From Bradyrhizobium prioriisuperbiae (GTDB lineage Bacteria > Pseudomonadota > Alphaproteobacteria > Rhizobiales > Xanthobacteraceae): DNA of 64,000 nt. This document shows positions 1 to 64,000 of this stretch, piece after piece. Below the pieces are notes generated by a model, which worked only from the letters and a program-made list of their open reading frames with translations, searched no databases and was not told the DNA's origin. Each line of letters opens with the position of its first letter. The first letter of the stretch is position 1. The stretch lies in contig NZ_CP135921.1 in assembly GCF_032397745.1 (NCBI RefSeq), positions 3,286,001 through 3,350,000 on the forward strand, given 5' to 3'. The translations under genes and the position numbers were made by a program.

Positions 1-195
1 ATCTTCAGCATCACTGCTCCTGAAATCAGCCGCATATTATTCAATGAATGTGCCGGCGGTGTCCGCGCCGACGCCCGCCCGATCCCAACGCCGCCTATTG
101 CCGTCGGGATTCGACCGCCAAGTCAAGTCCGGCAATTTCAAGATATGGTGTGACGCAATGCAACGTGCCGGTCGGCGTTATCAGCAATGCTGGCG

Positions 196-873
196 CTACA
201 GCATCGCGACCAGCTTCTCCATGCCGATGATCCGGGCCAGCATGATCACCTCGGTCTTCTGGTCCGAGCGCATCTGCATCAACAACGGCATCGCCGCCGT
301 CTTCAGCCGTTCGACTTCCGGCGTCGAGGTGTCGACCGGCACGGTCTTGCCGGGAGATTTCTTGTTGGCTTCGTAGATCTGCTTCACCACGGCACGCAGC
401 GCGACTTCGAGCTCCGGCCAGTACTGCTCCTGGGAGGCCGACAGTCTGAGGCGCTGCTTCAGGCTCGCGATCTGCGCATCGTTGAGGATGACGTTGGTCG
501 GCTTCGCCGGCTTGACCGCCGCGGCCTTGGGCTTGGGCTGGTCGCCCACCGAGGGCTTCATCAGGTCGGCGGGCAGCCTGCCGTCGAGTGCGGCCACTGC
601 ACCGGTGTCGAGCGCGGCGTACTGGTTGACCGGCGAGGGGCGTGGCGGGCGTGGTTCGGGCACTTCGGTTGAGGATAGCGACGCCAGCCTGATCGGGGCG
701 CCGACCGCAAGCTTGTCGGCCTTGACGGTCGCATTCGACGCCGGGAACGGCGCGGCCGGCTGCAGATCGGCGGCCTCCGAGTGCTCCTGAAAACTGAAGG
801 TGCGCGCGAGCGCGACAGCGCCAGCCGCCACCGCGCCGGCGACGCCAACAACTGCCAACACGCCGAGTGTCAT
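196..873 (-). CDS. Membrane-anchored hypothetical protein with Spy/LTXXQ-like helical C-terminus
   Basis: About 225 residues from the ATG chosen here. The frame stays open upstream to a TTG at 933, and a TTG near 885 sits behind a GGACGGAG stretch, so the start is uncertain. An N-terminal hydrophobic segment (about residues 3-25) suggests a membrane anchor or uncleaved signal. A Pro/Ala-rich linker follows. The last 100 residues are helical and charged and contain ILNDAQIASLKQRLRLSASQ, the spacing seen in periplasmic LTXXQ/Spy-like or heavy-metal-sensing helical proteins of rhizobia. No enzyme motif is visible. It precedes no obvious operon partner; the MFS gene downstream on the same strand is over 150 bases further on, beyond a short gap. 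The function is unknown; an envelope-stress role is only a guess. Confidence 0.55.
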   Translation of the reverse strand: MTLGVLAVVGVAGAVAAGAVALARTFSFQEHSEAADLQPAAPFPASNATVKADKLAVGAPIRLASLSSTEVPEPRPPRPSPVNQYAALDTGAVAALDGRLPADLMKPSVGDQPKPKAAAVKPAKPTNVILNDAQIASLKQRLRLSASQEQYWPELEVALRAVVKQIYEANKKSPGKTVPVDTSTPEVERLKTAAMPLLMQMRSDQKTEVIMLARIIGMEKLVAML

Positions 874-1027
874 TCGCAAGGTCAAGAGCGCTCCGTCCGG
901 CCGGTTCAACCGCCCCCCAACGCGTCTTCGCAAAGACTTGTTAAGTATGGCTTAACCACGGCCGCAACGGTTACCGGCACAATCGGGAGAAACTGGGGCA
1001 GCGGTCCCCTCAGCCGGCAGGCGGCAC

Positions 1028-2653
1028 TCAGGCACCTTCGGGCACGGGCTTTGCGGCCGGGGTGGGCGCGGGGCCTGCCGCCGGTGTGAACGGCCCGGCC
1101 GGCGAGGGTCCGATGCAGGCCGCAAAGATCAGGGCCGCAATCGCCAGGCTGAAGGTCAGCGAGAAACCGTCAATATAAGCCAGCACATTGGCCTCGCGCT
1201 GCACCAGGCTCGCCAGCGTGCCCAGCGCCCGCCCAGGCGCAAGGCCTGCGCTGTGATCGGCGAAGTGCGCTGACAGCTGGTTCAGCCGGGTCACCGCTTC
1301 GGGATCGCTGCTGGTGACGTTCTGTCCCAGGAAGTTCGAATGGGTCTGTTCGCGCACCCGCAGCCAGGTCGCGATCAGGGCAGACCCGATCTCGGCGCCG
1401 CCCAGCCGCATCACCTGGATGTAGGCGGCAAAGGAGGTGGCGCGGGCCGGGTCCGAATTGGCGAGTGCGATCAGGATCAGCGGCACCAGCGAAAATGCCT
1501 GCCCCACCGACATCAGCAGCAGCATCGGAACGAAATCACCGCGCGACCAGTCGTGACTGACGGAGGTGCCGAGCAGGCTGGCGATGGCGAAGGCCGCAAG
1601 GCCGATGTACAGCACCGCGCGCACGTCAAAACGATGCAGCAGATAGACCGTCAGCGGCAACAGCGCCAGGATCGGTGCGGCGACGCACGCCAGCAGCAGC
1701 GGGCCGGTCTGCTCGGGGCGCAACTGCGCAATGGTGGTGAGAAAATTCGGCACCAGCGACGCATTGGAGAGGCTGGTCAGCGAGTAAAGCAGGATGACGA
1801 CCAGCGACAATCCGATATTGCGCGAGAACAGCACATTGGGCTGCGCCCATGGTTCACGGACCACAGCCTCGTTGATGAAGAAGGCGATCAGCAGCAGGCC
1901 GCCCGCGACCAGCAGCGAAGTGACCGTGCCGGAGGTCAGCCAATCCAGCCGGTTGCCCTGGTCGATACCGGCATACAGCATGGCGAGACCCGCGCCGGCC
2001 AGCAGCATGCCGCCCCAGTCGGCATTGGCAAGCAGCGCTCTGTTGATCGGCTCGTGCGGCGTTCCCAGATAGACCATCAGGCCCATCAGCGGGGCGAGGA
2101 AAATGTCCTGCCAGTACAGCCATTCCCAGCCTGGGTGTTCGACATAGAATCCCACCGCCCAGACGCCGAAATTCTGGGTGAAGCCGACCCGGAACGAATA
2201 CACCGCGATCGCGGCCACCCACCATTTCATCGGCAGGTTGCGGAAGATGATCATCAGCGTGACCGGAACGAAGGTGCCGATCAGCAGTCCGTGGACGAGG
2301 TTGAGTGTCAGCAAGGCCGCATAGTCCCGCGTCAGCGGAATCAGCAGCGAGACCAGCGCATAGAGAATGCTCGGCCCGATCAGCACGCGGCGGATTCCGA
2401 ACACGGTGGCAAGCCACGCCACAGCCGGCGCAATGAAGATCTGCGGCGCGGTGGCCGCGGTGCTGAGCCAGGCGCCTTCGTCGAAACCCAGCGCCAGCGC
2501 GCCGCGCAGATCGGGCAGGCCGATCGAGAACAGGCGGCCATGGAAGTTGGACAGGAATGCGCCGAGCAACACGGCCGCGACGGCGAACATCGGGCGATGT
2601 GAGACACCGCCGGTGGAAACCGGGCCGCTTTCGACGACTTTACTTTCGGGCAT
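1028..2653 (-). CDS. MFS multidrug exporter, DHA2/EmrB-like
   Basis: 541 residues, the usual size for 14-helix DHA2 drug:H+ antiporters. Many hydrophobic segments are visible, including a first helix at MFAVAAVLLGAFLSNFHG and later ones around LLVAGGLLLIAFFI. The N-terminal region carries the family-style text GLPDLRGALALGFDEGAWLS. The start is taken at the ATG at 2653, which overlaps the end of the upstream HlyD-type gene by 14 bases; an ATG at 2671 would overlap by 32. The pair emrA-like/emrB-like on one strand is the classic arrangement for a two-component pump exporting hydrophobic drugs or aromatic compounds. Because the upstream adaptor gene has a frameshift in this sequence, the pump may lack a functional membrane-fusion partner, unless that shift is a sequencing error. 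The substrate cannot be told. Confidence 0.85.
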   Translation of the reverse strand: MPESKVVESGPVSTGGVSHRPMFAVAAVLLGAFLSNFHGRLFSIGLPDLRGALALGFDEGAWLSTAATAPQIFIAPAVAWLATVFGIRRVLIGPSILYALVSLLIPLTRDYAALLTLNLVHGLLIGTFVPVTLMIIFRNLPMKWWVAAIAVYSFRVGFTQNFGVWAVGFYVEHPGWEWLYWQDIFLAPLMGLMVYLGTPHEPINRALLANADWGGMLLAGAGLAMLYAGIDQGNRLDWLTSGTVTSLLVAGGLLLIAFFINEAVVREPWAQPNVLFSRNIGLSLVVILLYSLTSLSNASLVPNFLTTIAQLRPEQTGPLLLACVAAPILALLPLTVYLLHRFDVRAVLYIGLAAFAIASLLGTSVSHDWSRGDFVPMLLLMSVGQAFSLVPLILIALANSDPARATSFAAYIQVMRLGGAEIGSALIATWLRVREQTHSNFLGQNVTSSDPEAVTRLNQLSAHFADHSAGLAPGRALGTLASLVQREANVLAYIDGFSLTFSLAIAALIFAACIGPSPAGPFTPAAGPAPTPAAKPVPEGA

Positions 2654-3720
2654 CGGCGGTGCTCGCGCCATCCGTGGGCTGAATGTTGCCGTCGGTATGG
2701 ATGCGGGTCACCACCGACATGCCCGGCAGCAGCCGCTCCAGCAGCGGCTGGCCCTTGTCCAGGGTAATGCGCACCGGAATTCGTTGGATCACCTTGGTGA
2801 AATTGCCGGTGGCGTTGTCAGGCGGCAGCAGCGCGAATTGCGATCCGCTGGCCGGCGCGATCCGCTCCACCCGTCCCTGCAGTCGCTCGCTCGAGAAGGT
2901 GTCCACGGTGACATCCACCGGCTGGCCCGGTTTGACGCGCGTGAGCTGGGTTTCCTTGTAGTTCGCGATCACATAGACGTTCGGCAGCGGCACCACGCTG
3001 ATCAGGTTGCTGCCGATGTTCACATAGTCGCCGGGCTGCACTTGGCGTTCGCTGACCAAGCCATCGAACGGGGCAATGATCCTGGTGTAGCCGAGCCGCA
3101 GCTTGGCCGCGGTCAGCGCCGCCTGGGCGCCGAGCACGTCGGCGGCGCGTTGCTTCTTGGTGCCGTTCAGCACTTCGAGCTGATGCCGCTGGGCGGCGAT
3201 CACGGCGGCGGTGGCCTTGAGATCGGCTTGGGCGCGAGCGTGATCGGCGATCGCCTGTTCCAGCCTCTGGCGGGTGCCTGATGACGTCACGCTCAGCGAT
3301 TGCTGGCGTTCCTGTTCCTGGCTGGTCTCGAGTTCACGCGCGATGGCCGACTGCCGCGCCGCCTCGGCCTGGGCGATGGTGGCGTATTGCAGCTCCACTT
3401 GATTGTCGAGATTATCCAGCGTGGCCTTCGCCGCCTCGACGCTGGCCTCCGCCTGGGCCACCTGGGCGGCATAATCCTCGGGCGCGATTTCCACCAGCAG
3501 GTCGCCGGCCTTGACGCGCTGGAAGTCGTTGACTGCAACCGTGCGGACCTCGCCGGCGACGCGGGTGGCGAGCCGGGTGATCTGGGCACGGATGTAGGCG
3601 TCGTTGGTGGTCTGCGTCGCCCAACGGCCGGTCCAGGCATCCCAGCGCCAGGTCGCAACGCCGACCAGAACCAGGGGCTGCGAGTACGGCGGCCAGCGGC
3701 AACATCAAGCGGCGCATCAT
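2640..3720 (-). pseudogene. HlyD/EmrA-type membrane-fusion protein, frameshifted near its N-terminus
   Basis: The body of a periplasmic adaptor is intact: a biotinyl-lipoyl-like half, a long coiled-coil hairpin (VEAAKATLDNLDNQVELQ and on), the second lipoyl half (RIIAPFDGLVSERQVQPGDY) and a beta-barrel end. The natural start ATG ATG CGC CGC at 3720 encodes MMRRLMLPLAAVLAA but then runs into a run of four G on the plus strand (3675-3678). Only with three would the frame continue as LVLVGVATWRWDAW and through TNDAYIRAQITRLATRV into the intact body. In the body frame a stop lies at 3705-3707 and no good start follows until a weak GTG near 3494, which would remove the membrane anchor. It is either a one-base sequencing error or a real recent pseudogene. 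It overlaps the MFS gene that it should serve. Confidence 0.75.
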
Positions 3721-4039
3721 CGCGGTTCATTCCCCCATCGCAAACCCGGATCTTTGCAGGTCTTGTCGTTACAGGTCATGGTCTGAACAATTCGGCCGCT
3801 CGATGCAAGCGGGCGGATTGCTGTTCTGCGACAGGACATTACCATCTCCCGATGGGCGATTGTAGAACCCCCGGCGGTGCCGCGGCCGTGATCGGTTTGC
3901 CCGCAATCCATGCAGCGGGGCGGGGGCTGCGACAGAACCGTTTGACTGTGCCGATCATTGCTTCAACATCTCCGCCGGAGTGCACGGCGTCGTGCCGCTG
4001 TCATATCTCTCGGGTCGATCACAAAAAAAGGAACGGAGC
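3721..4039. other. Divergent intergenic region, no gene seen
   Basis: This is about 320 bases between the minus-strand pump genes and the plus-strand SDR. It must hold the promoters of both. A Shine-Dalgarno-like AAGGAACGGAGC lies just before the SDR ATG at 4040. No convincing operator palindrome, RNA gene or conserved small ORF was recognised. Confidence 0.5.
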
Positions 4040-4795
4040 ATGGATCTCGGATTGAAAAACAAGAACATCCTGATCACCGGCGGCAGCAAGGGCATCGGGC
4101 TTGCGATTGCCGAGCTGTTTGCCGACGAGGGCGCCAATGTCGCGATCTGCGCACGCAACGCCGACGGTGTCGGCAGCGCGGTCAAGTCACTCACGGCCAA
4201 GGGTATCAAGGCATGGGGCCAGGCGATCGACGTGGCGGACCCTGCGGCGCTGAAGCAATGGGTCGAAGGCGCGGCCGGAGAGCTCGGCGGCATCGATGGT
4301 CTTGTCTGCAATGTGAGCGCGCTTGCCGTCGGCAATACCGAGGAGACCTGGGAGAAGTCGTTTCGCGTCGATATGATGCACACGGTGAATTCGATCGCCG
4401 CAGCACTTCCGTATCTGGAAAAATCCAAGATCGCATCGATTGCGATCGTCTCCAGTGTGTCAGGTTTCGAGGTCGATTTCGCCGCCGGTTCCTACGGCGC
4501 GTTCAAGGCGGCGCTGATCCATTACGCCAAGGGCCTCAGCACCCAGCTGATCGCCAAGGGCATTCGCGTCAACGCGATATCGCCGGGCAACACCTACTTC
4601 GAAGGCGGCATCTGGCAGAATATCGAGCAGGGATCGCCGGACCTCTACAAGATGGCGATGGGGTTGAATCCGACCGGCCGGATGGGCACGCCGCAGGAAG
4701 TCGCCGCTGGCGTGGTGTTCCTTGCAAGCCCGGTGGCTAGCCGCATCTCCGGCACCAACCTGATCATCGACGGCGCGCTGACCAAGGCCGTTTAG
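4040..4795 (+). CDS. SDR-family oxidoreductase
   Basis: 251 residues, the normal length for classical short-chain dehydrogenases. The Rossmann cofactor motif TGGSKGIG is near residues 11-18. An NAG-equivalent segment follows, and the catalytic Ser (IVSSVSG) and Tyr-x-x-x-Lys (YGAFK) are all present. The C-terminal Gly-rich end is SGTNLIIDGALTKAV. The ATG at 4040 is preferred over an in-frame codon at 3980 because AAGGAACGGAG lies directly upstream and the family starts at this point. It is a single-gene unit closed by the hairpin at 4814-4844. It probably acts in the cytoplasm on a small alcohol or ketone; the substrate is not predictable. Confidence 0.88.
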   Translation: MDLGLKNKNILITGGSKGIGLAIAELFADEGANVAICARNADGVGSAVKSLTAKGIKAWGQAIDVADPAALKQWVEGAAGELGGIDGLVCNVSALAVGNTEETWEKSFRVDMMHTVNSIAAALPYLEKSKIASIAIVSSVSGFEVDFAAGSYGAFKAALIHYAKGLSTQLIAKGIRVNAISPGNTYFEGGIWQNIEQGSPDLYKMAMGLNPTGRMGTPQEVAAGVVFLASPVASRISGTNLIIDGALTKAV

Positions 4796-4813
4796 AGCCC
4801 GTCCGACGCTTCA

Positions 4814-4844
4814 ATCGCATGCCGGACAAAATCCGGCATGCGAT
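4814..4844. terminator. Strong hairpin after the SDR gene
   Basis: A perfect 13-base-pair stem with the 5-base loop CAAAA, centred on GCATGCCGGA/TCCGGCATGC, begins 18 bases after the SDR stop and ends 61 bases before the FUSC gene. There is no clear U-tract, so it may act as a terminator or as a transcript-stabilising hairpin. Confidence 0.6.
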
Positions 4845-4905
4845 CGCGCGGAATTGATGCTAGGCAAACGGACTCGTTTCGAAACGCGTTCCGATCGTCA
4901 TCGAT

Positions 4906-7005
4906 ATGCTGCAGATTATCAGACAATTCCGCTGGCTTGACGGCGTGTTCTCGCTGAAGACGTTCGTCGCCGCCATGCTGGCGCTGTACATCGCATTTCG
5001 TCTCGATCTGTCGCAGCCGAGCTGGTCGGTCACCACCGTCTACATCGTCTCCCAGCCGTTCGCCGGGATGGTGCTGGCCAAGTCGCTGTATCGCGTGCTG
5101 GGGACACTGATCGGCGCGGTGATGTCGCTGCTCATGGTGGCGCTGTTCTCCAATGCGCCGGAACTGTTCTGCCTGGCACTGGCGATCTGGATCGGGCTCG
5201 GCACCTTCATCACAATCTATCTGCGCGATGCGCCGCAGGCCTATGTCGGCATGCTGTCGGGCTATTCGGCGGCGATCATCGGTCTGCCGGCGGCGCTGGC
5301 GCCGGACACCGCCTTCGATTTCGCGGTGGCGCGCTGTCTCGAGATCACGCTCGGCATCGCCTGCGCCACGCTGATCCATCACGTAGTGTTTCCGCAGCGC
5401 GCCGGTGATGCGCTGCGCCGGGCGCTGGATGCCATGCTGCCGCGCATGGCGCGCTGGGTGGGGGACGCGCTGCAGGGGCGCCAGAGCGAGGCCCGCGGCC
5501 TGGTCGATCGGCGCGACATCATCGCCTCGGCCGTGGCGCTGGATGGCCTGCGCGTGTTCGCCGCCATCGACACCCCGGCCATCCGGGCGGTCGATCCGGT
5601 GATCCGCCGCTTCGAGGGCACGCTGCTCTCGCTGTTGGCGCTGCTTGTCTCCGTCTACGACCGCTTCGCCTTGCTGCGACGGGATCGTCCGGCTGCGGCG
5701 GAGGCGCTGCAGCCGCTGATGACGCGGGCCGCCGATCACATCGCCGCTTCAGCCGGGGCCACCACACCGGATGATGCGCGCCGGGAAGGCGAATTGGAGG
5801 CGGCACTCAAGCTGGAGATCGATCGCCTGCTTCCCTCGCGGGAGATGCTGGGGCGCGATCCCCGCGCATTCCTGTTGCGCAGCATCCTGCTGCGGCTCGG
5901 CGACATCCTGGAGATGTGGCGCGATGCGGTCTGGCTGCGGACTCACATAACGTCGGGGCTTCGCCTTGACGATGGTCAGCCGGCGCCTGGCTTTCATCCC
6001 TATCGCGACACCACGCTTGCGGTGGTCGGCGGGCTGGTCTCCATGGTCACGGTGCTGATCGCTAGCGCATTCTGGATCGGCTCGGCCTGGTCGAGCGGTC
6101 CCACCGCCATCACCTATGCCGGCATCATGTGCGCGATCATGGGCGGGCGCGACAATCCGGCGGCGGCATCGACCATGTTCCTGAAGATGAGCATCGTCGG
6201 CAGTCTCATCGCGTGGCTCTATTTGTTCGCCGTGCTGCCGCCGCTGACGACCTATCCGGTGCTCGTCGTCGCGCTCGCGCCCTTCTACCTGCTGTGTGGA
6301 CTGCTTCTGACCTCACCGGTCGCGACCCCTTTCACCATGCCGCTGATTTTCGTCGCGGGCGGGCTGATAGGAATTTCCAATACCATGGCCTACGACTTTG
6401 CCGCCTTCGGCAACAATGTGGTGAGTTATGTGGTCGGCATCGGGATCGGTGCCGCCGCGCTCGGTCTGCTGCGGCCGATCGGCGCCGACTGGGCTGTGCG
6501 GCGGCTATGTCGCGGCATGTTCGGCGACCTGGCGCATGCGGCCGGCTCGGCGGTCGCCGACACGCGCCAGGCCTTTGAAAGCCGGATGTTCGACCGGATC
6601 AATGCCCTGTTCATGCGGCTCGACCCGATGGTTGCGGAGCCGCGCGCGATCCTGCAGGCGAGCCTGGCGGCGCTGCGCATCGGCCTCAACATCCTGGCTT
6701 TGCGCAACCTGCGGCTGGTGCTGCCGGCGGCGGCCGTGTCGTCCGTGCAGCAGGCGCTGGCGGCTCTCGCCGGGCATTTCGAGCGCATGCGCCGCGGCCG
6801 CGCGTCGCCGCTGCCACTCGCGGTGCTGGTGACGGCGCGTCAGGCCATGCTGGCTGCGGGCGAGCAGACGGAGCTGGTCCGTGCGGCGGAGGCGCTTTAC
6901 AACATCGAGACGACCTTGCGCCTGCATGCGGATTTCTTCGCGCCGGCCGCGCCGATGACGCCCATGACCTCAAGTGATACCCCGACCGATCCGGTGACCG
7001 CATGA
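4906..7005 (+). CDS. FUSC-family inner-membrane exporter, AaeB-like
   Basis: 699 residues with the two-part organisation of FUSC/AaeB proteins. A first bundle of membrane helices (about residues 15-165) is followed by a long cytoplasmic domain. A second helix bundle (about 365-520, with ALAPFYLLCGLLLTSPVATP) and a C-terminal soluble helical domain complete it. Members of this family export aromatic carboxylic acids such as p-hydroxybenzoate, or confer resistance to fusaric acid. The gene overlaps the DUF1656 gene by four bases (ATGA) and is followed by an HlyD gene, which is the conserved aaeB-aaeX-aaeA set. Codon use matches its surroundings. The ATG at 4906 has no strong Shine-Dalgarno. Confidence 0.9.
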   Translation: MLQIIRQFRWLDGVFSLKTFVAAMLALYIAFRLDLSQPSWSVTTVYIVSQPFAGMVLAKSLYRVLGTLIGAVMSLLMVALFSNAPELFCLALAIWIGLGTFITIYLRDAPQAYVGMLSGYSAAIIGLPAALAPDTAFDFAVARCLEITLGIACATLIHHVVFPQRAGDALRRALDAMLPRMARWVGDALQGRQSEARGLVDRRDIIASAVALDGLRVFAAIDTPAIRAVDPVIRRFEGTLLSLLALLVSVYDRFALLRRDRPAAAEALQPLMTRAADHIAASAGATTPDDARREGELEAALKLEIDRLLPSREMLGRDPRAFLLRSILLRLGDILEMWRDAVWLRTHITSGLRLDDGQPAPGFHPYRDTTLAVVGGLVSMVTVLIASAFWIGSAWSSGPTAITYAGIMCAIMGGRDNPAAASTMFLKMSIVGSLIAWLYLFAVLPPLTTYPVLVVALAPFYLLCGLLLTSPVATPFTMPLIFVAGGLIGISNTMAYDFAAFGNNVVSYVVGIGIGAAALGLLRPIGADWAVRRLCRGMFGDLAHAAGSAVADTRQAFESRMFDRINALFMRLDPMVAEPRAILQASLAALRIGLNILALRNLRLVLPAAAVSSVQQALAALAGHFERMRRGRASPLPLAVLVTARQAMLAAGEQTELVRAAEALYNIETTLRLHADFFAPAAPMTPMTSSDTPTDPVTA

Positions 7006-7199
7006 TCAAGGAAATCAGTCTGGACGGCGTGTTCCTGCCGCCGCTGTTCGGCTATCTTCTGGGCACCGCGCTGGTCTGGTATCTCCTGCGTTATCTGCTG
7101 GGACGGTTCGGGGTCTATCGCTTCGTCTGGCATCCGCCGCTGTTCAACACCGCGCTGTATGTGATCCTGCTCAGCGCGTTCGTCGCGTCCACGCTTTGA
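7002..7199 (+). CDS. DUF1656 small membrane protein, AaeX-like
   Basis: 65 residues with two hydrophobic helices and the family-like opening EISLDGVFLPPLFGYLLG. It lies between the FUSC exporter and the HlyD adaptor, exactly where AaeX-type proteins sit, and its ATG overlaps the FUSC stop. The biochemical role of DUF1656 proteins is not established; the context implies an accessory role in the same exporter. Confidence 0.88.
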   Translation: MIKEISLDGVFLPPLFGYLLGTALVWYLLRYLLGRFGVYRFVWHPPLFNTALYVILLSAFVASTL

Positions 7200-7215
7200 T
7201 GAGGTCGAAACTCCG

Positions 7216-8115
7216 ATGCCGAACATGACCTCGATGGTGCGTTTTGCCGTCACGGTGGTTGCGGTGGTGATCGCGGCGATCGCCGGCTGGTATCTGTGGC
7301 GCACCTATGAAGACAGCCCCTGGACGCGGGACGGGCGGGTGCGCGCCAATGTGGTCAATGTCGCGCCGGATGTGGCTGGCGCCGTCATCGACATGAAGGC
7401 CAGGGACAACCAGGCCGTCAAGATCGGCGACGTGCTGTTTGTGGTCGATCCCGCGCGTTACCAACTGGCGCTCTCGCAGGCGGAAGCCGCACTCGTCGGT
7501 GCCAAGACCCTGTTCGACCAGCGCCAGGAGGAATACGACCGGCGCCAGAAGCTGAGCTCGATTTCGATCTCCGACGAGGCCTTGACCCAGGCGCGTACCG
7601 CGGCGTTGTCGGCTCAGGCCGCCTCCGATCAGGCAGAGGCGGCGCTCGGGGTGGCGAAGCTGAATCTGGCGCGCACCGAAGTGCGCGCGCCGGTCAACGG
7701 CTATGTCACCAACCTGCTGTTCCACCGCGGCGACTACGCCACCGCGGGGCGTGCCGCGCTGGCCATCGTCGACAGCGATTCCTACTATGTCGCCGGCTAT
7801 TTCGAGGAGACCAAGCTGCGCCATATCAAGATCGGCGACGCGGCCTCGGTCCGGCTGATGGGCTTTACCGCGCCGATCGAGGGCCATGTGCAGAGCGTGG
7901 CTCGCGCCATCACCGATCGCGACAACGCCACCGGCAGCGACCTGATCGCCAACGTCAATCCGACCTTCACGTGGGTGCGGCTGGCGCAGCGCATTCCCGT
8001 CCGCATCGCCATCGACAAGGTGCCTGACGGCGTCACGCTCAGCGCCGGCATGACCGCGACCGTGGTGGTGACGGGGACGACGGACAGCGCCCGGGTCAAG
8101 CCGCCGGCGCGATGA
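7216..8115 (+). CDS. HlyD-family periplasmic adaptor, AaeA-like
   Basis: 299 residues. An N-terminal anchor helix (VRFAVTVVAVVIAAIAGWYLW) is followed by DSPWTRDGRVRANVVNVAPDV, the sequence typical of the adaptors of FUSC exporters. A coiled-coil hairpin (about 85-145) and the second lipoyl half (TEVRAPVNGYVTNLLFHRGDY) follow. A GAGG lies 11 bases before the ATG. It should bridge the FUSC protein to an outer-membrane channel that is not encoded nearby. The gene overlaps the following hydrolase by four bases. Confidence 0.9.
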   Translation: MPNMTSMVRFAVTVVAVVIAAIAGWYLWRTYEDSPWTRDGRVRANVVNVAPDVAGAVIDMKARDNQAVKIGDVLFVVDPARYQLALSQAEAALVGAKTLFDQRQEEYDRRQKLSSISISDEALTQARTAALSAQAASDQAEAALGVAKLNLARTEVRAPVNGYVTNLLFHRGDYATAGRAALAIVDSDSYYVAGYFEETKLRHIKIGDAASVRLMGFTAPIEGHVQSVARAITDRDNATGSDLIANVNPTFTWVRLAQRIPVRIAIDKVPDGVTLSAGMTATVVVTGTTDSARVKPPAR

Positions 8116-8798
8116 TGTTGGACAGCGCCACCAAATCATCCGGTCAGGGCGGCGTTGTTCTTCTGCATGCCATCGCCAGGACGTCGCGATCCCTCGACAA
8201 GATGCAGCGGGCGCTCGACACGGCGGGATTTGCGACATTGAACCTCGGCTATTCCAGCCGCCGCAAGCCACTCGACGCGCTGGCGACGGACATTCACCCG
8301 GCTATCGCGCGGTTCGCTGACGGTTTTGATGGGCCGATCCATTTCGTGGCCCACTCCATGGGCGGGTTGCTGACACGGGTCTATCTCGCGACCCATCCAT
8401 TGCAGCGGCTAGGCAGGGTGGTGATGCTGGGCACGCCCAATGGCGGCAGCGAGGTCGCCGATCGGCTCAAAAACTTCAGGCTCTACCGCGCCTATTTCGG
8501 ACCTGCCGGCCAGCAACTGACAACGGTGCGGGATCACGCCACAGAGAGGCTTTTGCCTGCGGTCGATTATCCGGTTGGCATCATCGCGGGCAACCGCTCG
8601 ATCGATCCGATTTCGTCGGCGCTGCTGCCAAAGCCGCATGACGGCAAGGTCGCGGTCGCGAACACCAGGCTCGCCGGCATGGCCGATCATATCGTGGTCG
8701 GCGCAGCCCACCCGTGGCTGCTGCGCCATGGACCAGCGATCGAACAGACCATTGCGTTCCTGCGCGACGGGCGCTTTCGGCACACGACGGGTTGGTGA
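8112..8798 (+). CDS. Alpha/beta-hydrolase, lipase/PGAP1-like
   Basis: 228 residues with the hydrolase-fold pattern: an oxyanion strand GGVVLLHAIARTSRSL, the nucleophile elbow FVAHSMGG (Ser about residue 82), and a C-terminal acid and histidine region (MADHIVVGAAHPWLLRHG). LGTPNGGSEVAD is typical of lipase-like members that act on hydrophobic esters. No secretion signal is seen. It is translationally coupled (ATGA overlap) to the adaptor of the aromatic-acid exporter, which suggests it processes an ester whose product is exported or detoxified; that link is inference. Its stop lies 5 bases from the convergent secretion gene's stop. Confidence 0.8.
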   Translation: MMLDSATKSSGQGGVVLLHAIARTSRSLDKMQRALDTAGFATLNLGYSSRRKPLDALATDIHPAIARFADGFDGPIHFVAHSMGGLLTRVYLATHPLQRLGRVVMLGTPNGGSEVADRLKNFRLYRAYFGPAGQQLTTVRDHATERLLPAVDYPVGIIAGNRSIDPISSALLPKPHDGKVAVANTRLAGMADHIVVGAAHPWLLRHGPAIEQTIAFLRDGRFRHTTGW

Positions 8799-8803
8799 CC
8801 CGC

Positions 8804-10153
8804 TTACTTCTCCCTGAACGCGCGCATCAGCTGGTCGTGCAGCGGCTTGGCGAGGTAGGACAGCATGGTGCGCTCGCCGGTCTGCACGAAGGTCTCGACC
8901 GGCATGCCGGGGATGATCTTGACGTTGCCCAGACGCGCGATCTCCTCCGGCGTCATCGAGACGCGAATGGTGTAGGTGCTCAGCCCGGTGCGCTGGTCGG
9001 TGGTGGTGTCGGGAGAGACCCGGCTCACCGTGCCATTCAGCTCCGGCGTGGTGCGCTGGTTGAAGGCGGAAAATCGCAGCAGCGTGCTCTGGCCGATCTG
9101 CACCTTGTCGATGTCCTGCGGATTGACCTTGGCTTCGACCGAGAGATTTTCGCCTTGCGGCACGATCATCATAATGGCCTCGCCGGCGGTGATCACGCCG
9201 CCGACGGTGTGAACCGTCGACTGCAGCACCATGCCGTCCTGCGGCGCGCGAATCTCGATACGCCGCAGCTGGTCCTCGGCCGCGATCTTGCGCTCAACCG
9301 CCTCGCCGATCTTGTCGTTGGCTTCGCGCAGGTCTTTCGAGATTTCGCTGATCGCATCCCTGTCGATTTGGATGATCTGCAGTTCGATTTCGGCAATCTT
9401 GCCTCGGGCCTGCGCGCGGGTCGCGGTCAGCTGCGCCCGCTCGCCGGTCAGCCGGGCCGCCTCGCGTTCGACCTGCGTAATCCGCGCAATTTGCACCAGA
9501 TTCTGCGCATACAGGATTCGAACTGCGGAAAGTTCCTTCTCAACCAGAGCGATTTCGCGGGTTTTCGCCTCTTCCTGTGCGGCGAGACCACCGATCTCCT
9601 CGTTCAGTTGGGTGATGCGCTCCTTCAGCTGTGCCTTCTGTCCGGTCCGGCCAGTCGAGCGAACCTCGAACAGCTTGGCCTCGCTCTCCATCACGGCGCG
9701 AACGTCGGGATTGGTTGCCTGGTCGTGCAGTGCGGTCGGAAACGCAATTGTGTGTGGCGGGGTATGCTCCTCGGTTTCGGTACGGGTGCGAAGCGACCTC
9801 AGTTCTGCTTCGAGCCGCGCCGCCCGCGCCAATAGGCCGTTGAGGCTCTTGCTGACGATGGCAAGGCTCGCCCGGGTCACGGTGTCGTCCAGTCGCACCA
9901 CCACGTCGCCTGCCTTGACCAGGTCGCCGTCACGCGCGCGCACCTCGCCGACCACGCCGCCGGTCGGATGCTGCACCTTCTTCACATTGGAATCGACCAC
10001 CACCGATCCCGGCGCGATCAGGGCGCCCGAAATCAGCGCGGTCGAGGCCCAGCCGCCGAGGCCGCCGGCCAGCAGCAGGACAACCACCAGCCCGACCATC
10101 AGGTGCAGGCGGATCGAACGGCGCGAGGGTCCAGTCGTTGTGGTGTTTGTCAT
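8804..10153 (-). CDS. Type I secretion periplasmic adaptor (HlyD/PrtE family)
   Basis: 449 residues. One N-terminal membrane helix (LMVGLVVVLLLAGGLGGW) is followed by the first lipoyl half (VVVDSNVKKVQHPTGGVVGE, then VRARDGDLVKAGD). A long coiled coil (about 110-280), the second lipoyl half (RIEIRAPQDGMVLQSTVHTV) and a beta-barrel end with PGMPVETFVQTGERT complete the membrane-fusion protein of a type I system. The start overlaps the end of the ABC exporter by four bases. It would connect that exporter to a TolC-like channel, which is not in this window. The likely cargo is the repeat protein at 19322. Confidence 0.92.
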   Translation of the reverse strand: MTNTTTTGPSRRSIRLHLMVGLVVVLLLAGGLGGWASTALISGALIAPGSVVVDSNVKKVQHPTGGVVGEVRARDGDLVKAGDVVVRLDDTVTRASLAIVSKSLNGLLARAARLEAELRSLRTRTETEEHTPPHTIAFPTALHDQATNPDVRAVMESEAKLFEVRSTGRTGQKAQLKERITQLNEEIGGLAAQEEAKTREIALVEKELSAVRILYAQNLVQIARITQVEREAARLTGERAQLTATRAQARGKIAEIELQIIQIDRDAISEISKDLREANDKIGEAVERKIAAEDQLRRIEIRAPQDGMVLQSTVHTVGGVITAGEAIMMIVPQGENLSVEAKVNPQDIDKVQIGQSTLLRFSAFNQRTTPELNGTVSRVSPDTTTDQRTGLSTYTIRVSMTPEEIARLGNVKIIPGMPVETFVQTGERTMLSYLAKPLHDQLMRAFREK

Positions 10154-11916
10154 GATTTTGCGACTCCGCCTTCCGCCACGATCTTGATCGGATTCGGTGG
10201 TGGCGCCGGCTGCGCCTTTTGCATGACCTGGCCGAGCACGGTCTCCTTGGGGCCGAAGGCCTGCGCGCGGCCGTCTTTCACCACCAGCAGCAGGTCGACG
10301 CCCTCGATCGCCACCGGCCGGTGCGCGATCACCACCACGACCGCGCCGCGATCGCGCGCAGATCGAATGGCGCGTGTCAACGCTTCGTCGCCTTCCGCGT
10401 CGAGGTTCGAATTCGGCTCATCCAGCACGATCAGGAACGGCTTGCCGTACAGCGCGCGCGCCAGCGCAATGCGCTGGGCCTGTCCGGCCGACAGCACGCT
10501 GCCGCGTTCGCCGATCTGGGTGTCATAGCCGTTGGTCATGCCAACGATCAGCCCGTGCACGCCGGCATCCTTCGCGGCATCGATGATGTCGTCGGACTTG
10601 GCGTCGGGATCGAAGCGGCTGATGTTCTGGCCGATCGAACCGGCGAACAGTTCGACATCCTGCGGCAGGTACCCGATGTGGCGGCCCAGGATGTCGGGCT
10701 CCCACTGGTCGATCGCCGCGGCATCGAGCCGGACCTTGCCGCGTGCCGGCTGCCAGACGCCGACCAGCGCCCGTGCCAGCGACGATTTGCCGGACCCGCT
10801 GGGACCGATGATGCCCAGCCCATGGCCGGCATCGAGCGAGAAGCTCACGTCGGAGATGACAACCTTCTGGGTGCCGGGCGGCACGATGCTGATATTCTCG
10901 GCCACCAGGCGCTGCGTCGGTGGCTGCAGCCGGATCAGTTCCTGTTGCGGGGGCAGCGCTGCGAGCAGTTTGCTGAGGCGATGCCAGCTCTGCCGCGCGG
11001 CGGTGAAACTCTTCCAGTGGGCGATGGCGAGGTCCACCGGCGCCAGCGCCCGCGCGCTCAGGATCGAGCCGGCGATGATGATTCCGGCCGTCGCCTCCTG
11101 GTGGATCACGAGATAGGCGCCGACCCCGAGCACCGCCGATTGCAGCATCATGCGCGCAACCTTGGCGATCGATCCGAGGCCGCCGGTGACGTCGCTGCTG
11201 CGTCGGTTGTCGGCAAGATACTCGTCGTTGATTTTGCCCCAGCGCCGGGTGTGGTGCCCCGTCATTCCCATTGCGACCACGACTTCGGCATTGCGCCGGC
11301 TCGCCGCGGCGAGATCGTTGCGGCGCATCGACAGCGTAATGGCGTCGCGCATCGGACCCCGCGCCAGCACTTCCGTCAGCAGGGTGATAATGATCAGGAT
11401 GATCGCTCCGATCAGCGCGGTCACGCCGATCATGGTGTGAAAGGCGAAACAGACCGCGAGATACAGCGGCAGCCACGGCAGGTCGAACAGGGCGCTCGGT
11501 CCCATGCCGGACAGGAACGACCTGACATTGTCGAGATCGCGCAATGGCTGCAGGCCATCATTGTTGCCGCCAGCGACCAGCGGCACGCGGACGACGGATT
11601 CGAACACCCGGTGTCCGACCGCTTCATCGAGCGACGTCCCGATCCGCACCAGGACCCGCGCGCGGATCACGTCGAGAATGCCCTGGGCGATATACAATCC
11701 GCCGGCGAGGATGATCAGGCCGACCAGCGTCGGCACGCTGCGGCTCGGCAGCACCCGGTCATAGACCTCCAGCATGAACAGCGAGCCGTTGAGATACAGC
11801 AGGTTGATCATGCAGCTCATGATGCCGACGCCGATGAAGGCGTTGCGGCAGGCGCGCAATGCCTCGCCGAGTTCGGAGCGCCGGCGTCCCGGCACGGGAC
11901 CTGAAGGAGCAGCCAT
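10150..11916 (-). CDS. Type I secretion ABC transporter, permease-ATPase (PrtD family)
   Basis: 588 residues from the ATG at 11916. Six membrane helices are followed by a nucleotide-binding domain with Walker A (IIGPSGSGKSS), Q-loop (GYLPQDVELFAG), signature (LSAGQAQRIALARAL), Walker B (FLIVLDEPNSNLD) and the switch His (VIAHRP). The length and the text MLEVYDRVLPSRSVPTLVGL fit the PrtD/LapB-like branch without a C39 peptidase domain. It exports unfolded proteins carrying a C-terminal signal, using the adaptor encoded just downstream. It lies in the same direction as, but about 190 bases after, the sulfotransferase operon, so it may have its own promoter. Confidence 0.93.
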   Translation of the reverse strand: MAAPSGPVPGRRRSELGEALRACRNAFIGVGIMSCMINLLYLNGSLFMLEVYDRVLPSRSVPTLVGLIILAGGLYIAQGILDVIRARVLVRIGTSLDEAVGHRVFESVVRVPLVAGGNNDGLQPLRDLDNVRSFLSGMGPSALFDLPWLPLYLAVCFAFHTMIGVTALIGAIILIIITLLTEVLARGPMRDAITLSMRRNDLAAASRRNAEVVVAMGMTGHHTRRWGKINDEYLADNRRSSDVTGGLGSIAKVARMMLQSAVLGVGAYLVIHQEATAGIIIAGSILSARALAPVDLAIAHWKSFTAARQSWHRLSKLLAALPPQQELIRLQPPTQRLVAENISIVPPGTQKVVISDVSFSLDAGHGLGIIGPSGSGKSSLARALVGVWQPARGKVRLDAAAIDQWEPDILGRHIGYLPQDVELFAGSIGQNISRFDPDAKSDDIIDAAKDAGVHGLIVGMTNGYDTQIGERGSVLSAGQAQRIALARALYGKPFLIVLDEPNSNLDAEGDEALTRAIRSARDRGAVVVVIAHRPVAIEGVDLLLVVKDGRAQAFGPKETVLGQVMQKAQPAPPPNPIKIVAEGGVAKS

Positions 11917-12110
11917 CAATCCTGATCTTTCGTCATGGGTTTAAGAAGCTGGGTCTAAAAACCGGGTCCAAACTACACGGGCCCGAAATCCTGGGTTGTG
12001 AGTTTTGGCACAAAATCATGAGCGCGAAACGACGGACGCAGGTCTCAGTCCCCTGCGAAGCCGATACCCACTTCTATCGATTTGGGCGGCCAGCGTCCAA
12101 TTTCGTCGTA

Positions 12111-13118
12111 TTAACCTAAACTTACGGCGTGCGCGGTCGGCTGCCCCAGGCGCTTGGCCTCCAACTGGCGGTAGAGTTCGGTGAGCCAGCGGTCGGCGAG
12201 GTCGCGGACGGTCGCGGTAGCGTCGTGCTGCTTGCCTGCGCTGTCATTGACGAAGGCGTCGCCGGGCATCTTCGCATTGCGGGAACCGGCCTCAGTCAGC
12301 ACGGTCTGCTCGTGTGCATCCGTGGCAATCCCGAAGTGCGGCATGATCAGCGTCGACACCGCCTGTGGCAGTTGCCGGTGGTTGATCAGGAGTCCACCGT
12401 CGGGTGTGTCATGCCGCACCATGGGCTCGCAGATGCCGGCCAGAACGCGCGCCTGATACTCCGCCGGCGCCTGCCATGAGAGGTCGGGATTGAGGCCGAA
12501 CCGGTCGGCGCCGACAAGTTGGGGCAGCATCTGCATGCCGGGCTGCCGCCGATGCGACACGAGCACCTCGACCGGATCACGGTACAGGAAGATCCAGGGC
12601 ACCGTCGGGAAAGCGCGGCGGAACAGCGCCAGGTCGCGGGTATGCCAGCAATCGAGCTTGACCACGAACAGCCGCTCGTCGCCGCGCCGCGCCTGGCCGA
12701 ACGCAGAGATCATCCACTGCAGCCAGCGGACCTGGTCGTCTTCGCTCAGATCCGGATTGATCCGCCGGGCATTCACCACCGTGTCGACCGGGCCGGCTTC
12801 GGAGATGGCGATGGCGCCGGGCAGGGCGCCCAGCATCTGCGACACCAGTGTCGAGCCGCAGCGCGACATGTGGAAGATGAAGCCGTCGGGCTGCAGATGC
12901 CGGTTGGCCTGCAGCCACTCCGGCAGCCGTTCGATCGGCGTTTGATAGCGGAACAGCCGGTTGAACGGTTTGCGCAGGGCGTGCTGGACGGAATCGTCGA
13001 AGAACGGTTCCCGCAGCGGCTGTTCGCCGAAAAACGACCAGTCCACCCGCAACGTATCGTCGCGCCAGGAGGCCGCGACCGGGAGCCAGCCGGTCGGCGG
13101 CAACCGCCTGCCGCTCAT
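12111..13118 (-). CDS. Sulfotransferase-family protein
   Basis: 335 residues. The PAPS 5'-phosphosulfate loop is seen as FHMSRCGSTLVSQMLGALPG (about residues 82-101) and a 3'-phosphate-binding region as IFLYRDPVEVLVSHRRQPGM. The N-terminal 75 residues are an extra domain not typical of the core fold. The reaction would be sulfate transfer from PAPS to a hydroxyl or amine; the acceptor is unknown. Its ATG overlaps the stop of the Nif11-like gene by four bases. It is the last gene of a four-gene overlapping set (GNAT, hydroxylase, Nif11-like, sulfotransferase) placed just before the type I exporter genes, so a peptide or surface substrate is plausible. Confidence 0.82.
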   Translation of the reverse strand: MSGRRLPPTGWLPVAASWRDDTLRVDWSFFGEQPLREPFFDDSVQHALRKPFNRLFRYQTPIERLPEWLQANRHLQPDGFIFHMSRCGSTLVSQMLGALPGAIAISEAGPVDTVVNARRINPDLSEDDQVRWLQWMISAFGQARRGDERLFVVKLDCWHTRDLALFRRAFPTVPWIFLYRDPVEVLVSHRRQPGMQMLPQLVGADRFGLNPDLSWQAPAEYQARVLAGICEPMVRHDTPDGGLLINHRQLPQAVSTLIMPHFGIATDAHEQTVLTEAGSRNAKMPGDAFVNDSAGKQHDATATVRDLADRWLTELYRQLEAKRLGQPTAHAVSLG

Positions 13119-13360
13119 GAGATCGTGGAGCGTGCGTTGAACACGCGTGATGTCGTGCGCATCGCGGTCCAGACGTCATCGGCGGCAAAGCAGAAGCCGC
13201 GCTCCTGTCCCATCCGGATCACCAGGGCGATGAATTGGTCGATGTCGGCCATTGCGCGCAGATCGTCATGCAGTTCGACAGTGTCGAGTACGAAGCCGCA
13301 GAACTGGTCCAGCTGATCGTCTCCGCTGTCTTGCTCCTCGTGCGACGATGGGTCTGTCAC
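13115..13360 (-). CDS. Small Nif11-like protein
   Basis: 81 residues. The segment FCGFVLDTVELHDDLRAMAD, followed by IDQFIALVIRMGQERGFCFA and an acidic AADDVW, has the Nif11 pattern: a short helix, L..M.D..QFI, then .G..F...D. Nif11 domains occur as leader peptides of ribosomally made natural products and as stand-alone small proteins near nitrogenase genes. No Gly-Gly cleavage site and no Cys/Ser/Thr-rich core follows, because the protein ends with VFNARSTIS. It overlaps both neighbours by four bases, between a dioxygenase-like hydroxylase and a sulfotransferase, so it probably acts with them as a binding or recognition peptide. The family call is by eye. Confidence 0.65.
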   Translation of the reverse strand: MTDPSSHEEQDSGDDQLDQFCGFVLDTVELHDDLRAMADIDQFIALVIRMGQERGFCFAADDVWTAMRTTSRVFNARSTIS

Positions 13361-13983
13361 AGGGCTGCCTCCTGCTCTGCAGTACAGGCTGCCTGTCGGA
13401 GCATGCCCGCGATCCAGTCGTTGACGGTGGCGTCGATCACGAGGTGCACGCGGCTGCTGGTGCCCCGGTTGGCCACGCTGTGCGGATCGGAGAGCCGCAG
13501 ATACCAGCAGCTGCCCGCTGTCATCGCCAGCCGCCGGCCGTTCAGGCGGAAGTCCACATCCGAATTTGTGATCACCGGGATATGCAGCCGCACCACGCCG
13601 TCCTCGAAGCTGAGGTCATAGTCGGAATGTTCCTTGATGACCGATCCTGGCGTCAGCTGCATCAGGCGAACCGCCAGCAGCGGACATGGGAATGTCGCCA
13701 GCACCTCGCGGAAACAGGGGCAGCGATCGAGGATCGGAGTGTCGACGAATTCCGTGGCGGACGGATTGGAAAAGATCATCATCACCGGATGGGTGGCGCC
13801 GGCCTGGGCCCGCAACGGAATGACGCTCCATTCGCCCTCGTAGTTCTGGGGCACGAAGTGGTCGATCCATTCGCCCTTCGACAGGCTCTCCAGGTCGCGC
13901 CGCAAGGCGTCTGCATCAAAGTCGAACGGCAGGCGCACCTGGTCGGGCAGCCGCGGTGACGCCCTGCCGTTTGCCCCCGTCAT
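13357..13983 (-). CDS. Aspartyl/asparaginyl beta-hydroxylase-domain protein
   Basis: 208 residues with the double-stranded beta-helix features of Fe(II)/2-oxoglutarate hydroxylases of the AspH type. These are the metal HxD (IKEHSDYD, H119 and D121), a distal His in LSDPHSVANRG (H168), and the RVHLVID strand near the end. The enzyme would hydroxylate Asp/Asn side chains or a related small molecule. The gene is coupled by four-base overlaps to a GNAT gene upstream and a Nif11-like gene downstream. The protein has no signal peptide and should be cytoplasmic. Assignment of the fold is good; the substrate is unknown. Confidence 0.82.
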   Translation of the reverse strand: MTGANGRASPRLPDQVRLPFDFDADALRRDLESLSKGEWIDHFVPQNYEGEWSVIPLRAQAGATHPVMMIFSNPSATEFVDTPILDRCPCFREVLATFPCPLLAVRLMQLTPGSVIKEHSDYDLSFEDGVVRLHIPVITNSDVDFRLNGRRLAMTAGSCWYLRLSDPHSVANRGTSSRVHLVIDATVNDWIAGMLRQAACTAEQEAAL

Positions 13984-14546
13984 GGCTGTTTCGCCTCGTC
14001 CAGCGGGCGCCAGCGCAGCTCGATATGGGCTTCGTCGCCATTGCCGGTGTCGCGAAAGCCGAGCCGGCCAAACATCTTTAGGGACGCCGCGTTGTTGGCC
14101 ATGACGATCGCCCGCACACCGCCCCGCGCCGTGGCATGCGCCATCACCGATTGCACCAGCGCGGTGCCGAGGCCGCGTTGCTGCTGGTCGGGCAAAAGCG
14201 CGATGTCGACGATATAGACCGCGTCGGCTTCATCATGTTCGATCAGTTCGCCGATCGGGCCGTCGGCTGTTTCGACCACCAGTCGGCGCGCCCCGGGGAA
14301 CCGGTCGCGATAACCCTGGCTGCGCGCCCGGTATTGCATGGTCAGGAGATTGTCGATCATCGTTTCCGGCAACCCGCCGAGCCGCAACACGCCGCCGCGG
14401 GTGGCGCGGAACAGCTCGAACAGGAATGCCGCATCCGCGTCTGTGGCGGTCCGCAGGCGCACGTTTGCGCCGGACGCCTCGATCTCGCGCGCGATGTTGG
14501 AGGGCGCTGCATCCTGAGACCTGCTCCCGGCGGCTTCACTGGCCAT
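13980..14546 (-). CDS. GNAT-family N-acetyltransferase
   Basis: 188 residues. The acetyl-CoA binding motif is QQQRGLGTALVQSVMAHA, preceded by the strand VYIVDIALLPD, and the closing region is NNAASLKMFGRLGFRDTG, a standard GNAT motif B. About 30 residues precede the domain. It is the first gene of the four-gene overlapping set that ends in the sulfotransferase. It acetylates an amine, but the acceptor cannot be told. Confidence 0.85.
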   Translation of the reverse strand: MASEAAGSRSQDAAPSNIAREIEASGANVRLRTATDADAAFLFELFRATRGGVLRLGGLPETMIDNLLTMQYRARSQGYRDRFPGARRLVVETADGPIGELIEHDEADAVYIVDIALLPDQQQRGLGTALVQSVMAHATARGGVRAIVMANNAASLKMFGRLGFRDTGNGDEAHIELRWRPLDEAKQP

Positions 14547-14667
14547 GAGATGACACCGTTCGCGATACCATTGTCGTTCGCCGGGATAAAAGCATGCTGG
14601 AATTTTTCACGGCGATCCTTCAGATTGCAGCGACGTTGAAAGAGAGTCCAAACGAGAGCCTGTGAGC

Positions 14668-15006
14668 ATGACCGAGACCAACGCCACTCCCGACGATGCG
14701 CTTCCCGAATTTCTTCTTGTCGAGCATTTCGAACCGTTTGTCGGCAAGATTGTTCGCTTCAAGGGGACGCGTTACGCCTTTCCGCTCCACAGCATCCATC
14801 GCCCTCAGGGCCCCAACTGGGAAAAGCCGGACTGGGTCAAGCGTTACCCCTTCACGCTGATCTTTCGCGGCCCGAAGGAGCGCGATGTGCTGCCTGAAGG
14901 CCTCTATGACTGCGAGATCGAGGGCGGGCCGACTGTCACCATCTATGTCGCGCCGATCATGACGCCGCAGCCCGATTGCCAGGACTACCAGGCCGTCTTT
15001 AATTGA
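14668..15006 (+). CDS. Conserved hypothetical protein
   Basis: 112 residues from the ATG at 14668; a GTG two codons earlier is possible. The sequence is mixed beta with FEPFVGKIVRFKGTRYAFPL, no membrane segment, no signal and no known catalytic motif. It has good codon use for this genome and a GAGAG upstream, and it stands alone between the GNAT gene (divergent) and the tail-collar genes (convergent). I do not recognise a family with a known function. Confidence 0.6.
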   Translation: MTETNATPDDALPEFLLVEHFEPFVGKIVRFKGTRYAFPLHSIHRPQGPNWEKPDWVKRYPFTLIFRGPKERDVLPEGLYDCEIEGGPTVTIYVAPIMTPQPDCQDYQAVFN

Positions 15007-15097
15007 GCACAACGTTGGTCGCGTCGCTCCAATCGAAGTTGCTCAATGAACCGTCGCTGAATGGGGGCCTCACTTTGGCTGAGCCGCAACGCGCCGC

Positions 15098-15658
15098 TCA
15101 GTTTCGTGACGGGAAGATGCCGTTCAGTGCAATGCAGAAATTGATCACCAGATAGGGCTGAATGTTTGTGTGCGGCTGGGTGCCGCCGTTGAGGCCGATA
15201 ACCTGTGGCGCCAGCGTATTGTTAGGCGACTGGTTGCTGTACATCTGGACTTTGTAGTTTCCCGGCGGGTTGATCGATGTGCCCTGCGAGTTGCCAAGCA
15301 CGGCGGTGCTGCTGGGGGTGGGACCATTGCTGGCCGCCCCGGTCGTGCTGTCCGCCATCAGGAGGTGGTTGTGCCGCGTGAGCTCGGTAATGATGAGGGT
15401 ATGATTCTCCTCGCCGGCAAAATCGCCCTGGTTGTAATACGGCCCGCCCTGGGCCTGTCCGTATCCGATCGGCATCCGGCTCTGCAGGTTCGGCAACGCG
15501 AATGTGGTGGTGCCGTTGCCGCCATACATGGTGCCGAGCAGGGAGAACAGCGCCTGATTCTGCGCGATCGCCAGAATCTGCCCGTTGCATTGCAACCAGC
15601 CTCTGGGGGCGAAGTTGAAGGAGAACATCTCGATCTGTCCGACGTAAGGTTGGCTCAT
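15098..15658 (-). CDS. Phage tail-collar domain protein (MdpB/microcystin-dependent protein family)
   Basis: 186 residues. The N-terminus YVGQIEMFSFNFAPRGWLQC and GQILAIAQNQALFSLLGTMY are hallmarks of the tail-collar domain. The C-terminus is YLVINFCIALNGIFPSRN. It is one of three tandem paralogues on the same strand. No other virion gene is near, so this is not a prophage. Such stand-alone collar proteins in rhizobia and cyanobacteria have no settled function; extracellular or fibre-like roles are suspected. No signal peptide is seen. Confidence 0.87.
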   Translation of the reverse strand: MSQPYVGQIEMFSFNFAPRGWLQCNGQILAIAQNQALFSLLGTMYGGNGTTTFALPNLQSRMPIGYGQAQGGPYYNQGDFAGEENHTLIITELTRHNHLLMADSTTGAASNGPTPSSTAVLGNSQGTSINPPGNYKVQMYSNQSPNNTLAPQVIGLNGGTQPHTNIQPYLVINFCIALNGIFPSRN

Positions 15659-15691
15659 CCGAATCGGCTCCGTCTTTAACTTGAATTGTCT

Positions 15692-16255
15692 TTAATTGCG
15701 CGGCGGGAACACGCCCTGCATGGCGATGCAATAATTGAGCGCCAGGTAGGGCTGCATGTTGTTGTGCGGCTGGCCGCCGCCGTTGAAGCTGATCGACTGA
15801 GGTGCGAGGCCGGTCGTCGCCGCGGTCGCGTTCGGGCTGTAGATCTGGGCGTTGTAAGTCGTTCCTCCGCCACCCTTGCCGCCGACGGTGTACTGGCTCA
15901 AGCCCAGCTGATTTCCCGCCGCGGTCGTCGTCGATCCCTGGACCGAGGTGGTGTTGAAGGCGTGGCTGTGCGCGGGAAGCTCATTGACCGTCAGCGACAC
16001 TGCCGTCGTGCCGCCGGTCTGTCCTGAATCATAGTCGCTCAGTCCTGGTCCCTGGCCGACACCGATGGCGCCGCGGCCCTGCAGGTTCGGCAGCCCGAAG
16101 TTCGAGGTGCCGTTGCCGCCATAGTTTGTGCCGAGGATCGAGAACAGTGCGGTGTTCTGCTGGATCGGGATGATCTGGCCGGCGCACAGCGCCCAGCCGC
16201 GCGGTGCGAAATTGAATCCGTAAAGTTCGATCTGTCCGATGTATGGCTCTGTCAT
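15692..16255 (-). CDS. Phage tail-collar domain protein, second paralogue
   Basis: 187 residues, opening with PYIGQIELYGFNFAPRGWAL and closing with YLALNYCIAMQGVFPPRN. The middle part is Gly/Ser/Thr-rich and differs from its neighbours, while both ends are conserved, which is the usual pattern of tail-collar paralogues. It is 33 bases upstream of the 15098-15658 gene and probably in one transcript with it. Confidence 0.87.
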   Translation of the reverse strand: MTEPYIGQIELYGFNFAPRGWALCAGQIIPIQQNTALFSILGTNYGGNGTSNFGLPNLQGRGAIGVGQGPGLSDYDSGQTGGTTAVSLTVNELPAHSHAFNTTSVQGSTTTAAGNQLGLSQYTVGGKGGGGTTYNAQIYSPNATAATTGLAPQSISFNGGGQPHNNMQPYLALNYCIAMQGVFPPRN

Positions 16256-16358
16256 GTCTGTTGTCCTGCGCGCGAACTCTGGGCCTGATTAATAAAAGCC
16301 TTGTCAATAAAGCCCTGGCCGAGTTCTGGCCTTGGCTGAATCTTGGCTCGGTCGAGTC

Positions 16359-16907
16359 TCAGCCCTGGCTTGGATAAATCCCGTAGACAGCGATGCAGTA
16401 CAGCGCTGCCTGATACGGCTGGAGGTTGTTGTGCGGCTGGGTCTGGCCCGTCAGCGAGATGGTCTGGGCGGCCAGCGGCACCTGCTGGTTCGCGGATGCG
16501 TAGGGAATATAGGCGGTCGATTGCTGTGCCGGGTCCATGAACTCGTCGGCGAGGTACGTGGTGCTGTTGGGCGTGGGGGTGTTGCCGCTCACTCCGGTCA
16601 CGACGCTGACGATATGATCGTGCTGGGGGATCGTGTTGGTCGTCAGCGTCACGTTCTCGACGCCCGCGCGCTGACCGATCACATAGGTCGACAGGCCTGG
16701 ACCTGTTCCCATGTGGATGGGGATGCGGCTGCGCATATCCGGAAGCGCGAAGGTGGTGACCCCGTCACCGCCATAGGTTGTGCCGATCAGGTTATAAAGC
16801 GCGTCGTAGTTCGAAATCGCCAGCAGCTGACCGGAACACGTCATGTAGTTGCGAGGTGCGAACGTGCCCCCGAAGAGCATGATCTGTCCGAGATATGGTT
16901 GCGACAT
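16359..16907 (-). CDS. Phage tail-collar domain protein, third paralogue
   Basis: 182 residues, with PYLGQIMLFGGTFAPRNYMT at the N-terminus and YQAALYCIAVYGIYPSQG at the C-terminus. It is more diverged than the other two. It is probably the promoter-proximal gene of the trio, with the AT-rich region 16908-17232 upstream. The trio sits between the type I secretion genes and the big secreted repeat protein. Confidence 0.87.
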   Translation of the reverse strand: MSQPYLGQIMLFGGTFAPRNYMTCSGQLLAISNYDALYNLIGTTYGGDGVTTFALPDMRSRIPIHMGTGPGLSTYVIGQRAGVENVTLTTNTIPQHDHIVSVVTGVSGNTPTPNSTTYLADEFMDPAQQSTAYIPYASANQQVPLAAQTISLTGQTQPHNNLQPYQAALYCIAVYGIYPSQG

Positions 16908-17232
16908 GCCGCGAGCCCCCCTTGCGGACGCACTTCACTTTCATTTCACACAACTGAACAGGGCGTATGACTTTAAATGTCGATACGACTTTGAAAGTCG
17001 ATGCCTGTCGCCGCACGAAACGAACGAGTGCCGAAAACGATAATAAGAAATCAGGATGTAGATTTTTTGGCAGTGATAAAAGTCACACTAGTGTCCTGAA
17101 AGCGCTTGCCGCACACTCGCACGAACTTCGCATTCAGCACACGAGAGCTTACGATCGTCGCGACGCGAGCACAACGGAATTTTGGCGCGCCCGCTTGCTT
17201 TTCATTTTTATCAACCAGACGGTGAATACGAT
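16908..17232. other. AT-richer divergent intergenic region
   Basis: This is about 325 bases between the tail-collar operon (minus) and the methyltransferase unit (plus). It is visibly AT-richer than its neighbours (for example around 17040-17090 and 17195-17230), as expected for promoters. No operator or RNA gene could be identified with confidence. Confidence 0.45.
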
Positions 17233-17367
17233 ATGACGAATTCTTGGGGAACGGGCAGGGTGGTGCGTTGCCTGCCCCAAGTCGAGACACGGGTCGAGAC
17301 GCAGATCGACACATCGGACGACCGGCAGCAGCAAATGCGAATCGATCGAGGGGTGCAACACGCGTGA
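17233..17367 (+). CDS. Possible small upstream ORF coupled to the methyltransferase
   Basis: The ATG at 17233 opens a 44-residue frame (MTNSWGTGRVVRCLPQVETR and on) that ends in a TGA overlapping the GTG proposed as the methyltransferase start (GTGA). The composition is polar and has no domain. The coupling geometry is that of a translated leader, but the upstream ribosome site is weak. The alternative is that the stretch is simply untranslated leader. Confidence 0.25.
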   Translation: MTNSWGTGRVVRCLPQVETRVETQIDTSDDRQQQMRIDRGVQHA

Positions 17368-18896
17368 CCAAGTCCGGAGGCTACGTCACCGACATCGGCT
17401 ATACGGCAGGCTTTTACCCGGAGACCGCTCCCGGTCATCTCGCCTTTGCCGCTCTCGCTGCCGGACGGGCGCCTGGCGGCGCGGCACGTCCCGGCCGCGT
17501 GCTCGAGCTCGGCTTCGGCCAGGGGTTTGGCCTGGCGCTGCTCGCCGCCGCCAATCCGGACGTTGTCTTCGAGGGCTGCGACTTCAATCCGGCCCACGTG
17601 GCCCATGCACGGGACCTCATTGCATCAGCTGGCCTTGCCAACCTCGCGGTGACGGAAGCGAGTTTTGAAGCCGCGGCCGTGGCTCCCGGTGCCTGCGATG
17701 CCGATGTCGTGCTGCTTCATGGCGTGCTGAGCTGGGTCGCGGCGGAGACGCGCGAAGCGGTGCTCGCGATCCTGAAGCATCGGATGCAGTCCGGTGCGGC
17801 CCTCTACGTATCCTACAATTGCTTGCCGGGCTGGGCACAGCTGACGCCGATCCGGGAGTTGATCCTCGCCATCAAGCGACAAACGGCCGGCGGGTCGGAG
17901 CAGCAGATCGCGCAGGCGCTGAACTGTCTGGGCAGCCTGAAGCAGGCCAACGCGCCGTTCTTCGCCAGAAACCCGGTCGCCGCCGCTCATCTCGAAACCA
18001 TGCTGGGTTTGGATCGTGCCTACTTGGCGCATGAATATCTCGACGACCATGCACAGCCGCTGCAGTTCGCCGATGTGGCCACGCGCCTGGGCGCGGTCGA
18101 CCTTGCTTATGTCGCGTCCGCGACCTTAACGGAGAATTTCAACGCGTTCGCCATGCCGGCCGATCTGCAGGAGCCGATCGCGCGCACCCACGACGAGATC
18201 CTGCGCCAGACCATTGGCGATTTCGCCGTCGGCAAGCACTTCCGTCGCGATATTTTTCTGCGCGGCGATCCGGCTCTCGACGCGGCGGCGCGTCGCCGGC
18301 ATCTCGCTGGGCTGCGTTTTGCACTCACCGTGCCGCGTCGGCGGCTGGTGTTCAAGTTTCTCGGGCCGCTGAGCGAGCTTCTCGGCAAAGACGATTTTTA
18401 TGCCCCGATCGCGGATCGGCTCGCGGATCGCATCGCAACCTTCGAGGAACTGCTGGCGCTGCCCGTTTTCGGCGCCGATGCCACGGAGCGGCTGATCGAA
18501 TGCCTTGCGCTGCTGATCCATTCCGGACAGGTACTGGTCGTCACAGCGCCTCCCGCGGCGGACACCGCACCCGCCCAGCGTTTCAACCGCTTGATCGTCG
18601 ACCGCGCCCGGCAGGGACGTATCTACGGTTATCTTGCCTCTCCGGTGGCGCGGACCGGCGTTCGCATCGACGATTTTGCCTTGCTGACACTTGCGGCGGT
18701 GTTCGATGGTAAGAGCGATACCGCAGTTACAGCAGCGCAGCATGGCTTGTCGCTCATCACGGCGCTGGGCCGGCGTCCGCTCGACAACGGCCGGCCCATC
18801 GAGCGAGACGATGATGCCGTAGCGTTCCTGGCCGCGCGCATGGAACCGGTGATTGCCGACGATCTTCCGCTCTGGCGGCGTCTCGGTATTCTGTGA
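17364..18896 (+). CDS. Class I SAM-dependent methyltransferase with regulatory domain
   Basis: About 510 residues from the GTG at 17364, chosen because GAGGGGTG lies 8 bases upstream and the protein family begins near YVTDIGYTAGFYPETAPGHL. An in-frame ATG at 17244 would add 40 low-complexity residues. The SAM-binding motif I is VLELGFGQGFGLALLAA, motif II is VVFEGCDFNPAHVAHARDLI, and a post-motif VVLLHGVLSWV follows. After about residue 200 comes the predicted methyltransferase regulatory domain, and a further helical C-terminal domain follows. These proteins often accompany surface or tail-collar-like genes in rhizobia. The target is unknown; a secreted or surface macromolecule would fit the neighbourhood. 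Confidence 0.82.
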   Translation: MTKSGGYVTDIGYTAGFYPETAPGHLAFAALAAGRAPGGAARPGRVLELGFGQGFGLALLAAANPDVVFEGCDFNPAHVAHARDLIASAGLANLAVTEASFEAAAVAPGACDADVVLLHGVLSWVAAETREAVLAILKHRMQSGAALYVSYNCLPGWAQLTPIRELILAIKRQTAGGSEQQIAQALNCLGSLKQANAPFFARNPVAAAHLETMLGLDRAYLAHEYLDDHAQPLQFADVATRLGAVDLAYVASATLTENFNAFAMPADLQEPIARTHDEILRQTIGDFAVGKHFRRDIFLRGDPALDAAARRRHLAGLRFALTVPRRRLVFKFLGPLSELLGKDDFYAPIADRLADRIATFEELLALPVFGADATERLIECLALLIHSGQVLVVTAPPAADTAPAQRFNRLIVDRARQGRIYGYLASPVARTGVRIDDFALLTLAAVFDGKSDTAVTAAQHGLSLITALGRRPLDNGRPIERDDDAVAFLAARMEPVIADDLPLWRRLGIL

Positions 18897-19321
18897 CAGG
18901 GCGATCAGCCCGAGGCCCATTCACGATGAGAAAATGACACGGCGACGACGGTTTCGCCGTACCCGGGCGCGTGAGCGGACGACACGTTGTCGCCGGGGGT
19001 GAGGATTTACCATGTCACAACCTTCGCTTGAGGGCGCAAGGCGATAATGCTACGGTTTACAAATAGTTAACGGGCCTGATCCAGCGTTTCGCACCGATTG
19101 CAGCGTGGTGTGCGGAAGCGGGTAGGTAGCCTCAAGGTGATTTTTTGCACAACACGACTGAATTTCAACTGTTACGGCTGGGGCATTAGCCGGACCAAAA
19201 CGTAACGAACGTCGCAGGCAAAGCTTTGCAAAGCATGGCTCTGAAGAGCCGAACTCGAACAATCAGGTCGAGATGCGCGATGGGCTGATCGTCTGCTTTT
19301 CATAGCCGGGAGTTTTATGTG
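18897..19321. other. Upstream region of the giant repeat protein, no gene seen
   Basis: This is about 425 bases. It holds the leader and promoter of the repeat-protein gene, with a GGGAG 9 bases before its ATG. Several AT-rich tracts occur, but no clean -35/-10 pair, hairpin or small gene stood out. Confidence 0.4.
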
Positions 19322-22300
19322 ATGTCGAATTCTGATGTTCGGAGTGCCGTTCCGAAGCAAGTCGTTTTCATCGATTCCCGCGCTCCTGACATCCAGGCCC
19401 TGATCGCCGGCGTCACGCCGGGCGAACTGGTGTTCGTGCTCGATGCATCGAGCGACGGCATCCAGCAGATCGCCAACATCCTGGTGGCCAACAATCTCAC
19501 CGGCCTTAGCGCCATCTCCATCGTCGGCCACGGCACGGCCGGCGCCATCGATCTCGGCTCCACGGTGCTCAACGAGTCGAATCTGGCTGAGCACTCCGCC
19601 GCGCTCGCGACCATCGGCGCCGCGCTGACGGCGGATGGCGATATCGCGCTTTACGCCTGCAACACGGCGGCCGGCGCCGCTGGCCAGCAATTCATCGCCG
19701 ATTTGGCGACCTATACCAGCGCCGACGTTGCCGCCGCGACCCATGTCGTCGGCGATGCCGCCCATGGTGGTTCCTGGACGCTCGATGCAGCGACCGGATC
19801 GATCGAAGCTTCGACGCCATTCACTGCGGCAACGCTTGAAAGTTTCGAAGGCACGCTCGCTCCGCTCAGCGGCCAGCTCTGGTACGGCGTCAATGGCGAC
19901 ACCGTCGGCAGCAGCAACCCGTTCGGCTACATCAATACGGATGGCAGCGGCCAGACCGTTGCGGGATCCTCGCCTGGCGTTCCTACACACTACAGCTGGT
20001 TTGGAGACATCGGCCTCGATACCGCGCCCGGATTATATTTCGCCATCAATAAGGACGCGGACAACGACTACACCTCGCTTGTCGTTGGCCGCACCGCCAC
20101 GGGCGCGACGATCGGTACGCCTATCCTGCTCAATCCCAACGGCAACACCAGCGACTACGAGATCAACGCGCTGGCTGTCGATCCCAAGAACGACTACATC
20201 TATATCGGCATCTGGGGGACCGTCGCCGACAGCGGCATTATCAGGGTTCCGTACAATCAGCTCACGGGCGTCGTCAACAACGGGAATGCGATTATCTCGG
20301 GCGGCGTGATCGATCCGTCGCTCTATGTCGTCAAGGCAGGCGCCAATTTCACCAATCCGATAGACTTTTCGCTCGACGTCGCCAACCAGAAACTCTATTT
20401 CGCCGCCAACGATATGACCAATACCGGTGCCTTTTACGGCAACGGATATGCCAACACCAACGGCGTCTACGTGGTCGATCTGGCCACCGCCACGCCGACC
20501 ACTGCGCCGACCTTGCTGTCGACCAGCTTTACGAGTGATATCAATCATTCCATTGTTGCGGTGGCCGTCAACGCCGCCGACAATGTCGTCTATTTCGCCA
20601 CGACCGACTACAGCGGCGATGACACCTTCAGCACCATCTATTGGATGTCCACCAGCGGTGGCGCCGTTCACCAGATGACGCTGCCGGCGGGGATTACCCT
20701 GCCGTCCATTGCGAACAGCGGGCTCGCCTACGATCCGGTGTCGAATCAGTTGATCGTCAGCGACGACGGCAACGGCAGCACACCGCCCCCGTCCATCTAT
20801 CAGTTGCAGCTCGACGGCCCCGGCACGAGCTTTACCGGTGGTGCGGTCTTGGGGAATGCCGATGACGCAGTGCCCAGCGCGTTCACGACGGGTATCGCAT
20901 TTAATGCTCTGGCGAGCATCGGTGCGCTGAGCGGCTCCTCGACCCAGGCCCTGCAGGGCGGCAACGGCATCACCTTGCTTGGTGTGGCGCCGACCAACGT
21001 GACCGATTCCGACGGCGGCGGCAATCTCGCCAGTGCAACGGTCAAGATCTCCAATGGCCAGGCCGGTGACTTGATCGGCATCGACGCGAATTTCACTCTC
21101 ACCACGACACCAACCAGTGTTGTGATCGGGGGCCTCACCTTCCTGGTCAGCTACAACGCCGCCACCTATACGCTGACCATCGCCAATCCGTCGGGCGTTC
21201 TGCACACCTACGACGAATTCGAGACGGCCCTCGCCCACGTCACCTTCAAGGACACCGGCACGGACACCACCACCGTCGGCCATCCGACCCGCTCCGTCGT
21301 CTGGCAGGTGAACGACGGCGCAAACGGCAATCCGACCGGCGCGGCCGGCACCAACAACACGACAACGACGATCACCATCGACCGCGCGCCGGTGGCGGGG
21401 GCTGACACCGGTGCGGCGGTATCCGGCGGATCCAACGGGTCCGGCAACGTGCTCACCAACGACACCGATCTTGATGGTGACGCGCGTACCGTGAGCGCCG
21501 TCAACGGGAGTGGTGCCAATGTCGGCAATTCGGTTGCCGGCACGTACGGCCATCTCACCCTCGGCAGCAACGGCAGCTATACCTACACCGCCGATAACAC
21601 ATCGGCGATCAATGGTGCGACGAACGGCAGCCACCCGACCGATTCCTTCACCTACACCGTGTCCGACGGCAATGGCGGCACGTCGACGACGACGCTCACC
21701 ATCACCATCGATCGCGCGCCGACCGTTGTGGCCGACACCAACACGGTGGTGGCGGGTGGCACGACAGCGACCACGAGCGTGCTCACCAACGATTCCGATA
21801 AGGACGGCGACAGCTTTACCGTCACGGCGGTCAACGGCAGCGGCGCCAACGTCGGCAATTCGGTTGCCGGCACCTACGGTCATCTCACGCTCGGCAGCAA
21901 CGGCAGTTACACCTACGCCGCGGACAACGCGGGGGCGATCAGCGGAGCGGCGACCGGCAGCCATCTCACCGATACGTTCACTTATACGGTCAACGACGGC
22001 CAGGGCGGCACGGCGACATCGACGGTGACCATTACCCTCGACCGTGCGCCGACGGTTGTCGCCGATACTAACACCGCGCTGTCCGGCGGCGCTCAGGTCA
22101 GCAGCAATGTCCTGACCAACGACACTGACAAGGATGGCGATACACTGACCGTTTCGGCAGTGACTGGTGGCACCGTCGGCAACCTGATCCAGGGCACCTA
22201 CGCCAACTACCAAATCAACGCCGACGGCACCTACACTTACATTGCGGGCGTGACAGCTGGGCAGCAGTCGGCAATTGCTGGCGCAGGCCCCAATCTGGTC

Positions 22301-25300
22301 GACCACATCACCTTCACGGTCTCGGACGGCCATGGCGGCACCACGTCGTCGACGCTGGACATCTCGATCGAGACCGCTCCGATCATTACATCGATCACGG
22401 CGTCGGGCACCGACATCGACGGCGGCGGCAATGGCGACATCAATGCCGGCCATGTCGTGACCCTGACGCTCCACATGAGCAGCGCGGTGACAGTTGTTGG
22501 CGGCGTACCGACGCTGACCCTGAACGACGGAGGCACTGCCACTTACCAGTCAACCAGCGGCAGCGATCTGATCTTTACCTATACTGTCCAGCCAGGCCAC
22601 AACACCGCGGATCTTGCGGTGGCCGCGCTCGATACCCATGGCGCGACCATCCAGGATGGCGCGGCCCAGAATGCCGACTTCACCATCGTGCCGGCGGTGA
22701 CCGGCACGCTGCAGATCGACACGATCACCCCGACGGTCAGCATCGCGGCCGACGATACCTCGCTTGTCGCCGGCCAGACCTCGACAGTGACCTTCACCTT
22801 CTCGGAGGCGGTGTCCAATTTCGCGCTGGGCGATGTCACGGCCACCGGCGGTGCGCTCAGCAACTTGATTCATGTCGGCATCGACGGGTCCGGCCATGAC
22901 ATCTACACCGCGATCTTCACGCCCGGCGTGACTGACACCGAAGCAGGTTCGATCCAGGTCACGGCCTCGAGCTACAACGACGGTGCCGGCAATGCCGGCG
23001 GCGGCAGCAACGCCGTCAACTTCACCGGCGACACGCAGGCGCCGACCGTCTCAATCGCGGCCGACGACACCACGCTGCTTGCCGGCCAGACGGCAACGCT
23101 CACCTTCACCTTCTCGGAAGCCGTGTCCAACTTCGCGATTGGCGATGTCACGGTCAGCGGCGGCGCGCTCAGCAACCTGGTTCACGTCGGGGTCGACGGA
23201 TCCGGGCATGACATTTACACCGCGACGTTCACTCCCAGCGCGACCAACACCGAGGTAGGGTCCGCCCAGGTGGCGGGCGGAAGCTATACCGACGGCGTCG
23301 GCAACACCGGTTCGGCGAGCAACACCGTCAATTTCACCGGCGATACGCTGGCCCCGACGGTCTCGGTCTCGGCTGATGACACCTCACTCGTCGCCGGCCA
23401 GACGGCGACGGTGACCTTCACCTTCTCGGAGGCGGTGTCCAGCTTCGACCTCACCAACACCACGGCCACCGGCGGCGCGCTCAGCAACCTGATTCATGTC
23501 GGAATCGACGGGGCCGGGCATGATATCTACACCGCGACGTTCACGCCCGACGTGACCAACACCGAAGTGGGCTCAGTCCAGGTCACAGCCGCGAGCTATA
23601 CCGATGGTGCCGGGAATGCCGGAGGCGGAGGTACCGTCAACTTCACCGGCGACACGCAGGCGCCGACCGTGTCGATCGCGGCCGACCAGACCACGCTGCT
23701 TGCCGGACAGACGGCAACGCTCACCTTTACCTTCTCGGAAGCTGTGTCCAACTTCGTGATCGGTGATGTCACCGTCAGCGGCGGCGCGCTCAGCAACCTG
23801 AACCATGTCGGCGTCGACGGGTCCGGGCATGACATCTATACGGCAACGTTTACCCCCAGTGTGACCAACACCGAGGTGGGGTCAGCCCAGGTAACAGCAG
23901 CGAGCTACACCGACGGCGTCGGCAACACCGGTTCGGCCAGCAACACCGTCAATTTCAGCGGCGATACGCTGGCGCCGACGGTCACGATCTCGGCCGACGA
24001 CACCACGCTGGTCGTCGGACAAACCGCGACCGTGACGTTCACCTTCTCGGAGGCGGTGTCCAACTTCGATCTCGGCGACACCACCGTCACCGGCGGTGCG
24101 CTCAGCAGCCTGATCCATGTCGGCATCGACGGATCCGGGCACGACATCTACACCGCGACCTTCACGCCTGAGGTGAGCGATACGGCGAACGGCTCGGCCC
24201 AGGTCACGGTGTCGAGCTATACCGACGTCGCCGGCAATGCCGGCGCGGCGAGCAACACCATCACCTTCACCGGCGACACCCAGGGGCCGACGGTGTCGAT
24301 CGTGGCTGTCAACGACACGCTGGCCGCCGGCCAGACCACGGGCGTGATCATCACCTTCTCCGAGGCGGTGTCCAATTTCGCGCTGGACGATATCGCGGTC
24401 AGCGGCGGCGCGCTCAGCAACCTGATCCATCTTGGCGTCGATGGGTTCGGCCACGACATCTACAACGTGACCTTTACGCCCGATGTGACCAATACCGAAG
24501 TCGGCTCGGTCCAGGTGACGGCGTCGAGCTATAACGACGGCGATGGGAATGCCGGAGGCGCAAGCAATGTCGTCAACTTCACCGGCGACACCCAGGCACC
24601 GACGGTGTCGATCGCGGCGGATCAGACCGCGCTGCTGGCTGGCCAGACCGCAACCATCACCTTCACCTTCTCTGAGGCGGTGTCGAACTTCAATCTCGGC
24701 AACGTCCTGGCCGTCGGCGGCGGCCTCAGCAATCTGGTGCATGTCGGCGTCGACGGCTCCGGCCACGACATCTACACCGCGATCCTCACGCCCTTTGTGA
24801 GCGATGCCACGAGCGGCTCGGTGTGGGTGGCGTCACCGAGCTACACGGATGGCGGCGGCAACGTCGGCTCGGTGAGCAACGTCGTGTTCTTCAGCGGCGA
24901 CACCAAGGCGCCGACGGTGTCCATCGCCGCCGACGACACCTCCCTGGTGGCCGGACAGACCGCGACCCTGACCTTCACCTTCTCCGAGGCCGTGTCCAAT
25001 TTCGCGCTCGGCGACGTCACGGTCACCGGTGGTGCGCTCGGCAACCTGGTCCATGTCGGAATCGACGGTTCCGGGCACGACATCTACACCGCGACCTTCA
25101 CGCCTAATGTCAGCAACACGGCGAATGGTTCGGCCCAGGTGACGGTGTCGAGCTACACCGATACGAGCGGCAACAGCGGCGCGGCGAGCAACACCGTCAC
25201 TTTCACCGGCGATACACTGGTGCCCACGGTGTCGTCGGTCGCGACCTCCGGCGCCGGCATCACCGCCGGCACCGGCAGTCTCAACGCCGGCGATGTCGTG

Positions 25301-26938
25301 ACCTTCACGGTCAACGCCAGCGAAGTCGTCTTCGTCACCGGCAGCCCGACGCTCACCTTGAACGACGGCGGCGTCGCCACCTACACCGGTGGAAACGGCA
25401 CGAGTGCGCTGACCTTCAGCTACACGGTCCTGGCGGGCCAGAACACCAGCGATCTCACGGTGACCGCGGCCAACCTCAACGGCGGCTCGATCCGGGATGG
25501 CGCCGGCAACGCCGCCAACCTCAGTGCGGCGGCAACCAATCCGGCCGGCACGCTGACGATCGACACCACCGCACCCACGGTGTCGGTGTCCAGCAACCTG
25601 ACCAATCTGCATGCCGGCGAGACGGCGACCGTCACCTTTACCTTCAGCGAGGCGGTGCAGGACTTCACCCTGGGTGACGTGCTTGCCACCGGCGGCAGCC
25701 TGAGCGGCCTGACTCAGGTCGGCACAACCAACGTCTACACCGCGGCGTTCACACCGGTTGCCACCAACACCGAAGTCGGCCAGGTCCAGGTCAACGTCTC
25801 CAGCTACACGGACATTGCTGGCAACGCCGGAGGCGCGAGCAACGCCGTCAACTACACCGGCGACACGCTCAGGCCACACGGCACGGCCGCCGCCAATCCA
25901 GGAAGCGGCGTCCTGATGTACGGCCAGACCGTGCACATCACGCTGAGCTTCACCGAAGCGGTGGCCTTCGCCGGCGGCATTCCAGTGCTGACCCTCAATG
26001 ACGGCGGGACCGCGACCTTCAATCCCGCCGCGACTTTGTTGCTGGGCGATCCGACCAAGATGGTGTTCGACTATACGGTCGGTGCCAACGACAGCAGTGT
26101 GTCCACACTCGCCATCACCAGTGTGAGCGGTGGCAACATCACCGATATCGCCAGCAACGCCTCAGACAGCCTCGCCACCTCGTTCAACGGGCTGTCGGTG
26201 CAGACCTCGGTGATTACCGCGCATACCGACAGCAATCACCTCCAGGTCGGCACCACGATCAGCACGGATGCGGCCCACGGCGTGCTGGCCAACGACACCG
26301 ACACCAACCCCACCGACCATCTGGTGGTCAGCGCGGTCAACGGCTCGGCGGGGGGCGTCGACCACACCGTCAACGGCAGCTACGGGTCGCTGACGCTGCA
26401 TGCCGACGGCAGCTATTCCTATACGGCCAATGGCGCTTCCAACGGCTATCTGGTCGACACCTTCAGCTACACCGCCAACAACGGCCATGGCCAGAGCTCG
26501 AGTTCCACGCTGAGCATCGCGGTGGTCGGCAACAACTACGCCTATGTGGCGGTTCCGCCGGGAGGATCGACGGGAACTGGGTATGGTAATATCGTGCTCG
26601 ACGGCAGCGCGGGCGGTGCCACGCTGACATCATTGAACAGCTATAACGCCCAGCACATCCTGATCGGTGGCCCGGGCGATATCCTGAACTCCGCCACCTC
26701 TGGACGAGATACCTTTGTCTTTGCTGGTGATTTCGGGCACAACACCATCAACAACTTCACGACCAGTCTGGACACCATTCAGCTCCAGCAATCGCAAGTC
26801 GGCAGCATCGCCAGTGTCATGGCGGATCTGCACCAGGTCGGGGCGGATGCCGTTCTGACGCTGGATGCAAGCCATGTCGTCACTATCACCAACATGCAGG
26901 TCGCCAGCCTGACCGCGGCGAACTTCCATCTGGTCTGA
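19322..26938 (+). CDS. Giant DUF4347/Ig-like/cadherin-like repeat protein, probable type I secretion substrate
   Basis: 2538 residues from the ATG at 19322. Domains in order are as follows. DUF4347 occupies about residues 12-175 (QVVFIDSRAPDIQALIAGV). A beta-propeller-like stretch of about 180-540 contains LYFAAND- and VVYFATTD-type repeats. Three VCBS/cadherin-like modules (VLTNDTDLDGD pattern) lie at about 690-1020. One Ig-like module follows, then eight near-identical modules of about 104 residues (TVSIAADDTSLVAGQTATLT), two related modules and one more cadherin-like module. The C-terminal tail holds GRDTFVFAGDFGHNTINNF and hydrophobic ends typical of type I export signals. No Sec signal and no calcium-binding RTX nonapeptides are seen. 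It is low in Cys and rich in Thr/Gly/Asp. It is expected to be exported by the ABC exporter at 10150-11916 and to act at the cell surface, for instance in adhesion or biofilm. That role is inferred. Confidence 0.9.
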   Translation: MSNSDVRSAVPKQVVFIDSRAPDIQALIAGVTPGELVFVLDASSDGIQQIANILVANNLTGLSAISIVGHGTAGAIDLGSTVLNESNLAEHSAALATIGAALTADGDIALYACNTAAGAAGQQFIADLATYTSADVAAATHVVGDAAHGGSWTLDAATGSIEASTPFTAATLESFEGTLAPLSGQLWYGVNGDTVGSSNPFGYINTDGSGQTVAGSSPGVPTHYSWFGDIGLDTAPGLYFAINKDADNDYTSLVVGRTATGATIGTPILLNPNGNTSDYEINALAVDPKNDYIYIGIWGTVADSGIIRVPYNQLTGVVNNGNAIISGGVIDPSLYVVKAGANFTNPIDFSLDVANQKLYFAANDMTNTGAFYGNGYANTNGVYVVDLATATPTTAPTLLSTSFTSDINHSIVAVAVNAADNVVYFATTDYSGDDTFSTIYWMSTSGGAVHQMTLPAGITLPSIANSGLAYDPVSNQLIVSDDGNGSTPPPSIYQLQLDGPGTSFTGGAVLGNADDAVPSAFTTGIAFNALASIGALSGSSTQALQGGNGITLLGVAPTNVTDSDGGGNLASATVKISNGQAGDLIGIDANFTLTTTPTSVVIGGLTFLVSYNAATYTLTIANPSGVLHTYDEFETALAHVTFKDTGTDTTTVGHPTRSVVWQVNDGANGNPTGAAGTNNTTTTITIDRAPVAGADTGAAVSGGSNGSGNVLTNDTDLDGDARTVSAVNGSGANVGNSVAGTYGHLTLGSNGSYTYTADNTSAINGATNGSHPTDSFTYTVSDGNGGTSTTTLTITIDRAPTVVADTNTVVAGGTTATTSVLTNDSDKDGDSFTVTAVNGSGANVGNSVAGTYGHLTLGSNGSYTYAADNAGAISGAATGSHLTDTFTYTVNDGQGGTATSTVTITLDRAPTVVADTNTALSGGAQVSSNVLTNDTDKDGDTLTVSAVTGGTVGNLIQGTYANYQINADGTYTYIAGVTAGQQSAIAGAGPNLVDHITFTVSDGHGGTTSSTLDISIETAPIITSITASGTDIDGGGNGDINAGHVVTLTLHMSSAVTVVGGVPTLTLNDGGTATYQSTSGSDLIFTYTVQPGHNTADLAVAALDTHGATIQDGAAQNADFTIVPAVTGTLQIDTITPTVSIAADDTSLVAGQTSTVTFTFSEAVSNFALGDVTATGGALSNLIHVGIDGSGHDIYTAIFTPGVTDTEAGSIQVTASSYNDGAGNAGGGSNAVNFTGDTQAPTVSIAADDTTLLAGQTATLTFTFSEAVSNFAIGDVTVSGGALSNLVHVGVDGSGHDIYTATFTPSATNTEVGSAQVAGGSYTDGVGNTGSASNTVNFTGDTLAPTVSVSADDTSLVAGQTATVTFTFSEAVSSFDLTNTTATGGALSNLIHVGIDGAGHDIYTATFTPDVTNTEVGSVQVTAASYTDGAGNAGGGGTVNFTGDTQAPTVSIAADQTTLLAGQTATLTFTFSEAVSNFVIGDVTVSGGALSNLNHVGVDGSGHDIYTATFTPSVTNTEVGSAQVTAASYTDGVGNTGSASNTVNFSGDTLAPTVTISADDTTLVVGQTATVTFTFSEAVSNFDLGDTTVTGGALSSLIHVGIDGSGHDIYTATFTPEVSDTANGSAQVTVSSYTDVAGNAGAASNTITFTGDTQGPTVSIVAVNDTLAAGQTTGVIITFSEAVSNFALDDIAVSGGALSNLIHLGVDGFGHDIYNVTFTPDVTNTEVGSVQVTASSYNDGDGNAGGASNVVNFTGDTQAPTVSIAADQTALLAGQTATITFTFSEAVSNFNLGNVLAVGGGLSNLVHVGVDGSGHDIYTAILTPFVSDATSGSVWVASPSYTDGGGNVGSVSNVVFFSGDTKAPTVSIAADDTSLVAGQTATLTFTFSEAVSNFALGDVTVTGGALGNLVHVGIDGSGHDIYTATFTPNVSNTANGSAQVTVSSYTDTSGNSGAASNTVTFTGDTLVPTVSSVATSGAGITAGTGSLNAGDVVTFTVNASEVVFVTGSPTLTLNDGGVATYTGGNGTSALTFSYTVLAGQNTSDLTVTAANLNGGSIRDGAGNAANLSAAATNPAGTLTIDTTAPTVSVSSNLTNLHAGETATVTFTFSEAVQDFTLGDVLATGGSLSGLTQVGTTNVYTAAFTPVATNTEVGQVQVNVSSYTDIAGNAGGASNAVNYTGDTLRPHGTAAANPGSGVLMYGQTVHITLSFTEAVAFAGGIPVLTLNDGGTATFNPAATLLLGDPTKMVFDYTVGANDSSVSTLAITSVSGGNITDIASNASDSLATSFNGLSVQTSVITAHTDSNHLQVGTTISTDAAHGVLANDTDTNPTDHLVVSAVNGSAGGVDHTVNGSYGSLTLHADGSYSYTANGASNGYLVDTFSYTANNGHGQSSSSTLSIAVVGNNYAYVAVPPGGSTGTGYGNIVLDGSAGGATLTSLNSYNAQHILIGGPGDILNSATSGRDTFVFAGDFGHNTINNFTTSLDTIQLQQSQVGSIASVMADLHQVGADAVLTLDASHVVTITNMQVASLTAANFHLV
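22729..25220 (+). repeat. Eight tandem protein-coding repeats of about 311 bases
   Basis: Units begin near 22729, 23039, 23350, 23660, 23971, 24283, 24597 and 24910. Each starts with the codons for PTVSIA- or PTVSVS-like text and ends near the codons for NFTGDT. The period is about 311 bases, and the units code for Ig-like modules. Nucleotide similarity is high enough for unequal recombination, so copy number probably varies between strains and could be mis-assembled from short reads. Confidence 0.85.
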
Positions 26939-27059
26939 TCGGTGTTGACGCGGATTTCTTGCGGCACCGTGGCGGAAACGTCACAGCCGCAAGAACCGTT
27001 GTGAGGTATAAAGAATCATTATCAGAGGTTGCAACGGTGCCAAGGTGGGGAACGGCCTG

Positions 27060-27923
27060 ATGATGACTGATATCGCAAGGAAACTGGTGCTGGCGGGGGC
27101 ATTCGCGGCTGGTCTGATGGCAGCCGGCAGCGCTGTCGCCGCTGATCTGGCGTACAAGGCGCCGGTCAAGGTGATCGCTCCTGCGCCGGTTCCGACCTGG
27201 ACGGGGTTCTATATCGGCGGCAACGTCGGATATGGCTGGGATGCATCCAAGTCGTCGGGCCTGGGATTGAGCACGACGGATCCGGGGCTCCAACCGTTCG
27301 TCGATGCCCTTCTCGCGGCAGGCTCCTATCCCGCATCACTGTCGCCCAATGCCAAGGGCGTCATCGGCGGCGGCCAGATCGGCTATAACTGGCAGGTATC
27401 GCCCCAGTGGCTGTTCGGCCTCGAAGCCGATATCCAGGGATCGGGAATCAAGGGCAGCGACAGCCGGACGCTCTTTCCCGTGCAGTTCGACGCCACCTCG
27501 ACGAGCCTGACCAAATCGATCGACTGGTTCGGCACGGTGCGCGGCCGCATCGGCCTCCTGGCCAATCCGCAATGGCTGATCTACGCCACCGGCGGTCTTG
27601 CCTATGGCGACGCCAAGCTCAGCTTCAATACCACCGACGTCACTTCGGGCTGCATCGTCGGCGCGACGATCTGCGCATCGGGGTCATCGTCGGGCGTTCG
27701 TGTCGGCTGGACCGCGGGCGGCGGCGTCGAGGCGATGCTGGCGCCGAACTGGAGCGCCAAGGTCGAATATCTCTATGTCGATCTCGGCCGGCGATCCTTG
27801 GATGTTCCGGCTTCGACGGGACCGTTTGTTTTCAGCGCCTCCGCCGACTTCCGTGAACACATCGTGCGCGCCGGCATCAACTACCACTTCAACTGGGGTG
27901 GTCCGGTCGTCGCCAGGTACTGA
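27060..27923 (+). CDS. Omp25-like outer-membrane beta-barrel porin
   Basis: 287 residues. The signal peptide MMTDIARKLVLAGAFAAGLM continues to a cleavage at about AVAAADLAYKAP. The mature start and TWTGFYIGGNVGYGWDASKS are the signature of the rhizobial Omp25/RopB-type eight-strand barrels. The end NYHFNWGGPVVARY is close to the usual aromatic C-terminus. The start is taken at 27060; an in-frame GTG at 27045 is unlikely. It makes a small barrel in the outer membrane. It follows the repeat protein by about 120 bases and is closed by two hairpins. Confidence 0.9.
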   Translation: MMTDIARKLVLAGAFAAGLMAAGSAVAADLAYKAPVKVIAPAPVPTWTGFYIGGNVGYGWDASKSSGLGLSTTDPGLQPFVDALLAAGSYPASLSPNAKGVIGGGQIGYNWQVSPQWLFGLEADIQGSGIKGSDSRTLFPVQFDATSTSLTKSIDWFGTVRGRIGLLANPQWLIYATGGLAYGDAKLSFNTTDVTSGCIVGATICASGSSSGVRVGWTAGGGVEAMLAPNWSAKVEYLYVDLGRRSLDVPASTGPFVFSASADFREHIVRAGINYHFNWGGPVVARY

Positions 27924-27932
27924 CGGTTAATT

Positions 27933-28012
27933 ACTCGGCGACAAACGCCGAGTGCGGCTTCAAGACAGACGGTTATCGGGCGGGACGCTAGCGTTCCGCC
28001 CGATTTGTTTTG
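27933..28012. terminator. Two hairpins between convergent genes, probably bidirectional terminator
   Basis: The first hairpin at 27933-27953 has an 8-base-pair stem ACTCGGCG/CGCCGAGT with loop ACAAA. The second at 27975-28004 is a 15-base-pair inverted repeat (ATCGGGCGGGACGCT and its partner) with a single G-T mismatch. It is followed by TTGTTTTG. The pair sits between the porin (plus) and the cyclic-nucleotide-binding gene (minus) and suits termination in both directions. Confidence 0.75.
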
Positions 28013-28036
28013 ATGCGACGGATGTTCGACGCGCGC

Positions 28037-28402
28037 TCAGATCACCTTGCTCATGCCGCGGATGCGCCGTGCCATCGCGCCCATGATGTACATCGCAAAA
28101 TTCGGGATCTCGTCGATCATGAAGCGGAATTTGCGCTGATCGAGCACCGAGACTTCCACCGGCTCCCGCACCCGGGCCGTCGAGCTGCGTGGCGATTCGT
28201 CGATCATCGACATGAAGCCGATCGCCTCGTTGGGGCCGCACACCTCGACCACCTTGTCGCCGATCAGCATCTCGATCACGCCGGACTGGATCACATACAT
28301 GCAGCTGCCTTCGTCGCCCCGGCTGAACACCAGGCTGCCGGCTGGAAAGGTGACGTTGACGCCCGCGTTGCGGGCGAACATCCGCATGTCGATATCGCTC
28401 AT
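28037..28402 (-). CDS. Small cyclic-nucleotide-binding-domain protein
   Basis: 121 residues that are almost entirely one Crp-type cNMP-binding fold. The elements are FPAGSLVFSRGDEGSCMYVI, then SGVIEMLI, NEAIGFMSMIDESPRSSTAR (phosphate-binding-cassette-like region) and VLDQRKFRFMIDEIPNFAMY. There is no DNA-binding domain, so this is a stand-alone sensor or adaptor rather than a transcription factor. It is cytoplasmic, monocistronic and convergent with the porin gene. Confidence 0.83.
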   Translation of the reverse strand: MSDIDMRMFARNAGVNVTFPAGSLVFSRGDEGSCMYVIQSGVIEMLIGDKVVEVCGPNEAIGFMSMIDESPRSSTARVREPVEVSVLDQRKFRFMIDEIPNFAMYIMGAMARRIRGMSKVI

Positions 28403-28736
28403 TGTTCTCCCCCTTATTTTTATGACGGAACGATAACACGGCCGCCGGGAGCCGGAAGCGCCGACAATGCGGGAGGGTGAATTTTGTCGCCATTCGGCGG
28501 CCTTCCTTAACCGGTTGCGTCGTCCTGTGCGCGCAATGAGACGGGATGGCGCGGAGGCGGCGCGCGCCGTTAAGTTTAATGCTTCAGCTTAACCTGCGGC
28601 TTCGATTGCAACAGCGGCGCCACGCGCTAACGTCACAGCACCGGACATTGCCACTGGTCCGGACATCCCCAAGACGAAGCCGTCGGGCGAATATACGCCG
28701 CCCGGCGGCTTCACTTAATCATCCGCGGAGGCGGCC
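28403..28736. other. Intergenic region, no gene seen
   Basis: This is about 334 bases between divergent genes. It contains a short inverted repeat GTTAAG/CTTAAC around 28570-28600 and the strong CGGAGG ribosome site of the 60-residue gene at its right end. Nothing else was recognised. Confidence 0.4.
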
Positions 28737-28919
28737 ATGATCGCAGGTGGTGGAGACGTGTTACGGACGGTGACGTCGAAGCCGATGCCGGACTGGGCCG
28801 CGGCCTGGCATGTCTGGACGGTCTGGCTTCCTCGCCGCACCATCAGTGGCCGGCTGGTGTGGGGCCGCGTCTGGCGCCGCCACGACGGCCGCCACTGGAT
28901 CTACAAGAAGATGGTGTGA
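28737..28919 (+). CDS. Small conserved hypothetical protein
   Basis: 60 residues that are rich in Trp and Arg: WAAAWHVWTVWLPRRTISGR followed by a WGRVWRRHDGRHWIYKK end. A strong Shine-Dalgarno GGAGG lies five bases before the ATG. Short basic Trp-rich proteins with this kind of end are common in Bradyrhizobium genomes, and their function is unknown. It is convergent with the diguanylate cyclase, only 27 bases away. Confidence 0.6.
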   Translation: MIAGGGDVLRTVTSKPMPDWAAAWHVWTVWLPRRTISGRLVWGRVWRRHDGRHWIYKKMV

Positions 28920-28946
28920 GGGAGCGAGGGCTCTGGCCGTGCAGGC

Positions 28947-30122
28947 TCATGCCGCCTGCAGGCGTGCCGTCGGGTTGTCCATCGCCGGCATGGAAGCTGC
29001 GGCCAGCTCGCGCGCGAACACATATCCGCCGCGGTCGGCCTTGGCCCGATAAAGCGCCTGGTCGGAGCGCCGGAGGATCGCCTCGGCGGTGCTGCCGTCC
29101 TCGCCCGACAGGGCCACCCCGATGCTCGCGCCGATCACGATGTCATGCCCCTCGATGCAATAAGGCAGACTCACCGCCTCGGAAATCCGTTGCGCCATCC
29201 GCTCAGCCTGCGTCCGCGAGGCCACGGATGTCTGAACCAGGATGAATTCGTCGCCACCCATCCGGACGATCAGGTCGCTGTCCCCGGCCAGTGATCGCAG
29301 CCGACCGGCGACCTCCTTGAGCAGGGCATCGCCGACCGGATGGCCGAATCTGTCGTTGGCGGCCTTGAAATGATCGAGATCGATGGCGTGGATCGCGATG
29401 GTGCGGTCGCCGCGACCGGCAATCATTCGCGCAAGGTCGCTCGCCAGCACCGAACGATTGAACAGGCCGGTCATTGGGTCGATGCGTGCGAGCTGCTCGA
29501 ACTGGTGCTTGAGCGTGATCTGCTTGATGGCGGAATTGAACGTCAGGCGAACCATCTCGAAACTGCCGACGAGGTAGATTGCGATCAGCACGGCCATCCC
29601 GACATGCGGCGCATCCAGCCGCGCCATCGCCACCGCGATCGGGGGAACGCCCATTACGATGAGATCGGCAACCGCGACGAAGGGCAGCATCGACAGCCGC
29701 GCGACGATGCCGGCGCCGAAGCCGAACCCGACGCCGATCGCCATCATCGCGCATAGCGCGTCGTCGAGCATCAGGCTGCGTGCCGCAAACAGCCCGATGA
29801 TGAAAGCGGTAGCGGCTGTCCCGATGACGTAGTGCCGCTTGCACTGCTCGGCTTCAGCCCGGTCGCGCAGTGGTTGCCTGGCGACGCGGCGCCGGAAGGC
29901 CAGAACATCCCATGCCCGGATGCAGGCGATGATCACGCTGAGGCCGGTGATGACGGCCGTCGCCATGTCCGTGCTTTGCCACGCCACGATCGTTCCGAGG
30001 ATCGCTTGCGCGACACCCGTGAAGACAATCGGCACCATCGAGCCATAGAGCCCGCCGAGAACCTCGATCAGAACTGCGTCGGAGATCGATCCCGGGCGAG
30101 CGTCCAGTCGTTGCAAGAACAT
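28947..30122 (-). CDS. Membrane GGDEF diguanylate cyclase
   Basis: 391 residues from the ATG at 30122, which has GGGGGAAG just upstream; an ATG four codons earlier is less likely. The N-terminal half has about six hydrophobic segments (for example VIGTAATAFIIGLFAARSLM), giving a membrane sensor domain. The catalytic half has DPMTGLFNR, DLDHFKAANDRFGHPVGD and an intact GGDEF at about residues 289-293. The inhibitory I-site RxxD is absent, as GDSD occupies its place. It should make cyclic di-GMP from two GTP at the inner membrane. The signal is unknown. No EAL domain is attached. Confidence 0.9.
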   Translation of the reverse strand: MFLQRLDARPGSISDAVLIEVLGGLYGSMVPIVFTGVAQAILGTIVAWQSTDMATAVITGLSVIIACIRAWDVLAFRRRVARQPLRDRAEAEQCKRHYVIGTAATAFIIGLFAARSLMLDDALCAMMAIGVGFGFGAGIVARLSMLPFVAVADLIVMGVPPIAVAMARLDAPHVGMAVLIAIYLVGSFEMVRLTFNSAIKQITLKHQFEQLARIDPMTGLFNRSVLASDLARMIAGRGDRTIAIHAIDLDHFKAANDRFGHPVGDALLKEVAGRLRSLAGDSDLIVRMGGDEFILVQTSVASRTQAERMAQRISEAVSLPYCIEGHDIVIGASIGVALSGEDGSTAEAILRRSDQALYRAKADRGGYVFARELAAASMPAMDNPTARLQAA

Positions 30123-30302
30123 GACTTCCCCCATCCTGGGGCTGTCCTAGCGGAGAATCCGTAAAAGTCGGGTCCTTCGAATCGATAAAATTGAATCAAA
30201 TTGGATTTGTCGGCAGCCCGCTGGGGCCCACGGGGCTTGGCCATGCTCACCATGCGTATCGGCCGCGCCCGACTCCATGTGGCTCGAGCGAATGATCGGA
30301 AG

Positions 30303-30767
30303 TCAGAGTCGTGGCTCGCCGAGGTCGGCGTCCGTGACCAGCCTGAGAAGCGCGCGCAGCGCGATAGCCTGATCATCGCCAAACGCTGTCGAAAAGCGCG
30401 CTTGTGCCTCTCCCCAGCAGGAGCGCGCAACAGCGGCTTGTTCGCGCCCGCGCGCAGTGAGGTGGACGAGCTTGGCGCGTCGGTCGCGCGGATCCCGCCC
30501 AATGCGAACGAGACCGTCACGCTCCAATGGTTTCAGCGTATGACTGAGTGCCGTGCGATCCATCACCAGCGCCTGCGCAAGTGACGTCAGGGTCGGCGAC
30601 TCATCCTTGGGGCAGAGCGCGATCTCGGCAAGGATTGCATATTGACCGATGGTCAGCCCGCTGGGGGCCAAACAGCGGTCGTACAACAAACTGACGCGCC
30701 TGGCCGCTTTCCGAAGTGCGGAACAGTTGCATGCGATCGAGTCCAGCAAAGCTGATCGGTTCGGCAC
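30303..30767 (-). CDS. MarR-family transcriptional regulator
   Basis: 154 residues from the GTG at 30767, chosen because GGAG lies 8 bases upstream. The longer frame to 30842 would add a stretch that overlaps the operator-like repeats. The winged helix includes PSGLTIGQYAILAEIALCPK, the recognition helix region LTSLAQALVMDRTALSHTLK, and the wing DGLVRIGRDPRDRRAKLVHL, all typical of MarR. It is divergent from the glutathione-transferase/SDR/DMT-transporter operon, which it most likely represses together with itself. The ligand is presumably an electrophile or aromatic compound. Confidence 0.87.
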   Translation of the reverse strand: MPNRSALLDSIACNCSALRKAARRVSLLYDRCLAPSGLTIGQYAILAEIALCPKDESPTLTSLAQALVMDRTALSHTLKPLERDGLVRIGRDPRDRRAKLVHLTARGREQAAVARSCWGEAQARFSTAFGDDQAIALRALLRLVTDADLGEPRL

Positions 30768-30794
30768 CGGAATGTCTCCGTATGGGCATTTATA

Positions 30795-30903
30795 GATGCA
30801 TATACATTTTAAAATTAATCGAGCAAAGGCTATAAATCTCAAAAATAGCCAAATAAAAGCGTTTGACTCCCAAGTGAGGAGTTCTTAAAAGATGCATATG
30901 CAC
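30795..30903. promoter_or_regulatory. Operator-like repeats and promoter between marR-like gene and GST operon
   Basis: Two copies of GATGCATAT-AC/GC-A are seen, GATGCATATACAT at 30795-30807 and GATGCATATGCAC at 30891-30903. The second contains the perfect palindrome TGCATATGCA. Between them is a promoter-like TTGACT (30863-30868) and TTAAAA (30885-30890) with 16 bases spacing, reading toward the GST gene, so the second site would overlap its transcription start. The first site is just upstream of the regulator's start. This is the geometry of autorepression plus repression of the divergent operon; binding is inferred. Confidence 0.6.
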
Positions 30904-30923
30904 CTATTAGGGAGCCTTTCGCA

Positions 30924-31535
30924 ATGAAGCTCATTGGGACTTATGTCTCTCCCTACGCCCGCCGCGTGGCAGCTGCCCTGGTTTCACGCGCGATCGCGTA
31001 CGAACACGACGATCTCAACGGTTATGCCAATGCGGCGAGGGCGCGGGAACTCAATCCCGTCGGCAAGGTGCCGATTCTCGAGCTCGATGACGGCGAGCGC
31101 CTGTTCGACAGCGCTGCGATCATCGACTATCTGGACGAACTTGTCGGGCCCGAGCATGCGCTGATGCCGCGGTCCGGATCGGCCCGGCGTCATGTGCTGC
31201 GGCTTTCTGCGGTTGCTAACACCATCTGCGAACTGGTGACAGTGCGCTATCTTGAGCAGCAACGGCCGGCGGGCTGTAGCCAGCCGCAGTTGCTCGAGCG
31301 GTGCCGACTGCAGATCGTTGGCGGATTCAAGGCGCTTGATGCGGCGTCCGGCTGCAGTGACGCAATACGCCTCGATTCCCTCAACATCGCGACCATCAGC
31401 GCCATCGTTGCGTTTGAGTACACGCCGCGATGGTATCCGGGTTTCGACCCCGCTGAGGCCGCGCCCTCGCTCGCGAAAGTGGTGTCGGCCCTGCACGACG
31501 ACGCTGCGTTCGCACGCACCCGTCCCTTGGCCTGA
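30924..31535 (+). CDS. Glutathione S-transferase family protein
   Basis: 203 residues. The N-terminal thioredoxin-like part starts KLIGTYVSPYARRVAAALVS with the Ser-Pro-Tyr site, then NPVGKVPILELDDGERLFDS, the cis-Pro and Ser-Ala glutathione-binding motif. An all-helical C-terminal domain follows. Good ribosome site AGGGAGCC upstream. First gene of a likely four-gene operon with an SDR and two DMT transporters, under the divergent MarR. It probably conjugates or reduces small electrophiles in the cytoplasm. Confidence 0.88.
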   Translation: MKLIGTYVSPYARRVAAALVSRAIAYEHDDLNGYANAARARELNPVGKVPILELDDGERLFDSAAIIDYLDELVGPEHALMPRSGSARRHVLRLSAVANTICELVTVRYLEQQRPAGCSQPQLLERCRLQIVGGFKALDAASGCSDAIRLDSLNIATISAIVAFEYTPRWYPGFDPAEAAPSLAKVVSALHDDAAFARTRPLA

Positions 31536-31547
31536 CGGGAGAGACTC

Positions 31548-32288
31548 ATGACCAGTAAAGTCTGTCTCGTCACGGGTGTCGGTGGTGCAACAGGGGCGGC
31601 GATCAGCCGCCGGTTCGCGCGTGACGGCTACCAGGTGGGGATGCTTGCGCGGAACCGCGATCGCTTGAAAGACCTGGAGCGAGAGATTGCGCACAGCAAG
31701 GCATATGTCTGCGACGTCGCTGATCTGGAGGCACTGGCCAGGACCATATCCGCAGTGCGGACGGATCTCGGAAAGCCATCGGTTGTGGTGCACAATGCGG
31801 TGTCGGCCACGTTTGGGACCTTTCTTGACGCGAATCCCGCAGATCTGGAGCGTAACTTTCGGGTCAACACCACCGCACTGCTCCATCTGGCGCGCGAGGT
31901 CGCGCCGGACATGATTTCGGCCGGCAAGGGGTCGATTATCGTGACCGGCAACACGTCCTCGCTCCGTGGCGTGCCGAACTACGCGCTGTTCGCGCCGACC
32001 AAGGCTGCGCAGCGAATCCTCGCGGAGTCGATGGCGCGCGACCTGGGTCCGAAGCGGGTTCACGTCGGTTATGTCACGATCGATGGTTCGATCCAATCTC
32101 CCTGGCTCAGCGAAGATGGGCGCAAGCCTCCCGCCTGGCACCCGCCGCCGGCTGACTGGTCGAGAGCGCCTGAAGAGTGGTTTGTCGATCCGGACGCGAT
32201 TGCGGAAGAGGTGTTTCGGATGGCGCATCAGCACCCATCCGCATGGACATTCGACATCATCATCCGGCCGTTTGCCGAGAAGTGGTGA
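31548..32288 (+). CDS. SDR-family protein with Phe replacing the catalytic Tyr
   Basis: 246 residues. The cofactor loop is TGVGGATGAAISRRFARDG, the NAG-equivalent region is VVHNAVS, and the catalytic Ser is in VTGNTSSLRG. The expected Tyr-x-x-x-Lys reads FAPTK, so the tyrosine position is phenylalanine while the lysine remains. This form (FAPTKAAQ) recurs in one SDR subgroup, so it may be a natural variant rather than damage. Activity could be weak or different. It is 12 bases after the GST gene in the same operon. Confidence 0.82.
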   Translation: MTSKVCLVTGVGGATGAAISRRFARDGYQVGMLARNRDRLKDLEREIAHSKAYVCDVADLEALARTISAVRTDLGKPSVVVHNAVSATFGTFLDANPADLERNFRVNTTALLHLAREVAPDMISAGKGSIIVTGNTSSLRGVPNYALFAPTKAAQRILAESMARDLGPKRVHVGYVTIDGSIQSPWLSEDGRKPPAWHPPPADWSRAPEEWFVDPDAIAEEVFRMAHQHPSAWTFDIIIRPFAEKW

Positions 32289-32315
32289 TGAAGATCGAGC
32301 TCCCTGGTCGGTCCG

Positions 32316-33233
32316 ATGAAGCATGACGAGCACACCACGGTAACCCTCCAGGCGGTCGTCGCGATTGGCCTGACGATCGTCTTGTGGTCGGGAGCATTCC
32401 CGGGCATCCGGGCCGCGCTGCGTTCATTCTCTCCGTCCGAATTGGCGTTCTTGCGCTTCGCAATCGCCTCACTGGCGCTCGGAGTCTATTGGCTGTTTGC
32501 GCGACCCGCACTTCCACGACGACGTGATTGGCCCCGTTTGTTCCTCGCGGGGGTCTCGGGCATTACGGCATATAATCTTCTGCTGAACTCCGGTGAGTTG
32601 ACGACAAGCGCCGGCGCAGCGAGCTTCATCGTGAACTTGACGCCGATGTTCGCCCTGATCATCGGATTTTTGAGCACAGGCGAACGCGTAACGCCGTGGG
32701 TGCTGGTCGGCACGTTGGTCAGCTTCGCCGGCGCAGCAACGATCGCGTTCGGCAGCACACCGGACATGCGCTTCGATATCGGCGCGCTCTTTGTTGCCGC
32801 CGCAGCTTTCTGCTTTGCGTTGAGCTTTGTTTTTCAGCGTCCTTTACTGGCACATGTCGGGCCGATCGGCGTGGCGACGGCCATGATATGGGTTGCGACC
32901 GCAACTTTGGTCCCGTTCGCGCCCGGCGCTCTTTCGACACTTCAAAATGCTTCGGGCGAAGCCATCGTCGCGGTCGTGTTTCTCGGTGTTGGACCCTCGA
33001 TGCTTGCCTATGTGGCCTGGTCGCACGCGCTCGCGGTATATCCGGTCAGCAGAGCGACCAGCTTTCTCTACCTCGTGCCGCCCATGACGCTGGCCTTTTC
33101 GTTCGTCTGGATCGGTGAAATCCCCTCAGGCCTGACCATCATCGGTGGAATCCTGACACTGACCGGGGTCGTGGTGGTCAACACGATCGGCCAGCTTACG
33201 ACGCGCGGCCGCGTCATCCAGCCTCGAAACTGA
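32316..33233 (+). CDS. DMT-superfamily (EamA) transporter
   Basis: 305 residues with two EamA repeats and about ten membrane helices (for example AVVAIGLTIVLWSGAFPGIR and the later LGVGPSMLAYVAWSHALAVY). It is an inner-membrane exporter for amino acids or metabolites, with substrate unknown. It follows the SDR by 27 bases and precedes a second EamA gene by 14 bases, so the two transporters are translated from one message. Confidence 0.88.
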   Translation: MKHDEHTTVTLQAVVAIGLTIVLWSGAFPGIRAALRSFSPSELAFLRFAIASLALGVYWLFARPALPRRRDWPRLFLAGVSGITAYNLLLNSGELTTSAGAASFIVNLTPMFALIIGFLSTGERVTPWVLVGTLVSFAGAATIAFGSTPDMRFDIGALFVAAAAFCFALSFVFQRPLLAHVGPIGVATAMIWVATATLVPFAPGALSTLQNASGEAIVAVVFLGVGPSMLAYVAWSHALAVYPVSRATSFLYLVPPMTLAFSFVWIGEIPSGLTIIGGILTLTGVVVVNTIGQLTTRGRVIQPRN

Positions 33234-33247
33234 ACCTGGAAACTGAT

Positions 33248-34159
33248 TTGGTCTTGTCCCCGAATATTCGTGGCAGCCTGTTGATGGCCACTGCCATGGC
33301 GAGCTTCACGATGAATGACGCGATCACCAAGTCCGCGTCGGCCGAGATGAACTTCGGCCAGGTGATGCTGGTGCGTGGCGTGTTCGCGATTGTGCTGATT
33401 GCAGCGCTTGCGCTGCATCAGCGCGCGATGCGGCCGCTGCGCACGCTGATGATGAAGCCAGTCGCGCTGCGGATAGCTGGCGAAGTCGGCGCGACGATAC
33501 TGTTCCTGGCGGCGATCGTGAACTTGCCTCTGGCCAATACCACGGCGGTCCTTCAGGTACTGCCGCTGGCCATTACGCTGGGGGCGGCGTTGATGTTCGG
33601 TGAGCCCGTCGGCTGGCGGCGCTGGCTGGCCGTCACGGCCGGCTTCACCGGCGTTCTCATCATCGTTCGGCCGGGAGTCGAAGGCTTCAACCAGCTTTCG
33701 CTGTTCGCGCTGCTTTCGGTGATCTTCTGCGCCGTCCGCGATCTCGCGACCAAACGGATACCGGCGCAAATTCCATCGCTGTTCATTACCCTGCTGACGG
33801 CTGTCGCGGTGACGGTCGCCGGAGCCGCGATACTTGGTCCGCTCGGCGGCTGGACGCCGTTATCCGGCCGCGCACTCGGTCTGCTGGCGCTCGCGGCGGT
33901 TCTTCTCCTGATCGGTTATCAATGCATCATCATGGCGCTGCGAACAGGCGCCATCTCGGCGGTGGCGCCGTTTCGCTATTCCGCGCTGCTGTGGGCGATG
34001 CTGCTCGGCTACCTGGTGTTCGGCGACGTGCCCGACGCCCTGATGGCGACAGGCGCTACGATCATTGTTCTCTCGGGCCTCTACGCCTTTGACCGCGAGC
34101 GCAAGCGTGACCGGCCCGTCGCGGCACGCGCATCCGGCCTACCGCCCGACGGGCTGTGA
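33248..34159 (+). CDS. DMT-superfamily (EamA) transporter, second
   Basis: 303 residues in the frame starting with a TTG at 33248; ATG 33284 gives a slightly shorter form that begins with MATAMASFTMNDAITKSASA. It has two EamA units and a C-terminal GATIIVLSGLYAFDRERKRD. The sequence is of the S-adenosylmethionine/RhaT-like drug-metabolite type and is not a recent duplicate of the gene before it. It is the last gene of the GST operon. Confidence 0.86.
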   Translation: MVLSPNIRGSLLMATAMASFTMNDAITKSASAEMNFGQVMLVRGVFAIVLIAALALHQRAMRPLRTLMMKPVALRIAGEVGATILFLAAIVNLPLANTTAVLQVLPLAITLGAALMFGEPVGWRRWLAVTAGFTGVLIIVRPGVEGFNQLSLFALLSVIFCAVRDLATKRIPAQIPSLFITLLTAVAVTVAGAAILGPLGGWTPLSGRALGLLALAAVLLLIGYQCIIMALRTGAISAVAPFRYSALLWAMLLGYLVFGDVPDALMATGATIIVLSGLYAFDRERKRDRPVAARASGLPPDGL

Positions 34160-34184
34160 TCGTTCATCCGGAATGGAACAAGCT

Positions 34185-34703
34185 CTAGAATGACCACAGC
34201 TTCACCCAGCGTCCGAGAAACTGGTACGCGACGGCAGCGGACCATCCAACGTCGTTGGTATTGTAGATCACCTGGCCGCTGAAATAGTCGTTGTTCACCT
34301 CGACACCCGGCCTTGGTGGACTGTCGAAGAATGGCCATGCCGAGATCGCGGTGGCCGACAGGCCCGCAAGCAACACCGCGACGCCGATCGTCATCTCTGC
34401 ACCAGGAGACCAATTCAAATCGTTCGCCGAAAACTCCCGATTGGCTGTAATTTTTGTGAAGCTGTCGGGGTTGTAGAAACTCTTGCTGCTGAGAGCAGCC
34501 CTCCCGAGGTTTCGAACCCCCTGATTCAGGCGCGGACCGATGGCGAACCCAAAGCCGAGGTCGGCCAGCAGGAAGATGAACTTGTCTGAGGTATCGAAGT
34601 TGTTGAAAAGATAGACCGTCCCGCGCGCGCCCAGGCCCAGGGCCGCATTGGCGCCGCCAATGGCGTACGCGCCCCAGTTTTTTGACGGTGTGTTCACGGA
34701 CAT
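34185..34703 (-). CDS. Hypothetical membrane-associated protein
   Basis: 172 residues. A Gly/Ala-rich hydrophobic start (WGAYAIGGANAALGLGARGT) and a hydrophobic segment at about residues 105-125 (MTIGVAVLLAGLSATAISAW) are visible, and the aromatic end is GRWVKLWSF. GGGAG lies seven bases before the ATG. It could be a small barrel or membrane protein; no family is recognised. It is the first gene of the accessory region and is convergent with the DMT gene. Confidence 0.55.
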   Translation of the reverse strand: MSVNTPSKNWGAYAIGGANAALGLGARGTVYLFNNFDTSDKFIFLLADLGFGFAIGPRLNQGVRNLGRAALSSKSFYNPDSFTKITANREFSANDLNWSPGAEMTIGVAVLLAGLSATAISAWPFFDSPPRPGVEVNNDYFSGQVIYNTNDVGWSAAVAYQFLGRWVKLWSF

Positions 34704-35060
34704 GCGTTGTCTCCCGCTGAGGTCTCACCAAAACGGAACCTTCGTCGTCGGAGTTTTGGCTTCCAGTTGAATGTCCAGCCCAACGCTTGGTCGCAGCCAT
34801 CGCAGAGCTCGTTCAAACGGCGGAGATGGAATGCGTTGCGGTCCGCAACTGCGATGCTTTCATTCCACGCGCATCGCTTGTCTTTGCCGGCTTCTCGTCT
34901 GCTTCGTTGGGCGTCGACACAAGTGGGTGCAGCAATCATTTGAGAGATGGCATCGTCACACGATGCAGCGCATACATTTGTCGTAGCGCGAATGCTCGTT
35001 TCTTAATGATTGAGGCAGTATCGTGTCACCTGAACGCAAGCCAAGGTGAGGACGCTTTGC
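34704..35060. other. Intergenic region, no gene seen
   Basis: This is about 357 bases between two divergent small genes. Competing frames on both strands lack ribosome sites or family-like sequence. A good GGTGAGGA precedes the next ATG at 35061. Confidence 0.4.
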
Positions 35061-35282
35061 ATGACGACGCACGATTTGCTGACGGCGCTGTTCTCGTGGT
35101 GGCCGTTTGTCATGCTGATAGGCGCTTACCTTCTGGCGACACGCTTCCTCCGCCCGCGCTCAACAACAGAGATCGTCGAGCTGTACAAACAGCAGATCGC
35201 GGAAACGCGGCGTACGAACGATGTGCTGGAGAGGATCGCGGCAACTCTTGAGAAGCGTTCGCTGGAAAATTCTGCGTCTTGA
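35061..35282 (+). CDS. Small single-pass membrane protein with coiled tail
   Basis: 73 residues from the ATG at 35061, preceded by GGTGAGGA. One membrane helix (ALFSWWPFVMLIGAYLLATR) is followed by a charged helical tail (IVELYKQQIAETRRTNDVLE). The layout is common among small rhizobial proteins of unknown function. No partner is obvious. Confidence 0.6.
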   Translation: MTTHDLLTALFSWWPFVMLIGAYLLATRFLRPRSTTEIVELYKQQIAETRRTNDVLERIAATLEKRSLENSAS

Positions 35283-35805
35283 CCCGGATGGCATTCTGCG
35301 AAGCGCGTGAACGCGAAGCAGGATGGTGCCCCTGGCCGGCAATCGCTTAGTACCATAACCATTTGAATTTGAAGTCACTTTTATCGTCGATTGCTGCCGA
35401 TACCAGCACAAATACCAGCAGGATGACGCGCGGTATCGACGACAAAAATAAGACAGCAGGCTTCCCGTAGCGGGCACGCCTATGCCGTTCCGGACTCCAC
35501 AATCGCTCTGATCGGAATCGAACACGGCTCTCACCCGAAATCCCGGAGAGATCTACCGCGAGGTTAAGGGTAGGCTCTTGTCATGCGTGCCCCATCCATT
35601 GTCCTCCGCGATGCCGAGTGAGAGACCTAATTCGTACTGGACGACCTCGGGGCGACTCGATTGCCGCTCGGTGCGGGACCGACGCCGAAAGCGCTGATCG
35701 CGCGACGCCGATTTTCGTACCGCGGGCAGCAACGTGCCGTAGTCGGCGTTCTCGCCAGTGCTGTATGTTTCGAACCGAGGAAGAAGAAAGTCGGTCGGCG
35801 GGGCC
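35283..35805. other. Intergenic region, no convincing gene
   Basis: This is about 520 bases. A loose inverted repeat pairs TCGTCGAT near 35384 with ATCGACGA near 35434, and GATACC with GGTATC inside it. Short ORFs on the minus strand look like chance frames. The stretch may be the left edge of the acquired region, but no attachment-site duplication was identified. Confidence 0.35.
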
Positions 35806-36207
35806 ATGAACGAAAGAATGGGGAAAAGGAAACGTAGGCGTCTCGCCGCCAAGGGATTGCTTCCTTGTAAGAAGCCGCCACGCTACTTCCACGGCGGCAA
35901 CTTCGGCCTACTGATAGGCGAGTATATTTTGCCGCCGTCGGTGACCGGCGTACCGCAAAATGGCGATGTTTCGCCAGATATCCGTCGGAACGATCGCATC
36001 TACATGGTGAAGCTATTTGACCAAGCTGCAATTTGGGCAGCTCACCACGAATATCCGCGCATTTATGAAGTTGAAGTCGAGTGCGTGGTCGAAGATGATC
36101 CTGACGCGCCAGGGACCGCTTTCCAGTGTGAGAAGGCACGCATCGTCAACGTCCACAAGATTCCGCCGGAAATGCTTTTGGCCGCGAGGAAAAGGCTGCT
36201 TCTGTGA
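35806..36207 (+). CDS. Arr-like ADP-ribosyltransferase-fold protein
   Basis: 133 residues from the ATG at 35806. The pattern matches rifampin ADP-ribosyltransferases (Arr) and related small ART-fold proteins. RYFHGGNFGLLIGEYILPP corresponds to the YHGT...L..GD..LP start with its His. DRIYMVKLFDQAAIWAAHHE corresponds to IYF....A.W.A with its Tyr. RIYEVEVECVVEDDPDA corresponds to the VY.VE...EDDP segment with its Asp, and ARIVNVHKI corresponds to the RIV.V strand. Together they give the H-Y-D triad. A basic N-terminal tail (KRKRRRLAAKG) is extra. It lies upstream of the Shango-like operon, so it may be a resistance enzyme, toxin or defence effector. Family match by eye. Confidence 0.6.
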   Translation: MNERMGKRKRRRLAAKGLLPCKKPPRYFHGGNFGLLIGEYILPPSVTGVPQNGDVSPDIRRNDRIYMVKLFDQAAIWAAHHEYPRIYEVEVECVVEDDPDAPGTAFQCEKARIVNVHKIPPEMLLAARKRLLL

Positions 36208-36629
36208 TCGGACAGCTTGCTACGATCCTTACGAGAAATCCGCTCGGGTGATCGCCGATTGGTAGTTCGACTGCGCAAGTGCCTCTTCGAAGGGACCATC
36301 GAGAGCAACGCGCATTGAGGAAATCATAGCTCTCGGTCGTGACGAGCCTAACGGAGACGCGCGCTTGCGGCCCCAGCCGTCAACCATTCGAAAAACTTCG
36401 TCTCGAGCTCTTGCTTAGCCACCCACGCCAGTCGTCGGCCAGGCGCCCGTTCGCAGCGTGAATCCAGCCGACGGCGTTTTGACCGTTCGCGAGCAAGCGA
36501 CTTGCTCCTCCAACGAGAGTAACGGTATATAGGTAGGGAATTCGCAAGACTGTTTACCGCTAGTTGTGCGGCATGCAAAGGTCAGTCAGGGAGCTGAACG
36601 AGCGTTGGAACGCCCGGTTGATAGATGGC
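36208..36629. promoter_or_regulatory. Upstream region of the Shango-like operon with palindrome and promoter
   Basis: This 420-base gap contains a perfect 17-base hyphenated palindrome GAGCAAG-CGA-CTTGCTC at 36491-36507. Its right arm forms a -35-like TTGCTC (36502-36507), followed after 18 bases by TATATA (36526-36531). A repressor bound at the palindrome would block the polymerase, so it is a candidate operator. Possible translation starts follow at GTG 36564, ATG 36573 and ATG 36630. No other gene is seen between 36208 and 36480. Confidence 0.45.
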
Positions 36630-38999
36630 ATGGGTCGGCGGCGGGGAAAATCGACAAAGGGTGGCGAGGCCGCATTGCTTATCGTCGGGGCGATGATCGC
36701 TGCTGCCGTTGCGATCTACCACTTTGTCGTCGAGAACGCCGCTGTGATCGGAGCAGCCGCCATCGTCTGCGGTGGCCTCTATCTTCTGCTGCGCGCTCTC
36801 TTTCGGGCAACCCGGCGCGAGGCGCCGCCGAGACCGCCTACACGCGAGCCAACCTTCAAGAATGACATTCGCCCTTCGCTAGCCAGAGGCACTCCCTCTT
36901 GGCAGGGCAGTGCGCCGGCCCGATGGGTGCACGCCAACGAGCGGGTGACCTTTGGAAAGGTGGAGATCACGGGCGGCCTTTTCTACCTTGGTGATTGCCT
37001 CGCCGTGCCCGGCGGTGTGACCGCGCAATACGCGATCAATCCCAATCTGTCCGCTCGAGCCCAGCGCGCGGATATTGATGGAAGCTCGATGCCATATTGG
37101 CCTTCCTACGCGGAGATGGATCCGGCCGCCCGTCGGGCATTCCTTGAGTGGATGCTCGGAGGTAGGCGGGATCCTGCTTACGGCATTGGGCTCATCTTCA
37201 TCTTTTTCTATGGGCTCGAGCATCGTATGTTCGTCGAGCGGGGCGATGACGCTGCGTCACTGATCGGCGAGGTCAAGAGGCTGCTCGCGATCTACGGTAC
37301 GAACGGGTCGTTTCACCACTACGCCAACCACTTTCTCAATATTGCTAATGTTCAATTGGCAGCGCCTATCCATTTGCCTGCACTGTCCGCGGAGCGTGCC
37401 GCGAACTCCGAAATGGACCTCGCGACGCGGCTGCATCTCGGTCAAAGACTGTTGGAGGCACCCATCTTATCGTCGGCGGATGACGCTCTGCGGTGGGTTC
37501 TGGCCATGCCGGACACTCATCTCAGAACGCCAGCGGTGCGATGCTTTGACGAGTTTGTCACTCTGTGGACGAAGCGCTTTGCTCAGCGATATCCGAGCGG
37601 TCTTTCCATACGGACGAACAAGCGGATCTCGCTACAATATCGCGCTGCCAGTGGCGCATTCACCGTCGATGTTCACGGACCACACGAACAGTATCTTGAC
37701 GTGTCCGGTCTTACGAAGCAACTCGATGCCTTGCGAACCCTGGTCGAGGACTGCACAGCCGAGCTCGATGGATTCAGCCGCTTCGTCGGGCGCAAACCAA
37801 ACCTCCGCAATTCCGTCGTGGCTGCGGGACTGTTACCCCCCGATATTTGGCACCAGTCGGGTTCAGCGGCGATCGATGACTTTCGTCGACAAGTCGAGAC
37901 GGCACTGGGAGCCCAGGGGCGCGCGAGCACCACGGCTCAGATGATCTTCGAGATGGCGGGCTTTGATGTCGCCAGCAGCGGAAAGATCCCCACAGCTGCT
38001 GCTGAAGAGTTAGGACGAGCGTTGGATGTGATCGACGTGGCGCTCGAACCGGACCCTAGATACGGCAGCAGTGTTCCTCGGGCCGACGAACAGGTCTTTA
38101 TTTTCAGGGCCGCGAATGGTGGCCCGGTCGATCCCTCTCGGCCAGCGTTTCGAGCGGCAAGAACCCAGGTCGAAGTCGCGGTGCTGGCAGCCGGCTCCGA
38201 TGGAGACGCTTGCTATGAAGAGCTCCAGCGTACCATCAGCCGAATTCGGGCCACACCGGACTTGTCCGGCGTGGAGCAGGCGCGTCTGATCGCGTTTGCC
38301 GTCACGACGTTTAACAGTCCTCCCAAGCAGGCGCGCGTCTTTCGCAAGCTGCAGGAGGTCGGGGAGGCCGAACGTCGGGCAATCGCGGACGCAGCTGTCG
38401 CGGTTGTGGGCGGCGGTGCGAGTATCGACATCGGCGAAGTCAAATTCCTAGAACGGCTGCACAAATCCCTCGGCCTTCCAAGCGAGGCCGTCTATCAGAG
38501 CCTTCATCGGGCGGCCGCCGAGCGGGTTGATGAGCCAGTCTCGATCAGCGAGGAGGCGCGCGCCGCAGGCATCCCGATCCCGAAGGATCCCGCCAAGCCG
38601 GCGGAACAGATAGGCGGCGCTGGTATCAAGATCGATGCCGCCAAGCTTGCCCGCACACGTCGAGAGACCGAAGCTGTCGCAGGGCTCCTGTCCGATATTT
38701 TCAGCGAGGATGTGGCAGAACCATCGCCTCCCAAGCCTGATGCCAAGATTGCCTGGGGAGGATTGGACAGACCGTATGCTGAGCTCGTTCAGCTGCTCGA
38801 ACAGCGCGGATCGATGCCACGGTCCGAGTTCGATCGCCATGCGAGAGACATCGGATTGCTTCCGGATGGGGCTATCGAGCGAATCAACGACTGGTCTTTT
38901 GATCGTTTCGATGATGCATTGATTGAAGATGGCGACGACGTGGTGCTAGCGCCGCACCTCCGTGGACGCCTCTCGGAGATGAAAGACAGGGCTGCATGA
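36630..38999 (+). CDS. sngA: TerB-domain membrane protein, SngA-like (Shango defence system)
   Basis: 789 residues from the ATG at 36630. An ATG at 36573 in frame is possible, but MGRRRGKSTKGG directly before the membrane helices is how relatives begin. Two N-terminal helices (ALLIVGAMIAAAVAIYHFVV and VIGAAAIVCGGLYLLLRALF) are followed by a TerB-N domain (about 95-290, GGLFYLGDCLAVPG and IGLIFIFFYGLEHRMFVERG). A TerB-like all-helical domain (about 530-625, IDIGEVKFLERLHKSLGLP) and a TerB-C region with PYAELVQLLEQRGSMPRSEF complete it. The stop overlaps the next ATG by four bases. In Shango, a three-gene phage-defence system, the TerB protein is one of three essential parts. Its job is not known; a membrane sensor is plausible. 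Confidence 0.82.
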   Translation: MGRRRGKSTKGGEAALLIVGAMIAAAVAIYHFVVENAAVIGAAAIVCGGLYLLLRALFRATRREAPPRPPTREPTFKNDIRPSLARGTPSWQGSAPARWVHANERVTFGKVEITGGLFYLGDCLAVPGGVTAQYAINPNLSARAQRADIDGSSMPYWPSYAEMDPAARRAFLEWMLGGRRDPAYGIGLIFIFFYGLEHRMFVERGDDAASLIGEVKRLLAIYGTNGSFHHYANHFLNIANVQLAAPIHLPALSAERAANSEMDLATRLHLGQRLLEAPILSSADDALRWVLAMPDTHLRTPAVRCFDEFVTLWTKRFAQRYPSGLSIRTNKRISLQYRAASGAFTVDVHGPHEQYLDVSGLTKQLDALRTLVEDCTAELDGFSRFVGRKPNLRNSVVAAGLLPPDIWHQSGSAAIDDFRRQVETALGAQGRASTTAQMIFEMAGFDVASSGKIPTAAAEELGRALDVIDVALEPDPRYGSSVPRADEQVFIFRAANGGPVDPSRPAFRAARTQVEVAVLAAGSDGDACYEELQRTISRIRATPDLSGVEQARLIAFAVTTFNSPPKQARVFRKLQEVGEAERRAIADAAVAVVGGGASIDIGEVKFLERLHKSLGLPSEAVYQSLHRAAAERVDEPVSISEEARAAGIPIPKDPAKPAEQIGGAGIKIDAAKLARTRRETEAVAGLLSDIFSEDVAEPSPPKPDAKIAWGGLDRPYAELVQLLEQRGSMPRSEFDRHARDIGLLPDGAIERINDWSFDRFDDALIEDGDDVVLAPHLRGRLSEMKDRAA

Positions 39000-40309
39000 A
39001 CAAGAAGCCGATTAAGCCCAGAGAGCGGGACACGATCATACAGGCTCTGTCCGCTGGTGTCGTTCCACGTCTCGGTCTGCCCCACATCCAAGTCGGCCGC
39101 GCGGGCGAAATCGGTGCACTGGTGCGCGACATCGATCGGATCGCGGATGGGGGAGCCGCCGTCCGCTTCGTGATCGGTGACTACGGCGCCGGCAAGACGT
39201 TCTTCGCCGGCGTCGTGCGCCTCATCGCATTAGAGAAGCGCTGCGTGACGATGCATGCCGACCTGTCGCCCAATCGGCGCATTCATGCAAGCGCCGGTCA
39301 GGCGCGCGCGCTCTATGCGGAAGCTGTGAACAACATGGCGACCCGCAATAAGCCTGAAGGTGGTGCGCTGCAAAGTATCGCCGAGCGTCTGGTGATGGAT
39401 GCGGTGAAGGAAGCTGGCGAGAAGGGCGTCGCAGTTGAAGGCCTTATCGACCAGAAGCTCGAGGCGATTACCCAATTCTCAGGTGGCTACGATTTCGCTA
39501 CGGTATTGAAGGCCTATTGGCGAGGAAGCGAAGAGGCCAACGACGCCCTGAAAGAATGCGCTATTCGTTGGCTCCGCGCGGAGTATTCAACCAAAACGGA
39601 TGCCAAAAAGGACCTCGGTGTCAGAAGCATCATCGATGACGAAAATGTCTATGAATCGCTGAAATGTCTCGGCTGCCTGGTGCGGATTGCAGGTTATAGT
39701 GGCCTTTTGGTCATGTTTGACGAGATGGCTCATATCTACAAGCTTCAGAATTCCCAGTCCCGCAAGCAGAACTATGAACAGCTTCTCGACATAGTGAACG
39801 ACTCGCTCCAAGGCATGACCTCAGGAATAGGCTTCATCATGTGCGGTACGCCCGACTTCCTGCTGGACACGCGCCGAGGTGTGTTTAGCTATGAGGCCCT
39901 GCAGTCCAGGTTGGCGGAAAACAGCTTTGCGAGCGGCGGGCTTGTTGATTTTTCTGGTCCAGTGATCCGGCTGCAGAGCCTGACGCCAGAAGATCTCTTC
40001 GTTCTCCTCACCAACATCAGGTTGGTCTTCGCAAGCGGAGATCCCACGAAATTCCTGGTGCCGGACGAAGCGTTGACCGCGTTCATGGAGTATTGCAACC
40101 GCAAGATCGGTGAGTCCTATTTTCGGACGCCTCGTTCGACCGTGAAAGCATTCGTGCAGATGCTCGCTGTCCTTGAACAGAACCTCGGCGTCAAGTGGCA
40201 GGAGTTGCTTGATCGCATACCGATTGCCCCGGATGCTCCGGACGATACGGCATCGAGCGAAGAGAGTGGAGACGGCGATGAGCTCACCAGCCTCCGACTC
40301 AACTCTTGA
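38996..40309 (+). CDS. sngB: BREX-type ATP-binding protein (BrxD/DUF2791 family), SngB-like
   Basis: 437 residues. Walker A is FVIGDYGAGKTFF (about residues 58-70) and Walker B is GLLVMFDEMAHIYK (about 236-249). GIGFIMCGTPDFLLDTRRGV and RLQSLTPEDLFVLLTNI are typical of the AAA ATPases first named from BREX loci. The gene overlaps sngA by four bases and the helicase gene by 32 bases. No pglZ, brxC, brxL or pglX gene is present, so the locus is not BREX. It matches the ATPase of Shango, where it is expected to couple nucleotide hydrolysis to the helicase or to sensing. Confidence 0.85.
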   Translation: MNKKPIKPRERDTIIQALSAGVVPRLGLPHIQVGRAGEIGALVRDIDRIADGGAAVRFVIGDYGAGKTFFAGVVRLIALEKRCVTMHADLSPNRRIHASAGQARALYAEAVNNMATRNKPEGGALQSIAERLVMDAVKEAGEKGVAVEGLIDQKLEAITQFSGGYDFATVLKAYWRGSEEANDALKECAIRWLRAEYSTKTDAKKDLGVRSIIDDENVYESLKCLGCLVRIAGYSGLLVMFDEMAHIYKLQNSQSRKQNYEQLLDIVNDSLQGMTSGIGFIMCGTPDFLLDTRRGVFSYEALQSRLAENSFASGGLVDFSGPVIRLQSLTPEDLFVLLTNIRLVFASGDPTKFLVPDEALTAFMEYCNRKIGESYFRTPRSTVKAFVQMLAVLEQNLGVKWQELLDRIPIAPDAPDDTASSEESGDGDELTSLRLNS

Positions 40310-42512
40310 GGGGGCCTACCACAAACTGCACGGGGCCATCCGCCGATGGATTCACGATCAGGGATGGGATGAGCTGCGCGAGATTCAGGCGCGCACAATC
40401 TTTGCCGTTCTCGACGATGACCGCGACGTTCTAATTGCTGCAACAACCGCTGCGGGGAAGACAGAAGCGGCCTTTCTGCCGATCCTGACCGCGATCGCTG
40501 ACAGGAAAGAGTTTGGATTCTCGGTCCTGTATATCAGTCCGCTGAAGGCCCTAATCAACGATCAGTTCAAACGTCTCGAGGGACTCTGCGAGAACATGGA
40601 GATCCCTGTCGTCAAATGGCACGGCGATGCTCCTCAGGGAGACAAGAAGCGGGCCCTTTCCAAGCCGCAAGGGGTCGCGCTCATCACGCCGGAATCGATC
40701 GAGGCGATGCTCGCCCGGCGTCCGGCCGATGCAAAACGTCTGCTGTCGTCGGCTGACTTCATCGTCATCGACGAGGTCCATTCGTTCCTTCAGGGACCGC
40801 GCGGCCTCCATCTCGCAAGCCTGCTGCGCCGCATCGATGCCATGTCCCAGCGGCCGGCGCGGCGCGTCGGCCTGTCCGCAACCATCGGCGATTTGTTTCA
40901 GGCGGCAGCATGGCTCCGTCCAACCTCGCCGGAGACTGTCCGGATATTAGAAGCGAAGTCTGATTCTCCCGAACTCAAGCTGCAGATCCGTGGCTATGTC
41001 GAGCCACCCGAGCTTGATGATCCCGATCACGCCGAAGGAGGAACGGACGTCGAAGAAATGCCGCGCAGGATCGCACTCGACGATATCGCGGACCATTTGT
41101 TCAAGACCCTGCGAACTTCCAACAACCTCGTCTTCGGAGGTTCACGGCGTACCGTCGAGTCCACTGCCGATCGCCTGCGCAGGAGGTCGGACAAGGCAGA
41201 TGTGCCGAACGAGTTCTTTCCCCATCACGGCAGTCTTTCCAAGACCCTTCGGGAAGAGCTGGAGGATCGACTTAAGGATGGAAAATTGCCGACGACCGCG
41301 ATCTGTACCTCGACCCTAGAGTTGGGTGTCGATATCGGATCGGTCAAATCGGTTGCTCAAATTGGGGCACCTCGCTCGCTTTCGTCGCTGAAGCAGAGGC
41401 TCGGTAGAACGGGCCGGCGGAAAGGCGTACCGTCGGTCCTTCGTGTCTATGTGCGTGAGCCGAACATTGATCAACGTTCCGGCGTGATCGACCGGCTCAG
41501 GCCGAATACCATCCGCTCGGTCGCCGTCATTCGGCTGCTGCTGCAAAAATTCGTCGAGCCGGCCGGCCAGGTGCCGGAGGTCGCTTCAACCTTGATCCAC
41601 CAGATCCTCTCTGTCATCGCTGAACGGGGTGGGATCAGGGCGCGGCCACTCTACGATCTCTTGTGCGGGGCGGGGCCTTTCGCCGCCATCTCGACCGGAG
41701 AATTTGCAGATCTCCTTCGTCATCTCGCTTCCGACACGATCCGCTTCATTGAGCAATCGGGTGATGGCCTGATCATGCTCGCAGAGAAGGGCGAGCAGAC
41801 GGTTCAATCCCGAAGTTTCTTTGCTGTGTTCGAGTCAGCAGAAGAGTGGCGCTTGACAATCGAGGGCAAGACCCTCGGTACGCTGCCAATATCTTTCCCG
41901 GTCCATAAAGACGGTCTTGTGGTGTTTGCGGGCCGCAGATGGATCATCAACGATGTCGACGAAAGGACCAACACCCTCTTCGTGGCCCCGCATCCGGGAG
42001 GCGTCGTACCCCGGTTTGAACGTGCCGACGGCGAGCGCCTGCATGACCGGCTGGCTGCCGAGATGCGTAATGTCTATCTGTCCACTGACGAGCCACCATA
42101 TCTCGACGATAAGGCGCGGGAGCTCTTGGCTGAGGGGCGAGAAACGTTCCGTGAGCTTGACCTCGAAAAGCGAAGGGTCGTCGAAGAAGAGCGTGATCTG
42201 CACCTGTTTCTCTGGCGGGGCTCCCAAGCAACCGCTGTGTTTGGAGCCGCGGCGGCCATGGCGGGACTGCCGGGGCAAGTGCATGACCTCGGTCTGACGC
42301 TTGCCAAGACAAACGCAACTGAGGCTTTGCCGAAGTTGCGAGGGCTAGGTCAACTTGATCGCGCCAGTGCGATTGACGTCTCTGCCTTTGTCGAGAACAT
42401 CGCCGCCGGTAAATTCCGGGAACAGGTGCCGGCGACGCTGGCGCGATCTCTGTGGGCTAGACAAAACGGCGCGGAAATAGACAATATACCGGAGATTGCA
42501 AGCGAGCTGTGA
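40278..42512 (+). CDS. sngC: Lhr-like DEAD/DEAH-box helicase, SngC-like
   Basis: 744 residues from the ATG at 40278, which has GGAG eight bases upstream and gives the usual start AYHKLHGAIRRWIHDQGWDE. The motifs are Q-motif LREIQARTI, motif I TTAAGKT (about 56-62), motif II DEVH (165-168), motif III LSATIG (about 199-204), and motif VI QRLGRTGRRKG. The long C-terminal region resembles Lhr-family large helicases. An SF2 helicase beside a BREX-like ATPase and a TerB protein is the Shango set. It should unwind DNA or RNA in the cytoplasm. It ends one base into the next gene (TGATG). Confidence 0.87.
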   Translation: MSSPASDSTLEGAYHKLHGAIRRWIHDQGWDELREIQARTIFAVLDDDRDVLIAATTAAGKTEAAFLPILTAIADRKEFGFSVLYISPLKALINDQFKRLEGLCENMEIPVVKWHGDAPQGDKKRALSKPQGVALITPESIEAMLARRPADAKRLLSSADFIVIDEVHSFLQGPRGLHLASLLRRIDAMSQRPARRVGLSATIGDLFQAAAWLRPTSPETVRILEAKSDSPELKLQIRGYVEPPELDDPDHAEGGTDVEEMPRRIALDDIADHLFKTLRTSNNLVFGGSRRTVESTADRLRRRSDKADVPNEFFPHHGSLSKTLREELEDRLKDGKLPTTAICTSTLELGVDIGSVKSVAQIGAPRSLSSLKQRLGRTGRRKGVPSVLRVYVREPNIDQRSGVIDRLRPNTIRSVAVIRLLLQKFVEPAGQVPEVASTLIHQILSVIAERGGIRARPLYDLLCGAGPFAAISTGEFADLLRHLASDTIRFIEQSGDGLIMLAEKGEQTVQSRSFFAVFESAEEWRLTIEGKTLGTLPISFPVHKDGLVVFAGRRWIINDVDERTNTLFVAPHPGGVVPRFERADGERLHDRLAAEMRNVYLSTDEPPYLDDKARELLAEGRETFRELDLEKRRVVEEERDLHLFLWRGSQATAVFGAAAAMAGLPGQVHDLGLTLAKTNATEALPKLRGLGQLDRASAIDVSAFVENIAAGKFREQVPATLARSLWARQNGAEIDNIPEIASEL

Positions 42513-45500
42513 TGCAGCGTCAGCATTTGGCGGGGGAAATGCAGAAGATCGGCGCCAAAATCAACCTTAGTGCGGGCGACCTCGTCGGGCACCTGAATTG
42601 CCATTATCTGACCAATCTCGACCTCAAGGTCGCTAACGGCGAGTTGGCCAAGCCAAAGATCTGGGACCCCGTCCTCGAAGCACTGGCCGCGCGTGGCGCT
42701 GAGCATGAGCAGGGCTATATCGATCATTTGAAATCGGGAGGGCTCGCGGTCACGCAGATCGGCGGGATCGGTGTCGACGGTACGGCAGTGGCAGCCACGC
42801 GTGAGGCGATGGCGCGGGGCGATGCGGTCATCGCTCAAGGAGCACTCCAGGTCGGCCTCTGGAACGGGCGGGCTGACATTTTGCTTCGCGTGGAGAAACC
42901 AAGTCAGTTAGGTGCGTGGTCTTATGAGGTTACCGATACGAAGCTGGCCCGGGAGACCAAGGGCAATACGGTCCTTCAGATCAGCCTCTATTCCGACATG
43001 CTGTCGAACATACAGGGCGTAGCGCCTGTTGCAGCCCATGTCGTGACACCTGGGACGAACTTCGAACCGGAAGCGTACCGGATCGCCGACTATGCAGCCT
43101 ACTATCGCCATGTGAGAGGCAGTTTGGAGCGAGCGATCGCGGGACCGGCCGGCACTAGCGTCGGCCCCTATCCCGAGCCGATCGATCATTGCGACGTTTG
43201 CAGGTGGCGTCGGCATTGCGAAGAAAAGAGGCGAGCGGATGACCACATGTCCCTCGTCGCTGGTATCAGCAAGTCCCAGATCGGTGAATTAGAGAGGCGC
43301 GGCGTCGGCACGATGGCGGCGCTCGCAGCCGTGCCCATCCCTCTGCCATGGCGACCCGATCGCGGGGCCGCGAGCAGCTACGAGAGGGTTCGCGAACAGG
43401 CAAGGATTCAGGTCGAGGGTCGGACCGCAGACGCGATGCTGCACGAGGTCCTGCCGCTCGAGCCGGGTTTTGGGCTATTTCGTTTACCCGAACCGTCAGC
43501 GGGTGACATCTTTTTCGATTTCGAGGGAGATCCGTTTGTCGGTGATGGTGGGCTCGAGTTCCTGTTCGGCTACCTCTACGCCGATGACGGCGGGGTCTGG
43601 CAATATACCGGCGACTGGGCGTCCACGCGCCATGAGGAGAGGGCTGCGTTCGAGCGGTTCATTGATTTCGTCGTCGAACGGCAGAAAACCCATCCGAACC
43701 TTCACATCTATCACTTCGCTCCCTACGAGCCTGCTGCGCTGAAGCGGTTGATGGGACGGTATGCGACGCGAGAGAATGACGTCGACAACCTTCTCCGTGG
43801 AGAGGTATTCGTTGATCTCTATGCAGTGGTTCGCCACGCGATCCGCGCTAGCGTGGAAAGCTACTCCATCAAGAAGCTCGAGCCGCTCTACGGATTCAAT
43901 CGATCAGTCGCTCTGGAGGAGGTCGGGGCCGTGATGGCGAGAACCCAGGCGCGGCTGGAGATGGCCGACCCCGAGGGCATTCCGGAGGACGATAAGGCGG
44001 CTGTCAAAGGCTATAACAATGACGATTGCGCCTCCACGGAGGCGCTGCGGCGTTGGCTTGAGGCCCTTCGAGCCGACCAGATCGCAAACGGGGCGACAAT
44101 CGCCCGGCCTACCGCGGTGGTAGTTGAACTGAGCGAGGAGCTGACCGCCTGGCAGCAGAAGGTGGCAGCACTTTCGGCTCGCCTCCTTGAGGGCGTGCCT
44201 GACGACGCCAACGAACGCACGGACGAGCAGGAGGGGCGATGGCTTCTTGCTTCCATGCTGGATTGGCACGGCCGCGAGAAGAAGGCCGTCTGGTGGGAAT
44301 ACTTCAGGCTGCGCGACTTGTCTGCCGACGATCTCCTCCATGAGCGTAGCGGCCTCGCCGACATGGTCTTTCTGGAAGAGGTGCCCGGGAAGGGAAAGGT
44401 GCCCACCCATCGCTACCGGTTTGCCCCACAGGATACCGATATCCGCACCGGGGATGACCTCCACACCATCGGGGGTGACAAGTTCGGCAAAGTCACAGCC
44501 GTATCACTTGAGGCCCGAACGATCGACATCAAGAAGCGCAAGGATACCGCAGACGTTCATGCGCCAGCGGTCTTTGCTCATAGCTCTGTCGATACTCAGG
44601 TACTGGCAGACGCCGTGATGCGGCTTGGCGAGCATGTGGCCGAGCACGGCATCGAGGCGGATGGCGACTATCGGGCGGCCCGCGACTTGGTCTTGGCCGT
44701 AGCGCCACGTCTGCAGGGACTGCCACTGCAGCAGGAAGGTGAAGCCAGTCTTGCCACCGCTATTCGTGTGGCGCTGACGCTCGATCGGAGCGTGTTCCCG
44801 CTGCAAGGCCCGCCTGGCGCTGGAAAGACCTTTACAGGCGCCAGGATGATCTGCGGCCTGGCGCAAGAGGGAAAGACGATCGGGATTACTGCAAACAGTC
44901 ACAAGGTCATTCGCAATCTGCTGGACGAGGTGATCAAAGCCGCGGGTGAGGAGCGGCAAGCCATCCGTTGCGTGCAGAAGGTTTCTGATGATGAGGACGA
45001 TCTGCCCAGCCTGACCTTCACCAAGGACAACGGTGAATTTCTCGATGCGCTGGGCGGGTCTGCTAGCGTGGGCGGGGCAACTGCCTGGTTCTGGGCGAGG
45101 CCAGACGCTTCGCAATGCGTCGACGTGCTTTTCATCGACGAAGCTGCCCAGATGTCCCTGGCAAATGTGCTCGCGGTGTCGCAATCGGCCAAAAGCGTCG
45201 TGCTTCTCGGCGATCCACGCCAGCTCGAGCAACCCATTCAGGGAAGCCATCCAGATGGCGCCGATGCCTCGGCGCTGGACCATATCCTTGGACCGCATGC
45301 CACGATTCCTGCCGATCGCGGCCTGTTTCTCCCGGAAACCTGGCGGCTGCATCCGACAATCTGCGCCTTCAATTCGGAGCTCTTCTACGAGAGCAGGCTG
45401 TTTTCGCGGCCTGGTCTTGAGAAGCAGCAGGTCAAGTCAACAGGAAAGCTTAGGGGAGCAGGCCTTCGCTACCTCCCGATCGAGCATTCCGGCAACCAAA

Positions 45501-45940
45501 GTTCGTCGCAGGAAGAAGCCGATGCCGTTCGTGACCTCGTGACTAACATCCTAGGAAGTGCCACGACTTGGGTGAACCGGGACGACGTCGAGGCTGTCAT
45601 CAAACTGAACGACATTCTGATCATCGCGCCCTACAACGCCCAAGTCTTTGAATTGCAAGAGCGCATCCCGGGTGGGCGTGTGGGAACGGTCGACAAGTTT
45701 CAGGGGCAGGAGGCTCCGATCGTTATCTATTCCGTCACAACCTCGAGCCACCTCGATGCCCCGCGCGGCATGGAATTCCTCTACAGCGCCAATCGCCTGA
45801 ACGTGGCGACATCACGTGCGAAGTGCATCTGCGTGATGGTTGCTTCGCCACGTATCTTTGAAGCGGAGTGCCGGACCCCAAGGCAGATGCAGCTCGCCAA
45901 TGCCTTTTGCCGCTATTTGGAGATGGCGACGCCAGTCTGA
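42512..45940 (+). CDS. TM0106-type RecB-like nuclease fused to RNase H-like exonuclease and SF1 helicase
   Basis: 1142 residues from the ATG at 42512; an ATG at 42539, with a GGGGGA stretch before it, is an alternative. The first part is a RecB/Cas4-type nuclease domain with GRADILL, YEVTDTKLA (Asp and Lys of the PD-(D/E)xK site) and QISLYSDML. It ends in HCDVCRWRRHCEEKRRADDH, a Cas4-like cluster of cysteines. An RNase H-fold exonuclease (IFFDFEGDPFVGDGG, then NNDDCASTEALRRWL) follows. The C-terminal part is an SF1 helicase: Walker A LQGPPGAGKTFTGARM, LFIDEAAQMS, LLGDPRQLEQPIQGS, VGTVDKFQGQEAPIVIYS and NRLNVATSRAK. It overlaps the SngC-like gene and therefore belongs to the operon, as an addition to the three-gene Shango core. 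Confidence 0.85.
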   Translation: MQRQHLAGEMQKIGAKINLSAGDLVGHLNCHYLTNLDLKVANGELAKPKIWDPVLEALAARGAEHEQGYIDHLKSGGLAVTQIGGIGVDGTAVAATREAMARGDAVIAQGALQVGLWNGRADILLRVEKPSQLGAWSYEVTDTKLARETKGNTVLQISLYSDMLSNIQGVAPVAAHVVTPGTNFEPEAYRIADYAAYYRHVRGSLERAIAGPAGTSVGPYPEPIDHCDVCRWRRHCEEKRRADDHMSLVAGISKSQIGELERRGVGTMAALAAVPIPLPWRPDRGAASSYERVREQARIQVEGRTADAMLHEVLPLEPGFGLFRLPEPSAGDIFFDFEGDPFVGDGGLEFLFGYLYADDGGVWQYTGDWASTRHEERAAFERFIDFVVERQKTHPNLHIYHFAPYEPAALKRLMGRYATRENDVDNLLRGEVFVDLYAVVRHAIRASVESYSIKKLEPLYGFNRSVALEEVGAVMARTQARLEMADPEGIPEDDKAAVKGYNNDDCASTEALRRWLEALRADQIANGATIARPTAVVVELSEELTAWQQKVAALSARLLEGVPDDANERTDEQEGRWLLASMLDWHGREKKAVWWEYFRLRDLSADDLLHERSGLADMVFLEEVPGKGKVPTHRYRFAPQDTDIRTGDDLHTIGGDKFGKVTAVSLEARTIDIKKRKDTADVHAPAVFAHSSVDTQVLADAVMRLGEHVAEHGIEADGDYRAARDLVLAVAPRLQGLPLQQEGEASLATAIRVALTLDRSVFPLQGPPGAGKTFTGARMICGLAQEGKTIGITANSHKVIRNLLDEVIKAAGEERQAIRCVQKVSDDEDDLPSLTFTKDNGEFLDALGGSASVGGATAWFWARPDASQCVDVLFIDEAAQMSLANVLAVSQSAKSVVLLGDPRQLEQPIQGSHPDGADASALDHILGPHATIPADRGLFLPETWRLHPTICAFNSELFYESRLFSRPGLEKQQVKSTGKLRGAGLRYLPIEHSGNQSSSQEEADAVRDLVTNILGSATTWVNRDDVEAVIKLNDILIIAPYNAQVFELQERIPGGRVGTVDKFQGQEAPIVIYSVTTSSHLDAPRGMEFLYSANRLNVATSRAKCICVMVASPRIFEAECRTPRQMQLANAFCRYLEMATPV

Positions 45941-46620
45941 TGTCGTTCACCAGATGTCTGTCGGCGAAACTCGGACGTGGCAGTGGTTATCGGAACTGAT
46001 CCTGAACTGTCATCACAAGCAATGCGTCTGCCAGATGCTCCCGATGTTAAAGGGCCGTGAGAAGGTGCAATGCGTTTTTGCGTTTCTTGGGCGATCATCC
46101 GCTTCGTTGGCAACGACAACATGCAGCGCTTTGTGAAGAGCCGACGCTGCCCAGAAGAGCGGCGTCGCTCAATGGGCTTTTATGCGCTTATTCAACTCGG
46201 CAGCGCGGGCCCAATCCAAAAATGCCCTTGGGCAAGCGTTCCTACTGTTGGGCAAGCCGAACGTGGCGCGCATCGATCCGCTGGAAACCGATCGCCCGAT
46301 CGCCATGGACGATGTCGACCGGTCGCTTCGCGAACTTCCGGAGATGGCCAGGAGCTTGGCGGAGGGATCAGGCCAGCACATCAATGGCATCTTCTTCAAC
46401 GAACCCGTCCAAGCCTTCGTGTCTCGCCCCAAGCGATAAATTACCGCAGGTTAGTAACCGCTGGCATGGGCGCCAAATCCTTCCACGGCACAATGTTGGC
46501 ACAAAAGGAGTCGGTTTTATTGGTGGCCTCAAGCGGCCCCGCCCTTGGGATTTGCATGACCAGCTGCTGCGGCCGTGATTTCCTTTTCGCCTCATACGTC
46601 TAGATCCCCAGGCAAGGCAG
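45941..46620. other. Convergent gap between the two defence operons
   Basis: This is about 680 bases between the ends of the Shango-like operon (plus) and the Wadjet operon (minus). Frames on both strands are fragmentary. Only one stretch (46182-46439) has protein-like composition. No terminator hairpin could be picked out confidently. Confidence 0.4.
46182..46439 (+). CDS. Doubtful small ORF or gene fragment
   Basis: 85 residues, MRLFNSAARAQSKNALGQAF through an acidic helical middle (DDVDRSLRELPEMARSLAEG). The composition is plausible for a real helical protein, but the ribosome site is weak and overlapping frames on both strands are open too. It may be the remains of a gene disrupted when the two operons were brought together. 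No family recognised. Confidence 0.25.
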   Translation: MRLFNSAARAQSKNALGQAFLLLGKPNVARIDPLETDRPIAMDDVDRSLRELPEMARSLAEGSGQHINGIFFNEPVQAFVSRPKR

Positions 46621-47166
46621 TCAGGAAGTCGTTTTGGACCGCGGCTTGCGCGAGTTTACGGGCCCGTCCGACAGCCCGCTCCGACCAACCCCCCTACTGG
46701 CAATCTCGATCTCGCGCTGGAGAGCCTCAATTGTCCGGCTGTGCCGGGCCTCATCCTCGCGGCGGGCGTTGCGTTCCGATTCCAGGAGTATTTTCAGTAC
46801 CCGGATCTCGCTCTCCAGATGGGCAACACTACCCTCCGGCCCTAGGTCGACCGGGGCCGTGCTCGCCGCGGAGACGACGTCGGTCGGCTTGGCCGGCGCA
46901 CTCGTTGACGCCACGGCCGGACCCGGCGTAAGTCCGGACTGTTCCGGTCCGGACTGATCAGTCCGTAAACTTTGGACCTTCGGCGGTCCGGACCGTGGTG
47001 GTGAGCCGTGGGCCCCGGCCATATACTCCTTTAAGGTCGCGGAAATTCGGGTCGAGCCGCCGCCGCCGAGGCGCTTACGGACCGAGGCGCGCGTCAGCGG
47101 CGAACCCTCGGCGGCAAGCGCCCTGACCGCCGCGACGATCTCCCCGTCGGTGAATTGTCTGCTCAC
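46621..47166 (-). CDS. KfrA_N-like DNA-binding coiled-coil protein coupled to Wadjet
   Basis: 181 residues. The N-terminal 45 residues (TDGEIVAAVRALAAEGSPLT, then RASVRKRLGGGGSTRISATL and KEY) match the KfrA_N pattern of plasmid proteins: A..AL..EG..PT...VR..LG.GS...I...L..W. A flexible Pro/Ser/Ala-rich linker (about 50-110) is followed by a coiled coil (about 115-160, LESEIRVLKILLESERNARR) and a basic tail. The ATG overlaps the jetD stop by four bases, so it is the fifth gene of the Wadjet operon. KfrA proteins bind DNA at their own promoters and form fibres on plasmids. Here it could be a regulator, or a DNA-binding accessory to plasmid sensing; that is inference. Confidence 0.7.
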   Translation of the reverse strand: MSRQFTDGEIVAAVRALAAEGSPLTRASVRKRLGGGGSTRISATLKEYMAGAHGSPPRSGPPKVQSLRTDQSGPEQSGLTPGPAVASTSAPAKPTDVVSAASTAPVDLGPEGSVAHLESEIRVLKILLESERNARREDEARHSRTIEALQREIEIASRGVGRSGLSDGPVNSRKPRSKTTS

Positions 47167-48347
47167 TGCGCCGCCTCCAGCGGATCCTCGGGTCTCAACA
47201 TCTCCTGCTCGAAAGTGCGGCAGGAATTGCCGGAAAGATACCGTGCGAGTTCGCCGAAGTCGTCGTCTCTTGCGGCGATGCCGGAGACGCGCCTCAGCGG
47301 TCGGCTTTCGGCGCCGTGGCGCTCGGCGAGCGAGACCGTCATGAGGTGGAGCCGGACGGGGCGGCCGGCGGCTTTGCGTATCGAGTCAGCGATCAGGAGG
47401 CCCCCGGCATCGACGTCGCCCCAATGGAAGATCGGAGCATGGGGCCACAACGCCGCCATGCGGCCGACCAGCAAGCGCACCGGCGGAGGCGGAAAGCCGT
47501 GCGTGTAGATCACGGCTCCGCGGCCGATCTCGCGGCATTGGCCGTTAAAGCTGGTCCAGTTCTCGACCGTCATGATGAAGTCGGGGTCGTCTCCGTCCGC
47601 CTTGCAGCCCGCGACGAGGTCGGGGTTGACGGCGCTCCAGGGGACGGCGCTGCCATACACCCGGATTCCTACCGGATCGGCGAAGCTGACTGGAGCGCGC
47701 AGGCAGACGGGGTGCCCGAACCTGACCAGACCCAACGTCTCCCAGATCTCATCCTGCCTGGAGTCGTCTGGAAGGGCCAGTGCGCCGCGCAGAATGGCGC
47801 ACACCGCCGCCGCGTGGCGCTCCAGGAATTTTGAGGAGCCGGATGTCTGCACGGACGCTGTACGGAAATGCGTGCCGAAGGCGACGTCGAGCAGGCCGGC
47901 GGCGGCGGCGAACACGTTGCGGACGAGCTCCGGCTCAGGCGGAAGGCGATACCATTCGGCACCCTTGGCCCATTTGGCGCCGGCGTCCTCGATGACCTGA
48001 TCGAGACCGTCGCGGCCGGCGGCTGCCGCCCGCGCAGCCGCAATTGCGGCCGCCGCCCGCGCGCCGGCCCGCGTCGTGCCGAGCTCGCGCGCCAGCAGGT
48101 CGGCGTCGGCGAGACGCACGCGTTCGATCACCTCGCGCCGGTTACCGGATCCCCGGACGAGCGCTACCGCACCCGCGCGCTCCGCACCTTCGAGCCTTTC
48201 CCTCCAGGCCCGCTGCGAGGCGGGCGACGGATCCTTCGGAGACCCGGCGGCGACGGATAGCGTGCGGACCGTGGTCGCGTTGCGGTCGGCGGATTCCAGC
48301 AACCTGACGAGCAACTTGCGTGCAGACTCGCTGCCGGAAATCGTCAC
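47163..48347 (-). CDS. jetD: Wadjet nuclease subunit JetD (DUF3322/DUF2220)
   Basis: 394 residues from the GTG at 48347, which overlaps the jetC stop (GTGA). The open frame runs on to 49595 inside jetC, but that is antisense-frame shadow. The N-terminal part is helical (SARKLLVRLLESADRNATTV). The C-terminal Toprim-like part has ENWTSFNGQCREIGRGAVIY, FHWGDVDAGGLLIADSIR and the closing RLHLMTVSLAERHG, which supply the acidic metal-binding residues. In Wadjet, JetD cuts circular plasmid DNA after the JetABC complex has extruded it. Confidence 0.86.
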   Translation of the reverse strand: MTISGSESARKLLVRLLESADRNATTVRTLSVAAGSPKDPSPASQRAWRERLEGAERAGAVALVRGSGNRREVIERVRLADADLLARELGTTRAGARAAAAIAAARAAAAGRDGLDQVIEDAGAKWAKGAEWYRLPPEPELVRNVFAAAAGLLDVAFGTHFRTASVQTSGSSKFLERHAAAVCAILRGALALPDDSRQDEIWETLGLVRFGHPVCLRAPVSFADPVGIRVYGSAVPWSAVNPDLVAGCKADGDDPDFIMTVENWTSFNGQCREIGRGAVIYTHGFPPPPVRLLVGRMAALWPHAPIFHWGDVDAGGLLIADSIRKAAGRPVRLHLMTVSLAERHGAESRPLRRVSGIAARDDDFGELARYLSGNSCRTFEQEMLRPEDPLEAAQ

Positions 48348-51300
48348 TGCGCCGCCTCCAGCGCGGCGGCCTCGTCCGCGGATGCGGTACGCTCGCGGTA
48401 TGCGTCGTATCCCTTGACGCGCGGGTCTTCGTCGGCGAGGTCGTCGCGCAGCGCTTCGGATACCTTTTCCGGCACGATGTGGATGTACTCTTCGTCCCGC
48501 GCGACGTTGATGAAGGTCTCCATGCCGTGCGCGAGCACGCGGGACTTCGTGTCGGGAGCGGCGGCGACGATCTGCAGATTCGTGTCGCTCATGAACTTCA
48601 GCATCTTCACGGTGTGCTCGGTGTCCAATCCGTCGAGAGCGTCGTCGAGCAGAATGATGCCGAGCGACCCGTTCCTGCGGTCCGGCGACGACGATTTGGC
48701 CGAGACCGCGGCCGCCATCGCGATGTACTGCGGAACCACGCCCTCTCCGATCGAGCCCTTCTTCATGCGCTGGCGTAGCGTCGAGACGACATCGCCGGTG
48801 CCGGCGTCCTTCACTAGCACGTCGAACGTCCAGTACGCCTTCGGGTCCCGCAGATCGTTCAGCGCGTTCTGGTCGTCGCTTTCGATCATGTCGGCTATGG
48901 AGCGGACGGCGCGCGCCTGCTCGGTGTCGGCGTCGAGCGCGACCAGGGCGGGCATCGCCCAATTCGGATCCTCCGTTGCGCGCTCGACCAGATCGACGAT
49001 CGCTCCGAACTTTTCGACGTGGTTCATCCTGAAGACGTACTTCTCGCCGTAGAACACGTGCCGTTCCATCTCGCGATTGAGGTCGTCGCGGGTGTCGCGG
49101 ATCTTCGAGAACGCGTGGACGAGCAGGCTGACGAACTCGTTGCGGAACGCATCCGAGAGCTGACGGCCCGCTTCCTCCGCCTCCGCGGTCTTGTCGAGCA
49201 GCGTCGAGTTCTGCAGCAGATCGCGCATCGCCCGCGCCTCGCCGAGCCGCTCGCGCCACGCTTCCACGCTGAGCACCGGCATCGGCACCTCCGGGAAGTC
49301 GGCACCGTGCTGGCCCCACGCTTCGTGCCCGCGCGCGACCCCGGCGCGGCTCTCCTCGGCGCGGGTCTCGGCCGTCTCCAGCGTCTGCTTGTGCTCGCGC
49401 CAGAAGTCCTTGGCTTCGGTCAGGATGCCGAAAACGCGACGTCTTACATCCTGCGCAGCGTCGTGTTCGCCCAACGCCTTCGCGTCGCGATCGAGAAGGG
49501 CGGCGGCGAACTGTTGACCCGCGACCTCCAACTCCACTTCCGTGCGCGTGACCGCATCGCGTGCATCGGTGGCGGCTTGGAGAGCGGCAGACCATTGCTT
49601 GTCTACCTTCGTCTGTTCGGCTTCGAGCTCGCGTATCTGCTGTTCCTTCTCGGGATCGCGTTGTCCACGCAGGTTCTGCAGCCTGCCACGGCTATCCTCC
49701 ACCGCGGTCTTGGCGCGCCGCAGGCCGTCGACGACCGAACCCAGTGTCGTCTGCGAACTACTCGATTGCCCGGTAAGCGTCCGGTAGGCGTCCTTGGCGG
49801 TTTCGAGGACTCTCCTTTCGGTCTCGGCCTCCTTCAGTTCCCCATGCAAGCGCTGAAGCTCGGCCACCGCGTTCTGAGCCGCCTGGGCGCGTCCCCGGCG
49901 TCCGACCAGCAGATAGCGTGGCGGCCGCATCTTGTAGGACGAGAAACGGGTCGCGCGCATGAGATCGGTCGTCACCGCGTTCGGCTCACGCTCGATGTCG
50001 GCTTCGGTTCGCACCCGCTTGACGCGTCCCAGCATGGCATTGACGTAGGCGCCCGCGGTGGCGTTCTCGACCTCGACGACGGCGGCCAGCGAATCCGCGG
50101 CCGGCGCCGGCGCGCCCGCGCTCAGAACCGATGGTTTGACGATCTCGACTCCGTCGCTGCGGGTCGATCGCCGCTGTACCTTCACCGCATCGATGTATTG
50201 GAGGGGATCGTGCAGGATCATCGCTTCCCGCGCGTTGCCGAGCACGGACTCGACGGCGTTGCGCCATTCCTCCTTGCCCTCTCTGATGTCGATCAGATCG
50301 CAGAGCGGCGTCGCGGCGATCTTGGCGTCGGCGAGATCTTTGCGCAGGTTCTCCGCCTCCGGACGCAACAGCGCCTGGTCGATGGCCTCCGAGCGCGCCC
50401 TCCGCGCGAGATCCTCGCGTATCCGGTTGATTCGATCCTCGCGGGCCGCCGCGGCGCTGTGGGCGCGGTTGAGTTCGCGGACCGCGTTCGCTCCGACCTC
50501 GTCGACGACCCGTTGCAATAGCTCGGCATCGGAAGCCATCGATTCGATCTCGACGTCGTCCTGAGCCCGGCGGAAGTCGGCGCCGGCGTCCGCGACTCGT
50601 CGGACGTTGCGGCTCTCGGCGTCCTTCATGTAGCCCACGGCCGTGCGGATCGCATCGATCGCTTCTGCGCGGCGCTTGAGCTCCCTGCGAACGTCGCGCA
50701 TCTTCGACTCTTCGCCGGAAAGATCCCGCTCGGCATGTCGGATGCTGGTTTCCAGCGCTTGAGTGCCGCCGGAGTTGCGCGCCTCCTCGACGCGCCGGGC
50801 GGCTTCTTTCTTGCGCTCATCCGCTTTCTTTTCCTCTTCCACGGCGACGTCGACCTTGGTCCGCAGTCCGACCAGCTTCTCCTCGATGGCATCGATCTCG
50901 GACTGGCGTTGGGTCACGGCGGCCTCCATCGCCGCCGCCACGCGGCCGCGGGCCTCGCGATCGTCCTCAGCGGCCTTCGAGTAGTGACCGACGACGATCC
51001 CGAGCGAGGTGATCTGTCGGTTGATGCTGTCGATGGTGCGGACGATCTCGCGATAGAACGCCAGACGTTCGCGCATCCGTCCGATGTCGATGATCTCGGT
51101 TTCGAGGACATGGGTGCGCATGAAGGCCGTGATGTCGCCGACCGGCTGGAAGACCAGCGCGCGCTTCACCGCCTTATAGTAGGAATGGGCATCCGCGTGC
51201 CACGAACCGTAGGTGAGCAGGTTGAGCAGGTAAGTCGAGTAGTCCGAGGCGCTGTCGCATTCCTCGACCTTTCGGCCGCTCGCGCGCAGACCGTCGACTG

Positions 51301-51799
51301 CCTGGTCGAAGCCTTTCGCCATCTCGCCTTCGTCTGTCGAGAATACGAGATCGGCCGTGGTCACGCCGCCCCCGGTCACGATCATGAAGCGTGTGTTGGG
51401 CCGCTCGCGGTGTTCGTGCGCCACGACATGCACGACACCCGCGACTTCTCCACCCTCGCGGGTCCGGAAGGACAGGCCGATCCAGGTCTGCGAACTCTTG
51501 CGCACGACCTTGGCCCTCTCGTTCTCGTCGTGCCGGACGACGCCGAGACAGTACTCCTGAAGAGACCTGTGTGCGTCCGGCCTGTTCTGTCGTACAGCAG
51601 CAGCGTTGTAGACGACGAGGTCGCCGGCGCCGCCGGTCAAGCCCGTCTGGATCGCGTCGATGCACGAGCTCTTGCCGCTGCGGTTCGGCCCCAGGAACAC
51701 GGTGTTGCCGGAAAGCTCGATGTCCTCGCGTTCGATCAGGTAGAAGTCGATGAGGGAAAGGCGGACGATCTGCGGCGTCCCGAATTGCGGCTCGCTCAT
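48344..51799 (-). CDS. jetC: Wadjet SMC-like ATPase JetC
   Basis: 1151 residues. The N-terminal ATPase half has Walker A FLGPNRSGKSSCIDAIQTGL (G37 to S44 region). Two long coiled-coil stretches (about 260-480 and 620-900) flank a hinge-like middle. The C-terminal half has Walker B and D-loop GIILLDDALDGLDTEHTVKM (near 1085). This is a MukB/SbcC-like Wadjet motor, which extrudes DNA loops. It overlaps jetB by four bases and jetD by four bases. Confidence 0.9.
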   Translation of the reverse strand: MSEPQFGTPQIVRLSLIDFYLIEREDIELSGNTVFLGPNRSGKSSCIDAIQTGLTGGAGDLVVYNAAAVRQNRPDAHRSLQEYCLGVVRHDENERAKVVRKSSQTWIGLSFRTREGGEVAGVVHVVAHEHRERPNTRFMIVTGGGVTTADLVFSTDEGEMAKGFDQAVDGLRASGRKVEECDSASDYSTYLLNLLTYGSWHADAHSYYKAVKRALVFQPVGDITAFMRTHVLETEIIDIGRMRERLAFYREIVRTIDSINRQITSLGIVVGHYSKAAEDDREARGRVAAAMEAAVTQRQSEIDAIEEKLVGLRTKVDVAVEEEKKADERKKEAARRVEEARNSGGTQALETSIRHAERDLSGEESKMRDVRRELKRRAEAIDAIRTAVGYMKDAESRNVRRVADAGADFRRAQDDVEIESMASDAELLQRVVDEVGANAVRELNRAHSAAAAREDRINRIREDLARRARSEAIDQALLRPEAENLRKDLADAKIAATPLCDLIDIREGKEEWRNAVESVLGNAREAMILHDPLQYIDAVKVQRRSTRSDGVEIVKPSVLSAGAPAPAADSLAAVVEVENATAGAYVNAMLGRVKRVRTEADIEREPNAVTTDLMRATRFSSYKMRPPRYLLVGRRGRAQAAQNAVAELQRLHGELKEAETERRVLETAKDAYRTLTGQSSSSQTTLGSVVDGLRRAKTAVEDSRGRLQNLRGQRDPEKEQQIRELEAEQTKVDKQWSAALQAATDARDAVTRTEVELEVAGQQFAAALLDRDAKALGEHDAAQDVRRRVFGILTEAKDFWREHKQTLETAETRAEESRAGVARGHEAWGQHGADFPEVPMPVLSVEAWRERLGEARAMRDLLQNSTLLDKTAEAEEAGRQLSDAFRNEFVSLLVHAFSKIRDTRDDLNREMERHVFYGEKYVFRMNHVEKFGAIVDLVERATEDPNWAMPALVALDADTEQARAVRSIADMIESDDQNALNDLRDPKAYWTFDVLVKDAGTGDVVSTLRQRMKKGSIGEGVVPQYIAMAAAVSAKSSSPDRRNGSLGIILLDDALDGLDTEHTVKMLKFMSDTNLQIVAAAPDTKSRVLAHGMETFINVARDEEYIHIVPEKVSEALRDDLADEDPRVKGYDAYRERTASADEAAALEAAQ

Positions 51800-52479
51800 G
51801 CCTCGGCCTTTTCATGATCGTTACCGTCGGCATCGGGTCGAGCTTCGCGGGCGTAGCGCCTCAGCGCAGCGAGCGGCTCGGAAACGGCGACGAGACTGAT
51901 CGACGGTCGTACCGTGAACGGCATTCCTTCGTGGAAGGTCGGTGGCAGCGAAGCTTGGATGAGTCCATGATTCTTCAGGAACCGGAGGATGTCGAGCATC
52001 CTGACCTTGCCGGGCGGATCCTTTCTAGTCTTCTCTCTCCACAAGTCGTAGAGACCGTCGGTGTGCCACTCGGCGTGACCGTTCACCAGTCCGGTGCTCT
52101 GGATCGCGTTGTCGTAGTAGGCGCGGAGCAACAGGATGGCGATGGCCTCATCGACGCGCAACGGCTGAGCCTGGTGAGCCTCGCGCTTGTCGCGTGGCGT
52201 GTCCGGCGCCTCCGCGATCGGCGGCATGAGACAGACCATCTTGATGTTGCCCGAAGTGTTGAACTGGAGCCGCCAGCCGAACACGTCGAACAGCCGCTCG
52301 GCGAAGGGCCGGACCTCATCGTCGTTCAGAAGCTCGTAGATGTCCTTGGAGCCGAAGTCGTTGCCGAAGATAAACTGTCGCTGCATCAGCGTGCGGAAGG
52401 CCCGCTGAAAGGCGACCTTCGGATGGTGCGTTCTGGCGAGCACTTCCTCGTATTCCTGCAATCCCGACAGCGCGTTCAT
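51796..52479 (-). CDS. jetB: Wadjet MukE-like subunit JetB (DUF4194)
   Basis: 227 residues from the ATG at 52479, starting MNALSGLQEYEEVLARTHHP; the longer open frame upstream lies inside jetA and is not coding. The central helices read VRPFAERLFDVFGWRLQFNT and the later AIAILLLRAYYDNAIQSTGL, which fit the winged-helix DUF4194 type that bridges JetA and JetC. Four-base overlaps with jetA and jetC ensure balanced synthesis of the complex. Confidence 0.85.
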   Translation of the reverse strand: MNALSGLQEYEEVLARTHHPKVAFQRAFRTLMQRQFIFGNDFGSKDIYELLNDDEVRPFAERLFDVFGWRLQFNTSGNIKMVCLMPPIAEAPDTPRDKREAHQAQPLRVDEAIAILLLRAYYDNAIQSTGLVNGHAEWHTDGLYDLWREKTRKDPPGKVRMLDILRFLKNHGLIQASLPPTFHEGMPFTVRPSISLVAVSEPLAALRRYAREARPDADGNDHEKAEA

Positions 52480-53864
52480 CGCGGAGGCCCCGTCATTCTT
52501 GTGGCGGTGAAGTTGGGAAGTTCGCCGTATCGGCATACGGCGACGCCGCTCGCCGGTTCGAGGATCCAGCCTTTGATGCGGCGACCGCGGCCGGTCAGCG
52601 CCAGAAGGGCGATGTATCGCCAGGTGAACCAGTCCTTTGCATTGGCCGGCGCGAGCACGACCGCATCTCCGCCGCCCGTCGAGCCGAGATAGGCGAGCGC
52701 GTGTCCGGGGGTCGGTTCGGAAGCGAAATCGAACGCGCGGCAATCCTTGATGAACCGCTTCCGGTAGGGATCTTCGGGTGGCCGGCGAAGGATGCGGGGC
52801 TCGGGCGGGGGGAGGGGCTCCCTGGCCTCGGGGAAACGGGATTCTCCCACCGGCTCGAGGCAGTTCAGAAGGGGCAGGACGCAGGGAAGCTCGACGTGAT
52901 CGTCGAGGTGGGCCAACTCCTCGAGGCAGGACTCTACGCGCTGCCGTATAGTCGCCGGATTGCGGCCGATGAAACGAAGGATGTCCCGGATGCGTCCCTC
53001 GATGCCGACCTGACCCTGGTCGATGCGGACGCGAAGACGCTCGATGTCGTCGAACGAGGTCGAGATCTCGGCAAGCCGCCTGCGTATGAGCGTCTCGGCT
53101 TCGGCTTCCGTCGCCGCATGACCGGCTTCGACGTAGGCGGCCATCGCCTTTTCCATCGCCGCCGCGGAGCCGAGGATTTCGCGGACGGCGCGGGTGACGT
53201 GGTGGCGCGATCGCCACGGATTGTTCTGAGACAGGATCTTGGTCCAGTCGCGGATTAGAATCCTGTCGACGAACTCCGCGAAAAACACGTCGACTGAATC
53301 GTCCATTCCCTCTGCCGCGTTAAGTCGCCGCGTCACGGACAGCAGCGCTGCGTCTATGCCGGCCATGTGGCGTCGGAATCCGACGGCCGTCTGCCACGCG
53401 GCATCGATGTTGGTGGCGTGCATCGTCGGATCGTCTGCGGCCGCGCCGATCAGGGAGGAGACCTGCGATACCAGTCCCGTGAAGCTCTTGGCGACGTTCT
53501 CTTTCAGGTCGCGAAGCACCGTCATCAGTCGCCGATAGCCTTCCGGCATCGTCACCCTGATCAGCCAGCGGTCCGACTCCTCGACCAACCAGCCGCCCTC
53601 CCGCATCTTCAGATAAAGGTAGTCGGACGACGCCGCTTCAGGCTCATCCCCATCGGGCTCGCCGACGGCCGCCGGCGGCGTCGGCATGCCCTCGATCGCT
53701 GCGGCGATCGAGTTCTTGACCTGATCGCGCTCGGGATTCTCCAGCGCCATTTCGCCGAAATGCGTCGCGCAAAGCCGCAACAGCGACGCTTCGGCTGCCA
53801 ACGCGTGGCGGCCAGTGAAGATCTTGAAGGCTTCGGGCGGCACGCAACCAAACAGATCGCTCAT
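52476..53864 (-). CDS. jetA: Wadjet kleisin-like subunit JetA
   Basis: 462 residues, first gene of the operon. It starts with SDLFGCVPPEAFKIFTGRHA, contains YLYLKMREGGWLVEESDRWL and long helices including SFDDIERLRVRIDQ, and ends with a small C-terminal domain. This is the MukF-like kleisin part that joins JetB and JetC. AAGGAAGGGGATCGG precedes the ATG, a very strong ribosome site. The exact Wadjet subtype was not assigned, since that needs profile searches. Confidence 0.84.
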   Translation of the reverse strand: MSDLFGCVPPEAFKIFTGRHALAAEASLLRLCATHFGEMALENPERDQVKNSIAAAIEGMPTPPAAVGEPDGDEPEAASSDYLYLKMREGGWLVEESDRWLIRVTMPEGYRRLMTVLRDLKENVAKSFTGLVSQVSSLIGAAADDPTMHATNIDAAWQTAVGFRRHMAGIDAALLSVTRRLNAAEGMDDSVDVFFAEFVDRILIRDWTKILSQNNPWRSRHHVTRAVREILGSAAAMEKAMAAYVEAGHAATEAEAETLIRRRLAEISTSFDDIERLRVRIDQGQVGIEGRIRDILRFIGRNPATIRQRVESCLEELAHLDDHVELPCVLPLLNCLEPVGESRFPEAREPLPPPEPRILRRPPEDPYRKRFIKDCRAFDFASEPTPGHALAYLGSTGGGDAVVLAPANAKDWFTWRYIALLALTGRGRRIKGWILEPASGVAVCRYGELPNFTATRMTGPPR

Positions 53865-54462
53865 CCGATCCCCTTCCTTGGGGAAACGAGGCCATCCGCC
53901 GTTGTCACGGCAACGGGCTCATCTCCGATGTCGGGATGGCCACAGAGGCGAGCCTCGAAGAACTCCGTTGTGCGATCGGCACGGGATGGACGGTAACGTG
54001 GGATCGCCCCGCGACCAGGTCGCTTCGCAGGTGCGAGGAAAGACGCAATTCCATGTCTTGAAAGCGACTGCCCCATATCCGACCAATGGTGGCATTTTCG
54101 GGGCCAGTCAACCACCCAAACACTTTGTCTTTGCTATCCCCAACGGAACGAACGCTCGCCGTAGATGCGGGAGGCACTGCGGGACGGGATCGTTGCCGCC
54201 ATCGATTCGGCATAGCTAGTCACTCATCCGGGAACTCCCGTCAGTATCCTAAGAATCGCGTTTGAAACCTCGAAGAGCGAACCACCAAACGCATTGAGCC
54301 GTCCCAAGGCCGGCATTGCCGAGCTGGCGACCGCGGGAGGCAATTGCAGCCTCTGCGTGGCGCGGGACTACGCCATGGCCGCACGATTTGGTTGACCTAG
54401 TGCATTGTGAGGAAACGATGTTGACGCTCCGAAAGCTGCTCGCGGCGATGCTCCCTGCACGG
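53865..54462. other. Upstream region of the Wadjet operon, no gene seen
   Basis: This is about 600 bases. It holds the promoter of jetA. Short minus-strand frames near 53900-54200 have no family-like sequence or good ribosome site. The stretch probably marks decayed DNA next to the AbiEii-like fragment and the IS701 element. Confidence 0.4.
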
Positions 54463-54620
54463 TCAGACGGCGTTCAGGGTCGCTTCGGCCGTCTTGATCT
54501 TGCCGATGATGTCCTCGAACGACGGGACGTCGCCGAAGATCATGCCGGCCATCTTTTGGTAGTCCGCCTTCAGCGGTTCGAGCATGCCGTCGGCAGGTAC
54601 GATGCCGAACGTACCGGGAG
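54463..54620 (-). pseudogene. Fragment resembling the C-terminus of an AbiEii/AbiGii nucleotidyltransferase toxin
   Basis: About 48 residues on the minus strand, ending with a stop: GIVPADGMLEPLKADYQKMA, then GMIFGDVPSFEDIIGKIKTA and EATLNAV. The pattern ...L..DY..M..MIFG..PSF..I...I...E..LN is characteristic of the very end of AbiEii-type toxin proteins. The rest of the gene is missing and the upstream frame is unlike it. It sits between the Wadjet operon and the IS701 transposase, suggesting loss by insertion or deletion. Assignment by eye. Confidence 0.4.
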
Positions 54621-54768
54621 TAGCCTGGTCTAGTCTTACTGCGTCATGATTTTTCTGCGCGTGGGTGATGCTGCGACGGCGCCGCAACAAGGGCATCGTA
54701 TGATTGTTTTGCTGAGGGCCCGGCTCAACCGCACGCGCATGGTTGCGATCGAGTTCGGGACGTGGCGT

Positions 54769-56052
54769 TCAGGCCGCAAGGGCAGATCCTCTGGGTCGAT
54801 AATTGTCGGGTAAGGGAGGGACCTGGACTGGCGCGGCGGAACAAGTTTCTGAGGGGGGAATCGTCGCCTGTTCGGCGATCAGGAAGCCGTAGGCCGCGAT
54901 GCACAGGGTTGCGTGATGATGGAAGCCACGCCAGCCGCGCCCCTCGTAGTGACCGAGCCCGACCTCCTGCTTGAGCTCCTGATAGTCGCGCTCGATGCGC
55001 CAGCGCAGCTTGGCCAGATTGACGAGCTGCGTGAAGCTGACGTTCTCCGGCAGCGTGGCGAGCCAGTATTTGGTCGGCTCTGCTTCGCCCTCCGGCCATT
55101 CGATCAGCAGCCACTCCGGCGACAGCTTCTCGGGGATCAGTTTGTTGTACCCGACGCGGACACGCACCCGCGCAAAGCGCGAGGATAGCTGGTCGGCCGA
55201 GCCTTCCCGCCACGCCACCGTGCGCCAGGCCTGCTTCGGGAGACTGAGTGCCACTTTTTTGGCCGAGACCAGTTCGGGCTCGTCGCGGCGGCCGGTGTTG
55301 TTCATCGGCTTGTCCATCCGCCGCGGGCCGCTGCCAGGGGCCCACATCAAGATGGTCGGCACGATGCCGACCACGTAAGGCAAGCCCAATTCTGTCATGC
55401 CGGCACGCAGCCGCGCGTCCCTGCCGTAGGCCGCATCCATCAGCGCGACGCCGCGTGGCAGACTGCTCTCGCAGGCCCAGCGGATTTGCTCCAGCGCGAT
55501 CTGCGGCTTAGTCTTGAACTTGATCTGCTTCGGCACGCCTGCCTTCTTCCGCCGGGCACGATCCTTCGTCCAGGCTTCCGGCAAGTACAGCCGATAGGCC
55601 ACCGGAAGGCTGGCGGCATGATTGGCGATCGAGAGCGACACCGCCACCTGGCAATTGGCCTGCTTGCCGAGCTGCCCGCAATATTGGTGGTGCACGCCGA
55701 CCGAATGCTTGCCTTGCTTGGGGAACGAGGTGTCGTCGATGATCCACGCCTCGATCGGCCCGCTCTTCTCGATCGCCGGCAGCACCAAATCGCGCACCTT
55801 GGTCAGCACGTCCTCGTCCGACCAGGCCGCGTTGGCGACAAAATGCAGCAACGACTGATGCTGTGCCGCCGTGCGCGCTGGAGCCGTCCGCGCCGCCATC
55901 GGCTCCACGCTCTTGCGTTCCCCAGGCAGCATCAGGCCCGTGCAATAGTCGCGCAGCGGTCTCGTCCGCTCCACGTGACCGATCACGCTTCCAAGACCGG
56001 CTACATACTCCGCAAACCGCGTTTCGCTATCCCCACCCTGATCGAGATTCAT
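54769..56052 (-). CDS. IS701-family DDE transposase
   Basis: 427 residues from the ATG at 56052. The DDE domain has WIIDDTSFPKQGKHSVGVHH (first Asp), GVALMDAAYGRDARLRAGM (second Asp) and RIERDYQELKQEVGLGHYEG (Glu). The length and the N-terminal FAEYVAGLGSVIGHVERTRP are those of IS701 transposases. The terminal inverted repeats could not be fixed by eye, so the element's exact ends are not given. It marks the right border of the defence island. It appears intact. Confidence 0.88.
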   Translation of the reverse strand: MNLDQGGDSETRFAEYVAGLGSVIGHVERTRPLRDYCTGLMLPGERKSVEPMAARTAPARTAAQHQSLLHFVANAAWSDEDVLTKVRDLVLPAIEKSGPIEAWIIDDTSFPKQGKHSVGVHHQYCGQLGKQANCQVAVSLSIANHAASLPVAYRLYLPEAWTKDRARRKKAGVPKQIKFKTKPQIALEQIRWACESSLPRGVALMDAAYGRDARLRAGMTELGLPYVVGIVPTILMWAPGSGPRRMDKPMNNTGRRDEPELVSAKKVALSLPKQAWRTVAWREGSADQLSSRFARVRVRVGYNKLIPEKLSPEWLLIEWPEGEAEPTKYWLATLPENVSFTQLVNLAKLRWRIERDYQELKQEVGLGHYEGRGWRGFHHHATLCIAAYGFLIAEQATIPPSETCSAAPVQVPPLPDNYRPRGSALAA

Positions 56053-56210
56053 CTGGCCCTCCGCGCGCCAAATATTGAATCTCCTCAATTACTTGATTCT
56101 CAGCCTCAATGACCGCGACCGTCTGACTCAGTACGATTAGCCGAAGTTCGTCGCGGCGTCGATCCCAGCGCCGAGCGGGCCACAGCCCGCCATCCATCTC
56201 GCCACCGCCA

Positions 56211-56882
56211 TCATATGATGGTTGTGACTCCGAACTCTTGGACGGCACGGCGCGCGCTGGCGAGGTTGGCAATCAATTCGGGCCGGGTCTGTCGCTCTTG
56301 CATCCATGCGGGTTGCCCAGGACGGGTACGCCAGGACTCACTGAGCGGGCTGTTGTCCACGGTGTCGAAGCCGAACCGGTCGTATAGTCGCGTCACAAGC
56401 TCGACGGCCTCCGGAAAGTCACTTGAGGCCGACAACGCCAAACGGTCGGCGGAGCCGGCCGGTCTCCCCCAGGTTATGATCCGAGGAGCCTGAATGTGCG
56501 TGAAAGCCTTGACTACCTTCGATGTTGGGAGTTGCTCCTGACGCAATTCATGCTCTGTTTTTTCACCTGAATCGATAATCGGGTAATGACCGTCGCGAAC
56601 CGCCATATAGTTGTTCGTGTCGATCACGACCTTCCCCGCAAGCTCGTTCACGGGCATGTCGTTAACCATCTTCAGAGGAACAGCAATGACGACGAACTCG
56701 CCCGCCGCCGCCGCGCCAGCCGCCGTTGCCGCGCGCGCTGATGGCCCTAGCTCCTCGATAAGGCTGCCTAATGTCTCGGGGCCTCGCGAATTGGCAAGGA
56801 CGACCTGGTGACCGTTCGCGATAGCCGCACGCGCGATATGACGACCCACTTCGCCTGCGCCGATGATGCCAATAATAGTCAC
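56211..56882 (-). CDS. NADPH-dependent F420 reductase-like protein
   Basis: 223 residues. The N-terminal Rossmann motif is TIIGIIGAGEVGRHIARAAI, then VVLANSRGPETLGSLIEELG, and the chain continues with VVIDTNNYMAVRDGHYPIID. It belongs to the COG2085 group of F420:NADP+ oxidoreductase-like proteins, which in alphaproteobacteria act as dinucleotide-binding enzymes without proven F420 use. It is followed by two SDR genes on the same strand, forming a redox patch. Confidence 0.8.
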   Translation of the reverse strand: MTIIGIIGAGEVGRHIARAAIANGHQVVLANSRGPETLGSLIEELGPSARAATAAGAAAAGEFVVIAVPLKMVNDMPVNELAGKVVIDTNNYMAVRDGHYPIIDSGEKTEHELRQEQLPTSKVVKAFTHIQAPRIITWGRPAGSADRLALSASSDFPEAVELVTRLYDRFGFDTVDNSPLSESWRTRPGQPAWMQERQTRPELIANLASARRAVQEFGVTTII

Positions 56883-56975
56883 CGATAGCGACCCCTCTAA
56901 TTTCGAGAAAGATGACAGCCTTGAAGGCGAGAACGGGAATGACGAAGAAGTAGCTTGGTCATTCCCGTTTCGATC

Positions 56976-57941
56976 TCACCTAAGCCCGATCAGGCTCTCG
57001 CTTTTCTCCCAAAGCTGCGCGGCTTTATCTGCGTCGAGCGCATATGATCTTGCGCCATCGAAAAACGGATTGGGCGTATCCTCGATCGGCGCGACTGCGC
57101 AATCTTCGAGGTAACGCCCGCCGATATCGTCCTTGTCAGCTACGACCGCAGCCCAGACCGATGTTGCCGCTGCCTGCGAAATACTTTTGAGTTCTGCTGG
57201 CGGAAGACCCGCGTCGGCGCGAGCCTTGCCAACAGTTTCGAAGAGGCCCTGCAACGCTTCCTGCGAGAAGTGGCGTGGAAGATCAGTCAAGCTGTTCCCG
57301 GGCATCACCGACGCCGCTCGGATACCGCGATTGCGATGCCGCCGGTCGAATTCAACTGCGAAGAGGGAGTTTGCGGTTTTTGATCGGCCATAGGCGACGA
57401 ACGGGTCATATGCCTGTTGCTCGAAGTTCGGATCGTCCAGGTCAAGATCGGCCACGCGATGAGCCTGTGATGACAGGACCACGAGCCGGCCGTTATCAGC
57501 GAGAAGCGGTTCGATTTTCTTGATTAAGGCAAAATGGCCAAGATGATTGGTTCCAAACTGCAGTTCGAAGCCGTCAACCGTCCGACCGAACGGCGGTGCC
57601 ATGACGCCAGCATTGGCGATGATGACATCGAAGGGCTGGCTGTCAGCAAGTAGTTTATCCGCGGAGGTGTCAACGCTTTTCAGGGATGCAAGATCGAGTT
57701 CGATCAACTCAAGGCTGCCATCACCGTCTCGCGCGGCGTCACGGACCAATGCAGTGGCCGATTCAGCTTTAGCCAGGTCTCTAACGGTTCCTACGACGCT
57801 GGCACCGTGAGACGCCAATGCGCGGGCCGTCTCGAGTCCGATGCCCGACGATGCGCCAGTCACGAGAAACCGCTTTCCATGAAGATTTACGCCGGAGAGC
57901 ACGTCGTCAGCGGTTGATTTTGCGCCGAAGTTCTCAGTCAT
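56976..57941 (-). CDS. SDR-family oxidoreductase (retinol-dehydrogenase-like)
   Basis: 321 residues. It has the cofactor loop TGASSGIGLETARALASHGA, the NAG motif (VIIANAGVMAPPFGRTVDGF), the catalytic Ser (VVLSSQAHRV) and YGRSK. The length and the region DDPNFEQQAYDPFVAYGRSK are those of the light-dependent/retinol-like SDR subgroup common in soil bacteria. The start is the ATG at 57941. It is probably co-transcribed with the neighbouring redox genes. Confidence 0.87.
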   Translation of the reverse strand: MTENFGAKSTADDVLSGVNLHGKRFLVTGASSGIGLETARALASHGASVVGTVRDLAKAESATALVRDAARDGDGSLELIELDLASLKSVDTSADKLLADSQPFDVIIANAGVMAPPFGRTVDGFELQFGTNHLGHFALIKKIEPLLADNGRLVVLSSQAHRVADLDLDDPNFEQQAYDPFVAYGRSKTANSLFAVEFDRRHRNRGIRAASVMPGNSLTDLPRHFSQEALQGLFETVGKARADAGLPPAELKSISQAAATSVWAAVVADKDDIGGRYLEDCAVAPIEDTPNPFFDGARSYALDADKAAQLWEKSESLIGLR

Positions 57942-57994
57942 GTTTTTTCCTATATTGTTGGGATGAGGTAGTAACTGCGCGAGTTTCAGCCATT

Positions 57995-58729
57995 TCAGAC
58001 CTGGGCCACGCCGCCGTCCGCGAAAACTTCGCTTCCGGTCATGAAGCTGCTGTCGCTGGAAGCAAGGAATGCGGCGACCGCGGCAATCTCGTTGGGATCG
58101 CCGACGCGTCCAAGCGGCGTGCCGGCCCTTACCGCGTCCAGCCCTGCCTCTCCCATGATCTCCACGGCTTTCTCCGTCCGCGTCGCCCCGGGCGAAAGCA
58201 CATTCACGCGGATGCCCGTGCCGTTCAGATCCTGCGCCCAGGTGCGCGCGAAACTGCGGATCGCCGCCTTGGAGGCGCTGTAGAGGCTGAATTGCGGTAT
58301 CCCCATCGATCCCCCGCTAGAACCGGTCAGGATGATCGAGCCGCCCTCCGACATCAACGGCAGCGCCGTTTGAACCGTAAACAGCAGGCCCTTGACGTTC
58401 GTGTCGAAAATCCGGTCGTACTGCTCGGAAGTTATCTGGCCGAGAGGCGCCAACTCCGAAATTCCGACATTGGCCAGCAGAATGTCGAGATCGCCTCGCT
58501 CCGCCTTAACTGCTTCAAACAGCCGATTGAGGTCGGTCGCATCAGTTATCGACCCGCATATGGCGCGCGCATTCGGTCCGAGCTGCGCCAGGGCCGCGTC
58601 GAGCGTGGCCTTGGTGCGGCCAAAAATGAATACGAACGCGCCTTCGTCGATGAAGCGGTTTGCCGAAGCGAGCCCGATGCCGCTGCCACCGCCCGTCACG
58701 ACTGCAGTCTTCCCTTCCAGTCTTTTCAC
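57995..58729 (-). CDS. SDR-family oxidoreductase
   Basis: 244 residues. Cofactor loop TGGGSGIGLASANRFIDEGA, NAG-equivalent LLANVGISELAPLGQ, catalytic Ser (ILTGSSGGSMG) and YSASK, and an end with SFMTGSEVFADGGVAQV. This is a classical SDR of the FabG/glucose-dehydrogenase type. It is divergent from the HxlR regulator gene 84 bases away, which probably controls it. Confidence 0.88.
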   Translation of the reverse strand: MKRLEGKTAVVTGGGSGIGLASANRFIDEGAFVFIFGRTKATLDAALAQLGPNARAICGSITDATDLNRLFEAVKAERGDLDILLANVGISELAPLGQITSEQYDRIFDTNVKGLLFTVQTALPLMSEGGSIILTGSSGGSMGIPQFSLYSASKAAIRSFARTWAQDLNGTGIRVNVLSPGATRTEKAVEIMGEAGLDAVRAGTPLGRVGDPNEIAAVAAFLASSDSSFMTGSEVFADGGVAQV

Positions 58730-58813
58730 GTCCTGCCTCCCGCTTCACAGAAGGCATACTTGGCATCGAACTGACCTATTGACTAGTATGCACCTTTTGG
58801 TAAGTATCTATTT
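58730..58813. promoter_or_regulatory. Divergent promoter region of SDR and hxlR-like genes
   Basis: The 84 bases include TTGACT at 58779-58784 and the partly symmetric GTATGCACC-TTTT-GGTAAGTATC around 58787-58808, which resembles HxlR/YodB-type operators (outward GTA/TAC arms around a T-rich centre). The HxlR ATG at 58814 has no good Shine-Dalgarno, so transcription may begin very close to it. Autorepression and control of the SDR gene is inferred. Confidence 0.45.
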
Positions 58814-59173
58814 ATGACCTCAAAACCCTTGCCCGTCCTTGGCTTTACCTGTGGACTCGACACCTCGCTCCGCTTGATCGCGGGCAAGTGGAAACCGCTG
58901 ATCCTGTATTTCCTACTCCTGGGGCCGAAGCGGTACGGCGAATTGAAGCGAGCGGTGCGCGACGTCAGCGACAAGGTGTTGATCCAACACCTGAAGGAGC
59001 TCGAGGCCGACGGCGTCTTGACGCGGACCGACTACAAGGAAGTACCGCCGCGGGTTGATTACTCGCTGACTCCACTAGGCCGAAGCCTCGCCGAGGCGCT
59101 CGTCCCGCTTTGCGACTGGGGGACGCAGAACGCGGCCGAAGTCACAGGGGTCTTCGCCGAACGTGAACGCTGA
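58814..59173 (+). CDS. HxlR-family winged-helix regulator
   Basis: 119 residues: FTCGLDTSLRLIAGKWKPLI, YGELKRAVRDVSDKVLIQHL as the recognition region and VPPRVDYSLTPLGRSLAEAL as the wing. A Cys near the N-terminus (CGLDTSL) is the position used for redox or quinone sensing in YodB-like members. It probably represses the divergent SDR gene, and perhaps the azoreductase downstream. It responds to electrophiles or disulfide stress by analogy. Confidence 0.88.
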   Translation: MTSKPLPVLGFTCGLDTSLRLIAGKWKPLILYFLLLGPKRYGELKRAVRDVSDKVLIQHLKELEADGVLTRTDYKEVPPRVDYSLTPLGRSLAEALVPLCDWGTQNAAEVTGVFAERER

Positions 59174-59370
59174 CGCCACGCACGAGACCGACGATCGCGG
59201 CTTGATCTAGCGCGCTCGGCGGTAGTCGGCAGCGCCTCGGTTGGCGAAGGCGCGATGTCAATCTCCTTCGGTATCGTGACGATAGTCTGCTGCGCCAGGG
59301 CTCAGCTTGAAAGGGCAGTCGATCTCAAGCAGTCGTTTTAGGGCTGTGTTCGCATTCTCAGATGACCAGA

Positions 59371-59487
59371 TTAATGACGAACGTAGCTCGGTAGCTGCGT
59401 TTCCGAGCGGTAGAAAGATGACGTCGTGCCGTGCGGAAACGCGGGATCGCTCACAACCACTGCAAAACTGTGAATGCCGATTTCCAT
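59371..59487 (-). pseudogene. N-terminal relic of a luciferase-like (LLM) flavin-dependent oxidoreductase
   Basis: The ATG at 59487 opens with MEIGIHSFAVVVSDP, which is how LLM-class flavin oxidoreductases begin. The reading frame then diverges from the family and stops after 38 codons at 59371. The remaining gene is absent. It lies 28 bases after the azoreductase gene on the same strand, where a redox operon partner would be expected. It looks like a deletion relic; the rest of 59174-59515 shows no other gene. Confidence 0.4.
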
Positions 59488-59515
59488 GATATTGCAACTT
59501 CACCGAGGGAGCCGT

Positions 59516-60124
59516 TCAGGCAGCAAGCTCGGCGATAATTGCTTCGGCCTTCACGAGCTCTTTTGCCTTGACCTCCGGACCGTAGTTGACGCCTTCCACG
59601 CGGACGGTGGTGATGTCTGTGAGGCCGATGAAGCCAAGCATGCCCGAGAGGTAGGTTTCCTGGTGATCCAGGAAAGCGATCGGGCTGTCGCCGAGATAAT
59701 AGCCGCCTCGCGACGATGCGATGAAGACCTTCTTGCCTTTCACCAGGCCTTCGACTCCATTCCCGTCGTATTTGAACGACTTGCCGGCGACGACGACCCG
59801 ATCGATCCAGGCCTTGAGCTGCGAAGAGACGTTGTAGTTGTACATCGGCGCGCCGACTACGATCATATCGGCCGCAAACAGCTCGTCCATATAGGCGCTG
59901 CCGAGAGCGATATCGGCGCCGAGTAAAGCATCGGGGGCGAGCGCGCCCTGCGCGGCGGCCCAATGACGATCGGACAAATGCATCGGCGCGTCGTCCACGA
60001 GGTCGCGGTAAACCACTTGAGAGTCCGGATGCAGCTCCCTCAACCGGGCGACAATGCTTGCGGAGACTGTGCGGCTAACCGATGCGTCGCCGAGAATGCT
60101 GGAATCAAGGTGTAGGATATTCAT
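59516..60124 (-). CDS. azoR: FMN-dependent NADH-azoreductase
   Basis: 202 residues from the ATG at 60124. The start MNILHLDSSILGDASVSRTV carries the FMN-phosphate loop (SSxxxxxSxS), and the core reads VVGAPMYNYNVSSQLKAWID, typical of AzoR. A further FIASSRGG loop follows. It is a homodimeric flavoprotein that reduces azo dyes and quinones with two electrons from NADH. It follows a LysR-type gene on the same strand, with 170 bases between. Confidence 0.9.
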   Translation of the reverse strand: MNILHLDSSILGDASVSRTVSASIVARLRELHPDSQVVYRDLVDDAPMHLSDRHWAAAQGALAPDALLGADIALGSAYMDELFAADMIVVGAPMYNYNVSSQLKAWIDRVVVAGKSFKYDGNGVEGLVKGKKVFIASSRGGYYLGDSPIAFLDHQETYLSGMLGFIGLTDITTVRVEGVNYGPEVKAKELVKAEAIIAELAA

Positions 60125-60294
60125 GGGAAGACCTCCGGTTGCGCTTGTTAGCGACACAAAGGCAGTCCTTTGCCGCGCTCACGTCACGCATACCTCCCAC
60201 ACGCCGATCTCGGTGAATAGCCGATATATTCCGATGCATCCCATCGGTGAGAGCGATAATATACGACAGACAGTCGTTGATGAAGTTAAGGGGC

Positions 60295-61209
60295 CTAATC
60301 GACCGTTGGCATGGATGCAGAGCAGCGGTTCAAGCGGTCGATAAACCAGCGGCCTGCGGGACCGGGTGGAGCTGACGTTCGATAGATAGCGGACATCGGC
60401 ACAATAACGCCGCCCGTCGGAACGTCCTGAATGGACAGTTCCACCAGCTTTCCTTCGGCGATGTCGCGTTGGACTGCATGCACGGGCATGCCTCCCCAGC
60501 CGAGACCGTTTAACAAAAAGGCATGCTTCGCAAATAGGTCGGCGAGGTGCCAAGTCGACGACGACATCACGCCGAACTCCACACCATCTGATGAGCTTGA
60601 TCTGTCCGTCAGCACGAGTTGCACATGCTTTGCCAGTTGCTGACGCGGTATCTTCCCCTTGAACAATGCGAGCGGATGATGCCGCGCGGCGACCATGACA
60701 ATAGGGACGCCGGACAACGGTTCGCCGCCGAGCTCAAAACAATCTGTAGGTAATGTCGCCGCCACACCAACGGTGGCGGTACCGTCGAGAACGCGTTGAT
60801 GAGTCGCGCCAAGCGCCTCGACAAAAAGCCGGAGCGGAGTGCCAGGGAATAAACTCCTGAACTCATTGGCAGCTACAGTAATAGCGGCGATCGGAAATAG
60901 AACGTCCACCACCACCGCAAGCTCGGGCTCAAGGCCCGCCGACATTCCCTTTGCCCGTGCTTTCATAAAGTCGACGCCCGCTATGATACCACGCGCGTCG
61001 GTGAGCAACGCGTTGCCAGCGGGGGTAAGGGTTGGGTATCGTGCGGAACGGTCGAACAATTTAACGGCCATCTGTGCCTCAAGGCCGCTAACGAGATCGC
61101 TGACGACCGACTGAGCGCGATGAAGTTTGCGAGCGGCCGCAGAGAAGCTGCCTTCGTCGACCGACGCAATGAAGGCACGGAGTTGATCAAATGAAACGCC
61201 ATCTAACAT
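60295..61209 (-). CDS. LysR-type transcriptional regulator
   Basis: 304 residues, normal for LTTRs. The winged-helix N-terminus reads SFDQLRAFIASVDEGSFSAA and RKLHRAQSVVSDLVSGLEAQ, followed by the linker helix and the substrate-binding domain (LAVVVDVLFPIAAITVAANE). It probably regulates the azoreductase gene downstream on the same strand, a common pairing, but no T-N11-A site was pinned down. The ligand is unknown. Confidence 0.9.
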   Translation of the reverse strand: MLDGVSFDQLRAFIASVDEGSFSAAARKLHRAQSVVSDLVSGLEAQMAVKLFDRSARYPTLTPAGNALLTDARGIIAGVDFMKARAKGMSAGLEPELAVVVDVLFPIAAITVAANEFRSLFPGTPLRLFVEALGATHQRVLDGTATVGVAATLPTDCFELGGEPLSGVPIVMVAARHHPLALFKGKIPRQQLAKHVQLVLTDRSSSSDGVEFGVMSSSTWHLADLFAKHAFLLNGLGWGGMPVHAVQRDIAEGKLVELSIQDVPTGGVIVPMSAIYRTSAPPGPAGRWFIDRLNRCSASMPTVD

Positions 61210-61287
61210 ACGACCACACCATCGCCCTGACCGATACTTAGATCATCAACATATCGGACAGGACGGAGAAATGTAAGCAATCTGACC

Positions 61288-61307
61288 TAGGCGGCGTGGA
61301 CAAATTT
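61288..61307. repeat. 20-base inverted repeat of the end of the IS5-type transposase gene
   Basis: TAGGCGGCGTGGACAAATTT here is a perfect 20-base inverse copy of the sequence at 62426-62445, where it codes for the last residues (KFVHAA) and stop of the IS5-type transposase. On the minus strand it also encodes KFVHAA and a stop. It is either a relic of a second, oppositely oriented transposase copy or one of two inverted ends bounding the 1.16 kb between them. Confidence 0.6.
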
Positions 61308-61368
61308 CTCCGTTCGTTTGCCATTGCGTGACCGTTGCCAGGCGCACTCACGTGCGTAAGATCAAAGC

Positions 61369-61593
61369 ATGGGCAATTGGAACGACAGCGGCTGCGAAAC
61401 ATGTCGGCGCGGGATTTTATCAGGTCGCAGCGACCTGCCCGAACATGTCGCGACAAGTCTGAAGGCTCACGCGCATTTGCGACGATGCCAGACATGCGGG
61501 GCATGGTGGGAAGAGAATGGGCGTGAAGCTCACGTCATTTCCCACAGCGAGGCAAGGGCGACTTTCTCGGCGCATTTCGAAAATGATCGGTAA
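61369..61593 (+). CDS. Small CxxC zinc-ribbon-like protein
   Basis: 74 residues. It has CETC near residue 9 and CQTC near 40, a typical two-knuckle spacing, with SGRSDLPEHVATSLKAHAHL between them, then GAWWEENGREAHVISHSEAR. Paired CxxC motifs suggest a structural zinc site. The protein-like sequence and the matching pattern argue for a real gene. It lies between the 20-base repeat and the IS5 transposase. Function unknown. Confidence 0.6.
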   Translation: MGNWNDSGCETCRRGILSGRSDLPEHVATSLKAHAHLRRCQTCGAWWEENGREAHVISHSEARATFSAHFENDR

Positions 61594-61664
61594 TTGCCAA
61601 ACCGTGCGAGATCCGTTGACGTAGCTGCGCGGGGTTGATTCAAGGCTGCTTTTTGGAGGCAGGC

Positions 61665-62446
61665 TTGAGCAGGGGCGATCTCACCGAAGCAGAATGGCGC
61701 GTTTTGAAGGGCTTACTGCCTATTGAGCCTGAGAACCGTGGCCGAGGCAGGCGTCCCGAGCAGAACCGCGCAGTTATTAACGGAATCCTTTGGCGACTGC
61801 GGTGCGGCGCGCCATGGCGCGACGTTCCGCCCAAGTGTGGCAGCTGGAATACCATCTATCGGCGGTTCCGCCGGTGGAGCGAGGCCGGGGTCTGGGAGAC
61901 CGTTGCGGTGACGCTCGCCGAGGTCATGGCAGACAGCGGCCACTACAGCATCGACAGCACCACAGTTCGCGCCCATGTCTCGGCAGCGGGCGGAAAAGGG
62001 GGACTCATCGACGCGCTCTTGGCCGCTCGCGGGGCGGGTTCACCAGTAAGCTTCACTGCCTGGCAGATACCCTCGGACGACCGCTCGCCTTCCATCTGAC
62101 TGGTGGCGAAGCAGCGGACTGCAAGGCGTATGATGCCCTGATCGATCTGCCCGAACGCAAACCCGATGCCTTCCTTGCGGACAAGGGCTATGATGCCGAT
62201 ACCATTCGCGCCGATCTCGCAGAGCGGAAGATTGAACCCGTCATACCCGGCCGATCAAACCGCCGTGTGAAGATCGAGTATGATCGGGCGCTCTACCGAC
62301 AGCGCAACCGCATCGAACGCATGTTCGGCCATCTCAAGATCAATCGCGCCATCGCCACCCGATACGATCAACTGGCCAATAGCTTCCTCGGCATGGTCCA
62401 CATCGCCACCGCCAGATATTGGCTCAAATTTGTCCACGCCGCCTAA
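61665..62446 (+). mobile_element. IS5-family transposase in two overlapping frames (-1 frameshift)
   Basis: The first frame starts at TTG 61665 with GGAGG five bases upstream (LTEAEWRVLKGLLPIEPENR, then NRAVINGILWRLRCGAPWRD and STTVRAHVSAAGGKGG). The family sequence then continues in the -1 frame (RSRGGFTSKLHCLADTLGRP, LADKGYDADTIRADLAERKI, RIERMFGHLKINRAIATRYD) to the stop at 62444-62446. The join falls at AAAAGGGGG (61994-62002), a typical slippery site for programmed -1 frameshifting in the IS427-like group of IS5. DDE residues are in STT, ADKGYD and RIERMF. The element's ends are unresolved. It looks potentially active. Confidence 0.85.
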
Positions 62447-62586
62447 GGACTGTCATCAGCTCTTGTTTGCTGAGGCTACGAAGGCAGCAAGCTCGCGTCC
62501 GTAGCGGACAGGCTCCTCGTAGAAAGGCGGTACGCATCCGGCGAAGGCCCCCGGCCAGGCTGTTTTTGGCAGAAGGCGATCGCGGG

Positions 62587-64000
62587 CTATGCGGCGCGGG
62601 CGACGTTCTGAGATCGCCAATTCCAGGGCATGAGTTCGTCAATGCGCTTGGCGGGATGATCCGGTAGGCGAGCCAGCACGTCGGCAAGCCAAGCCTCTGG
62701 ATCGACGTCGTTGAGCTTGGCGGTGGCGACGAGGGTGTAGATCGCAGCCGCACGCCAACCGCCCTCATCGGAGCCGGCGAAGGTCCAATTTTTTCGTCCC
62801 ACGGCGACCGCCCGTAGCTCACGCTCAGCAGCATTGTTCGTCATGCAAAGCCGTCCGTCATCGAGGAAGCGGCTAAATGCATCCCAGCGGCTGAGGCAGT
62901 AATTGATCGCTTTGGTCGTGTCGTTGTTCCTGGAGAGCTTGGCGCGCTGCTCGCGCAACCACGCCTCCAGCTCGACAATCAGGTGACGGCTGCGCTCCTG
63001 GCGCACACGCAGGCGCTCCTGCGGAGCAAGACCATTGATCTCACGTTCGATGGCGAACAGGACATCGATGCGCTTGACCGCCTCGGCCGCGATCGGCGCC
63101 TTGGTGAGCCGTGCCAGATCAAAGAACTTGCGTCTACCGTGCGCCCAGCACGCGGCCTCGATGATCGGGCCGCCCTTACGATTGGCCTCGTAGAGCCTGC
63201 CAAAACCGGCGTAGGCGTCGGCCTGCATCAGTCCGGCATAGCCGGCCAGATGCTGCTCCGGATGCGCACTGCCACGATCGGGCGAGTAGAAGAACACGGC
63301 CGCCGGCGGATCTGGGCCGGCAAACGGACGGTCGTCGCGCACGTAAGTCCAGAGCCGGGCGGTCCGCGTCTTGCCCTTGGCCAGGACCGGCACCGTGGTG
63401 TCATCGGCGTGGATGCGCTCGGCTGCGAAGACGTGGCTCCGGATCGCATCAACCAGAGGCATCAGGGTTGCCGCGGAGGCACCTACCCAGTCCGCGAGCG
63501 TCGATACGTCGAGATCGATACCTTCACGCTGGTAGACGTCGCTCTGACGATGAAGCGGCAGGTGCAGCCCGTACTTGGCGAACAGGACATGGGCCAGCAG
63601 CTTGGGCCCTGCACGACCGCGCGCAATCGGATGCGAGGGAGCCGGCGGCTGGGTGATCGCTTCGCAGGCCCGGCAGACGAGCTTCTCGCGCACGTGCTGG
63701 ATCACCTTCCACTGGCGCGGAACGAGCTCCAGCGTCTCGGTCACGTCCTCGCCAATCTTGCGCAATCGGCTATCGCCGCAGCATGGGCAGATGGCAGGCA
63801 CCGGATAAACAATGCGCTCCCGCGGCAAATGCTCCGGCAGCGGCCGGCGGGCTGGCTTGCGACGCTCGAACGATGGCACCGCAATCTTCTCGGCTGCCAT
63901 CTGCGCCGCGGTCTCAGCTTGCGCCGCGTTCTCCTCCAGGTCAGCGAGCTGCAGCTCGAGTTGGTCCAGCAATGCGCCGCGCTCGGAGGACTGTCCGAAC
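62587..64000 (-). CDS. IS66-family transposase (TnpC), cut by the window end
   Basis: At least 470 residues, with the frame open to the window's last base (FGQSSERGALLDQLELQLAD). The zinc-finger-like CPCCGDSRLRKIGEDVTETL and the CRACEAITQP region follow. The DDE core reads ADDTTVPVLAKGKTRTARLW, then LMQADAYAGFGRLYEANRK, with the downstream Glu in CMTNNAAERELRAVAVGRKN. The C-terminal domain ends WNWRSQNVARAA. TnpA and TnpB partners would lie beyond 64000. It appears intact. Confidence 0.9.
   Translation of the reverse strand, partial: FGQSSERGALLDQLELQLADLEENAAQAETAAQMAAEKIAVPSFERRKPARRPLPEHLPRERIVYPVPAICPCCGDSRLRKIGEDVTETLELVPRQWKVIQHVREKLVCRACEAITQPPAPSHPIARGRAGPKLLAHVLFAKYGLHLPLHRQSDVYQREGIDLDVSTLADWVGASAATLMPLVDAIRSHVFAAERIHADDTTVPVLAKGKTRTARLWTYVRDDRPFAGPDPPAAVFFYSPDRGSAHPEQHLAGYAGLMQADAYAGFGRLYEANRKGGPIIEAACWAHGRRKFFDLARLTKAPIAAEAVKRIDVLFAIEREINGLAPQERLRVRQERSRHLIVELEAWLREQRAKLSRNNDTTKAINYCLSRWDAFSRFLDDGRLCMTNNAAERELRAVAVGRKNWTFAGSDEGGWRAAAIYTLVATAKLNDVDPEAWLADVLARLPDHPAKRIDELMPWNWRSQNVARAA

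Follow-up and report, generated by a model that had tools for sequence, protein, structure and literature searches.

The original description of Shango, from E. coli, is said to be that of Millman in 2022. In the accessible sections of the paper by Johnson and colleagues, Shango comprises three genes, which were cloned from PA14 and which, as a three-gene set, protected PAO1; its listing places a gene for a large multi-domain helicase beside the Shango genes of PA14 (PMC10250203). TerB is listed as part of Shango, with no function given, in the accessible part of a second paper (PMC10952713). In these portions of the two papers, and in the titles and abstract openings of open-licence papers, no description of how Shango works was found. 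In the part covered for TerY and Dna2-like helicases, a third paper mentions neither Shango nor TerB (PMC11090510).

A Shango operon followed by a fourth gene

In the 64-kb window, i.e., the whole stretch of DNA that was analysed, four co-directional open frames occupied positions 36630–45940 (Table 1). The first three products each had the corresponding Shango protein as best PADLOC family: SngA (1.7e-80, residues 73–785), SngB (3.7e-167), and SngC (1.4e-245). Pfam detected TerB_N (5e-42) and TerB_C (1.8e-23) in the first, BrxC_BrxD (1e-145) in the second, and DEAD and Helicase_C in the third. The preliminary description, which had recognized Shango from a TerB protein, an ATPase, and an Lhr-like helicase, agreed with these assignments. 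As in described Shango systems, the three proteins were encoded in the order A-B-C on one strand, here by abutting genes; in contrast to the three-gene system (PMC10250203), a gene for a nuclease-helicase, hereafter Nuc, followed sngC. Judged by its sequence, the locus is a Shango system, with a predicted anti-phage role.

SngB and SngC also scored on the BREX models BrxD and BrxHI, respectively, but SngB (158.8 bits) stayed below the BrxD cut-off of 350. Among the window proteins run through PADLOC or Pfam, none had pglX, pglZ, brxC, or brxL as best family. The genome, a single contig of 9.08 Mb, contained one match to SngB (E 1e-100 or better) and one to Nuc (E 1e-60 or better), and the closest named relatives of the operon proteins were from Bradyrhizobium.

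All four genes had previously been described as overlapping. Such overlaps were found between sngA and sngB (4 bp, 38996–38999) and, if sngC starts at 40278, between sngB and sngC (32 bp); the sngC frame is open from 40173 and that of sngA from an upstream TTG at 36564. Nuc overlaps sngC only with GTG at 42509 as its start, which yields a protein of 1143 aa. When Nuc starts were compared in seven loci (the window, L032, and L034–L038), the ATG aligned with the first Nuc residue of the relatives lay 22–36 bp past the sngC stop. In L034–L038 this ATG is the earliest possible start codon of the Nuc frame; in the window it is at 42539, preceded by a G-rich stretch. Because this conserved start sits 26 bp downstream of sngC, the overlap of Nuc with sngC is probably a start-codon artefact; it was rejected as a sign of coupling, and 42539 was adopted as the Nuc start. 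Numbers of promoter-like sites (2, vs. 2.7 expected from shuffled sequence) and terminator-like sites (11, vs. 8.4 with sd 2.7 in shuffled sequence) were near expectation.

Table 1. Genes of the locus and predicted domains of the fourth protein (positions in the window).
Feature	Position	Strand	Description	Basis
sngA	36630..38999	+	TerB_N + TerB_C protein, 789 aa	PADLOC, Pfam
sngB	38996..40309	+	BrxC/BrxD-type ATPase, 437 aa	PADLOC, Pfam
sngC	40278..42512	+	Lhr/BrxHI-like DEAD/H helicase, 744 aa	PADLOC, Pfam
Fourth gene (Nuc)	42539..45940	+	TM0106-type RecB/Cas4 nuclease + DEDD exonuclease + SF1 helicase, 1133 aa	
Nuc, Cas4/RecB-like nuclease domain	42539..43258	+	About residues 1–240, limits approximate	
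Nuc, RNase H-like DEDD(y) exonuclease domain	43508..44059	+	Residues 324–507 (334–517 in 1143-aa numbering)	RNase_H_2, 7.3e-17
Nuc, UPF1/DNA2-class SF1 helicase domain	44756..45847	+	Residues 740–1103	

Domains and conserved residues of the fourth protein

Nuc scored well above the cut-off of the TM0106 RecB-like model TIGR03491 (227.2 bits vs. 97.45; 4e-67), and its relatives bear the name "TM0106 family RecB-like putative nuclease". The model, itself called a "putative nuclease", has no pathway assigned, whereas Nuc has a fixed place behind sngC within one lineage (see below). Pfam domains were RNase_H_2, AAA_11, AAA_12, and AAA_30. Both sources support the initial reading of Nuc as a Cas4/RecB-like nuclease with RNase H-like and helicase parts.

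In all 35 aligned proteins (numbering from M at 42539), residues D113, D133, K135, Q147, and Y151 of the nuclease domain were invariant, as were the cysteines C21, C218, C221, and C227; by comparison with the motifs of Cas4, AddB, and Dna2, the domain is a putative iron-cluster nuclease. Equally invariant (35/35) were D327, E329, D426, Y492, and D496, which we take to be the DEDD(y) residues of the exonuclease domain. The helicase domain has a Walker A motif (757–764), D867-E868, and R1093. The predicted catalytic residues of Nuc are thus intact. A structure model of Nuc made from a wider alignment reached a pLDDT of 87.5; an earlier one was poor (54.5), probably because its alignment was too uniform. 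A fold match placed the C-terminal part in the UPF1/DNA2-class SF1 helicases and barely covered the nuclease and DEDD parts.

With eukaryotic Dna2, Nuc shares a Cas4/RecB nuclease with four conserved cysteines (a putative metal-cluster motif) and a C-terminal UPF1-class SF1 helicase (AAA_11/AAA_12; fold match). However, the Dna2 layout lacks a further catalytic domain, whereas Nuc carries a DEDD exonuclease between nuclease and helicase, and identity between the two is 18–19%. The helicase part of Nuc also matched MkoA (best stretch 943–1136) and MkoC (935–1132) of Mokosh, in 1143-aa numbering, and the PADLOC model of DpdJ. The Dna2-class combination of helicase and nuclease, together with TIGR03491 matches in seven of the 14 well-known genomes used as controls (three of the seven above cut-off), would suit a host enzyme of DNA repair or recombination, a bacterial counterpart of Dna2 outside defence. 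That interpretation is improbable in view of the patchy occurrence of Nuc, which was found in 14 of the 248 genomes searched within the family, the plasmid location of some relatives (67 records at E 1e-40), and the defence genes among their tested neighbours.

Linkage of Nuc and sngABC in close relatives

A scan of genome contigs with SngB yielded 13 loci, eight of them with at least 80% SngB identity (L032–L038 and L044). In each of these eight, Nuc or a fragment of it followed sngC or what was left of the operon. The Nuc frame was fully open in four (L032, L034, L035, and L036), interrupted by a single frameshift in L033, which is a MAG, and cut by the contig end in L037. In B. valentinum (L038) it was frameshifted, with the match stopping at about residue 733, while sngA, sngB, and sngC stayed open; Nuc can therefore be lost alone. 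In B. retamae (L044), a deletion running from the middle of sngB left a remnant of Nuc. No Nuc was seen in the remaining five loci, in which SngB identity was 58% or less and some of which were on short contigs. In L032, with an SngB 98% identical to that of the window, the first 243 residues of SngA had no match.

In an SngC tree of 44 rows, the eight rows with a downstream Nuc (the window and L032–L038) formed a single clade (support 99/99), and the five-row sister group showed no Nuc in the stretches fetched; the simplest account is therefore one gain followed by retention. Across the operon, dN/dS was 0.04–0.15 for the computable pairs, and within a pair dS was alike for the four genes, values above approximately 1.8 being saturated and one not computable. 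Nuc is inherited jointly with sngABC in one Bradyrhizobium lineage.

Linkage in a wider survey

Among the surveyed sets of 248, 367, and 369 genomes, which were partly the same, SngB was found in 33 (E 1e-100 or better) and Nuc in at least 41 (E 1e-60 or better, no more than two candidates being scored in each genome). Two genomes with SngB (G208 and G876) had no SngC match. Both proteins occurred in six genomes (G000, G016, G081, G248, G350, and G415), as compared with about 1.4 expected (P ≈ 0.002 in a crude Fisher test, uncorrected for kinship and with an estimated total of 924–984 genomes). Including the genome studied here, the two were linked in 3 of the 33 SngB genomes and 3 of the 41 Nuc genomes. 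Nuc was downstream of Shango in G000 and adjoined sngA divergently in G016 (L070); in G350 a probable link is indicated by the start of sngA and a divergent Nuc on one contig (C77, with the rest of sngABC on C61; L082, L087). G081 is on short contigs, and the Shango contigs L095, L099, L107, L110, L114, and L115 end near the genes.

In a Nuc tree of 26 rows, a position downstream of Shango required two changes, and the divergent G016 copy fell with a copy that has no Shango nearby (G122) in the same starred set of seven rows. Nuc has therefore moved between contexts.

Fourteen Shango loci on plasmids (L005, L006, L119–L122, L124, and L133–L139) were covered for about 8 kb on each side of sngB, or less at record ends, and in 13 of them Nuc was not found within that range. 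In the other, from Mesorhizobium AR02 (L006, 37 kb covered), Nuc lay approximately 15 kb from Shango on the opposite strand. Plasmid Shangos of Klebsiella, Pantoea, and Arthrobacter consisted of three genes only, according to their deposited annotation. Among viral contigs, no close relative of SngB was found; 11 relatives of Nuc were, and matching of these contigs against the operon query set alone gave no SngA or SngB. One of them (L146) had a weak match to an SngC-like helicase.

A general four-gene Shango subtype was rejected on the linkage in 3 of 33 SngB genomes. Nuc had been proposed as a stable fourth component, which holds within one lineage, with its eight close loci and single SngC clade, but not for Shango at large. 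The preliminary description would have been refuted by a nuclease gene unlinked to sngABC elsewhere; on this point the outcome was split, with linkage in all eight close relatives found but in only 3 of 33 and 3 of 41 genomes of the wider survey. Taken together, this split result points to a lineage-specific variant derived from a promiscuous module.

Other partners of the nuclease family

Around relatives with at least 53% identity to Nuc, 20 chosen neighbours and one more were scanned. Such relatives adjoined ZacABC (L073), BrxL and PglZ (L083), or, in L003, TmtA and a DrmD-like helicase; others had, at a distance of a few kb, ZacC (L077), RmrA with a type III restriction pair (L076), PtuA (L081), or SIR2 (L002). 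Zac, Ptu, and Tmt presumably denote Azaca, Septu, and Tiamat. The Nuc family thus looks like a promiscuous defence-island module.

These varied neighbours raise the possibility, which we hold to be unlikely though not negligible, that Nuc is an independent one-gene module for defence or DNA degradation that sits behind sngC, is carried along by linkage, and does not cooperate with Shango. Its separation from Shango in Mesorhizobium AR02, its own start with the G-rich stretch before it, and its lone decay in L038 would fit such independence. On the other hand, Nuc or a piece of it kept the same place and orientation in all eight close loci at a synonymous divergence near saturation, it adjoins sngA in two further Shango lineages (G016 and, presumably, G350), and it co-occurs with SngB more often than the crude expectation.

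Other end-processing genes beside Shango

For a selection of Shango loci, the neighbouring genes were assigned from Pfam matches or deposited annotation. In G354 and its congener G433, SbcD and then SbcC followed sngC; since the two SbcC proteins were 100% identical, the pair counts as one case. In L108, the starts of sbcD and sbcC each overlap the preceding stop by 4 bp, and in G433 (L106) the sbcD match was split over two frames. A second SbcC match at E 1e-10 was found in neither genome. Genes for PD-(D/E)XK and UvrD proteins followed sngC on plasmids of Methylorubrum CM4, Polymorphobacter, and Sulfitobacter, and a similar pair was divergent from sngA in G187, where a further AddA-like match lay on contig C2. 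An AddA-like helicase was encoded upstream of sngA in G102, behind a protein of 1292 aa that had no Pfam match; another AddA-like match lay elsewhere in that genome. The Phaeobacter Shango was accompanied by DUF4297, an ATPase, and then a "DNA repair exonuclease" (a weak SbcD match) with an AAA ATPase, and MkoC-like helicases were near Shango in G554 and Azospirillum B510. An AddAB-like or SbcCD-like pair lay downstream on the same strand in 4 of the 14 plasmid loci (L121, L133, L136, and L139). Unrelated neighbours included ribonucleotide reductase, a relaxase, trypsin-like and subtilase-type peptidases, a transposase, and an HD domain, and many Shango loci had none of the Nuc, AddAB-like, or SbcCD-like nucleases nearby.

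At least 8 of 60 plasmid AddB records had sngC within about 1.1 kb, a lower bound obtained by cross-matching with the best 60 of 671 SngC records. The spacing was 0.3 kb or less in seven of the eight, the Polymorphobacter plasmid having one small gene between, and six represented a single module in near-identical form. Three other AddB records that were inspected had ubiquitin-like, restriction-type, and HipA genes alongside. As a control, BREX was examined among the best 60 of 272 PglZ records, where AddB was about 12 kb from pglZ in two of nine alphaproteobacterial plasmids. On one of these an AddB-like gene starts approximately 290 bp from, and on the opposite strand to, the WYL gene preceding BREX, with a small hypothetical gene between them and no UvrD partner in the annotation; the second case is defined by coordinates alone. 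Since the AddB family flanks BREX too, Shango is not the only system at which end-processing genes dock, and AddAB-like pairs were rejected as Shango-specific parts. For further controls, only 1 of 24 ZorA records was alphaproteobacterial, too few for comparison, and JetC gave no plasmid match at E 1e-30.

We advance only tentatively, and as rather doubtful, the idea that Shango acts as a platform to which exchangeable machines for DNA-end processing are recruited, either behind sngC or directly divergent from sngA. Its candidate cases would be Dna2-like (the window clade, G016, and G350), AddB-AddA-like (the Sulfitobacter, Methylorubrum CM4, and Polymorphobacter plasmids and G187), and SbcD-SbcC (G354/G433 and Phaeobacter).

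Discussion

The reading that we favour, with moderate confidence, is that a Shango operon gained Nuc as an added effector in the ancestor of one Bradyrhizobium lineage. The donor would have been a nuclease-helicase family of defence islands, widespread and promiscuous, with a Dna2-like layout and an additional DEDD domain. SngA may sense or mark infection, and the BrxD-like ATPase SngB may load SngC, the Lhr-like helicase, onto phage DNA or drive it there; Nuc would then unwind and degrade the strands or ends so exposed, as a processive end-degrading effector added to a core able to act without it. Nuc would be co-transcribed with sngABC, be a physical partner of its products, have DNA as its substrate, and serve as effector.

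Several observations count against this gain of an effector. Most surveyed Shango loci are without Nuc and most Nuc relatives without Shango. Copies from different contexts intermix in the Nuc tree (G016 and G122), Nuc has decayed alone in L038, and three-gene Shangos exist on plasmids, one three-gene set having protected PAO1.

The preliminary description had suggested a distinct, undescribed system. PADLOC 2.0.0 (2023) has no model that names Nuc as a Shango part, and this variant was described in none of the listed titles and abstract openings of open-licence papers; what can be maintained is a lineage-specific variant and not a general subtype. We conclude that the locus is a lineage-specific Shango variant, undescribed in the literature searched, that arose by docking of a promiscuous nuclease-helicase and whose function is predicted.

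If Shango were indeed a recruiting platform, SngABC would make DNA ends or present them, and the task could be finished by any nuclease capable of resection. The Nuc-bearing lineage, together with the unrelated end-processing enzymes that are similarly placed, suggests exposed DNA ends as a possible product or target of Shango.

Genes adjoining Shango in other loci

In locus L108 (positions 11829-16042) and in L106, a locus of a congener, sngC was followed by genes for SbcD and SbcC, with overlapping start codons in L108. Searches of both genomes (E 1e-10) yielded no SbcC match beyond the Shango-linked one; the sbcD gene of L106 was broken across two frames. In three plasmid loci (L139, L121, and L133), sngC was located immediately or closely upstream of an AddAB-like pair encoding PD-(D/E)XK and UvrD proteins. 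A protein of the same PD-(D/E)XK family was encoded by the divergent neighbor of BREX on a Sinorhizobium plasmid (L154). Large proteins adjoined Shango in L091 and L102, neither of which had a match in Pfam (E 1e-5) or PADLOC (E 1e-3).

Coordinates of features in the window and in other loci
Feature	Location	Strand	Remark
JetA	window 52476-53864	-	type I Wadjet; start approximate
JetB	window 51796-52452	-	type I Wadjet; start approximate
JetC	window 48344-51799	-	type I Wadjet; start approximate
JetD	window 47163-48329	-	type I Wadjet; start approximate
KfrA_N-domain gene	window 46621-47166	-	4 bp overlap with jetD end
IS66 transposase	window 62587-63972		close to defence genes
DDE_5 transposase	window 54769-56088		close to defence genes
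AddAB-like pair	L139:6015-11826		plasmid
AddAB-like pair	L121:11823-17200		plasmid
AddAB-like pair	L133:12471-17200		plasmid
1292-aa protein	L091:13704-17582		adjoins Shango
1352-aa protein	L102:12380-16438		adjoins Shango

Other genes of the window

Type I Wadjet genes, together with a KfrA_N-domain gene, occupied positions 46621-53864 on the minus strand, convergent with the Shango operon. The plus-strand gene at 19319-26938 encoded a 2539-aa product with DUF4347, nine Big_12, and cadherin-like domains; this large protein is probably secreted or located at the surface.

Altered operons and a second nuclease branch

In Bradyrhizobium sp. Tv2a-2 (L032:2472-4121), SngA residues 1-243 were without a match, and two open frames (505 and 299 aa) were located upstream of the remaining SngA. 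In B. retamae, a deletion began midway through sngB and extended into the gene for the nuclease; the nuclease match of the remnant and that of the truncated B. valentinum copy shared an end near residue 733.

Nucleases from a second branch of the family, with approximately 36-40% identity to the nuclease of the window, were encoded in L004, L007, L089, and other loci, among them sphingomonad and rhizobial plasmids. In the loci whose surroundings were read, this branch had neighbors other than those in the window.
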